DNA from: Onthophagus taurus
Taxonomy: Eukaryota; Arthropoda; Insecta; Coleoptera; Scarabaeidae
Reading direction: 5' to 3'
Assembly: GCF_036711975.1 (NCBI RefSeq)
Contig: NW_027248950.1
Span: 308,219-372,218 of the forward strand
Length of the DNA: 64,000 bases
Shown here: in pieces, positions 1 through 64,000 of the stretch
Position numbering within the stretch: the stretch's first letter is position 1
Layout: the number at the start of each line of letters is the position of its first letter
Notes under the pieces: generated by a model
What the model saw: the letters and a program-made list of their open reading frames with translations, nothing else
Databases searched by the model: none
Told to the model about the DNA's origin: nothing
Translations under genes and position numbers: made by a program

Positions 1-445
1 GAAAGCAATCAATGTTTTTATGCCGACCATACGAAAAAAATTCCTTAATGACATTTTGACCTGTACAGGAAACATCGTCAAATACGACTATCGAATATTC
101 TTTCGCATCTTCCGGTCGAATGAACTCATCTATATTAGAAAATTCATAGTAACCGAAATCTTTTATAGGTTCAATTAAACGTCTTAAAAAATCGTACTTA
201 TTTTGGTATAACGAATTGGAGCATAAGTATAAGTTTAGGAAGCGGAGGCCATTACGTGCAAGTAAAAGCGATAACATAGCATTTGTTTTTCCTACACCAG
301 AGGGTCCTACAATTAAACCTCGCTTACATTTTCCACCAAATAAATTACTGTGCCTTGTAAAGTGTTCTTCGGTCGTACCTTTACTAAAATTTAGTATTGG
401 CAGTGTTAGCGGTTGCGGTAAACACTTTAGTTTCTTATCGATCAT
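1..445 (-). CDS. Packaging ATPase of Polinton-like element 1 (C-terminus outside window)
   Basis: This is the N-terminal 148 residues of a FtsK/HerA-type genome-packaging ATPase; the rest runs off the left edge. The ATG at 445 opens a frame with a Walker A motif (GPSGVGKTN) about 46 residues in and a Walker B (VVFDDVS) further on. It aligns throughout with the complete ATPase at 21742-22434, sharing blocks such as SLYQNKY and EPIKDFGYYEF versus QPIKGLGYYEY. In Polintons, adintoviruses and adenovirus-like viruses this enzyme pumps DNA into the capsid. It lies downstream of the other element 1 genes on the same strand, unlike element 2, where the ATPase is divergent from the capsid genes. Motifs and cross-alignment make the call firm; the copy's intactness beyond the window is unknown. 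Confidence 0.85.
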   Translation of the reverse strand, partial: MIDKKLKCLPQPLTLPILNFSKGTTEEHFTRHSNLFGGKCKRGLIVGPSGVGKTNAMLSLLLARNGLRFLNLYLCSNSLYQNKYDFLRRLIEPIKDFGYYEFSNIDEFIRPEDAKEYSIVVFDDVSCTGQNVIKEFFSYGRHKNIDCF

Positions 446-568
446 GATTCTTGCACTAAATGAATTATAACATTAACAGGATAAGACTGAATAAAAATAT
501 AGCAAAAGTAACTTTATATAGATATATAAAATATATTGAGTATATTGGAACTATAAAATGATAACAAT

Positions 569-748
569 TTAACTTAATAATTAACTTAATAATTAACTTA
601 ATAATTAACTTAATAATTAACTTAATAATTAACTTAATAATTAACTTAATAATTAACTTAATAATTAACTTAATAATTAACTTAATAATTAACTTAATAA
701 TTAACTTAATAATTAACTTAATAATTAACTTAATATTAACTTAATAAA
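569..748. repeat. 12-bp tandem repeat array (ttaacttaataa), about 15 copies
   Basis: The unit ttaacttaataa repeats almost perfectly for about 180 bp, with a 2-nt slip near the end. It fills the gap between the packaging ATPase and the spliced gene of element 1, just beyond the latter's stop codon. It is pure A/T/C on this strand with no coding potential. It may be a replication-slippage minisatellite; a role in termination cannot be judged from sequence. Confidence 0.9.
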
Positions 749-768
749 TAAAAGAAGAGAAGGAGTAG

Positions 769-1126
769 TTACCACTCCTCCTCCTCCTCTTCTTGATATC
801 TTTGGTAAGGAGGTGGTGGTGCTGCTGGTGCCGGAGTAGTTGCCGGAGTCGGTGCCGGAGTCGGTGAACTAACACATGTACAACGGTTAATGTGCATGTT
901 TTGCACATGCACTTCACCCCTCACCACAGCCGATTCTGACACACTCTGCAGCTGAGAAGATAAAATTAATGACATGGAAAAAAGTATTATAAGTATAACG
1001 TACCAACTTAAATATAGCATCTAATTTTACCTCCAACGAGGCAACTTTCTGCTCCAATTCACATAGTCTTATCATATGATTAACTCTCATATTATCCATA
1101 TGATTGTCTCTCATATTATCAGTCAT
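769..1126 (-). CDS. Small spliced protein of element 1: coiled coil, Pro/Thr linker, acidic tail
   Basis: Two exons are proposed: 1126-1031 (ATG, 32 codons) and 951-769 (60 codons plus stop), joined across a 79-nt intron. The donor reads GAG|GTAAAA and the acceptor TTCTCAG|CTG. Both junctions fall on codon boundaries, so removing the intron gives one open 92-residue protein. The N-terminus is rich in Asn/Met and has a short heptad segment (LEQKVASLE). Exon 2 has CxC, a Pro-Thr-Ala repeat linker, PPPPYQRYQ, and ends in six glutamates and a tryptophan. The ATG is 8 nt after the stop of the 330-aa gene upstream, suggesting one transcript unit. Without splicing the frame runs on to a 70-aa ORF. 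No family is recognised; the splice model is inference. Confidence 0.5.
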
Positions 1127-1133
1127 CTTTAAG

Positions 1134-2126
1134 CTAGGAAGGGAAGTTTACGCTATTAGTAGTGAAACTAGATAAAATACATTCAGCCTTTTTAATTTCA
1201 CAGGTTAATGATGCTATGGTGATGTCGAGCGATATTGTTAAAGGGTTGTTACAGCTCGATGCCAGCCCTTCTCTAAACTGTGAAAGTTCTCTCAAAGAGG
1301 TCTGCAATTGAAGAACCTTTGCATGAAGGTCTTTATAAAAATTTTGATACAAATTATTAATTTCGGCCAAAATCTCCCCTTTGGTTGTTTCTACTGCTGT
1401 ACACATTGCGTTTGAAAAAAGGCTGGCAGACACATCGGAAATATCTGAAGTAGCAGGAATATTAGCAGGAATATTAGCAGGAATATTGTCAACCCTTAAG
1501 ATGTGTACTTTCGGGCTTAACGAAGGAATTTCGGTGTTAGGGATATTTGAGTTAGTAACGGGAGCCAATGAAGCTTTAGAAGAAGAAAAAGAAGCCTTAG
1601 TAGCTTTAAGATACTTCCGGTTACTACAGTGTTGTGATACCGCCATTAAAGCAAGAGAGTCGTCGGATTTATCGGACTCGTTCTCGGTAACCACTTTCGA
1701 CTGTGTCATTTCAACCTTCGACGGGGTCGCTTGTTCAACTGACACATACTTGCGTTGGCTACGTCGCGAACGAGCACGTGCCTCCCTTCTTTCCTCTCTA
1801 TACTTTTCTGACGGTACCCACACACCTGCAGCCTTCTTCCAATGTTCACGGTTCCCCGAATTCCGACGAAGTGAAAGGCGTTTCACATTTTTATCGTCGA
1901 CATTCGCGGAACCTGCGACGTTCAGAAGCGACGGATCTTGCTGCGCATTAGATTCCACGTTAGGATCCATCGGCTGCTCATTAGGCTGCACGTTTGGATC
2001 CAGCGCCTTTTCAACAGTCGATATGTTCAACAGGTTTATGTCAAAACTGTTTAACAGGAATGACTCCTGGCTGCTGGCGAAACCGGGAGCAGTTAAATCA
2101 ATTTGACTAAAACCGTCTTGAGACAT
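1134..2126 (-). CDS. Unknown 330-aa protein of Polinton-like element 1
   Basis: A complete ORF with ATG at 2126, closely followed by the spliced gene on the same strand. The first 90 residues are polar and low-complexity. Residues about 80-130 are strongly basic (SLRRNSGNREHWKKAAGVW, then EERREARARSRRSQRKY), which suggests nucleic-acid binding or a nuclear signal. A short internal repeat, NIPA three times, sits near residues 215-227. The last 90 residues look helical and could form a coiled coil (EILAEINNLYQNFYKDLHAKVLQLQTSL region). I do not recognise the family. Basic plus coiled-coil character fits a virion core or scaffold protein, but that is inference. A long frame on the opposite strand (1381-2106) is judged a shadow. 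Confidence 0.6.
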   Translation of the reverse strand: MSQDGFSQIDLTAPGFASSQESFLLNSFDINLLNISTVEKALDPNVQPNEQPMDPNVESNAQQDPSLLNVAGSANVDDKNVKRLSLRRNSGNREHWKKAAGVWVPSEKYREERREARARSRRSQRKYVSVEQATPSKVEMTQSKVVTENESDKSDDSLALMAVSQHCSNRKYLKATKASFSSSKASLAPVTNSNIPNTEIPSLSPKVHILRVDNIPANIPANIPATSDISDVSASLFSNAMCTAVETTKGEILAEINNLYQNFYKDLHAKVLQLQTSLRELSQFREGLASSCNNPLTISLDITIASLTCEIKKAECILSSFTTNSVNFPS

Positions 2127-2752
2127 CTTGATAAAAAAGATTCATACATTAATTTATTTTATTTTAATAAAAAATCATGTATACTTACATCGCTTGATGA
2201 AAAGAACGTTAAAATCTAATTGCAGTGGGTGCTGAATGATAGGATGTGAATGATAAAAAATTATTGTAGATATTATGATACAAACGTTCGAATAATAAAG
2301 TTATGCTTACCAACAAAAATTAAGATTCAAAATAGAAGGAGCTATAGGAATGAAAAAAACAGATTAGCAACAATATATGCAAAGGAAAAGAAGGCTATAC
2401 TTGGAATTTTAGATTTCCCCCATTCCCATCCCCACTCTTCCATCTCCACTTTGGGAGGAGCCTGAGGAGGAGCATGGGAGGAGCATAGGAGGAGCTTCAA
2501 TAAACAATCCTTTTCCCTTTTTCTTTTTTTTTTTTTTTTTCCTTTTTTCTTCCTTTTTTCCCCTTTCTTTCTTCCTTTTCCAATTTAATACTTTTTCAAT
2601 TTACAACCCAAGTCATACCAACCCACCCCAATGTATACATACCATGTATTCGTTTAGATTAACTATTTTTTCTTTTAAATTAAAACAACTTTTTACAATC
2701 TTTTATTATTATTATTATTAATTTACAATCTATAACTGACAATGTTTATATA
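2127..2752. other. Noncoding gap in element 1
   Basis: No gene is supported here. The gap contains a short direct repeat of GGAGGAGC units (about 2453-2493) and a 65-bp pyrimidine tract (about 2513-2580). On the minus strand it separates the penton-like gene from the 330-aa gene, the place where element 2 carries its major capsid gene. No capsid-like frame is visible, so the major capsid gene of element 1 is either lost or outside the window. Confidence 0.5.
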
Positions 2753-3559
2753 CTAAACCATACATAAAAAACAATCCTTTCTTGCCGATGGTGGACCATC
2801 AATATGCGTTTCCCAATGAGGCAAATTATAATGTTCAAAACAGGGCAGCTTGCTTTGTAATCGCTCATCGTTTCTATACTTCAACGGTAATTTAAACCAA
2901 ACCGCCGCCAAATCTAATGGCTTTACTTTATTGATATAATAATCGATTGGTAAATAACATAATTCGTAGTTTTTAATATTCGCAAAAGATAAATCAGATT
3001 CGTATGTTTCCATAATATCCCACACTTTATTAATTATAAAAGTTGAAAGTCCCAATCTGGTAACTAACCGCCAAAGACGTTCCATCTTGAACTGCTCTAC
3101 CGCTACTACCCGTCTACTACCCGTCGTATCTCTAGGTAATATTTGAGGCTTGAAGCCAAGTAACGGCCCTATAGAATTATCGCATGCAAAATTAATTCGA
3201 CGGGTACTTTTTATTAAAGAATGTTGTGTGTTATTATTCCCCTTAATCCTTATTACGACTCCTTTAACGTGTCTTTTGTCTAGCTGTTCATTCACGAACT
3301 CGGCAATATCATCAATATCGTACGTTCCAACAGGTACTATTATATTGTTTTTAAAATGTCCTGTCTTATCTTCGTATTGGATTACGTTGTTGTTTTTATT
3401 AACGTTTGCTAAACTATTAAACGTTTCGAAATTCAAAAGAGCCAACTCGTAACTACCAAATTCGTACAAATAGATCGGAGGATTAAAATTACAAGTCAAT
3501 TCAGATGACTTTCCAGTCAACGTAAATGTATATGTCGTGTGTATTGCTTCTTTCTCCAT
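2753..3559 (-). CDS. Penton-like minor capsid protein with an unrelated C-terminal half
   Basis: Residues 1-145 match the penton-like protein of element 2 (20133-20843): YTFTLTGKSSELTCNFNPPI versus FDLVGKTSVLTANYHPTI, a shared YELAL.NFETFNSLANV-type block, the PVGTYDIDDIAEFVNEQL region and LLGFKPQ. This is the single jelly-roll vertex protein of Polinton/adintovirus capsids. After about residue 150 similarity ends. The remaining 120 residues (WRLVTRLGLST to DCFLCMV) have no counterpart in element 2, where a normal jelly-roll C-terminus follows. The total length of 268 aa is close to the usual size. It could be a recombinant, a frameshifted gene fused to a different ORF, or a true variant. The ATG at 3559 lies 31 nt below the protease stop. 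Confidence 0.65.
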   Translation of the reverse strand: MEKEAIHTTYTFTLTGKSSELTCNFNPPIYLYEFGSYELALLNFETFNSLANVNKNNNVIQYEDKTGHFKNNIIVPVGTYDIDDIAEFVNEQLDKRHVKGVVIRIKGNNNTQHSLIKSTRRINFACDNSIGPLLGFKPQILPRDTTGSRRVVAVEQFKMERLWRLVTRLGLSTFIINKVWDIMETYESDLSFANIKNYELCYLPIDYYINKVKPLDLAAVWFKLPLKYRNDERLQSKLPCFEHYNLPHWETHIDGPPSARKDCFLCMV

Positions 3560-3589
3560 TACTTCTGAACGTCTAAACGTCTCTAGACT

Positions 3590-3970
3590 CTAATAGATCC
3601 TTTTATTACTTAGAAACTTCAGACACAACTGTCCGCAATTTTGACCTATTTCTCTTTGATATTGACAGTAATTATACTTTACTTGACCACCCCTACCGTC
3701 TGACAGCAAATATTGTTCAATTTCTAATGGCGGTCTTAAATCACCGTAACTGTCGAAACAGTATATGTCCTTGTCGTCTTTCTTATAGGCGACCCAATGC
3801 GTCCCTCGTCCTTTCAAGTTGTCCAAGTTAACAATACCTCTTTCCTTCTTTTTAATCTTACTCGGGAGATTGTCTCTCATAAATATACCCCGGAAATGTG
3901 GAATTTTTAGTACTTTCGCAAACTTTTCCAACTCGACGTTAGTTAACGCACGACGAGGTATTCGAACTAG
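3590..3970 (-). CDS. Adenain-like cysteine protease of element 1, expressed in the -1 frame
   Basis: This is a compact adenovirus-type maturation protease (C5 family). The triad residues are visible as THW (His), CFDSYG (Asp) and NCGQLCL (Cys), with IPHFRGIFMRDNLP near the N-terminus as in element 2. Conserved residues (RALTNVELEKF) lie upstream of any methionine and overlap the end of the pX-like ORF. The frame stays open back to the slippery run at 3970-3976, so the boundary given is the first base read after a -1 shift. At about 127 codons it is shorter than adenovirus protease (about 200). It would cleave pX and other capsid precursors. Splicing into this frame is the alternative to frameshifting. 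Confidence 0.8.
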   Translation of the reverse strand, partial: LVRIPRRALTNVELEKFAKVLKIPHFRGIFMRDNLPSKIKKKERGIVNLDNLKGRGTHWVAYKKDDKDIYCFDSYGDLRPPLEIEQYLLSDGRGGQVKYNYCQYQREIGQNCGQLCLKFLSNKRIY

Positions 3971-4875
3971 TTTTTTGAACTAGATGTTATACCGCAACCT
4001 TTCTTATAGGGTTTATTGAAGTAACCTGTGCCGCCAACATTATTCCTCTTTCCTTCAATAAACAAACCGCAACCTTTCTTATATGGTTTTATATAAAATC
4101 CGCTACCTACGGCCTTTGCTTCCATAGCCTTGTTATGTCTTCGTTCTTCATCTAATTGCTCTCTAGCTGTTTTCGCGTTGTTTATAGTTCTTGCAATAGC
4201 GGCAGCACCACCGCCGATACTACCTAGGGCACCTAAAGCTGCGAACAGGGGAATTAAAGGTAAAAATCCTCCCGTTTTCGGAATTCGAATAACTCGACCT
4301 CTAGGTCCGGAAATTCTTTTTCTTATCTTTTTCAAAGCTCCGTACGCCGCTTTAACGTTTGTCAACAAATTCTTAGCACCTGATCTCGATATTGCGTTGC
4401 GAGCGAATCGAAGTGCATCTACAAAAGATATAGCTCCACCACGCGTTCGGACTTTTTTTAAAGGTCGTCGACCCGTACGATTTCTTTTTCTACCTACGCC
4501 CATACCGACCGCTACTTTTGCTTTCATTAAGGCGGCAACTGCGGACGATGCCACTTTTTCTCCAAGAGTAGACTCTTTATTTCGTATTCGTTCTTTCGCT
4601 GCTTTATATAATGCTCTGTCTGCGTCGTGTCTAAATTTTAAATTTGAACTGACCGTATATGCTATATCGTGTTTCTTACACGCTTCGTCTAATGGATTCA
4701 CGCCTCGATCTCCTCTCGATAATCTCTTTTCCACCTTGGTACCCGGTCCACAAAAATTATATCCTGGCAAATGAAGTTCTATCGGAAGTTTATCTATCAA
4801 CTTGTTAAAAAATCCTCAACCAATTCGTTTGCCTGTCAAACGATAACTGTTACGATTAGGTTCTAACAAATTCAT
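3967..4875 (-). CDS. Phospholipase A2 / pX-like minor capsid fusion protein, with in-frame TGA
   Basis: The first part is a parvovirus-type PLA2: LPGYNFCGPGT is the calcium-binding loop and DEACKKHDIAY holds the catalytic His-Asp pair. Such domains breach endosomal membranes during entry. The second part is a basic, Ala/Gly-rich minor capsid segment: RKRNRTGRRPLKK, then a hydrophobic FLPLIPLFAALGALG helix, a RRHNKAMEA block and two KPYKKGCG repeats at the C-terminus. It matches the separate pX-like protein at 21210-21659. No ATG precedes the PLA2 in the long frame. The only in-frame ATG (4875) is followed after 19 codons by TGA (4816-4818), then the frame resumes directly (GFFNKLIDKLP). The TGA is most simply a nonsense mutation; readthrough or a start supplied by splicing are alternatives. 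Confidence 0.75.
3970..3976 (-). other. Putative -1 ribosomal frameshift site A_AAA_AAC
   Basis: On the minus strand the pX-like ORF ends TCA AAA AAC TAG. The heptamer A_AAA_AAC is in the correct zero frame and abuts the stop. A -1 slip enters the protease frame, which is open from that codon onward. This heptamer is an established efficient -1 signal in retroviruses. I did not model a downstream stem or pseudoknot. Confidence 0.6.
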
Positions 4876-5099
4876 TTTATAATTTCACTCCTTCTTCCTT
4901 TTCTTCACAGTTAAAAACTAGAAATGAAGCTCTGCTGTTGTGCTTTAAGCTTTTATTCCTTTTAAATATTTTACAAAAACAGTTTTGCTCTTAATTTATA
5001 CTTAAATCTATTAATATTATTATTATTATTATTATTCAGCTACACTTAAATCTACTAATATCCTAAAAATTAATTGTTACTCAGTTAAAAACATTTCGA

Positions 5100-5324
5100 T
5101 TACTCTACAATGCTAAAACGTTCTTGATATATATTTAATCTATAATCTACATCTAAATATTTTTCTAATAACTTATTTACGTTTCTTATCCTAGCCTTAA
5201 ATCTAATTCCGTCCAACATCTTTTCTTCCCAGTCACTTATCCTTGATTGTCTGTAAGCAAACGCCCAAGTGTGCATTCGGTACACTCTATTTTTCGATTC
5301 CCAAAACGTCACTTTTTTTTCCAT
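5100..5324 (-). CDS. Unknown 74-aa basic protein of element 1
   Basis: The ORF is taken from the ATG at 5324 (MEKKVTFWESKNRVYRMHTW); a longer frame from 5333 would need GTG. It is rich in Arg/Lys and aromatic residues with no signal peptide or membrane segment. It starts 10 nt after the stop of the 47-aa ORF and is part of a minus-strand cluster of tightly packed genes. MEKKVTFW loosely resembles a PP1-docking RVxF-like motif, but nothing else supports that role. No family is recognised. Confidence 0.4.
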   Translation of the reverse strand: MEKKVTFWESKNRVYRMHTWAFAYRQSRISDWEEKMLDGIRFKARIRNVNKLLEKYLDVDYRLNIYQERFSIVE

Positions 5325-5334
5325 TTTATTCACT

Positions 5335-5478
5335 TCACATCTTCATTAATGCGTGCAAATCTAAATCCAGTAATACCTTATCCATACCGTATACGAGCAG
5401 TTCTTTAGTTACGCACAAATGTTCACTTGGTGCACCGTTTGAAGCAACCAATATATTCGATTTTATATCACCTTGCAT
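5335..5478 (-). CDS. Small 47-aa ORF overlapping the end of the 253-aa gene
   Basis: The ATG at 5478 overlaps the last 11 nt of the larger gene ending at 5468, and the stop falls 10 nt before the ATG of the next ORF. The product begins MQGDIKSNILVASNGAPSEH and ends LDLDLHALMKM. Tight overlap with both neighbours suggests it is translated from the same polycistron-like message, or that it is a C-terminal exon of the 253-aa gene reached by frameshift or splicing. No family is recognised. Confidence 0.3.
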   Translation of the reverse strand: MQGDIKSNILVASNGAPSEHLCVTKELLVYGMDKVLLDLDLHALMKM

Positions 5479-6229
5479 TGTTGATATCGATCACGCTATC
5501 GTAATAATTTTTATATTCCATACACTTTAATACTTCTACCCTACTCGAAACTAAATCGCTAAGTTTCCACAATTCGTGTAACGAGTCGTAAGCCAGGTAA
5601 AATATTTCTGACCCCCTTTCCATTTTCAACACTTTTCGTACATTTTCTATCCATTGGCTGCTGCAGGTCACGCCGCCTACAACGAAATGTGGTGGTGTCG
5701 ATAAATCACCAACAAAACTATTCATAATCAATTGTCTGCTATTAATCACATTTTTCCATTCGTCTTCGGTAAAAGTTATGCATTGCCCTTTTCCCATTAA
5801 TCTTATAACCGGATCAAAATGCAGATTGGCAGACATGCCAACCGATATCCATTTCGTTCGACTTTTATTTAAATAATATGTACTCTCGGAGAATAATGGC
5901 GCTTGATTACCTTTTTGGAGATTATTTTTCACTGCTTCATTTAATACTACGTTACTTGTGAAAGGTAACTTTCCACAATTTTCTACATAATGTTGTTGAT
6001 TGCTAGGAAATACGTACTCCGCTAAGTCGGAAGCCAACAAATTAATTCCATCGAATACCACATCCTTTTTTCTTTGATTATCACTTCCTAGCGACACATT
6101 TGTTGCAGTTGTCTCATTACAATTACCCTCCATTTTGATGTTTCGGGCAGGTTTTTTAGTTTCACCCTTTTCAAATGAATTTACAGCAGCTCTCTTAGTT
6201 GGACATTTGGGGTTCGGTCTGGTTGCCAC
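5468..6229 (-). CDS. Unknown 253-aa protein, first gene of element 1 cluster
   Basis: A complete ORF from the ATG at 6229. The N-terminal 50 residues are basic and Asn/Thr-rich (PNPKCPTKRAAVNSFEKGE), a likely disordered or nuclear-targeting region. The rest looks globular, with CVTFTEDEW-like and WIENVRKVL segments and an acidic/aromatic C-terminus (YKNYYDSVIDINNAR). No cysteine pairs, membrane segments or catalytic signature stand out. It heads the minus-strand series of element 1, with about 230 bp of AT-rich leader upstream. I do not recognise the family; its position suggests a lineage-specific structural or host-interaction gene. Confidence 0.5.
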   Translation of the reverse strand: MATRPNPKCPTKRAAVNSFEKGETKKPARNIKMEGNCNETTATNVSLGSDNQRKKDVVFDGINLLASDLAEYVFPSNQQHYVENCGKLPFTSNVVLNEAVKNNLQKGNQAPLFSESTYYLNKSRTKWISVGMSANLHFDPVIRLMGKGQCITFTEDEWKNVINSRQLIMNSFVGDLSTPPHFVVGGVTCSSQWIENVRKVLKMERGSEIFYLAYDSLHELWKLSDLVSSRVEVLKCMEYKNYYDSVIDINNAR

Positions 6230-6589
6230 TAAACATCAGTATTATTGTTTACATTAGTACATTATCTACTTGTATTACATTTGAATTACTTACTCGTTAC
6301 GTTAAAAATCCTCTGTACTAAATGCACCAAAAATCTACACGATATTTTTAATATGTACTAAATACACAAAAACCTTACTCTGAAGCACAACACTCTGCGG
6401 TACAACTTCGACCAACGTTTGTATTTATAGCAATACATAAGGTTGCTGGTGGGGGGAGTAATATTTCACATCATTACCGAATATATCTATTATACATGTT
6501 CTAACACGTCATTATATCGTGAGACGTCAGACAAAACGCATGACAAATTTATTAAGAAGCTCTTAAAAAATATCTCGCAGGTGGATCAT

Positions 6590-7140
6590 GACTCATCTAC
6601 TACTAACAAGTTAGTTGACCTCCTCCTCAAACCTGTCCTCCCAAAAAATTTGCCGATTCAAGAACCTCCTCGCATATTCTTAAATACCCGTACACCTTTA
6701 CATAATAAAATAAAAAATATCTCGCAGGTAAGTTATGACTCACTTATTTGTATACCTACATGTCTCAAAATCGTATACTTTTGTGTATAATAATAAATTA
6801 AGAGATATATCGAAAACATTAACAGTTCATTGAGAAGCGTCGAAGGATAAACATAGTAATTGTTTTCATCTAGGTAAACAGGTTATAAAGATAAATTTTT
6901 AATAACATAACCTAAATAATAAAGATAGATTTTTAATAATTTCGTCAAAATAACATGACCTTCTCAAGTTAATTGACCTCCTCCTCTCTTCATCGAATCT
7001 CCTCCGACCCTCAAAAGAATCGCCGATTCAAGAACCTCCTCTCCTCATCGAACCTCCTCTGACCCCCAAAAAATTTGCCGATTCAAGAACCTCCTCCTAG
7101 AACGCAGGTTCGAGGAGGACGTTCTTAAATCGGCGAATCT
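6590..7140. repeat. Noncoding region with repeated GATTCAAGAACCTCCTC motif and inverted copy
   Basis: The 20-mer gccgattcaagaacctcctc occurs exactly at 6652-6671, 7022-7041 and 7077-7096. A diverged inverted copy lies at about 7112-7133. Each copy is preceded by TCCTCC-rich sequence, and the context atatctcgcag also repeats (about 6571 and 6717). No gene is visible from 6230 to 7160. The region flanks the right side of element 1 and may be a remnant of its terminal or regulatory repeats. Confidence 0.55.
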
Positions 7141-7162
7141 ATACTACTGCAATTAACCAGGA

Positions 7163-8290
7163 CTAATTACCAAAAAAACAGTGCTGTACTGGTAAAACCA
7201 GTATGAATGGTAACCTTACTCTGACGCCATCCGTAGTAGGCCATTCTTCCCCGAACACTCTTAATCTGAGGTCGTTGAGGGCAGAACAGTCACACAAGAT
7301 GTGATAAACCGTCTCGTCGTCGTGTTCACAAGCACGACAGAGAGAGCTGTCAACACACTTTATGTTATAAAGGTGTTTATTTACCTTACAGTGACCTGTA
7401 ACAAGTCCCGTAATAATCCGTAAGGCGCTCTTACCCAGTCTTACAAATTTCTGTGCTGAGTCAGCTGAGAGATAAAATAATAACCGCTTAGCTAACTGGC
7501 ACCCTTTAATTCTATCCCACCAACCAAGGAACTTTTTGCGGGTTAGGCTTTTGATAACTTAATATGAGATACCATAGAAGGGACAACTGTCGGCAAAGGG
7601 GAACAGGGTACTTTCCCAGCAGCCCTTTTTGCCAGCCTATCGGCGTGCTTATTCCCCGAGTGAGTCGAGTGTCCCTTTCTCCACTGCAGTGTGACAGTGT
7701 TTAGTGTCGCCGCCGCTTCAAGCGCCAAATGACAATCCATAATCAGCGCAGAGGTAAATTTATCCTTGTTTAGAGCTAAAACAGATTGTTTACTAAAAGA
7801 TTGTAAAAGTCTTACCTCTATAATTGGAGCTAACAATGTAGTCGGCAGCAAATTTTTTTAGCGACTAATTCCGGGTGCTTGACGGCGATGCCTTCTCCAA
7901 GTGATATGAGGAGACGGAGCTGTAAATCATTAGAAAATACTCCCGCTCTTGCACCAGTCCGTCTACACGAACCATCAGTGTAGATTGTAAGGGTGTTATT
8001 TCCATCTACTTCTGTGGAACCACAATGGGTGAGATATTTCCTTGAAAAAGTGAATTTAGCCGGTATATAGTCCGTGCAGCATTCCAATAGAGGTGTGTTT
8101 GTCAACGCTCCCTCCAACGTGCTGCACTTCCTCCGGTTTCCTCTCCCTTGAAAAGTTCTACTTCCCGTAGTCGCAACATGGTAATCAGCGCCACCTTCTG
8201 AATATATAAATGTAGAGGTGGCAAGTTTAACATGTTTTCCATGGCCGCAGTGCGGGTCGTCCTAATGGCACCTGTAACATACATATACGC
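7163..8290 (-). pseudogene. LINE ORF2 3' end: RNase H domain and C-terminal zinc finger
   Basis: Three overlapping minus-strand frames together encode the end of a non-LTR retrotransposon polyprotein. LTIYTDGSCRRTGARAGVFS and the later KGHSTHSGNKHADRLAKRAA are the first and last parts of an RNase H domain. Beyond it come GLVTGHCKVNKHL and CRACEHDDETVYHILCDC, the CCHC finger typical of the C-terminus of RNase H-bearing LINEs (I/Jockey/R1-like). Frameshifts near 7850 and 8110 break it, and reverse transcriptase and endonuclease are absent. It is a dead 5'-truncated copy. Confidence 0.75.
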
Positions 8291-8339
8291 AAGTCTCTGT
8301 ATTCTATTTAGTGCGGCAGTGATGGTAACCTGTAAGGTT

Positions 8340-11300
8340 TTAAGAAATAAAAATTTAAGGTGTAGGATGATAATTGTTTATTAAGTTTGTATAAAAATAT
8401 AGTTACCGTTATTTTTTGTTTTTTAATTTTTCAAACAAAATCATTTGTCACGCCTTAAATCCTTAACGTAGATAATTACATTGAAAATCCACACAAACAA
8501 GGACAATACCAATTCCTCAACTTCTCTAACCCAAGTGTTGCTGCCGCAAGTACCTGGATGACTCTCAGTCACGGGGGGGGGGAGGTACAATTGATTTTAT
8601 TTAAAGGCGCCACCTCGTTAATCCCGCGACACCTACTAACGAGGAAGTGACAATGTGTTGTGAAATAGGTTTAAGGTAGGTTGAGGAGATACTCATTCAC
8701 AAAATACAAAAAAAATTTTTGAAGGTAAAGCTCGATATAATGAAACAAATAAACACACTTCAACAACAACAAAAAATTCAAAACGATCAGTAAAATTAAA
8801 AAAAAAACAATAATAAAAGTAAACCCTTTAAAAAAAAAAAGATTGTAAGTACGCGCAATTCCTCGAAAACAAAGAGCTCAGTGCTGACGAACAAATTGAT
8901 CAATTTCCAACTCCGAAAATTGTCAAACAATCGAATCTTTTACAAAAAAAATTAATAAGAAAACTGAAATTATATACAATGTTTATATATACTGATTTTA
9001 TATATGAAATTATCAATGAATATGGAAAAGTTAAAAAAAAAATTACCCTTAAGGGGAAATTTAATTATTATAAAAAAAAAATTCAAACAATAAATGAAAT
9101 ATATTTTTTTTAACAATTAAACAAAAACACTCTGACCTTTTTCTTTTGTTTTATCAAAAACTAAGTTGAGAGTTCCATTTCCAAAAGTACATGAAATTCC
9201 AGTGGAGGCCGTCAGGTTGGTGGTCGAAAAGGTAAGGATGGATGCTGTTATTCCAAAAATAACTTTCCCAAAAAAAAATTTCTCAAAACTGCTTTCCGTT
9301 TCAGGTTTCTCAAAATTCCAAAATGTCTTTGATGGATACCACGATTCGACGTGTCGAAAATTTCGATATAAATCGACAATATATTACGGTTCAAATTATT
9401 TTCGACCGTACACGTGCCGCCTCACAACGTTACGAGGCTAAAATACAACTGAATTAAAGATTAATACTGCGTTTTTCTACTCCGGGAAATCCCGATAGTA
9501 ATTAAATACTTTCTCGATGTTTGGTGAATAACTCCGCAAAAAAAACGTTATTTGTCTACGACCCAAACCAATTACAAAATCTTATCTTCAAAAATGTCGC
9601 TTCAAGACAAAAATGCCTCACCATACATCAAACGCGATAGACTGTCTAGTGCAAGTGACCGAGGTAATATCCGGAAAAGGCTTAAGTACTCGTTTCCAAA
9701 AACCGACAAAAAATTTTATATCGCATCCGAGTTTCCGATTCCGAGTTCAAATCAATTTCGGTATCTGAATCGCCTCATCTGATAAAACCCCAAATTCAAA
9801 AAAAAAATGAAAAACTTGAAGAGTTGATTCAAAACTGTTAAATTTTTACCATAATATTAATTAAAGCATGCAAATACTAATTTAATTCCGCCCTCTATGA
9901 ATTAAAGAATAAAACAAAAAAGTATAAACTATAAACGAGTAGGTAGTATAAACAAAGTTTTTTTGCAACTACTCGAGTTTGGATAAACGACTTCACGTAT
10001 ACAAATTCGTTCTTTATTATGTCGTCGTTGAGAATTCTTTGGTTAAAATACAAATAAAAATCTGCAACTTTCTTATCTCTTGACATTTTACAACTAACAA
10101 ATTGTTAATTTGACATAACTTCATTTCTTTGACTAATAATAACCAATCTCTGAATTAATTCACTTGAGCCTGCATATTATTTTATTTTTTTGTGATCAAA
10201 CTAACAATTTTAGGAGAAAATGTCAAGAGACAAAAAAGTTGCGTATTGAATCCCACTATTTCAATCGAAAGTTTTTAAATAGAAAAATGTAGACGTATTA
10301 AAAAGTTCTAATGCAAAGTATTATGGGGTTGATTTTTTCAGCCTCTTGTAATGACATTTTCGGGTTATAAAAATCGTCAAAAAATGTCATTTTATTAACA
10401 GCAGTTACCTGCCAAATTTCAATCTTCTAAATTCCTCCATAATGGATTTATTAAATAAAAACAATTTTTTCCCCTAACTTTAGAGTACTGTAACTCGGTG
10501 GGGAAGGGGTTTTGAACAAAAACTTATATGAAAGACTCTCCATAATTTTTGCTGAAAAATCACTTCTTGAAATCTGTCGCATTAATTTAGAAACAGCCTG
10601 TATATTAATGAACTTTTTTAAGGTGACGTTATTGTGTTGACTGAACATAATGAAAATCATGAATACATAATAACAAAAAACATGACAAATCCTGCTAACT
10701 ACTTATAAATGCAAATTACAAATTACTTATGTTGTAAAATAGTAACTTCATTGCTTATTTTAATCATGCATGGAAAGGGACACGATTGCTGAAAAAACTA
10801 AAATGACTTTTGTTTATGGAGCAGTCAAAGATATTAATGTTGCCCAAAATGTATTCGAACAAAGATTTCTAGACAGACACATCCTATTTTGTGTAAGATC
10901 TTCAATAGAGAAGTAGGCGCTACAAGAAATTCAATGTTTAAGGTGTTGTTCGTAATAATCCACATATTTCTTTTAGCATAATTTTTATGACTCAGCTGTA
11001 TCCCAACACAGTGTACTTAGATTTTTACATTGCCATAAATTTCACTAGTACGCTGTTTCCATCAAGAGCTTCAGGAATGATATCCATAAGCCAAGTATGC
11101 TTTATTGGTTACTAGAAAATTCTTATTGGTTACATGAAATGAATTACTAACGACGTTGGGCAGTTAATATATTGTGTGGGATTATAGGTAACTTTTCAAT
11201 TGGCCCTTTCTTCGAAAAACATGCTTATCAAAAAACATGTACCCTTTAGCGGCCCTTACACGATCAATAGTATTGACAATGTCAATATTATTGATTAGTA

Positions 11301-11720
11301 TTAGTATTATTGATACAACCATCAATCCTCGTGATGACCAGTCTCAATACTTCACTACCTTACCCGATCAATATTATTGTCAATAAGTTTGCTCAATAAG
11401 TTACCTTTTTACCACGAACAGGGTGAATCTACGTAGTTTTACTCGGTTATTTGCCGGTTTTTCCTTTCCAAATAAGGATAATCGTACAAAAGCTTGCGTA
11501 GCTATTATTTTGGGAGTAGTATAAGAAGGAGAGTTCTGGAGCAGGATTATCCCATATCTTGCGCTCTGTGATTGGTTGAAATGCCAATATGGCGGTCAAA
11601 AATTTAGTAACTTTTAGGGATTTTCATTTTACATGTTGGCAATGAATCTCAATTATGTTGGTACTACTGAGGGTGGAGGGAATGCAAATTTTTTTAATAT
11701 AAATAAAAGTAGGGTGACCG
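8340..11720. other. Unassigned AT-rich DNA, no confident gene
   Basis: No gene is supported here. Short ORFs exist, for example a 44-codon frame at 9323-9457 on the plus strand and MSRDKKVADFY at 10086 on the minus strand, but nothing identifies them. A diverged inverted repeat of about 25 bp pairs 10065-10089 with 10217-10241. About 11250-11400 is rich in palindromic ATCAATATTATTGA words. A run of G lies near 8574-8583. Confidence 0.4.
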
Positions 11721-11724
11721 TCAA

Positions 11725-11734
11725 TATATAAAAA
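11725..11734 (+). promoter_or_regulatory. TATA box upstream of the PPP1R15-like gene
   Basis: TATATAAAA lies about 125 bp before the ATG at 11858 on the plus strand. This distance would allow a short leader; a donor-like AAAG|GTGAGT sits at 11834-11843 within it. The match is simple and AT-rich surroundings make chance occurrences common. Confidence 0.35.
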
Positions 11735-11857
11735 TTACGATTAATGATTCGTGCTACAATTAGGACTAAGTGTGTGAAAGTGAAAGGAGAATTAAAAAAA
11801 AAAAACAACAAACGTTACAGTGAACTTGTATTTTAAAGGTGAGTAATATACATTGAA

Positions 11858-12052
11858 ATGAAGCGTGTTAAATTTAAAGAAGATTTAGATGTGTATTATA
11901 TTGATGAAGACGAATATAGCAAAAATGCTAGAAACGGATCGGAATGGTTGCAAGCAGCTGCAGATAGGTATCGTTTTAAGAGACGTATTGAAGAAACTGA
12001 AAAATTATTGTATGAAATATTACGTAAAAAAAATGAGAAATTAAATAAATAA
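11858..12052 (+). CDS. PPP1R15/GADD34-like PP1 regulatory protein, 64 aa
   Basis: The whole protein corresponds to the C-terminal functional core of PPP1R15 (GADD34/CReP), which also occurs as stand-alone viral proteins in herpesviruses, asfarvirus and some poxviruses. RVKF at residues 3-6 is a canonical RVxF docking motif for protein phosphatase 1. It is followed by a short beta-like acidic stretch, then W30, AAADRYRFKRRI (33-44) and E45/E48. The Trp to Phe spacing (W30-F40, ten residues) and the DRxRFxRRI signature match the segment that binds G-actin and directs PP1 to phosphorylated eIF2-alpha. Predicted role: reverse eIF2-alpha phosphorylation and keep translation running during host stress. 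It stands alone at the left end of element 2, convergent with the 242-aa gene. Recognition is by motif, not a database search. Confidence 0.7.
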   Translation: MKRVKFKEDLDVYYIDEDEYSKNARNGSEWLQAAADRYRFKRRIEETEKLLYEILRKKNEKLNK

Positions 12053-12085
12053 AACACTTTAAATGGTATTTAATATATTATTTAT

Positions 12086-12814
12086 TTAAATATGTAATCT
12101 TATGTATGGTTCTATTAGGTTTAAAACATCTACATAATCTTGTGTGTTTGTAGAGGGCCAATGTGCCGAATCAGGACCGGATTGCCATCCAACTGGTTTC
12201 CCTTTAGCTCCATTTCTCATGTTGTTTATTAACCATGCCATTATATTCTGGTGTGATATTCGCGACAGTGGCTCAAAGTTAAATTCATAGTTGAGTGCTT
12301 TGAAAACTTGTATACATCTTTTTACAAATTCATTGTCTGCACAATACAATGCATCGCAAATCAATTTATCACAATAATAACGTAAATTACGGTATTTACA
12401 TATAAGATTATTAATAGAAACAATTCCTTCGTTATCAGCGAATAAATTAGTTAATAAATATTTTTTATACATTTCATCAGTAAATTTAATACTTACGTTA
12501 CTAGTCAGTGATTCTAGATCTTTAACCTTCAATTCATTGTTGTTGTTTCGCTCGTAACAATTAAGCGATTCTAATGATTGCTTAACAACATGATTAAAAT
12601 TCAATTTTTCATTAAGAATTACTTCTAAAATTTCAACAGAAGCTAGGTGTAGATTTCGATATGTTAAAATCTGGTTTGGGATAATTATTTTTTCCAATAT
12701 GGTATTAACACCATCAAGATTATTTTCTTTGATAAAGTTTCTTAAATGATAGAAGTAGGTATGCTCCAACTTTCTATAGAAATCACTTTGAATTATAAAC
12801 AAACTACACTCCAT
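12086..12814 (-). CDS. Unknown 242-aa protein next to polymerase gene
   Basis: An intact ORF from the ATG at 12814, 33 nt after the polymerase stop and convergent with the PPP1R15-like gene (34 bp apart, with AATAAA signals on both strands). Composition suggests an all-helical fold with many Leu/Asn/Tyr residues, for example FYHLRNFIKENNLDGVNTIL and KLICDALYCADNEFVKRC. The C-terminus has a Gly/Trp-rich segment (GKPVGWQSGPDSAHWPS) that breaks this pattern. There is no signal peptide or transmembrane helix. No family is recognised. Position beside a host-response gene hints at an accessory role, which is inference. Confidence 0.5.
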   Translation of the reverse strand: MECSLFIIQSDFYRKLEHTYFYHLRNFIKENNLDGVNTILEKIIIPNQILTYRNLHLASVEILEVILNEKLNFNHVVKQSLESLNCYERNNNNELKVKDLESLTSNVSIKFTDEMYKKYLLTNLFADNEGIVSINNLICKYRNLRYYCDKLICDALYCADNEFVKRCIQVFKALNYEFNFEPLSRISHQNIMAWLINNMRNGAKGKPVGWQSGPDSAHWPSTNTQDYVDVLNLIEPYIRLHI

Positions 12815-12847
12815 GACGACTGTTTCAATACTAAAAAAAGCTAACGT

Positions 12848-15800
12848 TTAAGGTTTAAGAGTTGGTAATGTACCCTCACTACTACTACTACTAACAATAC
12901 GGTTATGACCCCAAGCTAACGTCTCTATACCATCATCTTTAATAAATCTCTTGGCATCGTACGGTGAAAGGACCAATTTATTTTGTAATACCGTGTATAC
13001 GGTGTGATTACAACTTCTAAATAAAATTTGTTTTGCAAACATAGTGTTTTTCAAAGTTAAACAATCGAAATAATTTTCAAATTTAATTTTATGTTTCACA
13101 ACAGCTTTTTTTACACCTTTAGCTTTTTTTGTAACACGACCATCAATAACACGATTTGCATACATTTTCGATCGTAACCCTATAAAGTCCGTCATAATTC
13201 TACCGCAATTCTCATCTTTCATAAGACCTAATACGGCTTTATTTTTAAGCGGGATCTTAAATTGATTATCCAGATGGTAATTCGAGGTGTCAAATTTATC
13301 TAAATTTAATTTAATATCTTCATATAGGTCATCTGTGTTAATATGTACAGTGAAGCTGTCCGTATCCATATAACACAATCGAATTGCTTCATTATATTTA
13401 GGTTTTAAAAAATTATAATAGAATTCATACATTAACAATTTTGAAATTTCTAAAACTGTAAAACCAACGTATATAGGTTTGTTGTAAACAACACGAAGTC
13501 GCTCCATTTGAATTGCCGAAAATGTTTCAGTAAAAATCTTAATATTTTTAAAATTTAACTTAGCGATTAGACTGCGAGCTCCGGGTTTTGACCTACCTTT
13601 TCCGCAAATGTCATCCCAACTTGTAATTAACCGAACATCAACTCTTTTATCCACGTTTTCCATCGTCTTTCCAAATACCGAATTATTCATTAGTTTAAAA
13701 AAGTCTCTTTCAAAATCATTTTTAGCGGATTGACGTAATTTTGTGTTCATATCAATATAAGGTTTCAACCACGCAGATTGTTTGAAGGATAAAACTCTAT
13801 TTACTTTCAAAACTTTGAGACCGTGAGCTATAGCGTGCTTTAAATTTCTATAATGAACAATATAATTTTTCTTGTTAAATAAATTTGGAATTAATCTTTT
13901 CTCGCTCTCACTGTTACTGCTGTTGGGAGGACATATGTTTTCTGCGAGAAAAGGTAGATCATTGTGTATATCGTGTAAATAATGAGGATATTCAATATCA
14001 ACATCCAAAATGTAACCATAATCAGCTTCATCGGATACATGATTAAAATTTAAATTTTGAATTTCAGTATCATCTAACCATTTAAAGTCTCCATAGGGCA
14101 TCGGTTGTGACATTGCCCAACCATACAAATTGTTAGCGTCCCAATACATTAGAAATTTCGAAGGAGAATTGGAGTCATAATTATCCATATATTTATTATT
14201 AGCTTTAGCATGACGTAATGAGCACTGCGAAATACCCCCACGAATGCCTTTTTTAATGAAATGGACTTGATCTACATCAGTCAATAATTCAAGTTTAATT
14301 TTTGTAAATTTTAACATTGCATCCCAAGTGAGTCCTGGTGTGGTGTAATAATGTGCTGGGTCCAATCCATAAGTTTCAAAACAAACGCGTCTAAATTTTT
14401 CAAAAACATCTGCTAACAAAAGAACATCGGTCTTGAGGTATAGGTCAGAGTAATCTTTTAAATTTTGACACTGAAATGTTTGCCAAACTGTTTGAGCGTG
14501 TAAATAATCTTTATCAGTTATATTTTCAAAACTTAATTTGTTAAAAAACCCGGATTTTTGTGGTAATGATGTTTCACTTAATTTTTCAAGTGAATCTATA
14601 TAGCCATAGGGAAATATACCCTTTCTCTTTAATAATTGAAATTGCTTATTACATGGGAAAAATTTTCGTACATGAACGAAATCCTCCTCTACAAGATTAC
14701 TCGACAATGAATCGAGTGAGGATGCCATAAATCGAAATGAATCCAAAAAAACGTAATTTCATGAACCGATTTTCAAAACGGGATTGATTCTGTATCTGAT
14801 CAACTAGCACGCTTTTACTGAAACTTATATATTTTTCTTTATTATTAGGTAAAACATCAATACCATTGACATCCTCAATGTCAGCCATCTCTTTAACAAA
14901 TAAATGTGCATCATAACAGCTGAAATTATGTAGGAATACAGGGATAAATTTGGGAATTTTAAAGTTAAGATTACATACAACATGGGCTGGGCCCCTATAT
15001 TTACCAGTTATATGACAATGATCATGCACCTTAACTACATCTTCTCCAAAAGGTGTTTTACAGATGTGACAAATGTTTGTTGCTTCAAATGCAACTTGTT
15101 CTTCAACAGTTAAGGGGGTCATGGGTTTTACATATTTTATATATTTGTGATAAATATATCTAACATCTTCCATTAATTTTAAAATGAAAACTTTGGGACA
15201 GTCGAGGCCGGTATAGGTTTCAAATTTACAACAAGTACCATCTACAGTAGAAACGATATAGTATGCAAAACTGTATGGTTGATGTATGTCAACTTTTTCT
15301 GTAAAAGACTTGGAGAAATCGGGTACACAATGCTCGATTGGTTTTAAAATTGATTCAAAATCAGCGTAAATAACAAATGGAACCATTTGAGTATTTTTAT
15401 AATTATTAAATTCCAAAATATTTTCCGGCATTAAATTTCCCATAAAATTGGGTATTGATTTTAAATTCTTCGATGGTAAAATGGTCGTTATATGGTTGCA
15501 ATCGTATTGTTGATGTCTAGATAATTTGTCGGCAGATGAAAACCGAGTTAAACACCCGTCGCAAAGACGTATTGCGCCGTTATGATTTGCTATATGCTTA
15601 GAAATAAGTCGTGATAAATTTTTGATTAAAACAAAATGCCCTATTCCATTATTAAATAAATATAATAAATTCACATGTGTATCTCGTCTATTTTTAGTAA
15701 AATGAATGGGTCCTTCCACATTGTAGGTATAATTAATGGAATCAAAAACTAATTCGTAAACGTTAATACTTAAATTATTTAAAGTTTCTATTTTGGATAT

Positions 15801-16797
15801 ATCTTTTAAATGAACGGGAAACGTTATACCTTCTAAATTTAGCACTTGAGAGTAATGAGGATAGCTTGAAGTACGAACCTTACTTATTTGAGCGGGATGA
15901 AGAGCCGCCGTCAAACACCATGCAAAACAAGCGTTATCATTATTCTTTATATTGATACAGGCTTTTTTATTAATAATTTCCGAAGGTAAACGAATATATG
16001 ATGATCCAGGTATTGGTTGGAATTTGTTAACGTTAAGCAAAAGGTGTGATACGGAGAAGAAAGCCCATCCAGACCCTTGCTCCTGGAAATCCTCACTCTG
16101 TTTTATAATATCTCTAATCATCTTATCGTAAATTTCCTCGAAGGTTATAGACGTAATTACTTTAAATTTTGTATTGAAATTCTTCATGGAGGCTATCACT
16201 CCCTCTTCACCGTTTTCATTAAAGCTGGATTTTATAAAAACAGCCAATAGTTCAATTTGAGCTTTAACTAATCCTCTAATATCACTAATATAATTGTTTA
16301 TAAGTCTACGAACCGTTTCTCGGGATCTTGTGAGGTATGATGGAATATCATCGTCGGCTTCAACTCCCCCAATTTTATAGCAGGCAACACGATTTTTGTA
16401 ACACGTTGATACTTGCTCAACATCCTTTTCGATAGATGTTATGTGTTCTGATCGAAGATGTGCCGCAAGGGTTGCGTGAGATGAGAAGAACTTTCCACAT
16501 ACGTCACATAGTTTATTTGTTAATTTAATCTTACTTTTCGAAGCTGACGTACTTGCTGCTGATTCATCGAAATCTCGATGTGTTGAATTTTGTATTAAAT
16601 TTGGTAGTGGATCTTTTCGTTGAGGTTCAATACCATGGATACTTCTCTGATGTTGAACAAAGGCATCTTGTCGCCTGAATTTTTTTTTGACATATTGAGC
16701 ATATGAGTTGCAGTCCGACACAATGCTTATTACGCATATGTCGATTCAAATTGCATTTTAATGAAAACACTTGTTGACATTTTTCACAAGAAAACAT
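12848..16797 (-). CDS. Protein-primed family B DNA polymerase of element 2, two frameshifts
   Basis: About 1,315 codons from the ATG at 16797. The N-terminus has C2H2 fingers (FSCEKCQQVF..HMRNKH and CDVCGKFFSSHATLAAHLRSEH). The exonuclease domain shows YADFES (Exo I, near 15360) and FLHNFSCYDAHL; a CHICKTPFGEDVVKVHDHCHI endonuclease-VII-like zinc knot lies between them. The polymerase domain has motif A DANNLYGWAM (about 14112-14142), motif B NNSVFGKTMEN (about 13657-13693) and motif C YMDTDS (about 13353-13371). This is the protein-primed PolB of Polintons. The frame is broken at a 9-base run (16680-16688) and a 7-base run (14745-14751); single-base slips at each separate otherwise continuous coding. 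They may be sequencing errors or genuine decay. Confidence 0.88.
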
Positions 16798-17252
16798 TTT
16801 CTTAAAAATATAAACGCAATGATAAATTTTTATCAAAGGATCTACTTAACTTGCGTACTGTAACTAACTTTCACCAACGACTTCATTCTAATATATATGA
16901 ATCGTTTTTTTATCGCTATAGTAGGTGTATAGTAGGGGATTATGCTTACGTAATAAGTATTAGTAAATAGAATAAAAAAATGTATTGATTTATACAGTTT
17001 ATATTTTAATTGTTGTGAAACTGTTTAATTGAAACAATTATCACTTTCGAATTGACATACATAATACTAACAAATATATTGATTTATACACTATTTATTG
17101 ATCTTTATTTTCTTAAACATTTCCAACATTTCATAATATTTCATTCTTTTATCCAAATTACTTAGTGTGTTTTTAATATTGTAATGAAGTTTTATGAGAC
17201 GTTGTCTGTAACAATATACAATATACACTTATTAATATACTATTCTATAAAT
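16798..17252. other. Noncoding AT-rich gap
   Basis: About 455 bp upstream of the polymerase gene with no supported ORF. It likely holds the polymerase promoter on the minus strand and the 3' end of the 90-aa gene; AT-rich words (tatatatgaatcg near 16890) are too common to single out a TATA box. Confidence 0.35.
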
Positions 17253-17525
17253 TCAACTTCTAGATATGTTGAAGTTGAATTTTTTATAACTAAATATGTC
17301 TTTTGTTAGCAGATTTTCGTTTAACTCATCCAAATTGTCCTTTAAATTGTTAAACCGTTTTGGTAAAATAACATCTCCTTCATCCAATAAATTTACCAGA
17401 ACCGCGTCTCCAAATCTTGTTGTTATTATTTTAAAGTTAATAATTTTATACCTTTTTTCCTTCTGCAATTGGTTCAATTTTCCAAATCCCTTAGATGTGT
17501 TGTTCAATAATCTTAGACTATCCAT
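17253..17525 (-). CDS. Small 90-aa protein, possible OB-fold DNA-binding protein
   Basis: A complete ORF from the ATG at 17525. The middle, KRYKIINFKIITTRFGDAVL followed by VNLLDEGDVILPKRFNNL, has the alternating pattern and closing LPKRF of short beta-barrel proteins that recur in arthropod Polinton-like elements. The size and an OB-like strand pattern suggest a single-stranded DNA-binding protein working with the neighbouring polymerase, but this is my inference from memory of the family and pattern. It stands alone between the polymerase and the 172-aa gene, on the same strand. Confidence 0.5.
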   Translation of the reverse strand: MDSLRLLNNTSKGFGKLNQLQKEKRYKIINFKIITTRFGDAVLVNLLDEGDVILPKRFNNLKDNLDELNENLLTKDIFSYKKFNFNISRS

Positions 17526-17671
17526 GGTCTTCTTTATGTGGTTGACTGTTGCTATTGGTGTTATTTCTTGAACTGACTTATATCTTTTAAGGTGATGTAT
17601 TTATATTATGATTTCTTATAAAAATAATTCATGTAAAAATTATCATTTTTTCATCTGTTTGCTTTCAGAGT

Positions 17672-17934
17672 ATTAAAAAAATATGTTGATATGTGTTGAT
17701 AGTTTTTGCCTTTCACTTGTGTTTATTAGGTCATAACTACTTTTGTATAAAAATCGTTTCCGCAACTCAACGGTTATATATTATTAATCTGTTTATTTTC
17801 AAAATATTAACAAACACTCAATATTTAAAAAAATATGTTGAAATATGTTAGTTTACCTTTCATTTGTGTTTAGTAGGTTAATAAATACTTTTGTTTAAAA
17901 ATCATTTCCCTCAAATCAACGGTTATATATATAT
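17672..17934 (+). repeat. Duplicated about 110-bp module ending in CAACGGTTATATATA, with promoter-like end
   Basis: Two related copies, 17672-17783 and 17823-17934, share ttaaaaaaatatgttga, cctttca.ttgtgttta, tacttttgt.taaaaatc and caacggttatatat. The second copy runs into TATATATATATA (17925-17936) and a TCAGTA initiator (17948-17953), suitable for plus-strand transcription. The only ORF that follows is a 6-codon one starting at about 17998, so a noncoding or spliced transcript would be implied. Nothing else coding lies between 17526 and 18157. Confidence 0.45.
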
Positions 17935-18157
17935 ATTCCATTCAATTTCAGTAGTAAGTAAATAAGTCCTCAATCATCTTCGAGTACTAAATAGAGATGA
18001 GTAGTAAGTTTCTTTAGCGTTATAAATAAAAAAAATAATATAAATCTAATACATATCTGTTTATTTCTATAAAATAATAAAAACCAAAGTCAGATCCTAA
18101 TTTTACAAATAATTTTATTAATATATAGTTTGAGAAATTATGTTAACACACCAAAGA

Positions 18158-18676
18158 TCAGGCTTGATGATAATCAAACCATTCAGAAGTAACACTATTC
18201 AAATTAATCCACTTTTGTAGCAAGTGTACATTCTGAAGAGCACAGTTTAAATTATTATTGTAATGGTTATGACAGTGATTGGCATCACAACAACTTCCTT
18301 TAATCGATGATGTGTATCCTATTTCTTCTATATTTTTAATATTTTCAAAATTTGGCAGTAGCTGCTGTAACCACTGTTGCTTTTGTAATCCTTTCACTAG
18401 TATATAAGATTTTTCATGAAGTCCGCTTTCGTGTAAAATTTTGTTTAAATCAGTATATGGAATTTCACCATCATTCCAATTATGACCATGAATAAAATTG
18501 GTAGTATAACGAAGATGTTTCTGTTGTTCATCTTTGAATTCACTTAAATTTATACCAAATTTAAAAATAGCGTGGATTTTGCAACAACAATCACGAACGT
18601 TCATTAGCGCAAGTTCTTTACAGATAAATTCACTGCTATATTTTAATTGAAAACCTTGCACATCGAGAATCCACAT
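18158..18676 (-). CDS. Unknown 172-aa protein of Polinton-like elements
   Basis: A complete ORF from the ATG at 18676. It starts MWILDVQGFQLKYSSEFICKE and contains HNWNDGEIPYTDLNKIL, YILVKGLQKQQWL and a Cys/His-rich block CCDANHCHNHYNNNLNCAL, ending NVHLLQKWINLN. Proteins with this DVQGF...KEL...NCALQNV layout are a recurrent companion of insect Polinton-like genes. The conserved acidic residues (D5, E20, D of WNDG) could form a nuclease-like RNase H site, but I cannot establish that. It lies below the major capsid gene on the same strand. Confidence 0.5.
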   Translation of the reverse strand: MWILDVQGFQLKYSSEFICKELALMNVRDCCCKIHAIFKFGINLSEFKDEQQKHLRYTTNFIHGHNWNDGEIPYTDLNKILHESGLHEKSYILVKGLQKQQWLQQLLPNFENIKNIEEIGYTSSIKGSCCDANHCHNHYNNNLNCALQNVHLLQKWINLNSVTSEWFDYHQA

Positions 18677-18704
18677 CCTAACTGCTGAGATGTTACTTCA
18701 CAAC

Positions 18705-18785
18705 TGACACACAGAGAACGAATCATTCCCGTTAAAGGTAGTCGATCATATTTTAGCACGCGATCATGTTTGAATGTTACAGTAA
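18705..18785 (-). repeat. Degenerate second copy of the capsid gene 3' end
   Basis: Just after the capsid stop codon, the minus strand encodes KHDRVLKYDRLPLTGMI, clearly related to the true C-terminus HDRVFKYVPLTGMI. The second copy is diverged and outside any long ORF. It is a leftover of tandem duplication or of recombination with another capsid gene. Confidence 0.6.
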
Positions 18786-18795
18786 AAGTGTAAAT

Positions 18796-19998
18796 CTATA
18801 TTTGATTAATCATACCAGTTAGAGGAACATATTTGAAAACACGATCATGCAAGATTAAACAGTAAAGGGTAGTATTATTAGGTATATCTTCGCTCGTTTC
18901 AAATTCAATGCGAATATCAACGGTTCCAACATTTAAAATATCATTTTGTCGTGAACAATCAATAACAATAATCGGTGTATTTGCTAAAAATGTGTCTCTG
19001 TTAAACATTGGTTCTGCAAGCTCTCGATCGTAATAGGACTTTGCAAAGTTACAATACATTTCATATAAAACTGCAATTTGACCAGTTTTAAAATTTAAAT
19101 GTAATGGTTCATAGGGATATTTTTCACTATTTAAGAACACTTTCATATCTGTTAAATTACAATGATCAAATAGAGATGCTGAAACTTTTGCATCATCTTT
19201 TCTATTGGTTTGAAATCCTAATATTAAGTAACGAGGTTTTTCCAATTGTGTAGATGTTTTAATTGTCCATGAGTGCTGTTTACTTTTTGGTAATGATGGA
19301 TACTCATGTAAATCAAATGAACGAAATCCCATATATAATTCAATTCCTTGTTCTATATGCTCTAAAAGTTTCAATCGTTCTACATCAGCCACCGACACGT
19401 GTGGTACCTTCCACACAATTTTATTAATAATAATCTTCATATTAGGTGTAGGACATTCAATGACATTATTATCTGAATTACTGCGTACTAACACCAATTC
19501 TTGACGTAGATTTATCAGGATTTTATTATAGTCTTCAGCAAAACCAAGAAAGTATTTCAAGGGAACACAAAAATCAAAATCACCTGTAGTTTCATTTATC
19601 TTAATGTTTAAATATTCAAAACCAGCGTTAGAAGAATGATAGTATTCAGACCTTGTTAACGAACAAAGATTTTTTAATGTGCTAGCTATTCCTGGATTTC
19701 TAACTCTATCAATTACATTACCTCCACATTCAAATCGTATTTCACTAAACATATGAGCGACTGGATTTACTGTTAATTTTGCATCTTTATCAACGGTTCC
19801 ATCACCTTTCAATAGTTTCCCTTGTACGTAAATAAACGATTGGCTTGGTAAAGTGTAAATGTCCTGTTGTTGGATTGCAATACGTATTTCATCACTATTG
19901 TTAAACGAATTTGATGAGTAAGGTAAATGATTATGATACTGAAGCCTCACAAGTGAATTATCAAATTCAAGCTTGTCCGAAACGCTTAAGATGCTCAT
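18796..19998 (-). CDS. Major capsid protein (double jelly-roll, hexon-like)
   Basis: An intact 400-aa ORF from the ATG at 19998. Beta-rich sequence with EFDNSLVRLQYHNHLPYSS near the N-terminus, EIRIAIQQQDIYTLPSQSFI, then VDKDAKLTVNPVAHMFSEIR and a C-terminal domain with IVIDCSRQNDILN and TLYCLILHDRVFKYVPLT. Gene order (after penton, protease and pX) and size are those of the hexon-like capsid protein of arthropod Polinton/adintovirus-type elements. It forms the icosahedral shell. The short length relative to vertebrate adintovirus hexons is typical of the insect set I recall. Assignment rests on context and fold-like pattern, not on a catalytic motif. Confidence 0.65.
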   Translation of the reverse strand: MSILSVSDKLEFDNSLVRLQYHNHLPYSSNSFNNSDEIRIAIQQQDIYTLPSQSFIYVQGKLLKGDGTVDKDAKLTVNPVAHMFSEIRFECGGNVIDRVRNPGIASTLKNLCSLTRSEYYHSSNAGFEYLNIKINETTGDFDFCVPLKYFLGFAEDYNKILINLRQELVLVRSNSDNNVIECPTPNMKIIINKIVWKVPHVSVADVERLKLLEHIEQGIELYMGFRSFDLHEYPSLPKSKQHSWTIKTSTQLEKPRYLILGFQTNRKDDAKVSASLFDHCNLTDMKVFLNSEKYPYEPLHLNFKTGQIAVLYEMYCNFAKSYYDRELAEPMFNRDTFLANTPIIVIDCSRQNDILNVGTVDIRIEFETSEDIPNNTTLYCLILHDRVFKYVPLTGMINQI

Positions 19999-20008
19999 AT
20001 TATTATTA

Positions 20009-20143
20009 TTATTTTATTAATTTTAATCCTAATGACAGAAGAAATTGTTTGTTTTGAGGTGTTAGATGTTTCACAGTTTGAAGATGATTAAAAATATTAG
20101 ATGTAGTTGTAGCATTTATATTACGCTTAACCTTAAGAACCAT
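20009..20143 (-). CDS. 44-aa basic ORF between penton and capsid genes
   Basis: The ATG at 20143 overlaps the penton stop by 11 nt and the stop codon lies 10 nt before the capsid ATG, so the ORF fills the space between two structural genes exactly. The product is basic (MVLKVKRNINATTTSNIF and ending FLLSLGLKLIK). Tight packing argues that it is real. No function is known to me; a small virion protein is plausible. Confidence 0.45.
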   Translation of the reverse strand: MVLKVKRNINATTTSNIFNHLQTVKHLTPQNKQFLLSLGLKLIK

Positions 20144-20843
20144 TGTAATAACTAGAGGGTTTTAAATGTAGTCTTACCTTAATGACTTCTCCTCTGAAAT
20201 TGACCAACAATCCATTCTGGTCAACTATTTTAAGAGTAATATTATCAATTATTTGTGTATTCAGAGGCATATATATTAAATTGTGAGGGGTTTCCGATAT
20301 TTTATAACCTTTAGGTACTGTAGGGAAAAATGAGTAGATGGTGTGTGCAGGTACGTCATTATGATAAGCTCCATGTGTTATGTTACATTGTATTTGTATA
20401 GAATTTATTTTAAATATATCTACAATATTTTGACTATTATGTGGAGATTTGTTCGAATCTAACACATCTGATTTATTAAAACCTAGTATTGTTGACATAG
20501 AATTGTCTACATTAAAATCAACTATTTTAGCACATGTAACCACTGCTTGTAATGTATCTTCATTTGCCTCTATACTAAAATTTGTATCTTCAATATTATT
20601 CTTCTTTAGTTGTTCATTAATGGCATTCGAAATGTGTTTTAATTCATAAGATCCTGTTGGTATTGATATCAACACATTATCTATTTTTAAGCAATTATTT
20701 GTTTCATCTATATTTGGAATTGAGTTGTACCCATCAAAGCTTACAAGTGCCAGTTCATATTGATAATTAGGATTCAGTTCTATTGTGGGGTGGTAATTTG
20801 CTGTTAGAACAGATGTTTTTCCTACTAAATCGAACGTCCACAT
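20133..20843 (-). CDS. Penton-like minor capsid protein of element 2
   Basis: A complete 236-aa ORF from the ATG at 20843. Its N-terminal 145 residues align with the penton-like gene of element 1 (FDLVGKTSVLTANYHPTIEL, YELALVSFDGYNSIPNI, SIPTGSYELKHISNAINEQL, ILGFNKSDVL). The C-terminal part (GAYHNDVPAHTIYSFFPTVP then PHNLIYMPLNTQIIDNITL) completes a single jelly roll. In Polintons this protein forms the capsid vertices. It starts 16 nt after the protease stop and is followed directly by the 44-aa ORF and the major capsid gene. Confidence 0.75.
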   Translation of the reverse strand: MWTFDLVGKTSVLTANYHPTIELNPNYQYELALVSFDGYNSIPNIDETNNCLKIDNVLISIPTGSYELKHISNAINEQLKKNNIEDTNFSIEANEDTLQAVVTCAKIVDFNVDNSMSTILGFNKSDVLDSNKSPHNSQNIVDIFKINSIQIQCNITHGAYHNDVPAHTIYSFFPTVPKGYKISETPHNLIYMPLNTQIIDNITLKIVDQNGLLVNFRGEVIKVRLHLKPSSYYNGS

Positions 20844-20859
20844 GCTTTAAGTGTTGGAG

Positions 20860-21258
20860 CTATAATGTGTTTGATGATAAGAAATTTAAACATAAATAAC
20901 CACAATTACTTGTGTTATAGGTTTGATATTGATTGTGATTGTATTTAATAATTACATTATTTCCAGCACTCTTAAAATAGTTTACAATTTTTTTACTTGG
21001 TTTTAAATTACCAAAACTATCAAAATAATTAATTATATTTCCTTTCTTAATATAGGCTGTCCAATGAGTGCCAGGTCCTTTCACACTATCCAAGTTAATA
21101 ATACCTCTTTCATTATTATTAATACGCAGAGGTAATTTATCTTGCATGAATATCCCTCTAAACTCTGGTATCCCCAACATTTTTACATAACGTATCAAGT
21201 CAACGTTTGTTAGCGCTTTCTGTTGTTGTTGTTGTATGGTTTTTTTTGGCGTTTCTTT
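20860..21258 (-). CDS. Adenain-like cysteine protease of element 2, -1 frame
   Basis: The His, Asp and Cys of the adenovirus-type protease triad are visible in GTHWTAY, YFDSFGNL and NCGYLCLNFL. The sequence IPEFRGIFMQDKLP and the preceding KALTNVDLIRYVKML match element 1 (IPHFRGIFMRDNLP, RALTNVELEKF). As there, the conserved start has no ATG: the frame is open upstream through TIQQQQKALTNV to a slippery heptamer in the pX-like ORF. The boundary given is the first base read after that shift, giving about 132 residues. It would process capsid proteins during virion maturation. Confidence 0.8.
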   Translation of the reverse strand, partial: KETPKKTIQQQQQKALTNVDLIRYVKMLGIPEFRGIFMQDKLPLRINNNERGIINLDSVKGPGTHWTAYIKKGNIINYFDSFGNLKPSKKIVNYFKSAGNNVIIKYNHNQYQTYNTSNCGYLCLNFLSSNTL

Positions 21259-21659
21259 AAAAAAACACCTAATCCTTTTTTATATGGTTTTAAATACAGA
21301 CCTTTACCTAAAGCTATTGATTCCATTGTCTGATTATGTCTTTGGCTTTCCTTGAGTGCCGCTTGTGCTTGCTTCGCTTTATTGACAGCACTTACAACGG
21401 AAGCAGTGCCACCTGCTAGAGCTCCTAATGCACTTAATCCAGCAAAAATTGGAATAAGCGGAAGTATACCACCGCTTTTTGGAACTGTAATAACTCTAGA
21501 ACGAAGTTTCTTTTTGGCAATACCTTTTACGGCACGTAAAGCTAACTTTGTAGCAGATTTCAAATCATTAGTGCTTGACTCTTTTAATTTTATTTTAGCA
21601 TTTTTAACGGCTCTATTAAAAGAAATTGCGTTTCCACTTATTCTTTTCTTCATGATCAT
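21210..21659 (-). CDS. pX-like minor capsid protein without PLA2
   Basis: A 149-aa basic protein from the ATG at 21659, equivalent to the C-terminal half of the element 1 fusion. It shares ISFNRAVKNAK versus ISFVDALRFAR, VITVPKSGGILPLIPIFAGL versus VIRIPKTGGFLPLIPLFAAL, SQRHNQTMESIA and YLKPYKKGLGVF. The hydrophobic middle followed by Ala-rich and basic segments recalls membrane-active and core proteins of adenovirus-like virions. The 3' end overlaps the protease in the -1 frame. Unlike element 1, PLA2 is encoded separately on the opposite strand. Confidence 0.7.
   Translation of the reverse strand: MIMKKRISGNAISFNRAVKNAKIKLKESSTNDLKSATKLALRAVKGIAKKKLRSRVITVPKSGGILPLIPIFAGLSALGALAGGTASVVSAVNKAKQAQAALKESQRHNQTMESIALGKGLYLKPYKKGLGVFLKKRQKKPYNNNNRKR
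21258..21264 (-). other. Putative -1 ribosomal frameshift site T_TTT_TTA
   Basis: The pX-like ORF reads GTT TTT TTA AAG on the minus strand, so the heptamer T_TTT_TTA is in the proper zero frame. This is the type of signal used at a lentiviral gag-pol junction. A -1 slip leads into the open protease frame. A second candidate in the same frame, A_AAA_AAA, lies at 21240-21246. Confidence 0.55.
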
Positions 21660-21741
21660 CCGACCACTTCAATGGTAAACATACAAATGAGCATTATATA
21701 TTCAATTTCAAAATTATATAAAAGTCAGTTATACTATAAAC
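21660..21741. promoter_or_regulatory. Divergent promoter region between pX-like and ATPase genes
   Basis: Only 82 bp separate two oppositely transcribed start codons (21659 minus, 21742 plus), so both promoters must lie here or in the coding ends. TATATAAA at 21715-21722 faces the ATPase. On the other strand, the TATATAAT complement near 21694-21702 could serve the structural genes. This is the point where the transcription direction of element 2 flips. Confidence 0.45.
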
Positions 21742-22434
21742 ATGAAAGTGATAAAACAACCTTACACATTAGATGTTGATGATGTAACAATACAATTTAA
21801 CAATCAATCACCTCAAAACAGAAAGCATAGTTATTTATTTCCAAATAATCTACGTTGCATAATATCCGGACCTTCTAGCTCTGGTAAAACAAATCTGATA
21901 ATTAGTTTATTACAGGATCCTAATGGAATATCATTTAAAAATGTGTATGTGTATTCAAAGTCATTGTATCAAAACAAATATGAATATTTGAGAAAATTGC
22001 TGCAGCCTATAAAAGGTTTAGGATATTATGAGTATAGCAGTAGTGATGACATAATGCATCCCTCTAAAGCAAATGAAGATTCAGTTTTTATATTTGATGA
22101 TGTAGCATGCGATAAACAGTCAATTATTCGTGATTATTTCTGTATGGGACGACATAAGGCAATAGATAGTTTTTATTTATGTCAGAGTTACACACATATT
22201 CCAAAACATTTAATACGTGATAATGCAAACTTTTTAATACTTTTCAAACAAGATGACCTAAATTTAAGACATATTTATAATGATCACGTAACAACCGATA
22301 TGAAATTCAATGTTTTTAAGAAAATGTGTGCAATGTGTTGGAAAGATAGATTCGGATTTTTTGTAATCAATAAGGAGGACGATATGAATGATGGTAGATA
22401 TCGTAATGGATTTCATTACTATATAAAATTGTGA
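21742..22434 (+). CDS. Genome-packaging ATPase (FtsK/HerA type) of element 2
   Basis: An intact 230-aa ORF. Walker A is GPSSSGKT at residues 43-50, followed by LIISLLQDPNG; Walker B is SVFIFDDVACD near 114-122. It matches the partial gene at 1-445 across the shared region (NVYVYSKSLYQNKYEYLRKL and YYEYSSSDDIM). The enzyme drives DNA into preformed capsids in Polintons and adintoviruses. It is the first of five plus-strand genes that include PLA2 and integrase; the next ATG is 23 nt beyond its stop. Confidence 0.88.
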   Translation: MKVIKQPYTLDVDDVTIQFNNQSPQNRKHSYLFPNNLRCIISGPSSSGKTNLIISLLQDPNGISFKNVYVYSKSLYQNKYEYLRKLLQPIKGLGYYEYSSSDDIMHPSKANEDSVFIFDDVACDKQSIIRDYFCMGRHKAIDSFYLCQSYTHIPKHLIRDNANFLILFKQDDLNLRHIYNDHVTTDMKFNVFKKMCAMCWKDRFGFFVINKEDDMNDGRYRNGFHYYIKL

Positions 22435-22457
22435 TTGTGTATGTTTCTATATCAGTC

Positions 22458-22805
22458 ATGTTAGTGATACGAACAGGTGGAGAGCTGCATTTGCCTGGCT
22501 ATCAGTTTTGTGGACCTGGGACAAATCTCATGAAACGATTAGCACGTGGAGATCCTGGTATTAATAAGCTTGATAGAGCATGTAAACGTCATGATTTAGC
22601 ATATACACAATACACAGATTTACACAATCGACATAAAGCAGATAAAGTATTAGCCGAAGAAGCATGGAAAAGAGTATTAGCGAAAGATTCATCTTTTGGT
22701 GAAAAAGCTAACGCATGGTTTGTTACTAACGCAATGAAAGTAAAACGAAAATTGGGTTTCGGTTTGAAGAATCCGAAAAAAAAGTATCGGTGTTACAACC
22801 GATAA
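22458..22805 (+). CDS. Stand-alone parvovirus-type phospholipase A2
   Basis: The ATG at 22458 is chosen; the frame extends upstream only through GTG. Residues 12-22 (LPGYQFCGPGT) form the calcium loop and RACKRHDLAY carries the catalytic H45-D46. The C-terminus is basic (KVKRKLGFGLKNPKKKYR). This domain normally sits at the N-terminus of a virion protein and helps escape from endosomes. Here it is a separate 115-aa protein, whereas element 1 fuses it to the pX-like protein. No signal peptide is present, which fits a virion-borne rather than secreted enzyme. Confidence 0.8.
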   Translation: MLVIRTGGELHLPGYQFCGPGTNLMKRLARGDPGINKLDRACKRHDLAYTQYTDLHNRHKADKVLAEEAWKRVLAKDSSFGEKANAWFVTNAMKVKRKLGFGLKNPKKKYRCYNR

Positions 22806-22942
22806 GAACGGCTGGCTGATCTGATAAAACAGATCATTTAAAAACCGATCTTTTAAAATTTACATGTTAAAAAACAGTTCCAATAAACTCTAAAGTAAAT
22901 ACAAATTTTAGTCATTAAGCATTCATTCATTGTAAAGAAAAG

Positions 22943-23255
22943 ATGGACTCAAAACAATTAACACGAAAGCTTATTAAAACTAGAGAAAATGTGAAAAAGA
23001 AATTAGATAAATTAAAAGCAATGAAACATAGATCTGAACATTTACTTCAAGAACAATATAAAGTAGTAACAACACCTTTACAAAAAATAATTTCCTCAAT
23101 TAAACATCCTATTAAAGTTAAGAAGGAGGAGGAGGATGAAGAGCTTAAATCCGATGAAGTTAAAGAAGAAGAAGAATTTAAAACAGTAACACCTGCAAAA
23201 AGAAGAAAAAGAGTATCAAAAGCAGTACAAGCATCACGTCTATCAGAACTTAACC

Positions 23256-23290
<35 letters not shown>

Positions 23291-23371
23291 GCGCCTCAAT
23301 CACCAACAATATCAATATTAAGCGATGATGATGTTTTTGCAACATACCACAAACTGCAGCAGCAGCAGTAG
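22943..23371 (+). CDS. N-terminal part of a frameshifted coiled-coil/polyQ protein
   Basis: An ORF of 142 aa from the ATG at 22943. It is Lys-rich and helical at the start (RKLIKTRENVKKKLDKLKAM), acidic in the middle (KKEEEDEELK), basic next (AKRRKRVSKAV), then has a polyglutamine tract encoded by CAA repeats (about 23251-23290). It ends in a second CAG run and TAG. The next ORF continues in the -1 frame, opening within the overlap at about 23326, so the two were probably one gene split by an indel near the repeats. Function unknown. Confidence 0.5.
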
Positions 23372-23394
23372 ATGTATCTTCATTACCAGAAACT

Positions 23395-24048
23395 ATGAAT
23401 ATTCCTGAAGAATCATTTGTATTGTACTTGGAACAATTTGCACCTCTAACAAGATCTTACATTGAGGGCTATGTAAGAGATGATAACAATGAATTTGATT
23501 CTAGCAACAAGGGGGTTCGTGTTGACATTTTAACTGATAAGTATTCCATTGGAGATAGTGAAATATCCTTTAGTAGTAAAACTAATGATATAACCATTGC
23601 AAATAAAACTTATAAGGGTACGAAAGGTCTGTATGAGTTAATCTTCAAGAGGGAACCAGAAAATTTTACTAGTGACGATCAAAAGAATTACGTTGAAATA
23701 CTTAAAACAACAGCAGCATTAAACAAAAATCAAGATAAAAGCAAACAAATTATAGGTGATAAGTCGGACAAGTATCGTCAAATAATTGCACCTGTTTTAA
23801 ATGCAACGGAATCAATTGTACGACGTAGTAGAGTGAAAAGCGTTCCTGTTCGTATGAGAACTGGAGAAGGTCTCATGCAGCAGCAGTACAATAATCAACG
23901 GTCAAATTTCATTTATTGGGATGATCCTAATGAATTAGTAGATAGATTAAAACTTTTAATAGCCTCTCAGCTTGCCGGTAACACATCACATGGTAATGAA
24001 ATTAATAGTATTATAGAAGAGTTACGTGAAGCTCGTATAATTGTATAA
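23395..24048 (+). CDS. C-terminal part of the same protein, conserved Polinton family
   Basis: A 217-aa frame with ATG at 23395, although coding is open from about 23330. The motifs FNIPEES-like start, LTRSYIEGYVRD, NKTYKGTKGLYELIFKREP and especially FIYWDDPNELVDRLKLLIAS and NEINSIIEELREA are those of a protein that recurs in insect Polinton-like elements, usually as one longer polypeptide with a Lys-rich N-terminus. It probably completes the preceding ORF. Role unknown; gene position among packaging and integration genes suggests a virion or DNA-associated protein. Confidence 0.6.
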   Translation: MNIPEESFVLYLEQFAPLTRSYIEGYVRDDNNEFDSSNKGVRVDILTDKYSIGDSEISFSSKTNDITIANKTYKGTKGLYELIFKREPENFTSDDQKNYVEILKTTAALNKNQDKSKQIIGDKSDKYRQIIAPVLNATESIVRRSRVKSVPVRMRTGEGLMQQQYNNQRSNFIYWDDPNELVDRLKLLIASQLAGNTSHGNEINSIIEELREARIIV

Positions 24049-24076
24049 ACCTATAGTACATTATATCATTTTTATT

Positions 24077-24445
24077 ATGACTATTCACAAGTTCGGACAT
24101 CATATTTCTTCTTCTTCTGTTCTGTCCTCTTCAATTGAAGAAAACTATTATTATTACTTTAATATTACTTTGACTGGAAATAAAGTTCCAAATAATTACG
24201 CACTCAGTAATGAGAAATTATATTATACTTTTCCTATCAAATCAGGAGTAATTCATTCTATGACTATTTCACCATTGAGTACAATTCTTAAAGTAAACAA
24301 TGTGAAATATCAAAACTCTTTTGAGGGTATCCCATTGAAAAAAGGTGATAGATTACGATTCGTTCCATCTACTGTTACAGGGGGGATTAATAAGTTGTTT
24401 GTTGAAATCATTGTAAAATGTCCAGTGATGTTAAAAGAAAAATAG
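24077..24445 (+). CDS. Unknown 122-aa protein upstream of integrase
   Basis: The ATG at 24077 (MTIHKFGHHISSSSVLSSSI) is preferred; 12 more residues upstream lack an ATG start. The Ser-rich N-terminus leads into a beta-rich region (YYFNITLTGNKVPNNYALS, KLYYTFPIKSGVIHSM). The 3' end overlaps the integrase start by 28 nt in another frame. Proteins of this size and start occur beside insect Polinton genes. The beta pattern would suit a minor capsid or fibre-like protein, but this is inference. Confidence 0.5.
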   Translation: MTIHKFGHHISSSSVLSSSIEENYYYYFNITLTGNKVPNNYALSNEKLYYTFPIKSGVIHSMTISPLSTILKVNNVKYQNSFEGIPLKKGDRLRFVPSTVTGGINKLFVEIIVKCPVMLKEK

Positions 24446-25356
24446 TTGAAGAACTTCATAAACCTGCTCGAATACATTTCAAAAGGCGACATGTAATTGT
24501 TAAAGGGATAAATGATTTATACCAGGCTGATTTAGTAGAGATGATACCTTATGCACGACAAAACAATGGTTATCGTTATATACTCGTTGTAATTGATGTC
24601 TTTAGCAAATATGCATGGGCTGTTCCTGTAAAAACTAAATCGGGTAAAGATGTTACTAAAGCAATGAAAAGTATTCTAAAGGACCGATATGTACCAAAAA
24701 ATCTTCAAACTGATCTAGGAAAAGAGTTTTATAACAAAGAATTTAGCTTGCTTATGAGTAAGTTAAAAATTAATCATTACTCGACGTTTAGCTCATTGAA
24801 AGCATCTGTTGTTGAACGTTTGAATAGAACTTTAAAAGGTTTAATGTGGAAAGAATTTAGCATTCAAGGATCTTTTAAATGGTTAAAGTTATTACCACAG
24901 ATACTATTAATATACAATTCACATAAACATTCAACTATAGGTATGAAACCGATAGAAGTGAATAATAATAATAATAATAATACTGAAAAAAGATTACTGG
25001 ATACTGTTTATAATCGAATGAAAATAATCGCATTAAAAAAACAAAAGTTTCACTTAAATGATTTTGTAAGAATTTCTAAACATCGTGGAATATTTGCCAA
25101 AGGGTACACTCCTAACTGGAGTAATGAAGTTTTTAAAATTGTTAAGATTCAGTACACCAATCCAGTATCGTATTTATTACAGGACTTGAAAGGTGAAGAT
25201 ATTAAAGGTGCTTTCTATAGTGAAGAACTACAACGTACACACTATCCTGACATACAGTTAATTGAAAAAGTATTGAAACGAAAAGGAAATCGAATGTACG
25301 TTAAGTGGTTTGGAATGGATGAAAGAAGTTGGATTAAAAAATCAGATTTTGTATAA
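24418..25356 (+). CDS. Polinton DDE integrase with C-terminal chromodomain
   Basis: An intact 312-aa retroviral-type integrase. The rve core has D38 (LYQADLVEM), D99 (LQTDLGKEFY) and E133 (SVVERLNRTLKG). An Asn repeat (NNNNNNN, codons of AAT) lies between the core and the C-terminal part. An SH3-like segment (FHLNDFVRISKHRGIFAKGY) and a chromodomain-like tail (EKVLKRKGNRMYVKWFGM then SWIKKSDF) follow. It inserts linear element DNA into the host genome; the chromodomain may bias target choice. It is the last plus-strand gene and is convergent with the 208-aa gene at 25414. Confidence 0.9.
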   Translation: MSSDVKRKIVEELHKPARIHFKRRHVIVKGINDLYQADLVEMIPYARQNNGYRYILVVIDVFSKYAWAVPVKTKSGKDVTKAMKSILKDRYVPKNLQTDLGKEFYNKEFSLLMSKLKINHYSTFSSLKASVVERLNRTLKGLMWKEFSIQGSFKWLKLLPQILLIYNSHKHSTIGMKPIEVNNNNNNNTEKRLLDTVYNRMKIIALKKQKFHLNDFVRISKHRGIFAKGYTPNWSNEVFKIVKIQYTNPVSYLLQDLKGEDIKGAFYSEELQRTHYPDIQLIEKVLKRKGNRMYVKWFGMDERSWIKKSDFV

Positions 25357-25413
25357 TAATTATATATATTTTTTTTTAAATAAAACAACTACTTAATATT
25401 AATATTTATTTAT

Positions 25414-26040
25414 TTACCATAAATCTTCTATTATATTATCATTACCATAATCACTATCACTAGTATTCCATTCTAAGTCTGAAAATGAGGAATATAATTC
25501 AAAAAAATGTTCCATATCATAATTATCCTTAAATCTAAATAACGCTATAAAGCAAGAGTTGCAAAATGATGCTTTATCTTCTATACAGTTGAATAAATTA
25601 TCAAATGATAATTCGTAATATCTATACTTCCATTTTTTTATGTACTTTTTTAAATTGCTTCTCAATCTAAACCTATTAATCTTTTCAAAACAAGCTAAAC
25701 ATAAAGCACCGTCTGGAGTGTGAATAGAAATTCTTAAAATGGAAGAAGCATTTGACAGGTATCTGTTTATAAAGTTCTCTTTCTCAAGTCTATCACCACT
25801 ATTTCCAACTACATCTAATGCTAATAAAAAATATCTTAAAAATTCTCTATCTCTTGATAAGCATAACGATTCAAAATTATAAACATTTTCTAAATAAGCT
25901 TCTATATCTAAATCTAAACAATTATCATAAAACATGTAGATTTTCCAAACCTTAAACCAACTAACCCATACTTTATTATATACACTTTTAGGGAGTAATT
26001 TTCTGTACTTACCTAAATAATATCTTTTTTCACAACTCAT
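25414..26040 (-). CDS. Unknown 208-aa protein with three CxxC motifs
   Basis: The ATG at 26040 is chosen because the frame further upstream runs into repetitive CGGCCGAAA-rich sequence. CMSC straddles the start, with CLAC and CNSC further on (ALCLACFEKINR and SFCNSCFIAL). These could bind zinc. The rest is rich in Trp, Tyr and Lys (KYIKKWKYRYYELSFDNL) with an acidic Asp/Ser C-terminus. It ends 57 bp from the integrase stop, with poly(A) signals for both genes between. It may belong to element 2 or to adjacent DNA. No family is recognised. Confidence 0.4.
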   Translation of the reverse strand: MSCEKRYYLGKYRKLLPKSVYNKVWVSWFKVWKIYMFYDNCLDLDIEAYLENVYNFESLCLSRDREFLRYFLLALDVVGNSGDRLEKENFINRYLSNASSILRISIHTPDGALCLACFEKINRFRLRSNLKKYIKKWKYRYYELSFDNLFNCIEDKASFCNSCFIALFRFKDNYDMEHFFELYSSFSDLEWNTSDSDYGNDNIIEDLW

Positions 26041-26060
26041 ACAAACCTTTATTAATGATA

Positions 26061-26142
26061 ACGTCTGGTTTCGGCCGAAAATACGACCGCGACCGAATTT
26101 CGGTTTCGGCCCAAAATTGAGTTTCGGTCGGACACTAGTTAT
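26061..26142. repeat. Short CGGCCGAAA/TTTCGGTTTCGG repeat cluster
   Basis: Within about 80 bp, forms of ttcggccgaaa and tttcggtttcggcc occur repeatedly in both orientations. It sits between the 208-aa gene and the Penelope-derived inverted arm. It resembles a MITE-like terminal cluster, but no target duplication was found and the right terminal repeat of element 2 is not recognisable. Confidence 0.35.
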
Positions 26143-26164
26143 TATCATCAATTATGTGCCTCAT

Positions 26165-26720
26165 TAAAGAGTCTATTGAAGAACCCGTGCGACGATAGCA
26201 ACAAACCTCCCAGCAACAAACTTTTACCCGTAATTTCTTATCTACTTTCTTAGCTGATATCTTCCTTATAATTAGGGATAGCGAAAAACTATATGCACCA
26301 CTTGCAAGCTTGAATCTTTCTCTATCTAAAACCGGGTTTTCGTCTGCCGATAAGTTGATATTAAGATCAATAAAAAATGAAGAACACCGCGCTGTACTTA
26401 AAATAGCTCAAAATTACCAAACTTCAAGGTCTTGTGCAATTGTTACGAAACCGAATTTTAAAAAACTGTTATCACAGTCAGAAAGGGCGCTCCTTCAGCT
26501 ATCTTAATCCGGGTTTTCGTCGGTCAATATCTATCGGCGTCATGCTTAAATCACCCTTAATTTCCATCCCTACACGCAGAAACGCTTAAATACTCTTCCT
26601 TTAAACAACTTTCTTATTTGATAGGGAGAAAACTATAGAAACATATCTATCTTATTGAAAATTTTCTGCTCTTTCTAGTGGTGTATAACACGCGGCGATC
26701 ACGCGCTTGCACAAACACGC
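26165..26720. repeat. Outer inverted-repeat arm, left copy (Penelope-derived)
   Basis: This segment matches the reverse complement of about 31690-32228, beginning at gaagaacccgtgcgacgatag and ending near ggcgatcacgcg. Both arms contain a frame starting NLSLSKTG.SSADKLI. They are not identical: small indels and substitutions are scattered through them. Confidence 0.75.
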
Positions 26721-26825
26721 TTTGCGCCAAAAACTACTAACGTTGTGGATTTTTCTGTTTCTAGTTAACTCCCATTTTGTGACACTGTCTGTCACTTTGG
26801 AAATTTGTGATTCGATAAAAGCCAG

Positions 26826-27397
26826 TTATTTACGATGATAAATGTTTTATTATATTAAAACAGGATAATTCGGAGCAACAATGTTTCAACTGATAATCCA
26901 GCCTTTATCAAGCACGACTATAAGAAGTAGCGAAGAAAAAAATTACAATTAGTAAAGAATATTACAATTAGTGGAAAATATTAGAATAGTAAAAAATAAC
27001 AAAATTATTACAATTATTAAAAGGTGGAAAGACATGAGCCATTTTGTAAATTTTATTGAATTAACAAAGATATTTACCGTCAACGAAAGTGCCACAGATC
27101 AGTAGCGAACGTTATCGTATGGAACATTAGATGATTTCGGATTAATTTCACCACATTAGCTTTGGATAAAGTTTTAAAAAATTGAAGCGTGAGGCGCACG
27201 TGTTGGTTTTCAGATTATTAAAATTGTAAATTGAAGTAAAAATTAGAAGGAAAAATCTCTTTAGTCTTACCAATTATCATCGTAGAATATAAAACAAAAA
27301 CGTAAAAGAAAAAATCGACAAAAAGTAAAAAGTTAAATTTCAAATGTTAAAATGTCATTCTTGCGTGAAGCGCTAAGAAAGACTGAGGTCCCTGAGA
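26826..27397. repeat. Inner inverted-repeat arm, left copy
   Basis: Nearly perfect reverse complement of about 30037-30625, from tttacgatgataaatg to gactgaggtccctgag. It includes the segment encoding MSFLREALRKTEVPE. The two arms enclose the Penelope fragment and unrelated DNA. Terminal repeats in inverted orientation are known for Penelope-like elements. Confidence 0.8.
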
Positions 27398-28117
27398 GAA
27401 AATCGACCACCACCGACGCTATAATTCCTAAGAATTCGTTCAACTGCAAACAACACAAAGAAGCTGCTTTTAGATTCTTGTTTAATAGACTTTGTAACAC
27501 ACCTCCTAGTAATAATTATTATAATTTAGAACTAAAAACCATAATAAAAATAGGTCTTAGCAACGATTATAGCGTCGATGGTATTCAGGTAATTTATAAC
27601 AAAACTCATAACTCTTACATTAATAAATTAATAAATCCACATTTTTCTTCACCAATTAAATACATTTCTGTTCCATATATGCTCCCTCTCTTGAATTTAA
27701 ACTAAAACATAATCTTCAAAAGTTTAACACTATTCCTGCGTTTTCATCAGGCCTAAAAATTAGCAAACTCATTAACAATACCAAACATAGATTTGGAATC
27801 GAACAATCGAGTGGAGTTTACGAGATTCAATGCCCGGACTGTAATATGATTTACATAGGACAAACCGGCAGAAACCTAAAATAAGATTCAGAGGACATAC
27901 AACAAAAGACTCATCTGCCGTTTTTAAACATATTTCTACACACAGTCATAAAATCACTTTTCAAAATGTAAAACTTTTAAAAAATCTCAAAAAATCCAGA
28001 GAGATGGACCTATATGAGGAATACTACAGTTACGACGGAAGACTGAGGGACGGAGATTTGGTCATGAATGACAATACAGAGATAAACAATTACAGACAAT
28101 TTATTAAATTTATTTAA
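27352..28117 (+). pseudogene. Penelope-like element: RT C-terminus and GIY-YIG endonuclease
   Basis: The first frame has KNSFNCKQHKEAAFRFLFN, a conserved segment downstream of the Penelope reverse transcriptase. After a stop and frame changes, SSGVYEIQCPDCNMIYIGQT gives the paired GVY and YIG motifs of the endonuclease with its linked CPDC zinc motif. Following a frameshift at about 27880, IRFRGHTTKDSSAVFKHI, MDLYEEYYSY and a final NYRQFIKFI complete the domain. The RT core is missing and at least two frameshifts are present, so it cannot be functional. Similar RT coding sequence lies on the minus strand at 32225-32320. Confidence 0.75.
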
Positions 28118-28683
28118 ATTCATATTTTTTATATTTATTACTTTTCACGTTGCCCACCCCTCCATTTTCTTACATTCGGGTTCAGTCTCCGTCTTCACCT
28201 CAGTCACAGAGTACACAGAGGCCGGACTCCGGCTAATAAATTGGCACTCCTATCTATCCTTGTTCAACAAATGAAAAATTCGTATGATACTTTCTCTCTC
28301 ACATAAACTGAAACTGTGTAGATGGCGCAATTGTCGCGTTACAGTAGTATTTAAACAAACCAATAGATGGCACCATTTATTTCAAAATTTTTAACTCGTA
28401 GAGTTAAGAGAAAGCAATAGATGGCGCTATGTATTTTAAGTCGTAAATCTGTAAATCCCACGGCTACGTCCAGTTCTGTCAGACTTTCAGTGTTTTGTTT
28501 AATTATTGTGCAGTTTTGCGTGTTTATCGTTTGATTATTTAAACTACTAAACAAATTTATATCGTTTGATTATAGATTTGTTTAGCAGTTTATTTGTTTG
28601 AATAATTTAGTTTTCCTTAGTTTTATTGTCATACTTTGTTATCTTCGAATTAGTTGATTTTTGGTGGTAAAGTAAGGACGAAA

Positions 28684-28977
28684 ATGGATAGGATTTGCTA
28701 CATTTGCGGACGTTCGGTAGAGGAAGTGGTCAAGTTATTTTGATTTCCATTAAATACCAATAAGTACATTTATAGATTTAAGTTAGATAGATTTTTTGTA
28801 CTAAATGAAAATTTACTTTGATATTTTAGACAGCGATCATGGAATGAGTGCCTTGGTGTTCCTGTAGAAAACATATATTCTAGCCGAATGACAATTTGCA
28901 ATAATCATTTTGCAATGGAAAGTTTTATGTTGGATAGGAATTTTAAAGAACAAAGAGAAACAGATCTGGAGACTTAA
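28684..28977 (+). pseudogene. THAP-domain-like fragment
   Basis: The ATG at 28684 opens MDRICYICGRSVEEVVK, followed after a gap or intron (acceptor-like tttag at about 28828) by SWNECLGVPVENIYSSRMTI and CNNHFAMESFM. The CxxC, the Trp and the CxxH followed by F have the order of the C2CH THAP zinc finger found in P-element-type transposases and host proteins. A stop and no downstream catalytic domain make it a remnant. It lies inside the inverted Penelope arms. Confidence 0.45.
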
Positions 28978-30036
28978 GAAGAATTATGAAAATAAAACCA
29001 CATTACTGAGAGATATGTTAAACAAACCAGAATATTTTACTCAGGTTTTTAAAGGTAATGTTTACTTTCCAATTATCTAATCACGAATTGAGGCAATATG
29101 TTTAAGTCTTAGTTGTGATCATAGTTAAAGCAATGCAAACCATGATTATGATAAATGATGAACTAAGAACTTAAAACTATGACTAAGACTAAAACATGTT
29201 ACATGAATCTTGTTCCTTTTTGTTTTGTTTTAATTCTGATAAATTTTGCTAGGTTTGTTATTGTTTCGCTCACTTTAATATAAGATTAACTTTAAGTTAT
29301 AGTAATAATAATAAAGCATTAATTAAGTTTCAAATATTTTTGCATTTTAATTGATAGGAACAGAAACAAATAAAAAGAAATATTAAAGTTTTATATCAAT
29401 TGTTAATTCGGAAACAATAATTATTTTATAACTAAAACCACGTTTTATCACTAATACTGTATACTGCTCATTTTCGCTGTAATACTTTTCATTTTAGTAG
29501 CTCTGTAGTATTTTTTTATTCTGGCTGTCTTAAATCAGTTGTTTACCATAACAATTTGTATTCCTAAATTTGTCTAGAAGTTTATTTGACTTATGGTATG
29601 CTAGAGTTTTTCATGGGTTTTCCTCTAGCCTTGAAGCAAATGCTTTACCATTGTACAAAAACGCACCCATGAGCATGAAAACGATTAAATATTTAAAAAT
29701 TTATAGTTGTAAATTTTTGTCTATAAATATACATAGATTTCTTCTTCTGAAGTTTGCATTTTTATTTAATAATATTTTATTGGTTTTTTTTAATAACAAG
29801 TCCAAAAAAATCACTGTTTTCAGACAGTGTTTCAGACAATTTTTGCTTTTTTGGAACTTATTATTAAAAAAAATTTAAAGAGTAATGCGATTTTTATTTA
29901 AACGAGCATTCAAATTCCCGTTCGTATTTATCGATCGACTACACTACCGCCATCTACGCAGTTTCAATTCTCTAGAGAGAGATAGAATATGAGGTCCAAA
30001 TGAGAGCGGTATAAGTTAAGCATCTGGTAATCTGTG

Positions 30037-30625
30037 ACCTCAGGGACCTCAGTCTTTCTTAGCGCTTCACGCAAGAATGACATTTTAACATTTGAAATTT
30101 AACTTTTTACTTTTTGTCGATTTTTTCTTTTACGTTTTTGTTTTATATTCTACGATGATAATTGGTAAGACTAAAGAGATTTTTCCTTCTAATTTTTACT
30201 TCAATTTACAATTTTAATAATCTGAAAACCAACACGTGCGCCTCACGCTTCAATTTTTTAAAACTTTATCCAAAGCTAATGTGGTGAAATTAATCCGAAA
30301 TCATCTAATGTTCCATACGATAACGTTCTCTACTGATCAGATCTGTGGCACTCTCGTTGACGGTAAATATCTTTGTTAATTTAATAAAATTTACAAAATG
30401 GCTCATGTCTTTCCACCTTTTAATAATTGTAATAATTTTGTTATTTTTTACTATTCTAATATTTTCCACTAGTTGTAATATTCTTTACTAATTGTAATTT
30501 TTTTCTCCGCTACTTCTTATAGTCGTGCTTGATAAAGGCTGGATTATCAGCTGAAACATTGTTGCACCGAATTATCCTGTTTTAATATAATAAAACATTT
30601 ATCATCGTAAATAACTGGCTTTTAA
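30037..30625. repeat. Inner inverted-repeat arm, right copy
   Basis: Reverse complement of about 26826-27397. Similarity stops abruptly at cctcagggacctcag, where the left copy continues into RT coding sequence. Only occasional substitutions separate the two copies. Confidence 0.8.
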
Positions 30626-31557
30626 TTGAAAGTCTGTCACGACGACCTGAGTGAAAATCATTATAAACGATTTATGGAAAAATCCCTGAAATTGGTCTAA
30701 AGATTTAACTTTTGTGCAATTTTTTGGTATAGATTTCAAAATTGTTCCCTCATTTTTAACCCTTTAACGGTTAGCGGCTTTTATAGAGACCACTTGTCAA
30801 TAAGGTCAAATAGTTGCATTACCATAACTAAATCGTTTCTAAAAATGAAAACATAAATAATTTACCCGTTAAACGGTTAGTTATGACGCAATCGATATTT
30901 TTTTCAAATGGCAATCCCCCATTTTTATTACGGAATACAAAAGAAGGTTTTTTTCTGAATCTAGTACATTCAATATTAATATTGGTTACATAATAAAATT
31001 TTCGAGAAAAATTAGTTTAAACTTTAATTATTTCAAATTTATATAAATGATAAAAATAGCAGTAGCCATGAGTAACTATGGTAACTAATTATTTTAAACA
31101 ATTCACTGAGTGTCAAAAACTGATTTAGTAGCTTCTTGAGGTGTGGTGGTGCGCCATCTTGTTGGAATAACTGCCGTTGGAATTGAGTTGGGTCAAAATT
31201 AGTGGGATGGAAGGAATAGCACAGTTTTTAAAAATTTAAACATGTCTTTCCAGTTAAGGTTTCCTCAAATCTTTTGCGGATATTGGGTGTGCGCATTTTA
31301 AAGTCTACAGAAAAGTAACTAAATTTAAAGTCTACTAGTATGTTTACTAGTAACTCTACTAGTATGGGATGTAATCACAAAGTCTCCTGATTTTTCAGCA
31401 TATAATACGGTAGTGAGGGAAAAAAGTAGAGTTGCCATTTAAAAAAGTAAACTTTTTGAGATACGGAAATTTGACGCACATTTCTGACCATCCTGTATAA
31501 TTTTAATTAATAATTGTTGTTAAATTAAAGTGTATAATTCTTATTAAAAGACACCAT

Positions 31558-32345
31558 TAGAAAGAGCAGAAAATTTTCAATAAGATAGATATGGTTCTAG
31601 AGTATTTTCCTGCTCATATAAGAAAGTTATCGACCCGAACAGGGTTTAAGAATGGCTAAAACGTGTGAATTTAGCAGTTTTTGGCCAAAAATGTACGTGT
31701 ACACGCGCGTGATCGCCGCGCGTTATACACCACTAGAAAGCGCAGAAAATTTTCAATAAGATAGATATGTTTCTATAGTTTTCTCCCTATCAAATAAGAA
31801 AGTTGTTTAGAGGAAGAGTATTTAAGCGTTTCTGCGTGGAGGGATGGACATTAAGGGTGATTTAAGCATGACGCCGATAGATATTGACCGACGAAAACGC
31901 GGATTAAGATAGCCGAAGGAGCGCCCTTTCTGACTGTGATAACAGTTTTTTAAAATTCGGTTTCGTAACAATTGCACAAGGCCTGAAGTTTGATAATTTT
32001 GAGCTATTTTAAGTACATCATCATTTTTTATTGATCTTGATATCAACTTATCGGCAGACGAAACCCCGGTTTTAGATAGAGAAAGATTCAAGCTTTCAAG
32101 TGTTGCATTTAGTTTTTCGCTATCCCTAAGTATAAGGAAGATATCAGCTAAGAAAGTAGATAGGAAATTACGGGTAAAAGTTTGTTGCTGGGAGGTTTGT
32201 TGCTATCGTCGCACGGGTTATTGAAGAAGAATCTAAATGCTGCTTCCTTATGCTGAAGGCAAGTAAATGATTTTTTGGGGATTATGGAGTCTGTGGTGGT
32301 AGGTTTACGTTGAACGTTGTAGTCTGTTAACTGGTTTTGAATTGA
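31558..32345. repeat. Outer inverted-repeat arm, right copy, with RT fragment
   Basis: Positions 31690-32228 mirror 26165-26720. Further out, 32228-32320 encodes on the minus strand KKSFTCLQHKEAAFRFFFN, the same Penelope segment as in the central copy, so this arm extends beyond its partner. A direct duplication of the agaaag.gcagaaaattttc block occurs at 31558 and 31736. No gene is visible from 30630 to 31550. Confidence 0.65.
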
Positions 32346-33700
32346 TTTTATATTAATTGTAGCGACTCAACTGCAAGCAACCTCGGCTTAATAAGACGAA
32401 ACCACAAATAATCAACATCACGATTACAAAGATCGCTTGCGTTCTACGCCGTGCAATATGTAGACCAGTTTTAGGTTCATATGATATTAAATGTAGACGA
32501 ACCCACAAATTACCAACCCTAATATTACAAAGAGCGCTTGCCATCGAGGCTTATCGATCTTGAAATGGCGACCTGTTCACTTAGACCGCATAGTTCGCAA
32601 AATTTAAATCCTCGAGAATAACTTTGACCAATACCTGTCAAATTTGTTATTTCGTGTAATTGTAATTAAATTTTAATAATAATTGTTAAGTAATAATAAA
32701 TTTCTTTTAAAATATAACCTCCACATAAACATAAATCATATAATTTGAAATCCGCACAAAAGTACATAATAAATCTCCAAATATGAAAACATCCCCAGAG
32801 ATTTTATTAATCGTATTAAATAATTACATCCCCCAGCTACTTTGCATAGTAAATTATCGCAATTTGATGAACTACGTGAACATCGTTTTTTCGGCATTTA
32901 CGTTCCGAAAGATTCATTTAGGCTTGTCAAGGCAATCATGGAGAATGCGGAAAGTCGTTAATAAAAGGAGACGTAGACAAATAGCGGGAACGAAAAACAC
33001 CTGTTATGGGGTTTAATCGATTTCTGTTACGATCGAATTAGTTTTAAGCCGGCAACTCTTCGGCGTTGAACAGCTCGACGAATACGATTAGGTTTTAAGT
33101 CGAAAATCGTCAGTCTTAAATGAATCCGCTGTTATTGTTAGATTTTGTTTCTTAATCATTGGTTTAAATATAATTTAAATGCCTAATTAATTTACACATA
33201 GTGATGGTTTAGTAGTGGTAGTTGATTACGTATTAATAATTACCAATTATTCGGAAAGCCGCCGCGGTACGAATAATTAAACGGAATGTCTGTGACTAAT
33301 TAACCCGAAATAATGCGGTCTATGTTAGTTAATGTTAATAATCGTATGGATTTCGGTTGTTGTCAAAGAAGAAAATATTTCCCGTCGGTCAAACATCAAA
33401 TTGACCGAACATAATTGATTGGTTTGGGGGCGTTGAATAATTCAGTTTGCTGACCATCGTCCGACCGGAATTTAAGCCGACGACATCCGGGGCGCGTTGA
33501 TTACTTACAATTCTGCATTGGTCTGCGGTCACCAAAAGCATTAATGTTGTCTTTTTTAATGTTTTCGGATAACGTTATATTGCCGTTTGGGGATGCAGTG
33601 GCTACGACAAATTGCACGACTAAATACAGACAAATTTATTACCTGGACTAGTGTTACCATCCGTTGCAGGTGCAATCCCTGACGTCACATGAAATGATAA
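32346..33700. other. No supported gene; weak internal duplication
   Basis: No coding region is supported. Around 32392-32545 two related copies of a 50-bp stretch (acgaaaccacaaat... and acgaacccacaaatt..., each ending acaaagagcgcttg-like) form a degraded tandem repeat. The sequence from 33000 to 33700 is somewhat richer in CG than its surroundings. Confidence 0.35.
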
Positions 33701-33708
33701 CGAAAAGA

Positions 33709-33743
33709 TATATAAACGCAGCTGCATTTTTAATTTCTCAGTT
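33709..33743 (+). promoter_or_regulatory. TATA box plus initiator
   Basis: TATATAAA at 33709-33716 and TCAGTT at 33738-33743 put the initiator A 31 bp from the first T of the TATA box, the standard arthropod arrangement. No coding region follows before the Ty3/gypsy 5' LTR at 33931, so the transcript's body may have been displaced by that insertion, or this may be the LTR of another element. Confidence 0.5.
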
Positions 33744-33930
33744 CGTCATGTACTTCTGATTAACTCGTAATCGAAGTTACGCTAAAATTCCTCATTTTCA
33801 TCTGCGGAATTGAGTACCTTTGGTTATCAATTCTAATTGAAAGAAGTAAATTTAAGTTAATTATTTTACGTAGTTTAGTTTTGTTTGTGAACCATTTAAT
33901 AATTTTGAACGTTTTCTTAAAATAAACAAT

Positions 33931-34205
33931 TGTAGCGTGATACTAGATGGCGTTACGTGTATAAACAATTAGAACATAAACCAGTTCGTAAATGGTGCGA
34001 GTAAGAACAAGTCGCTAGATGACCTCGGTGTGGTGCGCGTCTTTCGTAGTGGTTCCATTAAAAAGAAAACCGAATTATTATATTTTTTCTTAAGTATTGT
34101 CTGTAACCGTATAATACGAAATATCTAACGTTGAACCTAAATTAATATAACATTAAAAAGAAACTGCGACGTGAGTCTTTGGTTAGCCCCTCACCGACCG
34201 TTACA
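33931..34205 (+). repeat. 5' LTR of Ty3/gypsy element
   Basis: 275 bp, starting TGTAGCGTGATACTAGATGG and ending CGACCGTTACA. It is followed three bases later by the primer-binding site. It matches 38469-38748 apart from a short indel near position 30 and scattered substitutions. Confidence 0.9.
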
Positions 34206-34208
34206 ATT

Positions 34209-34226
34209 TGGCGCCCAAACGTGCGG
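34209..34226 (+). other. Primer-binding site
   Basis: TGGCGCCCAAACGTGCGG begins 3 nt after the 5' LTR. The TGGCGCCC start is complementary to a tRNA 3' end of the lysine type used by gypsy-like elements and retroviruses; the remaining bases would need a tRNA comparison. Confidence 0.6.
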
Positions 34227-34347
34227 CGTTGGTGACGTGTTTGCGGTCTTGGACAATATTGTGAAATAACTGTCTATAGCGAAGTTTTAGAAACTGCTTT
34301 AGTGGTTGTGTTTTACTGACGTTCTTGAGTGTCTTATACATCGGTGG

Positions 34348-35676
34348 ATGTTCCCTAAAAAGACTACGTCGTACAATTTACGCAGCTCAAAGCCAGTTAC
34401 CGACGAATCTCTTAAAACTTGTAAGCGTTTATCGATTTCAAGATCAACGATGCCACGGTCTACGGTTTCGGACATGTCTGGTGACGTCCCTTCTCCAACC
34501 GTTATGATGACTAATGAACATCTGAAGGATCTAATTGCTGGTATGCAAATACAACAAATGGAATCTCAAAAACAATTTTTAGAAAAGTTTGTTGAACTTT
34601 CACGTGTATCATCCACAAGTGGAAATTTTGCGAATTGCACATCCCGGTTCGGTGGTAGCTCCAATGCGAATGTAGAAGCTTTTATTGATGCCATCTTAGT
34701 CTACAAGGATTGTAGCAATGTTTCCGATGAAAATGCGTTACGTGGGTTACCACTTTTGTTAACAGATCATGCTGCCACCTGTTGGCAAGGCAATAAACAA
34801 ACAATTAAGACGTGGAAAGATGCAATTGATGCGTTACGTTCCGCGTACAGCAAAGTTTTACCGCCATATCGGGTATATTGTGAACTATTTTCGAGAGAAC
34901 AATCGGAAAATGAACAAACTGAACATTTTATATGTAATGCTCGTGCATTACTCGCGCAAGTGACGTATACAATCTCGGAAGAAATGCAAATCGATATGAT
35001 TTACGGATTGTTGCGTAGGAAAATTCGAAAACGTGTTAGCCGCGAATCGGTAAAAAGTTTCACTGACTTAATCGAGTATTCGCGTAGTGCAGAACAATCT
35101 TTAGCGTGCAAAGATGATTTGAAAGATAAAATGAACGGAAAAGACAAAGACAATAGTGCGCGTAAGAAAGTAAAGTGTGCGTATTGCAAGACCTACGGAC
35201 ATTTGATTGCCGACTGCGAGAGCCTTAAACGGAAAACAGAAAAGAAAGGACCTATGAGCCCCAGCACAACGAATGCTGCTTCAAACTCCTCCAAACCAAC
35301 GATCTCTTGTTATGGTTGTGGTGCCGAAGGGGTAATTCGTTCGAAATGTGGAAAATGTAATCCAAAGATAACAAACAACGACACGGTTGCTTCCGTAGAA
35401 ACAGTAGAGTTTTATTCGCTTGATGAGGTATGTCGTAAGTCAAGGCCAACCGTTAAGGTAGGAATATTGGGTATGAATGGTCAGGCATGCTTGGATACTG
35501 GTGCAGTAAGAAGTATTATTGGTAGAACACTATACGAACAGATTAAAGACAAAGTAACTTTTACGAAAGAAAACATTGTTGTAAAGTTGGCAGATGGTAG
35601 TATGAATGGAGATGACGTATACAGTTGTATTTTGGATGTAACCCTAAACGATAAAATCATAACGAACAAGTTCTAG
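34348..35676 (+). CDS. Gag with zinc knuckles and protease of Ty3/gypsy element
   Basis: The ATG at 34348 (MFPKKTTSYNLRSSK) is preferred because the frame upstream has no ATG. The capsid-like region (residues about 100-240) contains the FSREQSENEQTEHFI segment. A CCHC knuckle follows (CAYCKTYGHLIADC), then a degenerate second one lacking the His (CYGCGAEGVIRSKC). The aspartic protease motif is CLDTGAVRSIIG. The ORF stops at TAG (35674-35676) inside the protease, and coding continues in the -1 frame as CHDNCTLLGMDF. The break may be an indel or a frameshift mechanism. Confidence 0.8.
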   Translation: MFPKKTTSYNLRSSKPVTDESLKTCKRLSISRSTMPRSTVSDMSGDVPSPTVMMTNEHLKDLIAGMQIQQMESQKQFLEKFVELSRVSSTSGNFANCTSRFGGSSNANVEAFIDAILVYKDCSNVSDENALRGLPLLLTDHAATCWQGNKQTIKTWKDAIDALRSAYSKVLPPYRVYCELFSREQSENEQTEHFICNARALLAQVTYTISEEMQIDMIYGLLRRKIRKRVSRESVKSFTDLIEYSRSAEQSLACKDDLKDKMNGKDKDNSARKKVKCAYCKTYGHLIADCESLKRKTEKKGPMSPSTTNAASNSSKPTISCYGCGAEGVIRSKCGKCNPKITNNDTVASVETVEFYSLDEVCRKSRPTVKVGILGMNGQACLDTGAVRSIIGRTLYEQIKDKVTFTKENIVVKLADGSMNGDDVYSCILDVTLNDKIITNKF

Positions 35677-35705
35677 CGTTAACGACATGTCACGACAATT
35701 GTACA

Positions 35706-38045
35706 TTGCTAGGAATGGATTTTATTCGCCAAGCCCAACTTGTATTAGATTTATGTAAGGACCAATGGTATTTCAGCGAGCATCCGGAAGAGAGATACAG
35801 TTTTGTAAATGGGAATCATCAACCTGCCACATCACCTATCATAAATTCTATAGAACTCAGACCAGATGAGGCTAAGGATTTAACACGAGGTCAACGTGAG
35901 GATTTGAGGAATCTTCTTGCAAATACCCCGGTGTTCAAACGAGGGGGAGGCTTTACCCCTTATTCCGAACATTGCATTGTCATTGACAAGAACCAAATTC
36001 CTATCTCCGTCCCTCCATATCGAATGCCTGCTCCAAAAAAAGAATTGTTGAAGAGAGAACTGGACAAACTTCTAGATGAAGGTATCATCGAAGAATGTGA
36101 GAGTCCTTGGACTGCTCCTGTGGTTCTAGTCCCAAAGAAAGACGGAAATGTACGATTATGCGTAGGTTACCGACGCTTAAACGCAATAACAATCAGTGAC
36201 AAGTATCCTATGCCCAGGATTGAAGACTTATTACATCAAGCGAAGAACACAAAATACATGACAACATTGGACATGCGTGCGGGATATCACCAAGTGAAGG
36301 TACGTGCGTGCGATAGAGACAAAACAGCTTTTACAACCCCGTTCGGTATTTTCCGGTACATCGGTATGAGTTTTGGACTTAAAAACGCGCCCGCGACTTT
36401 TCAGAGACTGATCGATAGTTTGCGCGCAGGTTTACCGAATGTGACAATGTTAGCTTATTTGGACGATTTAATAATTCTTTCAGAAACATTCGAACAACAT
36501 ATGTCAGATTTATGCGATGTATTTAAAAGACTTGAAATGTACAATTTGAAACTCAATCGGGAGAAGAGTGTTTTCGCGTGTGCTACTGTCAAATATTTGG
36601 GTCATTTGATTACTTCGAATGGTATTTCTGTCAATCCTGAAAAGGTTAATGCCATCACTCAGATGCCTGAGCCAAGAAATTTGAAGCACCTAGTTTCTTT
36701 CGTACAGACTTGTGCATGGTATCGAAGGTTGATACCTGAATTTGCAAACGTCGCAAAACCTTTAACGAATTTGATGAAAAGGAACGCTTCTTGGACGTGG
36801 GGTGATTCTCAGAGGAAAGCTTTTGAAACACTGAAGAGTTTGCTCACCTCAGCACCGGTACTACGTCAAGCGAATGAAAGCAAATCATTCACATTAAATA
36901 CAGATGCAAGTGATTATGCGATTGGAGCCGTGTTACTCCAAGGAGAAAGCAATGATGAACGACCAGTTGAATATGCCAGTCGATTGTTGACAGCTGCCGA
37001 AAGAAACTACACCACAACAGAACGAGAAGCTTTAGCTGTAGTCTGGGCAGTAAATCGTTTTCGAGGGTACATCGAATGTTCGGAAATACATGTGAAGACT
37101 GATCATCAACCTCTTCGATGGCTTATGGGATTGAAATCGCCAAGTGGACGCCTAGCCAGGTGGGCCCTTCAATTACAATCATTCAATCTTAAAATATCCT
37201 ACATTCCAGGAAAGGCGAATCAGATTGCTGATACTCTTTCGAGACCTAGCTGTACAGATGAAAATTCCACTACATGTAGTGTATGTACAATAACTGTTGA
37301 TCTAAAAGGGTATAGTTTAGAAAAATTACGGTCTGATCAATTAGCAGATCCAGAGTTGGATAAGATTGTCAAGTCCTTTGAGACTGCTCCTACGAATGAA
37401 GACTACGTTCACTGGACTGGAAAAGGTTATTTAATGAATAATGGAGTTCTATATCGTTATTCTCCAGAATCGGACGAAGAAGAAGCACAATACGTAGTAC
37501 CATCACAATGCAGAGTCGAAATCATGAGGGAATACCATGATGATGCGACCGCAGGACACTATGGATCCGAGAAAACCATTGAACGAGTAGAGAAAAGGTA
37601 CTATTGGCCTGGAATGAGACGATACATCCAGAACTATATAAAGGCATGTGTTCCCTGCCAAAAGTACAAACCAACCAATTTAAAACCAGCAGGGTTACTG
37701 CAAACCCCTACTTACAACCGAAGATTTGAAGTATTGTCTATTGACCTGTTTGGACCATTACCCGAAACAGCGAAAGAAAATCGATGGATTTTTATTATCG
37801 AGGATACTTCTACAAAATGGATTGAACTTTTCCCAATGAAAGAAGCAACAGCCGTCTCGTATGCTCGACTTTTGGTGGAAGAAGTATTTCTGAGATATGG
37901 CTTACCAAGACGACTTCTTAGTGATAATGGTGTGCAATTTGTTTCTGAGGTAATGCAGCAAACAATGTATATACTAGATGTCAAGCAGACTTTGAATCCT
38001 GTGTATCATCCTGAAGCAAACCCAGTAGAAAGAAAAAAACCGTGA
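35706..38045 (+). CDS. Pol: reverse transcriptase, RNase H, integrase core
   Basis: The frame is open from the end of the protease (before the ATG at 35712-35714). RT motifs include VLVPKKDGNVRLCVGYRRLN, FGLKNAPATFQRL and the YLDD catalytic box near 36457. RNase H has NTDASDYAIGAVLL and TDHQPLRWL. The integrase has the HHCC finger (HDDATAGHYG ... CVPCQKY), D in LSIDLFGPL and D in LSDNGVQF. It stops shortly after the glutamate region owing to a frameshift in a seven-A run (38033-38039). Confidence 0.85.
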   Translation: MLGMDFIRQAQLVLDLCKDQWYFSEHPEERYSFVNGNHQPATSPIINSIELRPDEAKDLTRGQREDLRNLLANTPVFKRGGGFTPYSEHCIVIDKNQIPISVPPYRMPAPKKELLKRELDKLLDEGIIEECESPWTAPVVLVPKKDGNVRLCVGYRRLNAITISDKYPMPRIEDLLHQAKNTKYMTTLDMRAGYHQVKVRACDRDKTAFTTPFGIFRYIGMSFGLKNAPATFQRLIDSLRAGLPNVTMLAYLDDLIILSETFEQHMSDLCDVFKRLEMYNLKLNREKSVFACATVKYLGHLITSNGISVNPEKVNAITQMPEPRNLKHLVSFVQTCAWYRRLIPEFANVAKPLTNLMKRNASWTWGDSQRKAFETLKSLLTSAPVLRQANESKSFTLNTDASDYAIGAVLLQGESNDERPVEYASRLLTAAERNYTTTEREALAVVWAVNRFRGYIECSEIHVKTDHQPLRWLMGLKSPSGRLARWALQLQSFNLKISYIPGKANQIADTLSRPSCTDENSTTCSVCTITVDLKGYSLEKLRSDQLADPELDKIVKSFETAPTNEDYVHWTGKGYLMNNGVLYRYSPESDEEEAQYVVPSQCRVEIMREYHDDATAGHYGSEKTIERVEKRYYWPGMRRYIQNYIKACVPCQKYKPTNLKPAGLLQTPTYNRRFEVLSIDLFGPLPETAKENRWIFIIEDTSTKWIELFPMKEATAVSYARLLVEEVFLRYGLPRRLLSDNGVQFVSEVMQQTMYILDVKQTLNPVYHPEANPVERKKP

Positions 38046-38478
38046 TTTAAAACCACAACTGGCTATCTTAGTGGGAAATGATCACACAACATGGGATGAG
38101 AGACTCCCACAGATTCGATTTGCGATGAATACAGCAACATGTTCCACACTACAACATGCTCCAGACTATCAACCTGGACAATTGGTTTTGATACGGTCTC
38201 ATGAATTGAGTAAAGGGTCGAAAGGGTTCACTAGCAAATTAGCGCCGAAACGAGATGGACCATACGCAATAAGAAAAGTGATTTCCGCAACAACTTATGA
38301 AATAGAAGAACCTCAAACAAACAGAATAATCGGAAAATTTCATGCATCGGAATTGACTCCTTTCGTTGGAGCACCTGTGCCACCAACTTTACCGAGGAGG
38401 AAGAGAGGCCGTCCACCTAAGGTGCTGAAGCATAATGGAGGACCAAATCATGGTTCAGAGGGGGAGAGTGTAGCGTGA
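38046..38478 (+). pseudogene. Integrase C-terminus, out of frame
   Basis: Coding resumes after the A-run frameshift with WDERLPQIRFAMNTATCS, then jumps from the catalytic core to QPGQLVLIRSHELSK and GPYAIRKVISATTYEIEEP, the integrase C-terminal domain. The junction at about 38155 seems to lack an intervening segment. It ends in a basic PRRKRGRPPK tail and runs into the 3' LTR. Confidence 0.7.
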
Positions 38479-38748
38479 TACTAGATGGCGTGTATAAACG
38501 TGTATAAACAATTAGAACATAAACCAGTTTCTAAATGGTGCGAGTAAGAACAAGTCGCTAGATGACCTCGGTGTGGTGCGCGTCTTTCGTAGTGGTTCCA
38601 TTAAAAAGAAAACCGAATTATTATATTTTTTCTTAATTATTGTCTGTAACCGTATAATACGAAATATCTAACGTTGAACCTAAATTAATATAACATTAAA
38701 AAGAAACTGTGACGTGAGTTTTTGGTTAGCCCCTCAACGACCGTTACA
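38469..38748 (+). repeat. 3' LTR and polypurine tract of Ty3/gypsy element
   Basis: 280 bp, beginning TGTAGCG directly after the polypurine tract agagggggagag (about 38457-38468). It contains a small duplication of gtgtataaac absent from the 5' LTR. The flanking CAAT completes the target duplication. Confidence 0.9.
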
Positions 38749-39136
38749 CAATTAATTAAGTTTAACGCGTTTTATTTTTATTCCGCGTCTTCGAAGCGGA
38801 CAGTTAATTCTATTAATTTGCTGTTCCGATATCCTCAATTAATGTCCCAGTGTGTAACTTTTGAATTATTTACCACTCAATTGATGGTTGAATGTTCACG
38901 ATATAATCACTTCATTTATTTAACTTTACTACAAAAATAACGCAAATTTTTGCAATCGTTTCTCAATCGTTATTTTATTTGAAATGTATACTTCATCGAA
39001 AGCAATGACACAAATCCGTTCCATCTCACGATCAGTCATACTATGATTTATATTTTATATTAATTAGCATTCGTGTGAATGTTGTCGTTCGAGTAGTAAC
39101 ACAACTTTTCGGCTGCGTGTTATTTAGCGTTTATTA

Positions 39137-39527
39137 TTGTTAAAAATAAGTTTCACGGATGAAAATTTACGAGAGCTTAAAGTTTTATTTAGCGAATCAA
39201 TTGGTGATTTAGTAAAAAACAAGACTTTTATGTGTAAAGTTATAAGCGTAGTAAAAGAACATTTTGTGGAGGCAATTAAGTCACTCAAACAACAAAACGA
39301 GGACTTACAAAAGGAGAACCAGTTATTGAACAAAAAAAGAGATGGTCTCGAGCAATATTCGCGCCGTAACAATGTTCACATATTTAGACTTGACGAGGAA
39401 AAAGAGGAAAATGTTGAACACAAAGTTCTAGCGACCTTAAAGCATAATATGGGGATTTCGGTTCTTGCGGAGCAGATTGATCGCTGTCATCGCGTCGGAA
39501 CTCGGAAGAAGAATGGTAAACATCCTC
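39137..39527 (+). pseudogene. LINE ORF1, 5' part, split by a transposon
   Basis: The frame encodes LRELKVLFSESIGDLVKNKTF, a coiled-coil stretch and LEQYSRRNNVHIFRLDEEKE ... IDRCHRVGTRKKNGKH, the hallmark layout of ORF1 coiled-coil/RRM-like proteins of non-LTR elements. No ATG starts it; the first in frame is at about 39229. At 39528 a 10.8-kb transposon interrupts it, and the rest of ORF1 follows at 50358. Confidence 0.75.
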
Positions 39528-39882
39528 ACCTATGCGAAGAAACCTATGCCCCTAATTTTTCTAGCCCCCAATTAGATAGGATTTTACATGTATAGTATTT
39601 TGATTATAACAAGAGAACCAGTCAACCGATTTCGATAAACAATGTCTCATTCGAAAGCTCAATCCTTGGCCAATACGAAAGTGGAAATGCCCGATTCGAA
39701 ATCTCTCTCGAATTCCGCTAAAACGCCAAAATAATGCGAGGGTACACGAAAATAACACAAAAATGACCTTTTTTAACAATGTACCCGATGATCAAGATCT
39801 ATACGTCATTCGATTCGTCATAGTTTCTTCTAGCGAAATCACAAAATGCCTGATTTCAATTCTCTCCCGTTAACCTTGTACA

Positions 39883-41745
39883 CTCGTGATCTTTTTAAAT
39901 GAAAATTAAAGAAGGATGGCTAGCTCGGAGTCGGGGACGGTCGGGATGGTTTACTTTGAAACCCGGCGCAAGGCTAAGGGGCCGGAGTAATCACGACGGC
40001 CAAAGCAGGTAGAGAAGGAGTAATTTAGAATTTGTCACTACGTGATTTTTAAATAGGTTTATTGTAATAGAAACCAGCTAAATATTCGATTAAATTATCG
40101 AAAATAGCATAATAAATTATTTAATGTATTATGTTTTATTAAAAAATGATTTTTGGAAAACAAATAAAAATTGTTCCTAATTTAAATCAATTTTATGATG
40201 ATAACTATTAAAATATAAATACAGAAAAAATATTAAATAATAATATTATTACAGTAAAACTTAATTTAGATGATTTTCGAACAACTGATTCGATTGTATT
40301 GATTGTGCAGTTTCAATTATTTTGTGTTTCAATTATTGTTGCTAATTTAAATCAATTTCATGATGATAATATATTAAGATATTAATACTGATTAATTACT
40401 ATTTTAATCATTTAATCCTTATTTTGAACATTTTTAGATGACTTGAAGACAATTTTGGATGATCTTAACTAATTTTAAATGAGTTTACTAGATTTTAAGC
40501 GGTTGCAGCTAATTTTATGTGTTCCTAGAAGATTTTGCAAGGTTTTAAAACATTTCAGATAATTTTCAACCATTTTAAATCGATTCAGCAATTTCACGTC
40601 ATTTTAGATTGATTTTCAACAATCTTAAGTGAGTTTAGGTGATTCCAGATGATGTTATACCATTTTGAACTATTTTTTGAACATTTTTGGATGATTCTAA
40701 GATTGATTTAGATGATTTTGACTGGTCTGAGTGGCTGTAGTGGTCCTACAAGATTTTAGAAAATTTTGAATGGTTCAAGTTGATTTTAAACGATTTCAAA
40801 TGATTCTCAACCATTTTAAACTGATTAAATAATGTATACCAATTTTAAACTCAATTTCAACAGTTTTAAGTCATTTTAAATTCCAGATGGCATTATACCG
40901 TTTTAAACTGTTTTTTGAACATTTTTGTGTGATTTTAAGTCGGTTTTGAATGATTTTAACTGATCTTAAATGATTTTACTAAATATTAAGCTTCTGCAGA
41001 TGATTTTACGTGAGTATAGAAGATTGATCTTCAACCATTTTAGATAGTTTCTAAATGCTTTTACTATATTTTAATTGATTTTGAGCCGCTGTAAACTGAT
41101 TTACAACATTTTAAACGATACAACGTTTTAATTGTTAACGATTCATTTAAATAGCATTTTTTTGAGTTGAAAAGCAAAAGGGGAAAAAAGTGCTTCTTTT
41201 CGACTTCAAATTGGATTTTATGGTTTCAGATTCACCGTTTACTGGTGAATGGTCCTCTATTATCATCATAACACTTATTTATGAAATTAATGAATTTTTG
41301 TATTGACAAGGAGGTTTACCATTAATAGAAACAATTAACTGCGCACAATCAATGCAATCGAATCAATTGTTCGAAAATTATCTAAATTAAGTTTTACTGT
41401 AATAATATTAATATTTTTTCAGTATTTATATTTTAAAATGTTTTCATCATTAAATTGATTTAAATTAGGAATAATTTTATTTGTTTTCCAAAATTCATTT
41501 TTTAACAAAACATAATACATTAAATAATGTATTCATTTAATCCAATATTTAACTGGTTGCATTTACAATAAACCTATTTAAAAATCCCGTAGTGACAATT
41601 TTAAATTACTCAATTTCTACTTGCTTTACCCGTTTCTGTCGCTCCGACCGTTGGTCTCGCCCCGGGTCTCAAAATAAGCCAACCCGAGCGTCCCCGACTC
41701 CGAGCTAGCCATCCTTCTTTACTTTTCATTTAAAAAGATCACGAG
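39883..41745. mobile_element. 1.86-kb foldback element with TGTACA duplication
   Basis: It begins ctcgtgatctttttaaatg and ends with the reverse complement; inverted repeats extend about 450 bp inward on each side with decreasing identity. The 6-bp duplication tgtaca occurs at 39877-39882 and 41746-41751. The uninterrupted left arm sequence is preserved in the right arm of the host transposon, which lacks this insert. The middle (about 40430-41110) is a degenerate repeat of words like atgattttaa. There is no ORF; it must be non-autonomous. Confidence 0.85.
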
Positions 41746-42497
41746 TGTACAGCCCACGGAATGACACCGTGTTCGGCTCGTTGTTTACGCACTTATGAAC
41801 GCCCGAAAGTCTAGCCCCCAATATAAAAAAATTAATTTAAACTAAATCGACTATAATAAGAGAACGGTTTGACGGATTTTAATGTTTTATATGTCAATCG
41901 ATAGCTTTCGCCTGGCTGAATGCAGTTGTCGAAATGCCCGATTCGAAGTATTTAAGAATTTTGATTAAAACACAAAAAACGAATTAATCAAACACATCAA
42001 TTATCTCCTTAACTAGTTGACCATTTTTATTCTTCAAAATTGAAAGTATGATTCACAGTAAATACAAAGCTTAATGTGTCCTACCTATACCTTTGCTAAA
42101 TTATTGCATATATATCTTTGTCGGCTTGCTGACCCGACGTCGCGACGCATCCTCCAGAAACGTGGCGACATATGATGAGATCATCATCTTGAACAAAGCA
42201 CCAATTATTATTTTACAAATGTTGGTCTTGCAACAAGTTTTAATGCGCAAGGTGCTCTAGCAGTTACGATACCGAACTTTGTTTATTATCTCCGTTATTA
42301 GTTACTTGTTTTTTAGTGTTTAAAGTTTTTTTCTCTTAGTTAATATATTTAAGGATTTTTCTGTGACTTTGGTTCTTCATTATTATTGTTAGAGGCATTA
42401 ATTAGTTTTAAGGTTTTTAAATGTCAAGTTTTATTGATTTATTTTTGTATATAATCATTTCTTTAAGTTAGTTTTGCATAAGAAGTTTTAATTAAAT

Positions 42498-44987
42498 TTG
42501 GTGGCATTTTTTCGAAATGTACATTCGTATAGTTTAGAGGATGTCCAAAAGTTGCATCATAGTAGTGATGTGATCGTTGAAGCCGCTAAATTTTTGTATA
42601 ATACGGAAGACTATGAAAAAAGACGCAACATAGTTAGAGCTATAAGTCGTCATAATTTTGTTGAACAATTTCAACAATACACATTACTAAATTCTAATAT
42701 AGAACAACCTGCTAGCAATTCAATAAGGGATGTCACTTCAGATGAACCTGCGATTGACTCAATACTAATAAGTCTTCCAACAAATAAGAAACATAAGATT
42801 CCACTACCTATCGGTGCACGTAATGTTTTCACATGTAATGAAAAGATGAGCAAATTAACAAAAGATTGCACTATGTTGGAAGGCTCTTTTAATATTTCAT
42901 CACAAGTAGTTGACCTTTATTTAAATTCCAATTCCAAATATGATTCATCAAAATTCAATTTAATTGTTAAAGAGATGTTTAATAATGTAATAAACACATC
43001 CTGCACACTAACGATTAAACGAACGAAAGTTTTTCAAAATAAAAATTCATTGTTATTACGCATATCCCGAATGCAAAGCATTTAAATTTATATGTGATAT
43101 AAACCAAAACATTGTGACAGTTTATAGCACGGCTAAAAATTTTTACCACGGCTCGAAAAGGACACGTCAGGTTCGAGGAGTGGAAAGAGTATTAGTAGGC
43201 AAAAAAATCAAAAAAATGACAACTATTAATTATAAGATGCAACAAATTGAAGAGCAAAGTAGTACGCTCTTAGTTGCGAGAAAGTACGGCAAAATAAAGT
43301 CGGATACTGTTCTTAGAAAAATAAAAGAAGAGCGTATTGCAGCGCGTGACCGATCAAAAGATGATTATATAGACATGTATTTAATGGCTCAAGATCATCC
43401 CGAGTACATCAGTGTTTTCAAACATCCTTTTATGGTAGTTATACAAAGTATAGAACAAATATTATGTCTGAAAACATGTGTTGCTGCGCAATTACCACCG
43501 CTGTATATAGACGCTACTGGGAGCGTTGTTAAACAAATAAATGGTAAACAATAGAATAATCCCGATACTAGAAATGTTATCAATACAGCATGATCAAACC
43601 ATAATAACCATGTGGTTGATGATTTTCAAAAAATTTTGTGAGGAACATTTCAAGTGGCCTGCGTTCTCCGAAGTAACCACTGATCATAGTTTTGCGTTAA
43701 TTAATGCTGTTTCAATGGGTTTTAATAACATGACGCTGTGTGAGTAAATTAATAAGCAATACATGACCATACAGTCGACAAATCTGGTAAAATTGTGACT
43801 TTATTGTGCACATGTCATAAAAAATATGTACCCACATGTGCATGGTTGCTATAAATCGATGCCTGCACGACAATTATTCAAAAATGTTATCGCAAAATTA
43901 TTTACAATATTTAATTGTAAAGATATTAAAACGGTAGATTATATAATCAAGAAAATGGTTATTGTAACTTGCTCAAAAACCACAAATGATTGTGTAATTG
44001 ATGCGTTAAAGGAATTATCTTTACGCGAATCATTTGCAGAGGAACTAGAAGTTCCAATAGAGAGTGAAACTGAATTAGCAACAGAAGAAACGATTGCTAA
44101 TGAATGTTTAATGCCGCGATATAAACTATCACCGTTTTATTGTAGATTTAAAGATGTTGTAGACATTGCAAAAGAAAATTTAAATGATGCAGGACATAAG
44201 AAAAACGAATATTATAGTAATATTGTTGAGACTTTATTAAAATACCGTATTTTCTCGAATCTTATCCGCACTCGAATCTAATCCGCACCTCGATTTTAAA
44301 AATGCAATGATGGTAAAAAAAGTTGGTTTACCAATGTAATCCACGTCCGATTGTAATGCGCATTTGATTTTAGAGCATACAAAATTTGTAAAAGGGGTGC
44401 GGATTAGATTCGAGAAAATACGGTATTATTTGCCATACATCAGCTTGTGGGGGTCGCTTTGTCATGGAACGAGAAGTAGCAACGCACATGTTGAATATTA
44501 TTTTGGTATCCTAAAAAATAACATATTACAAGGCCATTTACACCTGAAATGTTCACGGTTTATTCGTAACGTAAGAGAGTACGTATTAAGTGTCTATAAG
44601 GAAACCAAATATGAAATTCCGAAAACTTTTCTACGAAGAAGGAAAAATAGAATAAGTTGTAAGCAGGAATCGATGCCGACAGAAAAATGGTGTAAGAGAA
44701 AAAAATTAAAGCAAACCTATTTAAAAAAAGCAACATGTAAAAGAATATTTACCAGTAAAAAGCAGCCAGAACAATTATCCAAAAATTACGTTGTGGCAAA
44801 AGCAAATAAAGACAAGTTATATTTTGAGAGCTGGCAAACTTTAAAATATTTCAGTAATACATTAGATATGTATCTTGACAATTTTTTAATAGATTATGTA
44901 CTACGAATTTATAATGGCATTAACACCAATATCCATATTTTTCAATGTTACCAATCGATAAATATTTTTAACGGAGACTCACGATAA
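42498..44987 (+). pseudogene. MULE-like DDE transposase remnants
   Basis: Five frame-shifted pieces (42498-43085, 43114-43554, 43541-43747, 43826-44281, 44364-44987) read as one protein. The first is helical without an ATG. The second includes HGSKRTRQVRGVER, typical of the zinc-binding region before the catalytic core, and PPLYIDATGSVVK with the first Asp. The third has EVTTDHSFALINAVSMGFN with the second Asp, followed by a C-x-C-H motif near 43805. The last piece carries NAHVEYYFGILKNNI. A Mutator-like family is my best reading, supported by the 9-bp duplication, but the assignment is tentative. A MITE at 44245 breaks it. Confidence 0.5.
44245..44423. mobile_element. 179-bp MITE with TA duplication
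   Basis: Ends ccgtattttctcgaatc / gattcgagaaaatacgg are inverted, and TA flanks both sides (44243-44244, 44424-44425). The interior repeats ccgcac..aatctaatccgcac. TA targeting and short size indicate a Tc1/mariner-type non-autonomous element. Confidence 0.8.
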
Positions 44988-45125
44988 ATATAAGATATAA
45001 TATATAGATATAATATAAGATAGGATCGGCCAAAATATTGATTTTTCCGCTAAATCTTAACAATCACTGGATTTTAATGGTCACAAACATTTTTACACAC
45101 ACCTTTATCGTCTTGGATCCACTAA

Positions 45126-47765
45126 CAAGGGAAGTGTCACAACTGTGTCTCACCGATTTCGATGCAATTTGGTACAGTCATAGAATGGGCCAAAATAAGG
45201 TTCGTACATTTTTTTATACGTGCGGTAAAAGCCCCTGGGGCGAGTTATAGGGGTTGAAAGTTTGGAGAAAAAGTACGTTTTCACTTATATTTTAAAAATG
45301 AAAAGTGCTATCAAAATTTGGTAAATTGTAACTGATATTCATTTTAAAAGAGCTTTCTTTTGATGTATCACACATATACCAGAGGGTTAAGAAGGGCGAA
45401 CTACCCCTATTTTTTTGGAATTATTTAAAAACCACCCTATCGATTTTGGCGGCATTAAGTATACTTCCAGCACGTTCAAAAATATTAGTTAAGGGTTTTT
45501 TCCCATTCGCTCTAGATCATCCCCAGCGAAGTTACGGGGGTTAACATGTAACCACTTTTCGTAAGAATGATGTGATAAAATTGTCAGGTATTTTGAAAAT
45601 ACTTTAACAAAACCGTAAATTAGTCGCACAATAAAATGTTTAATGTAAAATAAGGCATAATACACCATTTAGGGGTGGTTGGGGTTAACCACCCCCTTAA
45701 AAATTAATTCTATCCCGGGCATTACTTGTTGATTACGGCGAAATTTGGTACTGTGTTTGTTTTATATTTGAAGTAAAAATTTTTGAAAATGGTTATAAGG
45801 GTTACAAATTAGGGGTAGTTTTTTGTTTATACCTCGAAGATGAAAACTGCCATCGTAACTGTGGTATTGTTTTTTAAAAATCTATCTATCGATGTTCCAC
45901 GAGGTAAACTACCCTCATTTTCTTTAAATAATAAATATAAAACGCTACAAATCCAAATATATGGACCTGAAAACACCTACAATTCGGATCAGAGCGGTTT
46001 TAACTTGGAATTCCATTCGGGAAGAACATTAAGCGATTTAGGAGTTAAAACCGTAGAAAGTGTGGTCCAGTCGGTGTCATCTACAACGCACAGTTACACA
46101 ATTCAACCCGTAATATCTGCTGATGGGAAACTTCTTTCTCCACTTTTTATTGTTTTAAAAGAACCCTCTGGCAGCTTTGGACCGAGGGTAGCAAATACAA
46201 TGTTTAAAGCAGACAATATATACGTTTTGGCATCAAAATCTGGAAAGTTAACTTCAGAACACATGAAAAATTGGCTCCAAAATGTATATTTTCCAAATAC
46301 TGGTTCTAAATCATTATTATTATTAGATTCTTGGAGTGGCCATTGTCCTGAAGTTATTAGTGAAATAACTCCATCAGGTACTAATTTTAAACATTTATCT
46401 ATACCTGCAGGGACAACAGGTCAAATACAGCCCCTAGATGTATTTGGTTTCAGAATATGGAAAAATTTTATTAGAAGATTCTCTGATCAGATTATTCTTT
46501 ACCAGTATGATGTCAATTTACATCAGAGGGATAACATATTAAAATTGCAATCGTTGACGCATAACCAGTTGGCTTCCCCTCGGTTTATAAATGTTTTTAA
46601 ATACGCATGGTTTGCAAGTGGCTATATAGAGGAGAGACCAGACCATTTTGAAAATCCCGTGGAAGTTTGCTTTTCGAGTGAGAAGCCAACGTGTGATATC
46701 TGTGGGGATATAGCGGTCATAACATGTGCATGGTGTAAAAAATCCTTATGTTTAAAACATTTTTTCCACGACTTTCATTTTTGCCAACACTACGTAGAAT
46801 AAAAATAAATTTAATATTGAAAATTAATATAATACATAAAAAACGTCAATTAGTAATGTAGAATAAACTTCTTTGGTATATTGAACTATTTTTTTTGTCA
46901 GTTGCTTTTTAACTCATAAATAAATAAAATATCTTATTTATCTAGTAGTTTTATATTTATTATTTAAAGAAAATGAGGGTAGTTTACCTCGTGGAACATC
47001 GATAGATAGATTTTTAAAAAACAATACCACAGTTACGATGGCAGTTTTCATCTTCGAGGTATAAACAAAAAACTACCCCTAATTTGTAACCCTTATAACC
47101 ATTTTCAAAAATTTTTACTTCAAATATAAAACAAACACAGTACCAAATTTCGCCGTAATCGACAAATAACGCCCGGGATAGAATTAATTTTTAAGGGGGT
47201 GGATAACCCCAACAACCCCTATATGGTGTATTATGCCTTATTTTACACTAAACATTTTATTGTGCGACTAATTACGGTTTTGTTTAAAGTATTTTCAAAA
47301 TACCTGACAATTTTATCACATCATTCTTACGAAAAGTGCTTACATGTTAACCCCCGTAACTTCGCTGGGGTTGATCTAGGGCGAATGGGAAAAAACCCTT
47401 AACTAATATTTTTGAACGCACTAGAAGTATACTTAATGCCGCCAAAATCGATAGGGTGGTTTTTAAATAATTCCAAAAAAATAGGGGTAGTTCGCCCTTT
47501 TTAACCCTCTGCTATATGTGTGACACATCAAAAGAAAGCTCTTTTAAAATGAATATCAGTTACAATTTACCAAATTTTGATAGCACTTTTCGTTTTCAAA
47601 ATATAAGTGAAAACGTACTTTTTCTCCAAACTTTCAACCCCTATAACTCGCCCCAGGGGCTTTTACCGCACGTATAAAAAAATGTGCGAACCTTATTTTG
47701 GCCCATTCTATGACTGTACCAAATTGCATCGAAATCGGTGAGACACAGTTGTGACACTTCCCTTG
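45126..47765. mobile_element. 2.64-kb DDE transposon with about 810-bp terminal inverted repeats
   Basis: The ends are CAAGGGAAGTG / CACTTCCCTTG; the inverted repeats run 45126-45938 and 46950-47765 with few differences. A TAA duplication flanks it (45123-45125 and 47766-47768). The single gene lies between the repeats. Long repeats plus a TAA target are unusual for the pogo-like catalytic domain inside; the 3-bp duplication recalls Harbinger-type elements. Confidence 0.8.
45840..46802 (+). CDS. DDE-superfamily transposase core of the 2.64-kb element
   Basis: The ORF starts inside the left inverted repeat; the recognisable catalytic domain starts at NSDQSGF (first Asp). It continues with VISADGKLLSPLFIVLKEP, the LLLLDSWSGH second Asp, and IPAGTTGQIQPLDVFGFRIW with the third Asp, as in DDE_1/pogo-type enzymes. 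The C-terminus has CDICGDIAVITCAWCKKSLC and His residues, a zinc-finger module. No N-terminal DNA-binding domain is visible, so the gene is 5'-truncated or the repeats have expanded over it. Confidence 0.65.
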   Translation: MKTAIVTVVLFFKNLSIDVPRGKLPSFSLNNKYKTLQIQIYGPENTYNSDQSGFNLEFHSGRTLSDLGVKTVESVVQSVSSTTHSYTIQPVISADGKLLSPLFIVLKEPSGSFGPRVANTMFKADNIYVLASKSGKLTSEHMKNWLQNVYFPNTGSKSLLLLDSWSGHCPEVISEITPSGTNFKHLSIPAGTTGQIQPLDVFGFRIWKNFIRRFSDQIILYQYDVNLHQRDNILKLQSLTHNQLASPRFINVFKYAWFASGYIEERPDHFENPVEVCFSSEKPTCDICGDIAVITCAWCKKSLCLKHFFHDFHFCQHYVE

Positions 47766-48190
47766 TAAGTCAAAATCCACCAAGTGACATGTATTTAGAT
47801 AAAATACATAATTATTTGCAATCAGTTTCGTTTCCCCATCCGTTTGTCACATTTAAATCGAAGAAAATCAATTATCCAATACAAAAAGATTGTGGCGTAA
47901 AAAACTGTGGCGTATATATACTTTATTATTCAGAGTACATTATAAAAAAACAAGACATCCCAATGGATTTTGATCCACAGCACTATCGTAATTATATTAT
48001 GAAATTAACAATTGAAAAATCTGAATCACTGATGGACGTGTGTGTTTATTGTGGCGAATCAAACAACTTGTTTTATAAATGTCATAAATGCGAACGACCG
48101 TGCCACTTAATTTGTTATGGACGAGAAAAGAAGTATAAATGTGAACAAAGCTTTACCAATAGAAGTGTTGAGGAAGTGGAACAAATATAA

Positions 48191-49570
48191 CTGCTTATTT
48201 TTTTGTTGTTTATTCTAATTTTTTGTTTATTGTATTCATCGAGAACCTCAGAATATTTCCATTAATGGAAATATTTGTGATTAAAAATGGTAAATTTTTT
48301 TTTTATTATTAAAAAACATTCAACACGTTAAGTGTACATTAGAAGGTACAATTTTCATTTAGGCAAGTTGAAATTTAAAACAAACTTTTTTTAATATCTA
48401 TTCTAGGAATATTAAATACCAATAGAGCTGTGATATGGTAAAAACTGCAGTCCAAAATCTATTCCTTGCATATTAAAAAGATTGGGAAGACAAAGATGGT
48501 GGTACAAATAAAATGGAAAATAATGTTGTATTTTACAGGTACATATTTTAAAATTCAAATGGTACCAATTATTTTAACTTATTGTAGGCTTACAGATAAC
48601 TAACACATATATGTACATACATTTACATAGACGTTGAAGATATTAAAACCTTTCTTCATATTAGGAAAGGAGACAGAAGAAATTTAAAACTGCATAATTA
48701 GATATACCATATATTGCAATTAAGACACTTAGAAAAATTAAGAATATCAAGCAAATTAAAAAAATAAACCGAAACAAGTACATTGTACAAGTTAAAAATA
48801 TTACAACGGTGTCTTTATAGTGGGTAGGTTGTTGTCTTTCACTTTTTTTCTGCTACCATCTTCACATTTTATATCTTTAATGTTAGATACGCTTTATTTT
48901 CTATGGCATATTCGTAAAACACTAACAGTTTTCTTTGCTATATATCCAACTGATTCATACACAAAAACGAATCTATCTAATGAAGCAAAAAATAATTATA
49001 CTATTTAGAAAAAAAAATCTACTTATGTTCTTTTATATCAGTTGTAATCGAAGGAGGCATTCACAGAATATAAGTACATACTTTATATTGTTATTAAACT
49101 ATATGGTACCTGAAAGGTTAATATATTTTTCGTTGTGAAGAATGGAATTCATCCAAAATTACAACATTTCAAAAAAATTTCAAAGAAGATTTAGCAAATA
49201 CATTGAAGGTAGAAATTAATGCACTTTCAGTTCTATTAGAAACACATACTAATCTGTTCATTTTATCATTTGTTGGTTTATTTTTGTTATCATTAATAAA
49301 ATATATTGTAACAGCTACACTCGCTTTATTTCGTATCTCATACGTACATTTACATCTACCGACACATAAAGCATTCGACATTTCTGCTTCTTACTACATA
49401 TATTAATATAGTTTTAGACAGTTTATCAAATAGTACTTTTAGTTAAAAATGATTCGTGTAATTTAGTAAAATTAATTATAATCAACACGAATTACTACTT
49501 ATTAATTAGTCATAATACCATTTTTAAGTCATCTAGTCTTAGTAGTAATCCTACAATATTCGATTGAGAT
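48191..49570. other. Noncoding AT-rich interior of the 10.8-kb transposon
   Basis: No gene is supported. Only short random frames occur. The region separates the Ulp1 gene from the right inverted repeat. Confidence 0.4.
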
Positions 49571-50357
49571 ATAACCGTTCAAATCTGTCAAACCGTTCTC
49601 TATATTATAGTCGATTTAGTTTAAATTATTTTTTTTATAACGGGGTCATTTCAATAGCCGTACGCAAGTAATTAGTGAATTTTGAAATCAGGCATTTCCA
49701 CCTTCCCATTAATTGTAGATCATACTTTCGAGATGTTGATGACTAAAATTGGTCAATTAGTTAAGGAGATAATTGATGTGTTCGATTAATTCGTTTTTTG
49801 TGTTTTAATCAAAATTCTTAAATACTTCGAATCGGGCACATATAAAACATTAAAATCCGTCAAACCGTTCTCTTATTATAGTCGATTTAGTTTAAATTAA
49901 TTTTTCTATATTGGGGGCTAGACTTTCGGGCGTTCATAAGTGCGTAAACAACGAGCCGAACACGGTGTCATTCCGTGGGCTGTACAAGGTTAACGGGAGA
50001 GAATTGAAATCGGGCAGTTTGTGATTTCGATAGAAGAAACTATGACGCATCGAATGACGTATAGATCTTGATCATCGGGTACATCGTTTACGAGTTATCA
50101 CCACTTAAAAAAGGTCATTTTTGTGTTATTTTCGTGTACCTTCGCATTATTTTGGCGTTTTAGCGGAATTCGAGAGAGATTTCGAATCGGGCATTTCCAC
50201 TTTCGTATTGGCCAAGGATTGAGCTTTCGAATGAGATATTGTTTATCGAAATCGGTTGACTGGTTCTCTTGTTATAATCAAAATACTATACAGGTACAAT
50301 CCTATTTAATTGGGGGCTAGAAAAATTGGGGGCTAACTTCGCATAAGTAACAACCTC

Positions 50358-50659
50358 GTACTGTCATAGTGAAGTTCCTGAGTTATAAAACTAAGGAAGA
50401 AATTTTTAAAAATCGTAGCAAATTGAAAACGGCGAAAACGTTAAAAATAGAAATTCAAGAGGACCTTACAGCTAGTAATTATAAATTACTTAGGGAAACT
50501 TGTAAAAAATTCGGAAGTAGGCAATGTTGGACGATGGATGGAAGAATATTCGCTAGGAATAATGATACAAAGCATATAATTAGGGACATCAGTGATCTAA
50601 ATGTAGAGAAGAATAACAAGGTTTCTTTAATTGATGCTCCTTTTTCTCTATCGCAATAG
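50358..50659 (+). pseudogene. LINE ORF1, 3' part
   Basis: Immediately after the second target duplication, coding resumes as TVIVKFLSYKTKEEIFKNRS, then EDLTASNYKLLRETCKKFG and CWTMDGRIFARNN, the C-terminal domain of LINE ORF1 proteins. The frame ends at 50659. Confidence 0.75.
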
Positions 50660-50970
50660 TAATCGCATGCTTTTTATTATTATTATTGGTATTACTGTTA
50701 TTATTTTTGTTTTTGCATTGCCTTCTTTTTTATTTGTTTTTTTTATTTGTTTTATTATTGTTATAATTTTGTTTTTGTTAGTTTCATTATTCGCATTGTT
50801 ATGATAATGTTTTGGTTCACACGTAGGCTGAAAGATGTTCGTAGCATAGCATCGGCAGTTTAAACAGACAATTAATTTGCTCGTTGCTTTGTTAAAATTT
50901 TTTGTTTTGTTTTCTTTATTTGTTTATTATTATTATTATCGTTATTATTATTATTTTAATAATTAGTTAA

Positions 50971-51036
50971 ATGGTTTTATCTGTTGGCCATTTAAATGTA
51001 CTATCGCCCCAGCCTTATTTGCTACATGGCGTAAAG
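50971..51036 (+). pseudogene. Start of LINE ORF2 (truncated endonuclease)
   Basis: The ATG at 50971 opens MVLSVGHLNVLSPQPYLLHG, which resembles the first strand of an APE-type endonuclease. The similarity stops after about 22 codons and no further ORF2 sequence follows, so the LINE copy is cut here. 51037 to 52177 has no supported gene. Confidence 0.45.
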
Positions 51037-53458
51037 GACAGAAAACAAATCCCCCGCATGGTCGCTTTGCCGAGTACTGCCGAAGAATCGAAGACTAGAG
51101 GGGCGTACTCATTTTCTCTCTAACCTGTGCTCTAGCGGCTCTAGCCTTGTCGTCTCTTCAACCCTGAATTGGCGGGCGCCTGACGCCAGCTTAAAGTCGA
51201 GCGCGCCTTGGATTCAAACAAAAATACACAATTTCGTTTTTACAATTCAAATAACTGGACCAATTATGACGTAGTCGATTTTAAAAATTCATAAAATGGT
51301 CAAATATATTCATTAAAATAAAATAATGGAACTTTAATAAGTGAAAAACATTGTTTCTTGATTTGTGACAACTTCTCTACAAAAACAAACGACAACACAA
51401 TCGAACCCTTACAGAAAAGTGCACAGATCTGCAACACCTCGGCTTCCCAGTGAAGGTGGGGTGGGTCTGAATTTATAAGGCGCCACGCAGTTTCAGTTGC
51501 AGATCGCTCTAACTGCGAAGAGGGTTGGAAAGAAAAAGGTTCGACAACACCAATATATAACACAACACAAGAAATCGGCAAAATCATATACCAAAAAAAT
51601 AAATTTATTAAAAAAAAATAAATGGTAACCAAAAAAAAATGTAAATATAAAAATAAATCAAAAGAAAATATCGAAAATAATTCGACAAAAAAAGAAATAG
51701 TCCCGAATGATTAGGGGTAGTAAAAAGCAAAATGAAACAAAAAAAGGTAATCAAAGACATAAAAAAATTAAACTATAATATATTATAAGTATTGATCGTA
51801 ATATAAATAATAAAACATATTATTATATATATACGCTGAGGGGAAAATTAATAAATATGTCGCGCGGTAAGATTTTACAAAGGGTTTGCGATGGTCATAA
51901 AAAAATGAGATAACGCAATTACCTAGAATTTTAATTTTTTGATAGTATTTATTAAGTTTAATAAATTAAGTTTCGTTTGGACATCACTTTGCTTTTGGCG
52001 ATCGTGAGCGGTTGTTGATAGTGTTTTGCTATTTTTTGCTGAGCGTTTTCTTCTTTATTTTTGATTTTGATAGTCTTACGACTGCGTTATTTTTATATTA
52101 AGATAGTATTAATTTATTCTTATTTTTCGCAGCGGTTTCTTGTTTTTTTTTGCTTTTGATAGTGTTAAATTAGAGTATTAACCCATTTAGTCCCAAGCTG
52201 CTTTATGTTTAAAAAATTGATTTTTTATACTTTTCCTTAAGATAAGATGGAATGAAGAGTATAAAAATGTACACAGGTGTTTGAAACAAAAAATTGTTTT
52301 TGAGATATGAGATGGTGCAAAAATGCACCACTGGTAAGATAAGTGAACAACAGCACACAAAAATTTTGATTATCATTTATTAACTAAGTAATAAATTAGT
52401 CGTAAATAAATAATAATACTAATACAACATTATACTAACAAATACCAACTTTAGTATAAAGTTTAATATAAAAAATATTTAAACTAAAATTGGTCTAAAA
52501 ACGCACCAATGGGATTAACAGTATAACGATTTATTGTGATAGTCCGTAAAACACTCTACATGTAAATGAACATTACACTTACTACACATAATAGCTTTGT
52601 TTGGTATCTTGCACTAACGTACACCAGTGCACACTTTTTCTTAAAAATAGTGTTTGGTAGACTGGTGCAAACAAGTGTAGATAGTGCCGCCGCGTTTGGT
52701 AAGCGATTGAGTTTTAAAAGTGCAGACACTTTTCACACCGACTCGCCGGCAAGTGTAGGAAGTGTAGTGTAAGTCGACATAACCTTTAAGACGTATTTAG
52801 TTTTTTGAAAGTGTGAAAGTTAGATTTATTTAAACAAAAATAAAATATTGTAAGCTAGTAAAAACAATAAATAACAGTTTGACTTGTAGAAAACGTTCTA
52901 CTCAATTAAAATTAAAAACCCAATAGGAAGTTCTCCGGTTAAAAATAATTTATGATGAAGGGGGAAAATATGTAAAAAGTGATGACGGTAGCCAAGTATT
53001 GGCACAAAACATAGAGAGTAAGTAAGATTTTTTTATACAATTACACAAAATACATTCCACGTTTTCTTTTAGCTAATGAATTGGTATTTGTAAATGTTCA
53101 TCATAATGAAGAATCGGATGAACTAGACTCAGTTGAAGAAGTATATCAAAAGAGCCAATGGGGAGATGCATCCACAAAGTTATTAATAAGTGTATTTGAA
53201 GAATTAAATACCAAAGTAGGCATCTTGATTCTTTGATCAATAATAAATTATTCAACTTCCTACATAAATAATAAAGATTACATAACCTATAACTGTCATA
53301 ATAATCCGTTTTACCAAACACCTAAAATTGTTACACTTATGCACTTTGAAAATGTGTTGAAAACTGAGAGTTGTCAACTGCACTACACTTGCTACACTAG
53401 GAGTATTTATAGCAAGTGTACCAAACACAGCTAATGTATAGTATGTTTATGGCATATT

Positions 53459-55552
53459 TTACATCTTACGAGCTTTAGAGGCGTGATTCTTTATTAAATG
53501 GTCATTGGAAGATTCAAATTCTCTGTTTGACCTCGTGTTTCGTTCAGTATTAGGTGTTGCGTTTTCATATTTCATTAGCCGAACTGCAATATGTGATTTA
53601 AAATCCAATTGTGCCATTTTAGTATTATTGACAGTATTGTATAATTTCCACGCGTTTATTATGACACTATCCAATGAATTAATAAATAGTGGCCACCACC
53701 ACTTCTTTCCTAATACTCTTGTTCTATAGTTGGCTATTCCGTTATCGTGTAAATCTACACCACCCATGAATTTATTATATTCTGATAGCGCATAAGGTTG
53801 ATTAACTAGTGTTTCCTTTTTTTTCTTTCTGTTGTACCTCTTAATTGATTGTATTGGCTCCACATTCAAATGGTTAGTAATTACAGTGACAACGGAGTTA
53901 TCATTCCATCGTACTAAAGAAATTTTTGAACAGGTATCATAAGCTGTATCAAAAAAACCCTTTCCTTCTTTGAAGTACATTTTATGTTTTCTAACGGACA
54001 ATTTTTCGTTTGTTATTTTTCATTTCAACAAACAAATCAAACGATGAAAAAAAATTGTCAAAAAATATCCGATGAACATGAGGATTTTTCACTACAGAGA
54101 GTAATTACATAACTACTTCACCATCCAAGCCTAATTGTGATTTTCCTGTTTTCATTGCGGCTCCAGCGTAAGGTTCAAAGTGAAATAAATATCCGTCAGA
54201 TGAACATAAACACCAAAGTTTGAAACCGAATCTTACCGGTTTCCCCTTGATAAACATTTTACATGAATGGCGCCTAAAATATGGAACCATTTGTTCATCA
54301 ATAGATAAATTGTGACTAAAAACACCAAATTGTAATTTTTTTTTGTTTATAAGCTGAAGGAATGATCGTATTTTTGCAAATTTATCAGATGGATCTAATA
54401 GACTGTTATCTGATAAATGAAAGTTTCGTTTTATGTTCTGAAATGTATTACGACTCATGTTTTTTTTGACAATTTCGACCCCTTTGTCTTCTTCATTAGA
54501 CCAAAACATAAGAATTGTTGGTAATGTGTGATATCCAGAAAGTAAAACAATACCTAAAAATTTTAATAATTGTTCTTTGTCTAAACGAAAGTTTGGTCGA
54601 TTATTGTCGTGTGCGTATTTTAAAGAAAAGTTAATAATTAAAATTAGCATTTCACCATCGAAATATAAAAAAAATAATTCCAAAGGCGTGTTTTCCACAA
54701 GTTTTTCTTGAAGAACATCATGATCTAAAGATTCGATTGATAATGCGGAGTGTGTGTAATCGATCTGACTTTTTTTTCATTTTATATCAAATCTATTTTC
54801 TTTTTCCTTCGTAAGACGGCGTTGTTTCACCGCGAGGAACTCATCGTCTGAGGAATTGTATTCGTCTGCATTGGGTACTTGTACCTCGTAAGTACCGGCG
54901 ATGTCTATGTCCTGAGGACAATTCATAGACGTTAAATTTTCGGCGTCTATACACTCATACACTCCTCATCTGTTAGGTAGTCAACCGGAGGAGGAATATA
55001 TACAGCATCCACGACGGCTAAAGTCAATATCGAATAAAAATAAATTTTATCTACAACTATTGAATTATCTATTCGTTATACAATTGATTTTTGACGGGTA
55101 ATGACACGCATTACCCATGACTGACAAAGTGTTGAATAATGAAGCCATTATTCCACAGTTCTGACACGGCCTACTAATCAAAACATAAAATATTAACAGA
55201 AATGACAGCTTTCTTATATTGAGGTTATGTCTGAAATGTCTATCAAGTTTATTTTTTTTTCCTTTTTTTTTGATTTTTTTTTCAAAATTAAATAGTTGTA
55301 GATAAAGTATAGTATTCAACTTGCGTATAATGGATGTTACCCACTCAGATTACAACACTCGCTCGCTTCGTTCGCTTGTGTTGCAACTTCTTCTTCGTGG
55401 GTAACAACCACCATTATACGCTTGTTGAATAATATACTATTAAACCACAACAAAATAATATAAGAATTACCTCCCTTTCTCTCTATTTCCAGTTCATTAA
55501 CAATTTCTTCTAGAGAAGCATCTAATTCCATTTTTGTGAGAAACCGAGACAT
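53459..55552 (-). pseudogene. piggyBac transposase, two exons, inactivated
   Basis: Exon 1 is 55552-55471 (MSRFLTKMELDASLEEIVNE, donor GAG|GTAATT). Exon 2 starts near 55017 after TTTAG (VYIPPPVDYLTDEE). An 8-bp tandem duplication near 54955-54970 shifts the frame. Core signatures remain: LSIDEQMVPYF with KGKPVRFGFKLWC, IFFDNFF (second Asp, about 54060), and EYNKFMGGVDLHDNGIANYR with GKKWWWPLFINSLD (third Asp region). A segment between the second Asp and KHKMYFKEG appears deleted, and stops occur near 54000 and 54700. Intron coordinates are inferred. Confidence 0.8.
55309..55440. repeat. Imperfect 130-bp palindrome in the piggyBac intron
   Basis: Arms read attcaacttgcgtataatgg and its near complement, with tgttacccac/gtgggtaaca inside. 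It could fold into one long hairpin and looks like a tiny MITE. No clear target duplication is visible. Confidence 0.55.
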
Positions 55553-55696
55553 TTTGCACAAAAACACACTCTTAACGCAGTATTCCATAAATGACTAAAT
55601 TCGTTCGGAAATTCACCTAACAGACGCGTCTAAACTGGTTTCAAATAATACGAAAGATGATGCAATCCTTATATCTCTTCATACATCGTCCCAATG

Positions 55697-55944
55697 AGTT
55701 ATATCTACATGTTCCCGTGAGAACTTATAAAGAAGATACGCTGTTTCTGGAAAAGAGATGATAAGGACATTCCATCGTTCATTCCTGAAGCAGATGTTTT
55801 TCTTAGAATTAAGTTTAATTTCTTTTAGTAAATTCTTTTCCATTGTTAGGAATTAGAATTAGTTTAACCTCCGACTTGTTAAGATCGTTATAATAAATAA
55901 AGTTAATTTTTAAAAAGAAACTCTTGCGGTGTTATTAGAAAACT
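55697..55944 (+). repeat. 5' LTR of errantivirus
   Basis: 248 bp, identical base for base to 62886-63133. AATAAA lies near 55892-55899 and supplies a poly(A) signal. Confidence 0.95.
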
Positions 55945-55961
55945 GGCGCAGTCAGCAGGAT
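55944..55961 (+). other. Errantivirus primer-binding site
   Basis: TGGCGCAGTCAGCAGGAT overlaps the last base of the LTR. This sequence type is complementary to tRNA-Ser and is used by 17.6/297-type elements. Confidence 0.7.
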
Positions 55962-56200
55962 TATCGAGATTGGTGTATCGTACAACAATTTTCGTATCTT
56001 CGATTAATCGGTAATTCGAACAGTGATATCGGTGACCGGACATTGAATCGTTCAACATCTGGACTCACGGATTTCACGGGATTTGGAACATCATCGTCCA
56101 CATCCGCAGGAAGGACCCCCAAACCAATCAAGGCACAAGGCAATTTCCTATAGAAACACCGTTATGAGAATCACTTTAGTTTTGTAAGTACATTTCATTT

Positions 56201-57505
56201 ATGTCAGTTGACGATTTGCTCAATAATTTACAAAGACTCACACTGTCTTCAGAAGAATTTCTTACTATAAATTCCTTAACAAATTCCGTAATCACAAACG
56301 TTACAAACACTCCAAATTTAAATTTAGAAATGGCTTTTAAACCAGAATATTTAAATTGCGTTCCTCAATTTGATGGAAACCCGAATGAATTGAATCGCTA
56401 CATACAAACTTGTCAAAGTTTAATTACCGCATTTTATGACGTAAGTAAACCTAACGATTTTCAAAATATTTATTTACTAAATTCTTTAATTGGTAAATTA
56501 ACTGGAAATGCTAGATTAGTAGTAAATATTCAAAACGTCTCCACCTGGGAGTCTTTAAAAATCACTCTTCAACGTAATTTTGCAGACCAAAGAGACGAAG
56601 CTTGTTTAAATAGAGACCTAGTTATGTTACGACAAAATAATAACGAACAACCCCATCAATTTTATGACCGTTGTTTATACATTTTAAATTTAATTTGCTC
56701 GTATGTAGACATGCATGAACACACGGAACCCGCGAAAGCTTTAAAACGAAATCTTTACAATAAATTAACACTCAAAACATTTTTATCTGGATTAAAAGAA
56801 CCCTTGGGAACCACTATACGTTGCATGCGTCCTACCACCCTAAACGAAGCTCTTCAATTTGTGATTCAAGAAAATAATACACTTTATTTTCAAAATCAGA
56901 CCATGAGACCAATGAGATTACCTGATTCTCAACCGAAACTGGTACAGAAACCGCAATTTCCTAAACCAGATTCACAACATTTTAAATATAACAATCATTA
57001 TCCACCTCAATTTACACACCAATTCTGGGGAATGAATTCACATCAACCACCACATTACAATCAACAAAACTTTCAACCAAGACAATCAAATTTTCCCTCA
57101 CAACCGATCAATATAAGACCCAATTTTAATCATCAACCACAAAGATTTCCGACAAATGCTCAAACCTTTGGTAGACCCCAAAACGCTTTTCGACCAAACC
57201 AAAACAAAAATTTTCCTACACCGACTCCAATGAGCACTAGCACTCATCAATCAAATACTTTACGAAATAACCCATTAAAACGAATGAGAATGTTTTCTGT
57301 TGAAACTGGTCAACCTAACGACGAAAATATTTCACCTGAAATACCTGAAAACATCGAATTTAACAATGACTTTCAACCTAAATTTCAATCAGTTGAATCG
57401 GGAGATACCGATAATGACAATATTTACGAATCTGATACACAAGAATATTATAACTATAATGACGAAAATTTTTACAATCTGCCTCAATCAACCAATCAAA
57501 CGTAG
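56201..57505 (+). CDS. gag: Gag of errantivirus
   Basis: An intact 434-aa ORF. The N-terminal 230 residues are globular and capsid-like (FDGNPNELNRYIQTCQSLI, then RDEACLNRDLVMLRQNNNEQ, LKTFLSGLKEPLGTTIRCM). The rest is rich in Pro, Gln, Asn and Phe, with no CCHC knuckle, as usual in errantiviruses. The acidic C-terminus (ESGDTDNDNIYESDTQEYYN) contains the presumed frameshift point. It assembles the virus-like particle and packages RNA. Confidence 0.85.
   Translation: MSVDDLLNNLQRLTLSSEEFLTINSLTNSVITNVTNTPNLNLEMAFKPEYLNCVPQFDGNPNELNRYIQTCQSLITAFYDVSKPNDFQNIYLLNSLIGKLTGNARLVVNIQNVSTWESLKITLQRNFADQRDEACLNRDLVMLRQNNNEQPHQFYDRCLYILNLICSYVDMHEHTEPAKALKRNLYNKLTLKTFLSGLKEPLGTTIRCMRPTTLNEALQFVIQENNTLYFQNQTMRPMRLPDSQPKLVQKPQFPKPDSQHFKYNNHYPPQFTHQFWGMNSHQPPHYNQQNFQPRQSNFPSQPINIRPNFNHQPQRFPTNAQTFGRPQNAFRPNQNKNFPTPTPMSTSTHQSNTLRNNPLKRMRMFSVETGQPNDENISPEIPENIEFNNDFQPKFQSVESGDTDNDNIYESDTQEYYNYNDENFYNLPQSTNQT
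57466..57472 (+). other. Putative gag-pol -1 frameshift site A_AAT_TTT
   Basis: The gag frame reads GAA AAT TTT TAC, so A_AAT_TTT is in phase about a dozen codons before the gag stop. From here the -1 frame is open into pol. The heptamer fits the X_XXY_YYZ rule. Confidence 0.55.
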
Positions 57506-57531
57506 AATTAGAGGAAATTTTAATAAATTCC

Positions 57532-60500
57532 ATGTCTAGTTCTGACACCCTATCTTATATCACCTTACCCGAACATAATCTTAATTTTTTGGTAGACACC
57601 GGAGCCTCAAGATCTTTCATAAATCCGGACATTGCATTTAAACTTTATCCGAAATTAATTCAAAACGATCCTTTTATTGTTAAAACAGCTCTGCAGAAAT
57701 CTACACATAAATATAGCACTTACATGCCCGCCTCAAAATTATTTAAATTACCGGAACAAAATTTACTTAAATTTTATTTATTTAAGTTTCATGACGTATT
57801 TGACGGATGCATTGGCTTAGATAACATTCGATTATTAAAAGCTACCCTTGATTATGATAAAGGCATAATTTTAACACCTTATGCACAAATTCAATTAAAG
57901 TATTATCAATCAGAAATACTTAATAACAATAACATAATTATTTCTGAGAGAACAGAACAAATTGTTAAAATTAGAACATCTATTTCTGACGGAGAAATAA
58001 TAATTCCATACACCAAAATTCAAGATTGTGAAATTCCTGAAACTTTAACTATCGCAAACCAGGGATTAGCAATAACTTCCATACTTAATAAAAATGATCA
58101 TTCAGTTTCGTTAGATTTAACTAAACCTCTAAAAGTAGAAAAATTCTGTGAGAAAGATTTAGAAACAATTCAATTTAATCATGTCGTAAGTTATCATCAC
58201 GACAATACAGACCAACACTTTGACTTATCTAAAATTCGGACTGACCACCTAAACGATGAAGAAAGACAACAAATTTTAGAACTTTGTAGAGAATATTCAG
58301 ATATATTTTATAATGAAAACGACCGTTTGACGTTTACTAATCAAATTAAACATGCTATCAAAACGACAGACGAAATCCCAATTTATACGAAATCATATAG
58401 ATACCCTTTCATACATAAACTAGAAGTAGAAAATCAAATTAATAAAATGCTCGATCAAAAAATTATCAGACCCAGTAATTCCCCTTGGTCTTCTCCAATT
58501 TGGGTAGTCCCCAAAAAGATTGATTCCACTGGAAAGCAAAAATGGCGTGTAGTCATAGATTACCGCAAGTTAAACGAAAAAACAATAAACGATAAGTACC
58601 CATTGCCTAATATCACAGATTTGTTAGATAAACTAGGCAAATGTCAATATTTTACCACCTTAGATTTGGCTAGTGGATTCCACCAAATCGAAATGAATGA
58701 ATCCGACATATCAAAAACCGCGTTTAATTGTGAAAATGGACATTATGAATTTTTAAGGATGCCATTCGGCTTAAAAAACGCACCCGCCACTTTCCAACGC
58801 GTAATGGATAACATTTTACGTGGTATTCAAAACGAAAAATGTCTTGTTTACTTAGACGATATAATTATTTTCTCCACATCCCTACAAGAACACCTTGATA
58901 GACTAAAAACAGTATTTAACAGATTAAGACAATCAAATTTTAAAATTCAATTAGACAAATCAGAATTTCTTAGAAAGGAAGTCGCGTATTTAGGTCACAT
59001 AGTTACTCAGGAAGGTGTAAAACCTAATCCAGACAAAATTTCAGCAGTAAAAAAGTACCCGATTCCTAAAACCACCAAACAAATTAAAGGATTCCTTGGA
59101 TTGTTAGGTTATTACCGCAAATTTATCAGAGATTTCGCGAGAATAACGAGACCCCTTACAAAATGCTTAAAAAAAGGAGCAAAGATTGAACACAATCAAG
59201 AATTCGTTAATTGTTTTGAGACTTGTAAAAATCTGTTAATAAATGAACCTTTACTTCAATATCCCGATTTTTCAAAACAATTTAATTTAACAACCGATGC
59301 CAGTAATGTAGCTCTTGGTGCTATTTTATCGCAAGGACCAATTGGTAGCGATCTACCTATAGCTTACGCATCGAGAACATTAAATGACTCTGAACAAAAT
59401 TATTCGACAATCGAGAAAGAATTACTTTCGATTGTCTGGGCAACAAAATATTTCAGACCCTACCTTTTTGGAAGAAAATTTAACATCATAACAGACCATA
59501 AACCACTCCAATGGTTATTTTCATTAAAAGACCCTCATTCCAAATTACTTCGATGGCGTATTAAACTCGAGGAATTTGACTATAACATTATTTACAAAAA
59601 AGGTAAATTAAATACCAACGCCGACGCACTTTCGCGAATAGAATTAAACACTAAAGAAACATTCGATATCTTAGCATACATGAATGACTCCAATACCAAT
59701 ATTACTTCCGTACCTGTCGATGATAATGACTCTATTCAAGTTCACCCAGACGACGAACCTTTAGATATCATTGACTTAGATAATATTCCAGATTTAGATG
59801 ACACACTTCATTCAAATGACGATCAAAATCCAATAGTTGACATACCTATTTCCGATACCCCTATTAATCACGGGTATAATCAATTAATAATATCTTCTGT
59901 TTTACACAGTCCAGCGAAACCCAAACATGAAAAATTGTTTGAAAATAAGCAACGAATTTATGTACAATTCTCAAAATCAAACTTAGAGACTGAAATAATA
60001 AATTTTGTTAAACAATTTATTATACCCAACATTCAGTATCATTTGTATTTTGACGACAAAGATTTGTACGAACCTTTTTGTGAAATCTTTAGACGAAATT
60101 TTAAATGGCCCTCCTTTAAATTTAAACGTTGTCTCCAAAAATTGATAGATGTTACCGACCGTAATGATATACGTGAATTAATTCAAAATTATCACGAAGG
60201 TAAATCCAATCATCGAGGAATCGATGAAACTGAACAGAGAATAAAATCAAAATATTATTGGCCAAATTTAAAAAATTCTATACAGACTTACATTAATGAA
60301 TGTGAAATCTGTCAACAAGCCAAATATCAAAGGAACCCAATAAAAATGGAATTAAATATCACCCCTACTGCCATAAGACCTTTTGAAATCATACATATGG
60401 ACACGTATACTTTAGAAAAATCTAAATTTCTAACGATTATCGATAGCTTTTCAAAATATGCTCAAGCATATCCTTTAAATTCTTTAGCTGCTATAGAAAT

Positions 60501-61200
60501 CGTAGACAGATTATTAATTTACTTTTCACATCATGGCATACCCAACCAAATCATAGTTGATAATGGTACCGAATTTAAAAATAACCTTTTTACCGAACTT
60601 TTGGCACTTCATAAAATAAAACTACATTTTATCACACCTCATCATCCTCAATCTAATGGTGTTATAGAGAGACTTCATTCAACTCTTGCTGAACACATTC
60701 GTTTATTAAATTCTGAAGGTTTTGCAACCACAACTATACAATCCAGAATGATTTATGCAATACTAGCTTACAATCAATCATTACATTCTGCTACTAAATT
60801 TAAACCAGTAGATGTAATTAATGCCCATATAAATAACGGCGACCCTTTCGATATTAATGTAAATACCCATCTTTTGAATGATTATATGCATCAACATAAA
60901 GAAAAAGCAAAGTTAATGTACTCCAGAATTAATGAAAATTTGATCAATAAAAAACAAACAATTATTGACAACATTAATAAAAACCGTGACAAACCTACAT
61001 TATTCAAGCCACAACAAAAAGTGTTTATTAAAAAGCATGAAAGGAAAAAATTAGCGAATAAATTTGAGAAAAGTACAAATATCTTAACATCTGATCTTAA
61101 TAAAAAAGTAATCTCTACCAATACGCAAGGTAAAATACATATGGATAATCTTAAACGACCATTGAAAGAAACGTATGACTTTAGTACAAATATTTCTTAA
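57532..61200 (+). CDS. pol: Pol of errantivirus: protease, RT, RNase H, integrase
   Basis: An intact 1,222-aa frame; the first ATG is 57532 but coding is open from the gag overlap. Protease: LVDTGASRSFI (D22). RT: IWVVPKKIDSTGKQKWRVVI, FGLKNAPATFQRV and YLDD at residues 440-443. RNase H: TTDASNVALGAILSQ and TDHKPLQWLF. Integrase: HHCC finger (YHEGKSNHRG ... CEICQQ), IHMDTYTLEKS, VDNGTEFKN and SNGVIERLHS with the catalytic Glu. All catalytic residues are present and no frameshift is seen. The product would copy and insert the element. Confidence 0.93.
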   Translation: MSSSDTLSYITLPEHNLNFLVDTGASRSFINPDIAFKLYPKLIQNDPFIVKTALQKSTHKYSTYMPASKLFKLPEQNLLKFYLFKFHDVFDGCIGLDNIRLLKATLDYDKGIILTPYAQIQLKYYQSEILNNNNIIISERTEQIVKIRTSISDGEIIIPYTKIQDCEIPETLTIANQGLAITSILNKNDHSVSLDLTKPLKVEKFCEKDLETIQFNHVVSYHHDNTDQHFDLSKIRTDHLNDEERQQILELCREYSDIFYNENDRLTFTNQIKHAIKTTDEIPIYTKSYRYPFIHKLEVENQINKMLDQKIIRPSNSPWSSPIWVVPKKIDSTGKQKWRVVIDYRKLNEKTINDKYPLPNITDLLDKLGKCQYFTTLDLASGFHQIEMNESDISKTAFNCENGHYEFLRMPFGLKNAPATFQRVMDNILRGIQNEKCLVYLDDIIIFSTSLQEHLDRLKTVFNRLRQSNFKIQLDKSEFLRKEVAYLGHIVTQEGVKPNPDKISAVKKYPIPKTTKQIKGFLGLLGYYRKFIRDFARITRPLTKCLKKGAKIEHNQEFVNCFETCKNLLINEPLLQYPDFSKQFNLTTDASNVALGAILSQGPIGSDLPIAYASRTLNDSEQNYSTIEKELLSIVWATKYFRPYLFGRKFNIITDHKPLQWLFSLKDPHSKLLRWRIKLEEFDYNIIYKKGKLNTNADALSRIELNTKETFDILAYMNDSNTNITSVPVDDNDSIQVHPDDEPLDIIDLDNIPDLDDTLHSNDDQNPIVDIPISDTPINHGYNQLIISSVLHSPAKPKHEKLFENKQRIYVQFSKSNLETEIINFVKQFIIPNIQYHLYFDDKDLYEPFCEIFRRNFKWPSFKFKRCLQKLIDVTDRNDIRELIQNYHEGKSNHRGIDETEQRIKSKYYWPNLKNSIQTYINECEICQQAKYQRNPIKMELNITPTAIRPFEIIHMDTYTLEKSKFLTIIDSFSKYAQAYPLNSLAAIEIVDRLLIYFSHHGIPNQIIVDNGTEFKNNLFTELLALHKIKLHFITPHHPQSNGVIERLHSTLAEHIRLLNSEGFATTTIQSRMIYAILAYNQSLHSATKFKPVDVINAHINNGDPFDINVNTHLLNDYMHQHKEKAKLMYSRINENLINKKQTIIDNINKNRDKPTLFKPQQKVFIKKHERKKLANKFEKSTNILTSDLNKKVISTNTQGKIHMDNLKRPLKETYDFSTNIS

Positions 61201-61208
61201 AATTATAG

Positions 61209-62865
61209 GTTACCCCTCGTCCTCGGACTACCGGACAAAATCGTAATTCGAAATTTAGAAAAGAATTCCGGAATAATACCCCTTCACTTAGGAAATGCTA
61301 AAGTAGAAGAATTTTCTCACACGCTCATACATTACCAAGACTTGAATCCAATAATTATCGAAACGAATAAACTTTACCAAAAATCAAAAACAATTATCGG
61401 ACTACTTCACAAAAATTATGAACATTCATTCGAAATGTCGAATTATTTGAAAGTGTTAAGATTAATCTGTATACGTACCGAAAACAAATTAAAGGAAATT
61501 ATACCCCATCCACAACGTACAAGACGTGGATTGATCAATGGTCTAGGTTCAATATTTAAAGCTGTCTCAGGCAATTTGGATGCATCAGACGGAGAACGTT
61601 ACGATAATTTAATTACTCAATTACAGAAAAATCAAGATAAATTAAGTACTAGTATTGTCACCCAAAATTCGATTTGTTTCGATATTATTAATAAATTCAA
61701 TAAAACAATTATGGAAATTAATCATAACGAGAAAGTATTAGATTCAAAGATCGATCAACTTTCGTTAATAATTAATCATTCTGAATACGATCGAAACATT
61801 ACGTTTATAAAAGATACTTTGATCCAAATGATAAATTTGTACGAAGTGATACAATCAGTTTTGCAGGATGTTGAAAATGCAATTACGTTTGCTAAATTAA
61901 AAGTGATGCACCCCAGCATAATCACAGTAATTGATTTATTTAGATCATTAAAGCAATTGACCAAACAAGTTAACGTTAATCAATTACCTATGGAGTTAAC
62001 ACTTGAAAACACTTTGTTTTTCGAAAAATTAATTGAAGTTGAATGTTACATTTCTAACAATAGAGTAACGTATTTAATACACATTCCTATAACCTATCCA
62101 TACCAATTTGAATATTTTCACCTGTATTCCATCCCAATACTAAGTAAGAATCGTCTAAAGACAGTGATTTCAAAAGATAAATATTTGATAAAGAATGAAA
62201 TGTATTTTGGATTTAAAAATCAACCATGTAAACGGATGTTTCCACAACTTTATATTTGTAAAAAATTAAATCTTGAACAATTCACTGAAGAAAGCCCTTG
62301 TGAACTACAACTATTAAATGGGAAACGTGCAAACAATTGCAAAGAGACAGAAATAAAAATTGCCGAATTAATTGTGAAGCAATTAGACAACACCAACCAA
62401 TGGATTTGGGTAATTCCTATACCACAATTCCTAAAATTGGAGTGTAATTATCAAGATGAAACCATAAGAATGCACGGAACTTACCTGTCCGAAATACCTA
62501 TGGGATGTAAGATTTCATTCAACAATAGAACCATAATAAATAACGTCCAAACAACTAATGAAACGAAATCAATATTATTTCCTGAATTAGAAGAAACACT
62601 AGATCCGACGTTACCATATCTTAACTTGACTCTACATATAAAAGATATTGGTTTAGATGAACTTCATGAATTGAAATCAAGGATCATCGCCAATAATCCA
62701 TTGATAGAATATGGGATTACAAGATTACCAAACGCATGGACAATCATTATCTATGTAATCGTAATATTGTTCATTGTGTGTTTAATTTATAGAAAAATAA
62801 GAAAACATCAAAAATCGAAATCCCAGGTTATCGATTCCAATAATATTCAACTTCCGTCCCTCTGA
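61209..62865 (+). CDS. env: Env (F-like fusion glycoprotein) of errantivirus
   Basis: An open frame from just after the pol stop; it lacks an ATG near its start, consistent with splicing from the leader into the acceptor at 61207-61208 (attatAG|G). Early residues NSGIIPLHLGNAKVEEFSHT resemble mature errantivirus Env N-termini. A furin-type site RTRR precedes the fusion-peptide-like GLINGLGSIFKAVSGNL (cleavage at about 61527). A long heptad region, conserved cysteines (CKRMFPQLYICKK, CNYQ, CKISF) and a transmembrane helix at 62737-62793 follow, with a short basic tail. Homologous to baculovirus F proteins; it could make the element infectious between cells. Confidence 0.85.
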
Positions 62866-62873
62866 GTTGAATC

Positions 62874-63133
62874 TAATGGGGGAGGAGTTATATCTACATG
62901 TTCCCGTGAGAACTTATAAAGAAGATACGCTGTTTCTGGAAAAGAGATGATAAGGACATTCCATCGTTCATTCCTGAAGCAGATGTTTTTCTTAGAATTA
63001 AGTTTAATTTCTTTTAGTAAATTCTTTTCCATTGTTAGGAATTAGAATTAGTTTAACCTCCGACTTGTTAAGATCGTTATAATAAATAAAGTTAATTTTT
63101 AAAAAGAAACTCTTGCGGTGTTATTAGAAAACT
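62874..63133 (+). repeat. Polypurine tract and 3' LTR of errantivirus
   Basis: The purine run atgggggagg (about 62875-62885) primes plus-strand synthesis and abuts the LTR at 62886. The LTR ends at 63133 and is followed by the duplicated AATG. Confidence 0.92.
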
Positions 63134-63535
63134 AATGGTGCGTTTTTGCACCATTAATGTTTCAAGTCGTATTTTCAGAATCCATATTTTTATTTCGCGT
63201 TTCAAGATATATATGAGGAAAGTATGCACTAAAAACTTGCAAATGAAAAAATTTTGATGAATTTTATGCACTAAAAATAGTTTTATTTTCATTGTATATT
63301 TTGAACAGAAATGTTCAATAGAAAAGAATTGATGTAAATATGGTTTAAATAGCAAGAATTATGAAATATTTTGATATGTATAGCCTAACAACCTTATACT
63401 GTTATCGTACAAACAGCTAACACCTTTAATTTGGAAATGTATGGCTGTAAAATAATTTTAAAAACGCTGGTGCGTTTATGCACCAGTGGGACTAAATGGG
63501 TTAAGGTAGTGATAATTTAGTGTTAAGTATTCACG

Positions 63536-63646
63536 ATGAAGGTGTTAGGTCAACCGGAAAGTAGTTTTGCGCAAAGACTGCGAATATGTGCTCTGGTCGA
63601 GGCCGCAATACCCATTCATCAAATTTGCAACCAAGTGAATTTATCG
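63536..63646 (+). other. Possible first exon of an unidentified gene
   Basis: After the piggyBac right end an ATG (63536) opens MKVLGQPESSFAQRLRICAL, running 37 codons to a good donor (TCG|GTAAGA at 63646/63647). The protein is not recognised. If real, the piggyBac element sits in its 5' flank. From 63750 to 64000 nothing else is supported. Confidence 0.25.
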
Positions 63647-64000
63647 GTAAGATTGACTAATTTTGAATATTATGATTATATAGTAAGCTTAATTCCGATT
63701 TTATCATCTACCAATTATAATTATTTTGACAATGTAAATACACAATAATTTAACTTTTAACTATAAAATAATTTTGTGCTTTTGATCTGCCCATCAATTT
63801 TGTTTCTAGAAGGCAATAAAATCTGTGTGAATTTGAAGTAAAATTTGCCCGATTTTTAATGAAACTTGGGTGTATTTTAAGGAGATCTATAATAATCATT
63901 TTGATTTGCCAAGAATAATGGAATACATTAATCAAAAGGGTTACTTGAATTATTTTTGAAAACATGAAATTCTTTGTGGTTCTATTTTTCGCTTTGTTGG

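Follow-up and report, generated by a model that had tools for sequence, protein, structure and literature searches.

The window, by which we mean the whole 64,000-nucleotide stretch of Onthophagus taurus DNA that was analyzed, contains a Polinton-type element carrying a 64-aa open reading frame (ORF) that resembles the core of PPP1R15 (GADD34/CReP). The ORF runs from an ATG at 11858 to a TAA ending at 12052 on the forward strand. An earlier interpretation made from the letters alone (the sequence-only reading) had named both the type of element and the type of gene, and the former is borne out by matches to a capsid protein, a Pox_A32-type ATPase, and an integrase core. The PPP1R15-like gene goes beyond that reading within the window itself: a second Polinton there has its own copy. 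The features are given below, with E-values in parentheses; A to F are lineages of the PPP1R15-like ORF.

5100..5324, reverse strand: PPP1R15-like core ORF, 74 aa, lineage B, in a separate neighboring Polinton (PF10488, 0.0052)
11515..11928, forward strand: left terminal inverted repeat (TIR) of the lineage-A Polinton (outer boundary common to other copies; 98.3% over 414 columns against the opposite end of copy L037)
11858..12052, forward strand: PPP1R15-like core ORF, 64 aa, lineage A (PF10488, 2.7e-5; DP71L, 1.2e-5)
12086..12814, reverse strand: 242-aa ORF adjoining the PPP1R15-like gene (no Pfam match at E<=1)
12848..14728, reverse strand: one of two frames of a polymerase-like gene (an ORF with no Pfam or PDB match)
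14697..16187, reverse strand: N-terminal frame of the polymerase-like gene, in the other reading frame, with an endonuclease-VII-like zinc motif (PF02945, 1.1e-5)
18158..18676, reverse strand: 172-aa protein, homolog of the domain fused to the core in lineages D, D2, and F (alignment A3; no Pfam match)
18796..19998, reverse strand: major capsid protein, double jelly roll (PF21738, 1.2e-110)
20133..20843, reverse strand: probable minor capsid (penton) protein (no Pfam match)
20860..21180, reverse strand: probable maturation protease (PF02902, 0.0026, below cut-off)
21742..22434, forward strand: packaging ATPase (PF04665, Pox_A32-type, 6.8e-9)
22458..22805, forward strand: phospholipase A2-like protein (PF08398, 4e-15)
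24418..25356, forward strand: retroviral-type integrase (PF00665, 1.9e-13)

We take the gene at 12848-16187 to be the polymerase of the lineage-A Polinton from its motifs, and the product of 20133..20843 is presumably the penton protein, an assignment made from position. The polymerase-like gene spans two overlapping frames, and the copy in the window consequently looks broken. No right TIR of this element was found in the window, where the match to L037 stops at 26064. Beside this broken right end lies another element with long inverted repeats (26176-32225). Farther along, at 57532-62865, a Gypsy-like pol ORF of 1222 aa precedes one of 476 aa, which has a hydrophobic stretch near its C-terminus and looks envelope-like by eye. 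Elsewhere in the assembly, on a large contig, we noted a full-length COX1 stretch (L070, G000:C1:21446788-21448128) that reads through under the invertebrate mitochondrial code and is either a nuclear copy or an assembly artifact.

The residues singled out in the sequence-only reading are all present as it had claimed, with RVKF at residues 3-6, W30, and DRYRFKRRI at 36-44. The spacing of the PPP1R15 core that it had asserted likewise holds, the gap of 24 between the RVxF Phe and the Trp being the same as in the human PPP1R15A chain. Searched alone against Pfam, the ORF matched PF10488 (PP1c_bdg) at E 2.7e-5. This match to the family profile is significant, yet its 24.4 bits fall slightly below the gathering score of 26.1; a relative from lineage D, searched as a whole protein of 222 aa, passes with 28.1. 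Among PDB chains, the best single-sequence match (phmmer) was the short form of DP71L from African swine fever virus (9nb9 chain B, 1.2e-5), followed by PPP1R15B (8.3e-4 and 9.1e-4) and, weakly, PPP1R15A (0.18). A splice-donor-like sequence (AAAGGTGAGTAAT) lies at 11835-11845, directly ahead of the start codon. Structure prediction of the 64-aa product, carried out for the monomer, gave a mean pLDDT of 70, with a helix at residues 28-63 mostly at 83-91 and the RVxF arm at low confidence (residues 1-11 below 50). An arm and helix of this kind fit the PPP1R15 core, in which both become ordered upon binding, but a lone helix is non-diagnostic. A Foldseek search with the monomer model returned no PDB match and one viral match, at E 6.3.

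To judge how readily such a likeness could arise, we used motif and profile statistics. A strict motif, in which RVxF is followed at set spacing by W, D, RF, and R/K, has two matches in the window, namely the 64-aa ORF and the 74-aa ORF at 5100-5324, and none in 3000 residue shuffles of the window's 521 stop-to-stop frames of at least 40 aa. A looser motif matched 52 times across the 3000 shuffled sets against two observed matches; both motifs were composed after inspection of the two ORFs. A profile of ten ORFs, all from this genome and including no known PPP1R15, was compared with PDB and matched PPP1R15B at 3.6e-12, DP71L at 1.2e-10, and PPP1R15A at 2.1e-10. Seven of the nine chains matched up to E 10 belong to the PPP1R15 family, and the remaining two stand at 3.9 and 6.8. 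A profile of lineages B, C, and E alone still matched PPP1R15B at 1.6e-5, and all ten aligned members matched PF10488 at E<=1, the best at 2.2e-7. Profiles built independently also detect each other's members: without A and A-prime, the profile finds the 64-aa ORF at 9.3e-11 among 958 window frames (next unrelated frame 0.42), and a profile of D only finds it at 2.3e-7 (next unrelated frame 0.62). The best E of the full profile against reversed window frames was 0.11. Consequently, although the protein is short, its own Pfam score lies below the cut-off, and the looser motif does turn up in shuffled sets, a chance likeness in a short charged helix is rejected at the sequence level by the shuffles, the PDB comparison, and the leave-out profiles, and has next to no probability. 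The homology to the PPP1R15 core is thus directly supported, and judged by its sequence the 64-aa ORF is a real core of the PPP1R15/GADD34 type, as had been proposed.

The gene moves with the element. Lineage-A elements start AGTAGTATAAG, and the left TIR (11515-11928) takes in the first codons of the 64-aa ORF. We tried nine end pairs of other lineage-A copies, two of which lacked a recognizable terminus; among the seven scorable pairs the 6-bp target duplication is perfect in six, the exception being C6 (L002/L037). Capsid, ATPase, integrase, protease-like gene, TIRs, and 6-bp target duplication are all shared with Polinton/Maverick elements and adintoviruses. We rejected the possibility of a host gene lying next to the element, since the start of the ORF is inside the TIR and 11 further full copies show it traveling with the TIR. 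At the opposite end, the TIR of lineage-A elements contains a truncated copy with the RVxF arm alone, residues 1-26 (11 rows; for example, L037:1541-1645). In A-prime the whole gene is inside the TIR, giving two copies per element (L039:1602-1796, L040:2240-2434). Nine inverted pairs of A-prime, 8.6-9.0 kb apart, have the full gene at both ends, and in one of them the inverted match extends over about 1.7 kb at 98%.

PPP1R15-like ORFs are spread through the genome. In the 290.8-Mb assembly we counted by hand about 200 places in nine lineages, a lower bound, and representatives of different lineages share no more than 51% identity in pairwise comparison. As had been anticipated, other Polintons carry homologs with the Trp/Phe/Arg signature. 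Hand counts for the larger lineages, again lower bounds, gave 12 full-length copies of A at 95-100% identity (none with a stop), 39 rows of A-prime at 47-52% identity (two with stops) plus two poorer rows, 76 rows of B at 68% identity or more (three with stops), and 64 rows of C at about 50% identity (one with a stop). Lineage D has at least six full copies in 231-aa frames and two broken ones, D2 and D3 at least three places each, and E at least one; the single F place that was found has a stop in the N-terminal portion. A genome scan with PF10488 gave 88 places, six of them over the cut-off, and none in the 14 named control genomes. The lineages were collected through homology to each other and to PF10488, some being printed through motif filters, and the conservation counts therefore cover recognizable members only. 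No relative turned up in a viral contig collection scanned with the capsid protein, the proteins of lineages A, D, and E, and the B/C/E alignment.

The position of the gene is also similar in some lineages. In B, C, and E it follows a 211-240-aa ORF with a common ADLHF-like stretch (by eye) and precedes a small-basic-protein gene and a protease-like ORF. A homolog at the same position had been sought, and these three lineages do hold the gene between like neighbors, in a late gene cluster. The small basic protein is fused to a phospholipase A2-like domain in C (2.4e-13) and E (by eye). In lineage D the core comes after the capsid gene and an ORF of 271 aa, and its reading frame runs on into a second domain; D2 and F show the same kind of fusion. 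The fused loci (L009:1504-2172, L056:1168-1857, L043:1506-2120) have the domain pattern DxQGF...VKGxQK...CxxH...C, and the domain is 27-31% identical to the separate window protein at 18158-18676. AlphaFold gave one middling model of it (pLDDT 69.8) and four at 41-49. In a Foldseek comparison with PDB, the best matches were REXO2 (E 0.0098, probability 0.98, TM 0.49) and ISG20 (0.022), none reaching E 0.001 or below. Some lineages may thus join the core to an exonuclease-like domain, on weak evidence that makes the predicted fold a lead only. In D and E, the stop of the upstream ORF overlaps the start of the PPP1R15-like gene as ATGA (L009:1504-1507, L027:1549-1552), an arrangement like that of stop-start translational coupling.

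Transposons do carry pieces of host genes, and the ORF could be a useless passenger, derived from a fragment of host PPP1R15 that the elements picked up; the near-identical copies inside one lineage tell little about selection. The comparison between lineages is more informative, although it draws on one or a few members per lineage (ten rows in the invariance alignment and nine in the rate comparison) of the roughly 200 places, with D2, D3, and F absent from alignment A1 and F represented only by its open part. In all seven near pairs (within A/A-prime, B/C/E, and D/D2/D3) dN is below dS, with dN at 0.39-0.49 and dS at 1.4 or more or saturated; for example, dN and dS are 0.40 and 1.77 for A/A-prime, 0.39 and 1.40 for C/E, and 0.41 and 1.42 for D/D3. 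Divergence between near lineages is therefore mostly synonymous. Over the 36 lineage pairs, pN exceeded pS in two (A/E and A-prime/F), the distant pairs being uninformative because they are near saturation. A recent host source was not recognized either: searches of the genome with PF10488, two Polinton lineages, and the human PPP1R15B core returned known Polinton-lineage places and no host PPP1R15, which an intron in the core could hide from these searches. A 305-aa frame at C8:20676187, considered as the host gene, proved to be a copy belonging to lineage D: the sequence at its N-terminus is foreign, and the frame runs into the D C-terminal domain. With nine lineages at most 51% identical keeping both the frame and the contact residues, we regard a passenger as highly improbable.

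The contact residues can be read against published complexes. In PPP1R15A, Trp582 matters in substrate dephosphorylation, Phe592, Arg595, and Arg612 are actin contacts, and Arg587, Asp588, Arg591, and Arg594 form the eIF2-alpha side (PMC8500838). Counted from the Trp, the 64-aa ORF has equivalents of Asp588 (D36), Arg591 (R39), Phe592 (F40), Arg594 (R42), and Arg595 (R43), then Ile; it has Ala at the 587 equivalent and Glu at the 612 equivalent. Trp (582/662), Asp+6, Arg+9, Phe+10, and Ile+14 are kept in all nine lineages and Arg+13 in eight, F having Tyr. Columns invariant in all ten aligned rows are V4, W30, D36, R39, F40, R43, I44, and L55. The conserved Trp, Asp+6, Arg+9, Phe+10, Arg+13, and Ile+14 correspond to PPP1R15 positions that touch PP1, actin, or eIF2-alpha. 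Other positions vary. The Arg612 equivalent is found in six of nine lineages (B, C, D, D2, E, and F) and is missing in A and A-prime. The Arg594 equivalent (+12) is Arg in no lineages but A and A-prime; D, D2, and D3 have Lys there, B, C, and E have Ala or Asn, and F has Asp. Arg+5 (587) is kept only in D and D3. A V/I-x-F is readable in seven of nine lineages (A, A-prime, B, D, D2, D3, and E; by eye in D3); the site reads KVRI in C and is unreadable in F. In PPP1R15, an arginine four residues before the Trp fills a PP1 pocket (PMC4394352). Lineages B, C, E, and F have this arginine, A and A-prime have it shifted by one place, and D, D2, and D3 lack it.

The same comparison places the ORF among known systems. 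In the PPP1R15B/CReP (4v0u) and PPP1R15A/GADD34 (7nzm) cores, RVxF, Trp, Asp, Arg-Phe, and Arg-Ile stand in the order and at the spacing that they have in the ORF. Between the Phe and the Trp, lineages A, A-prime, B, C, and E have a gap of 24-25, and D and D2 one of 19, so that lineage A has the 24 of PPP1R15A and lineage D the 19 of PPP1R15B. With DP71L the ORF shares a length of about 70 aa, the RVxF, W-x9-F-x2-R, Asp+6, and Arg+9. It ends 34 residues past the Trp and the 71-aa DP71L chain 35 past it (counted by eye for DP71L), so the far C-terminal part is missing in both. In PPP1R15B, loss of a segment starting about there abolishes actin stimulation (PMC4394352). The short C-terminus of A and A-prime consequently counts against full activity of the window version. 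However, the loss of Arg612 and of the C-terminal part is not defining, because DP71L, a recognized member, ends at a similar place. DP71L differs in its shorter RVxF-to-Trp distance and in its carrier, a large DNA virus whose hosts are mammals and ticks, the window ORF being part of an integrated multi-copy transposon. Gamma34.5 (ICP34.5) of herpes simplex virus is a larger protein with other functions besides. It is described as having a GADD34-like C-terminal region and an RVxF, and DP71L and gamma34.5 are treated as accepted viral PPP1R15 orthologues (PMC10807198). Vertebrate PPP1R15 proteins exceed 600 residues and have membrane and eIF2-gamma-binding parts, whereas the Polinton core stands alone or fused; the core of about 70 residues is described as both necessary and sufficient for selective eIF2 dephosphorylation, and as having small counterparts in viruses and invertebrates (PMC10998612).

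The ORF could instead encode a decoy for PP1 or actin that blocks host PPP1R15 or other PP1 holoenzymes. The copy with only the RVxF arm in the opposite TIR of lineage A would suit such a role, as would the loss of the RVxF Phe in lineage C. Yet the truncated copy reflects no more than the extent of the TIR, and lineages of full length retain the PP1 face as well as the substrate face, so that we think a decoy quite improbable. A better alternative, though still an unlikely one, is a PPP1R15 descendant that still recruits PP1 but has switched to a different substrate, such as a viral or host protein of particle assembly. The variable eIF2-alpha contacts at Arg+12 and Arg+5 would be expected of it, and the B, C, and E genes sit among particle genes and not early genes. 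It fits less well with the retention of Asp+6 and Arg+9 on the eIF2-alpha side in all nine lineages and of the actin contacts Phe+10 (all nine) and Arg+13 (eight).

We consider it likely, from these sequence features, that the ORF encodes a minimal PPP1R15 core that serves its Polinton as an eIF2-alpha holophosphatase subunit and keeps translation on. The RVKF arm would dock on host protein phosphatase 1, with Trp30 sitting on PP1 close to the active site. The helix that begins at Trp30 would bind G-actin on one face through Phe40 and Arg43, and its opposite face would bind the N-terminal domain of eIF2-alpha through Asp36, Arg39, and Arg42. PP1 could then strip the Ser51 phosphate, and translation would continue while the element makes capsid proteins and DNA, which would be the benefit to the element. 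The same genome has a gene of the substrate family (eIF2-alpha, PF07541, 88.4 bits). Insects have the eIF2-alpha kinases GCN2 and PERK, which we presume to be the opponents, GCN2 together with PPP1R15 being a subject of published work in Drosophila, and the trigger may be GCN2- or PERK-type signaling during production.

PPP1R15 cores of viruses are already known; the novelty here lies in their carriage by a Polinton, in how many lineages there are, and in the doubled (TIR-borne) and fused forms. No report joining PPP1R15 or GADD34 with Polintons was found among the literature matches listed, which leaves absence from print unproven, and the terms GADD34, PPP1R15, and eIF2 are absent from the searched main-text passages of two papers on double-jelly-roll and adinto-type viruses (PMC11071296, PMC11071308). 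A wider reading, which we offer tentatively and as somewhat short of probable, is that these genes represent an old and widely kept PPP1R15-type antagonist of the stress response in arthropod Polintons, that the elements have a productive viral stage now or had one recently, and that some of the antagonists are fused to a DEDD-type 3'-5' exonuclease-like domain. An integrated-stress-response antagonist of this age and spread would mean that Polintons have, or had, a productive stage that triggers eIF2-alpha phosphorylation and needs to undo it. If the fusion is what it appears to be, it would link the rescue of translation to RNA decay, a pairing not known from any virus.

Whether animal Polintons are transposons only or infectious viruses too is a long-standing question. 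An antagonist of translational defense is useful in a productive cell that resists, and its retention in nine lineages is therefore indirect, testable evidence for a viral, possibly infectious, stage. Our results suggest that these Polintons, like some large DNA viruses, own a tool against host antiviral shutdown. Viral PPP1R15 mimics, which are known in a few large DNA viruses, would thereby extend to integrated elements of middle size. The lineages would also provide natural minimal cores that can be compared for what eIF2-alpha dephosphorylation requires, and in insects they may offer a route to asking which eIF2-alpha kinase counts against DNA viruses.
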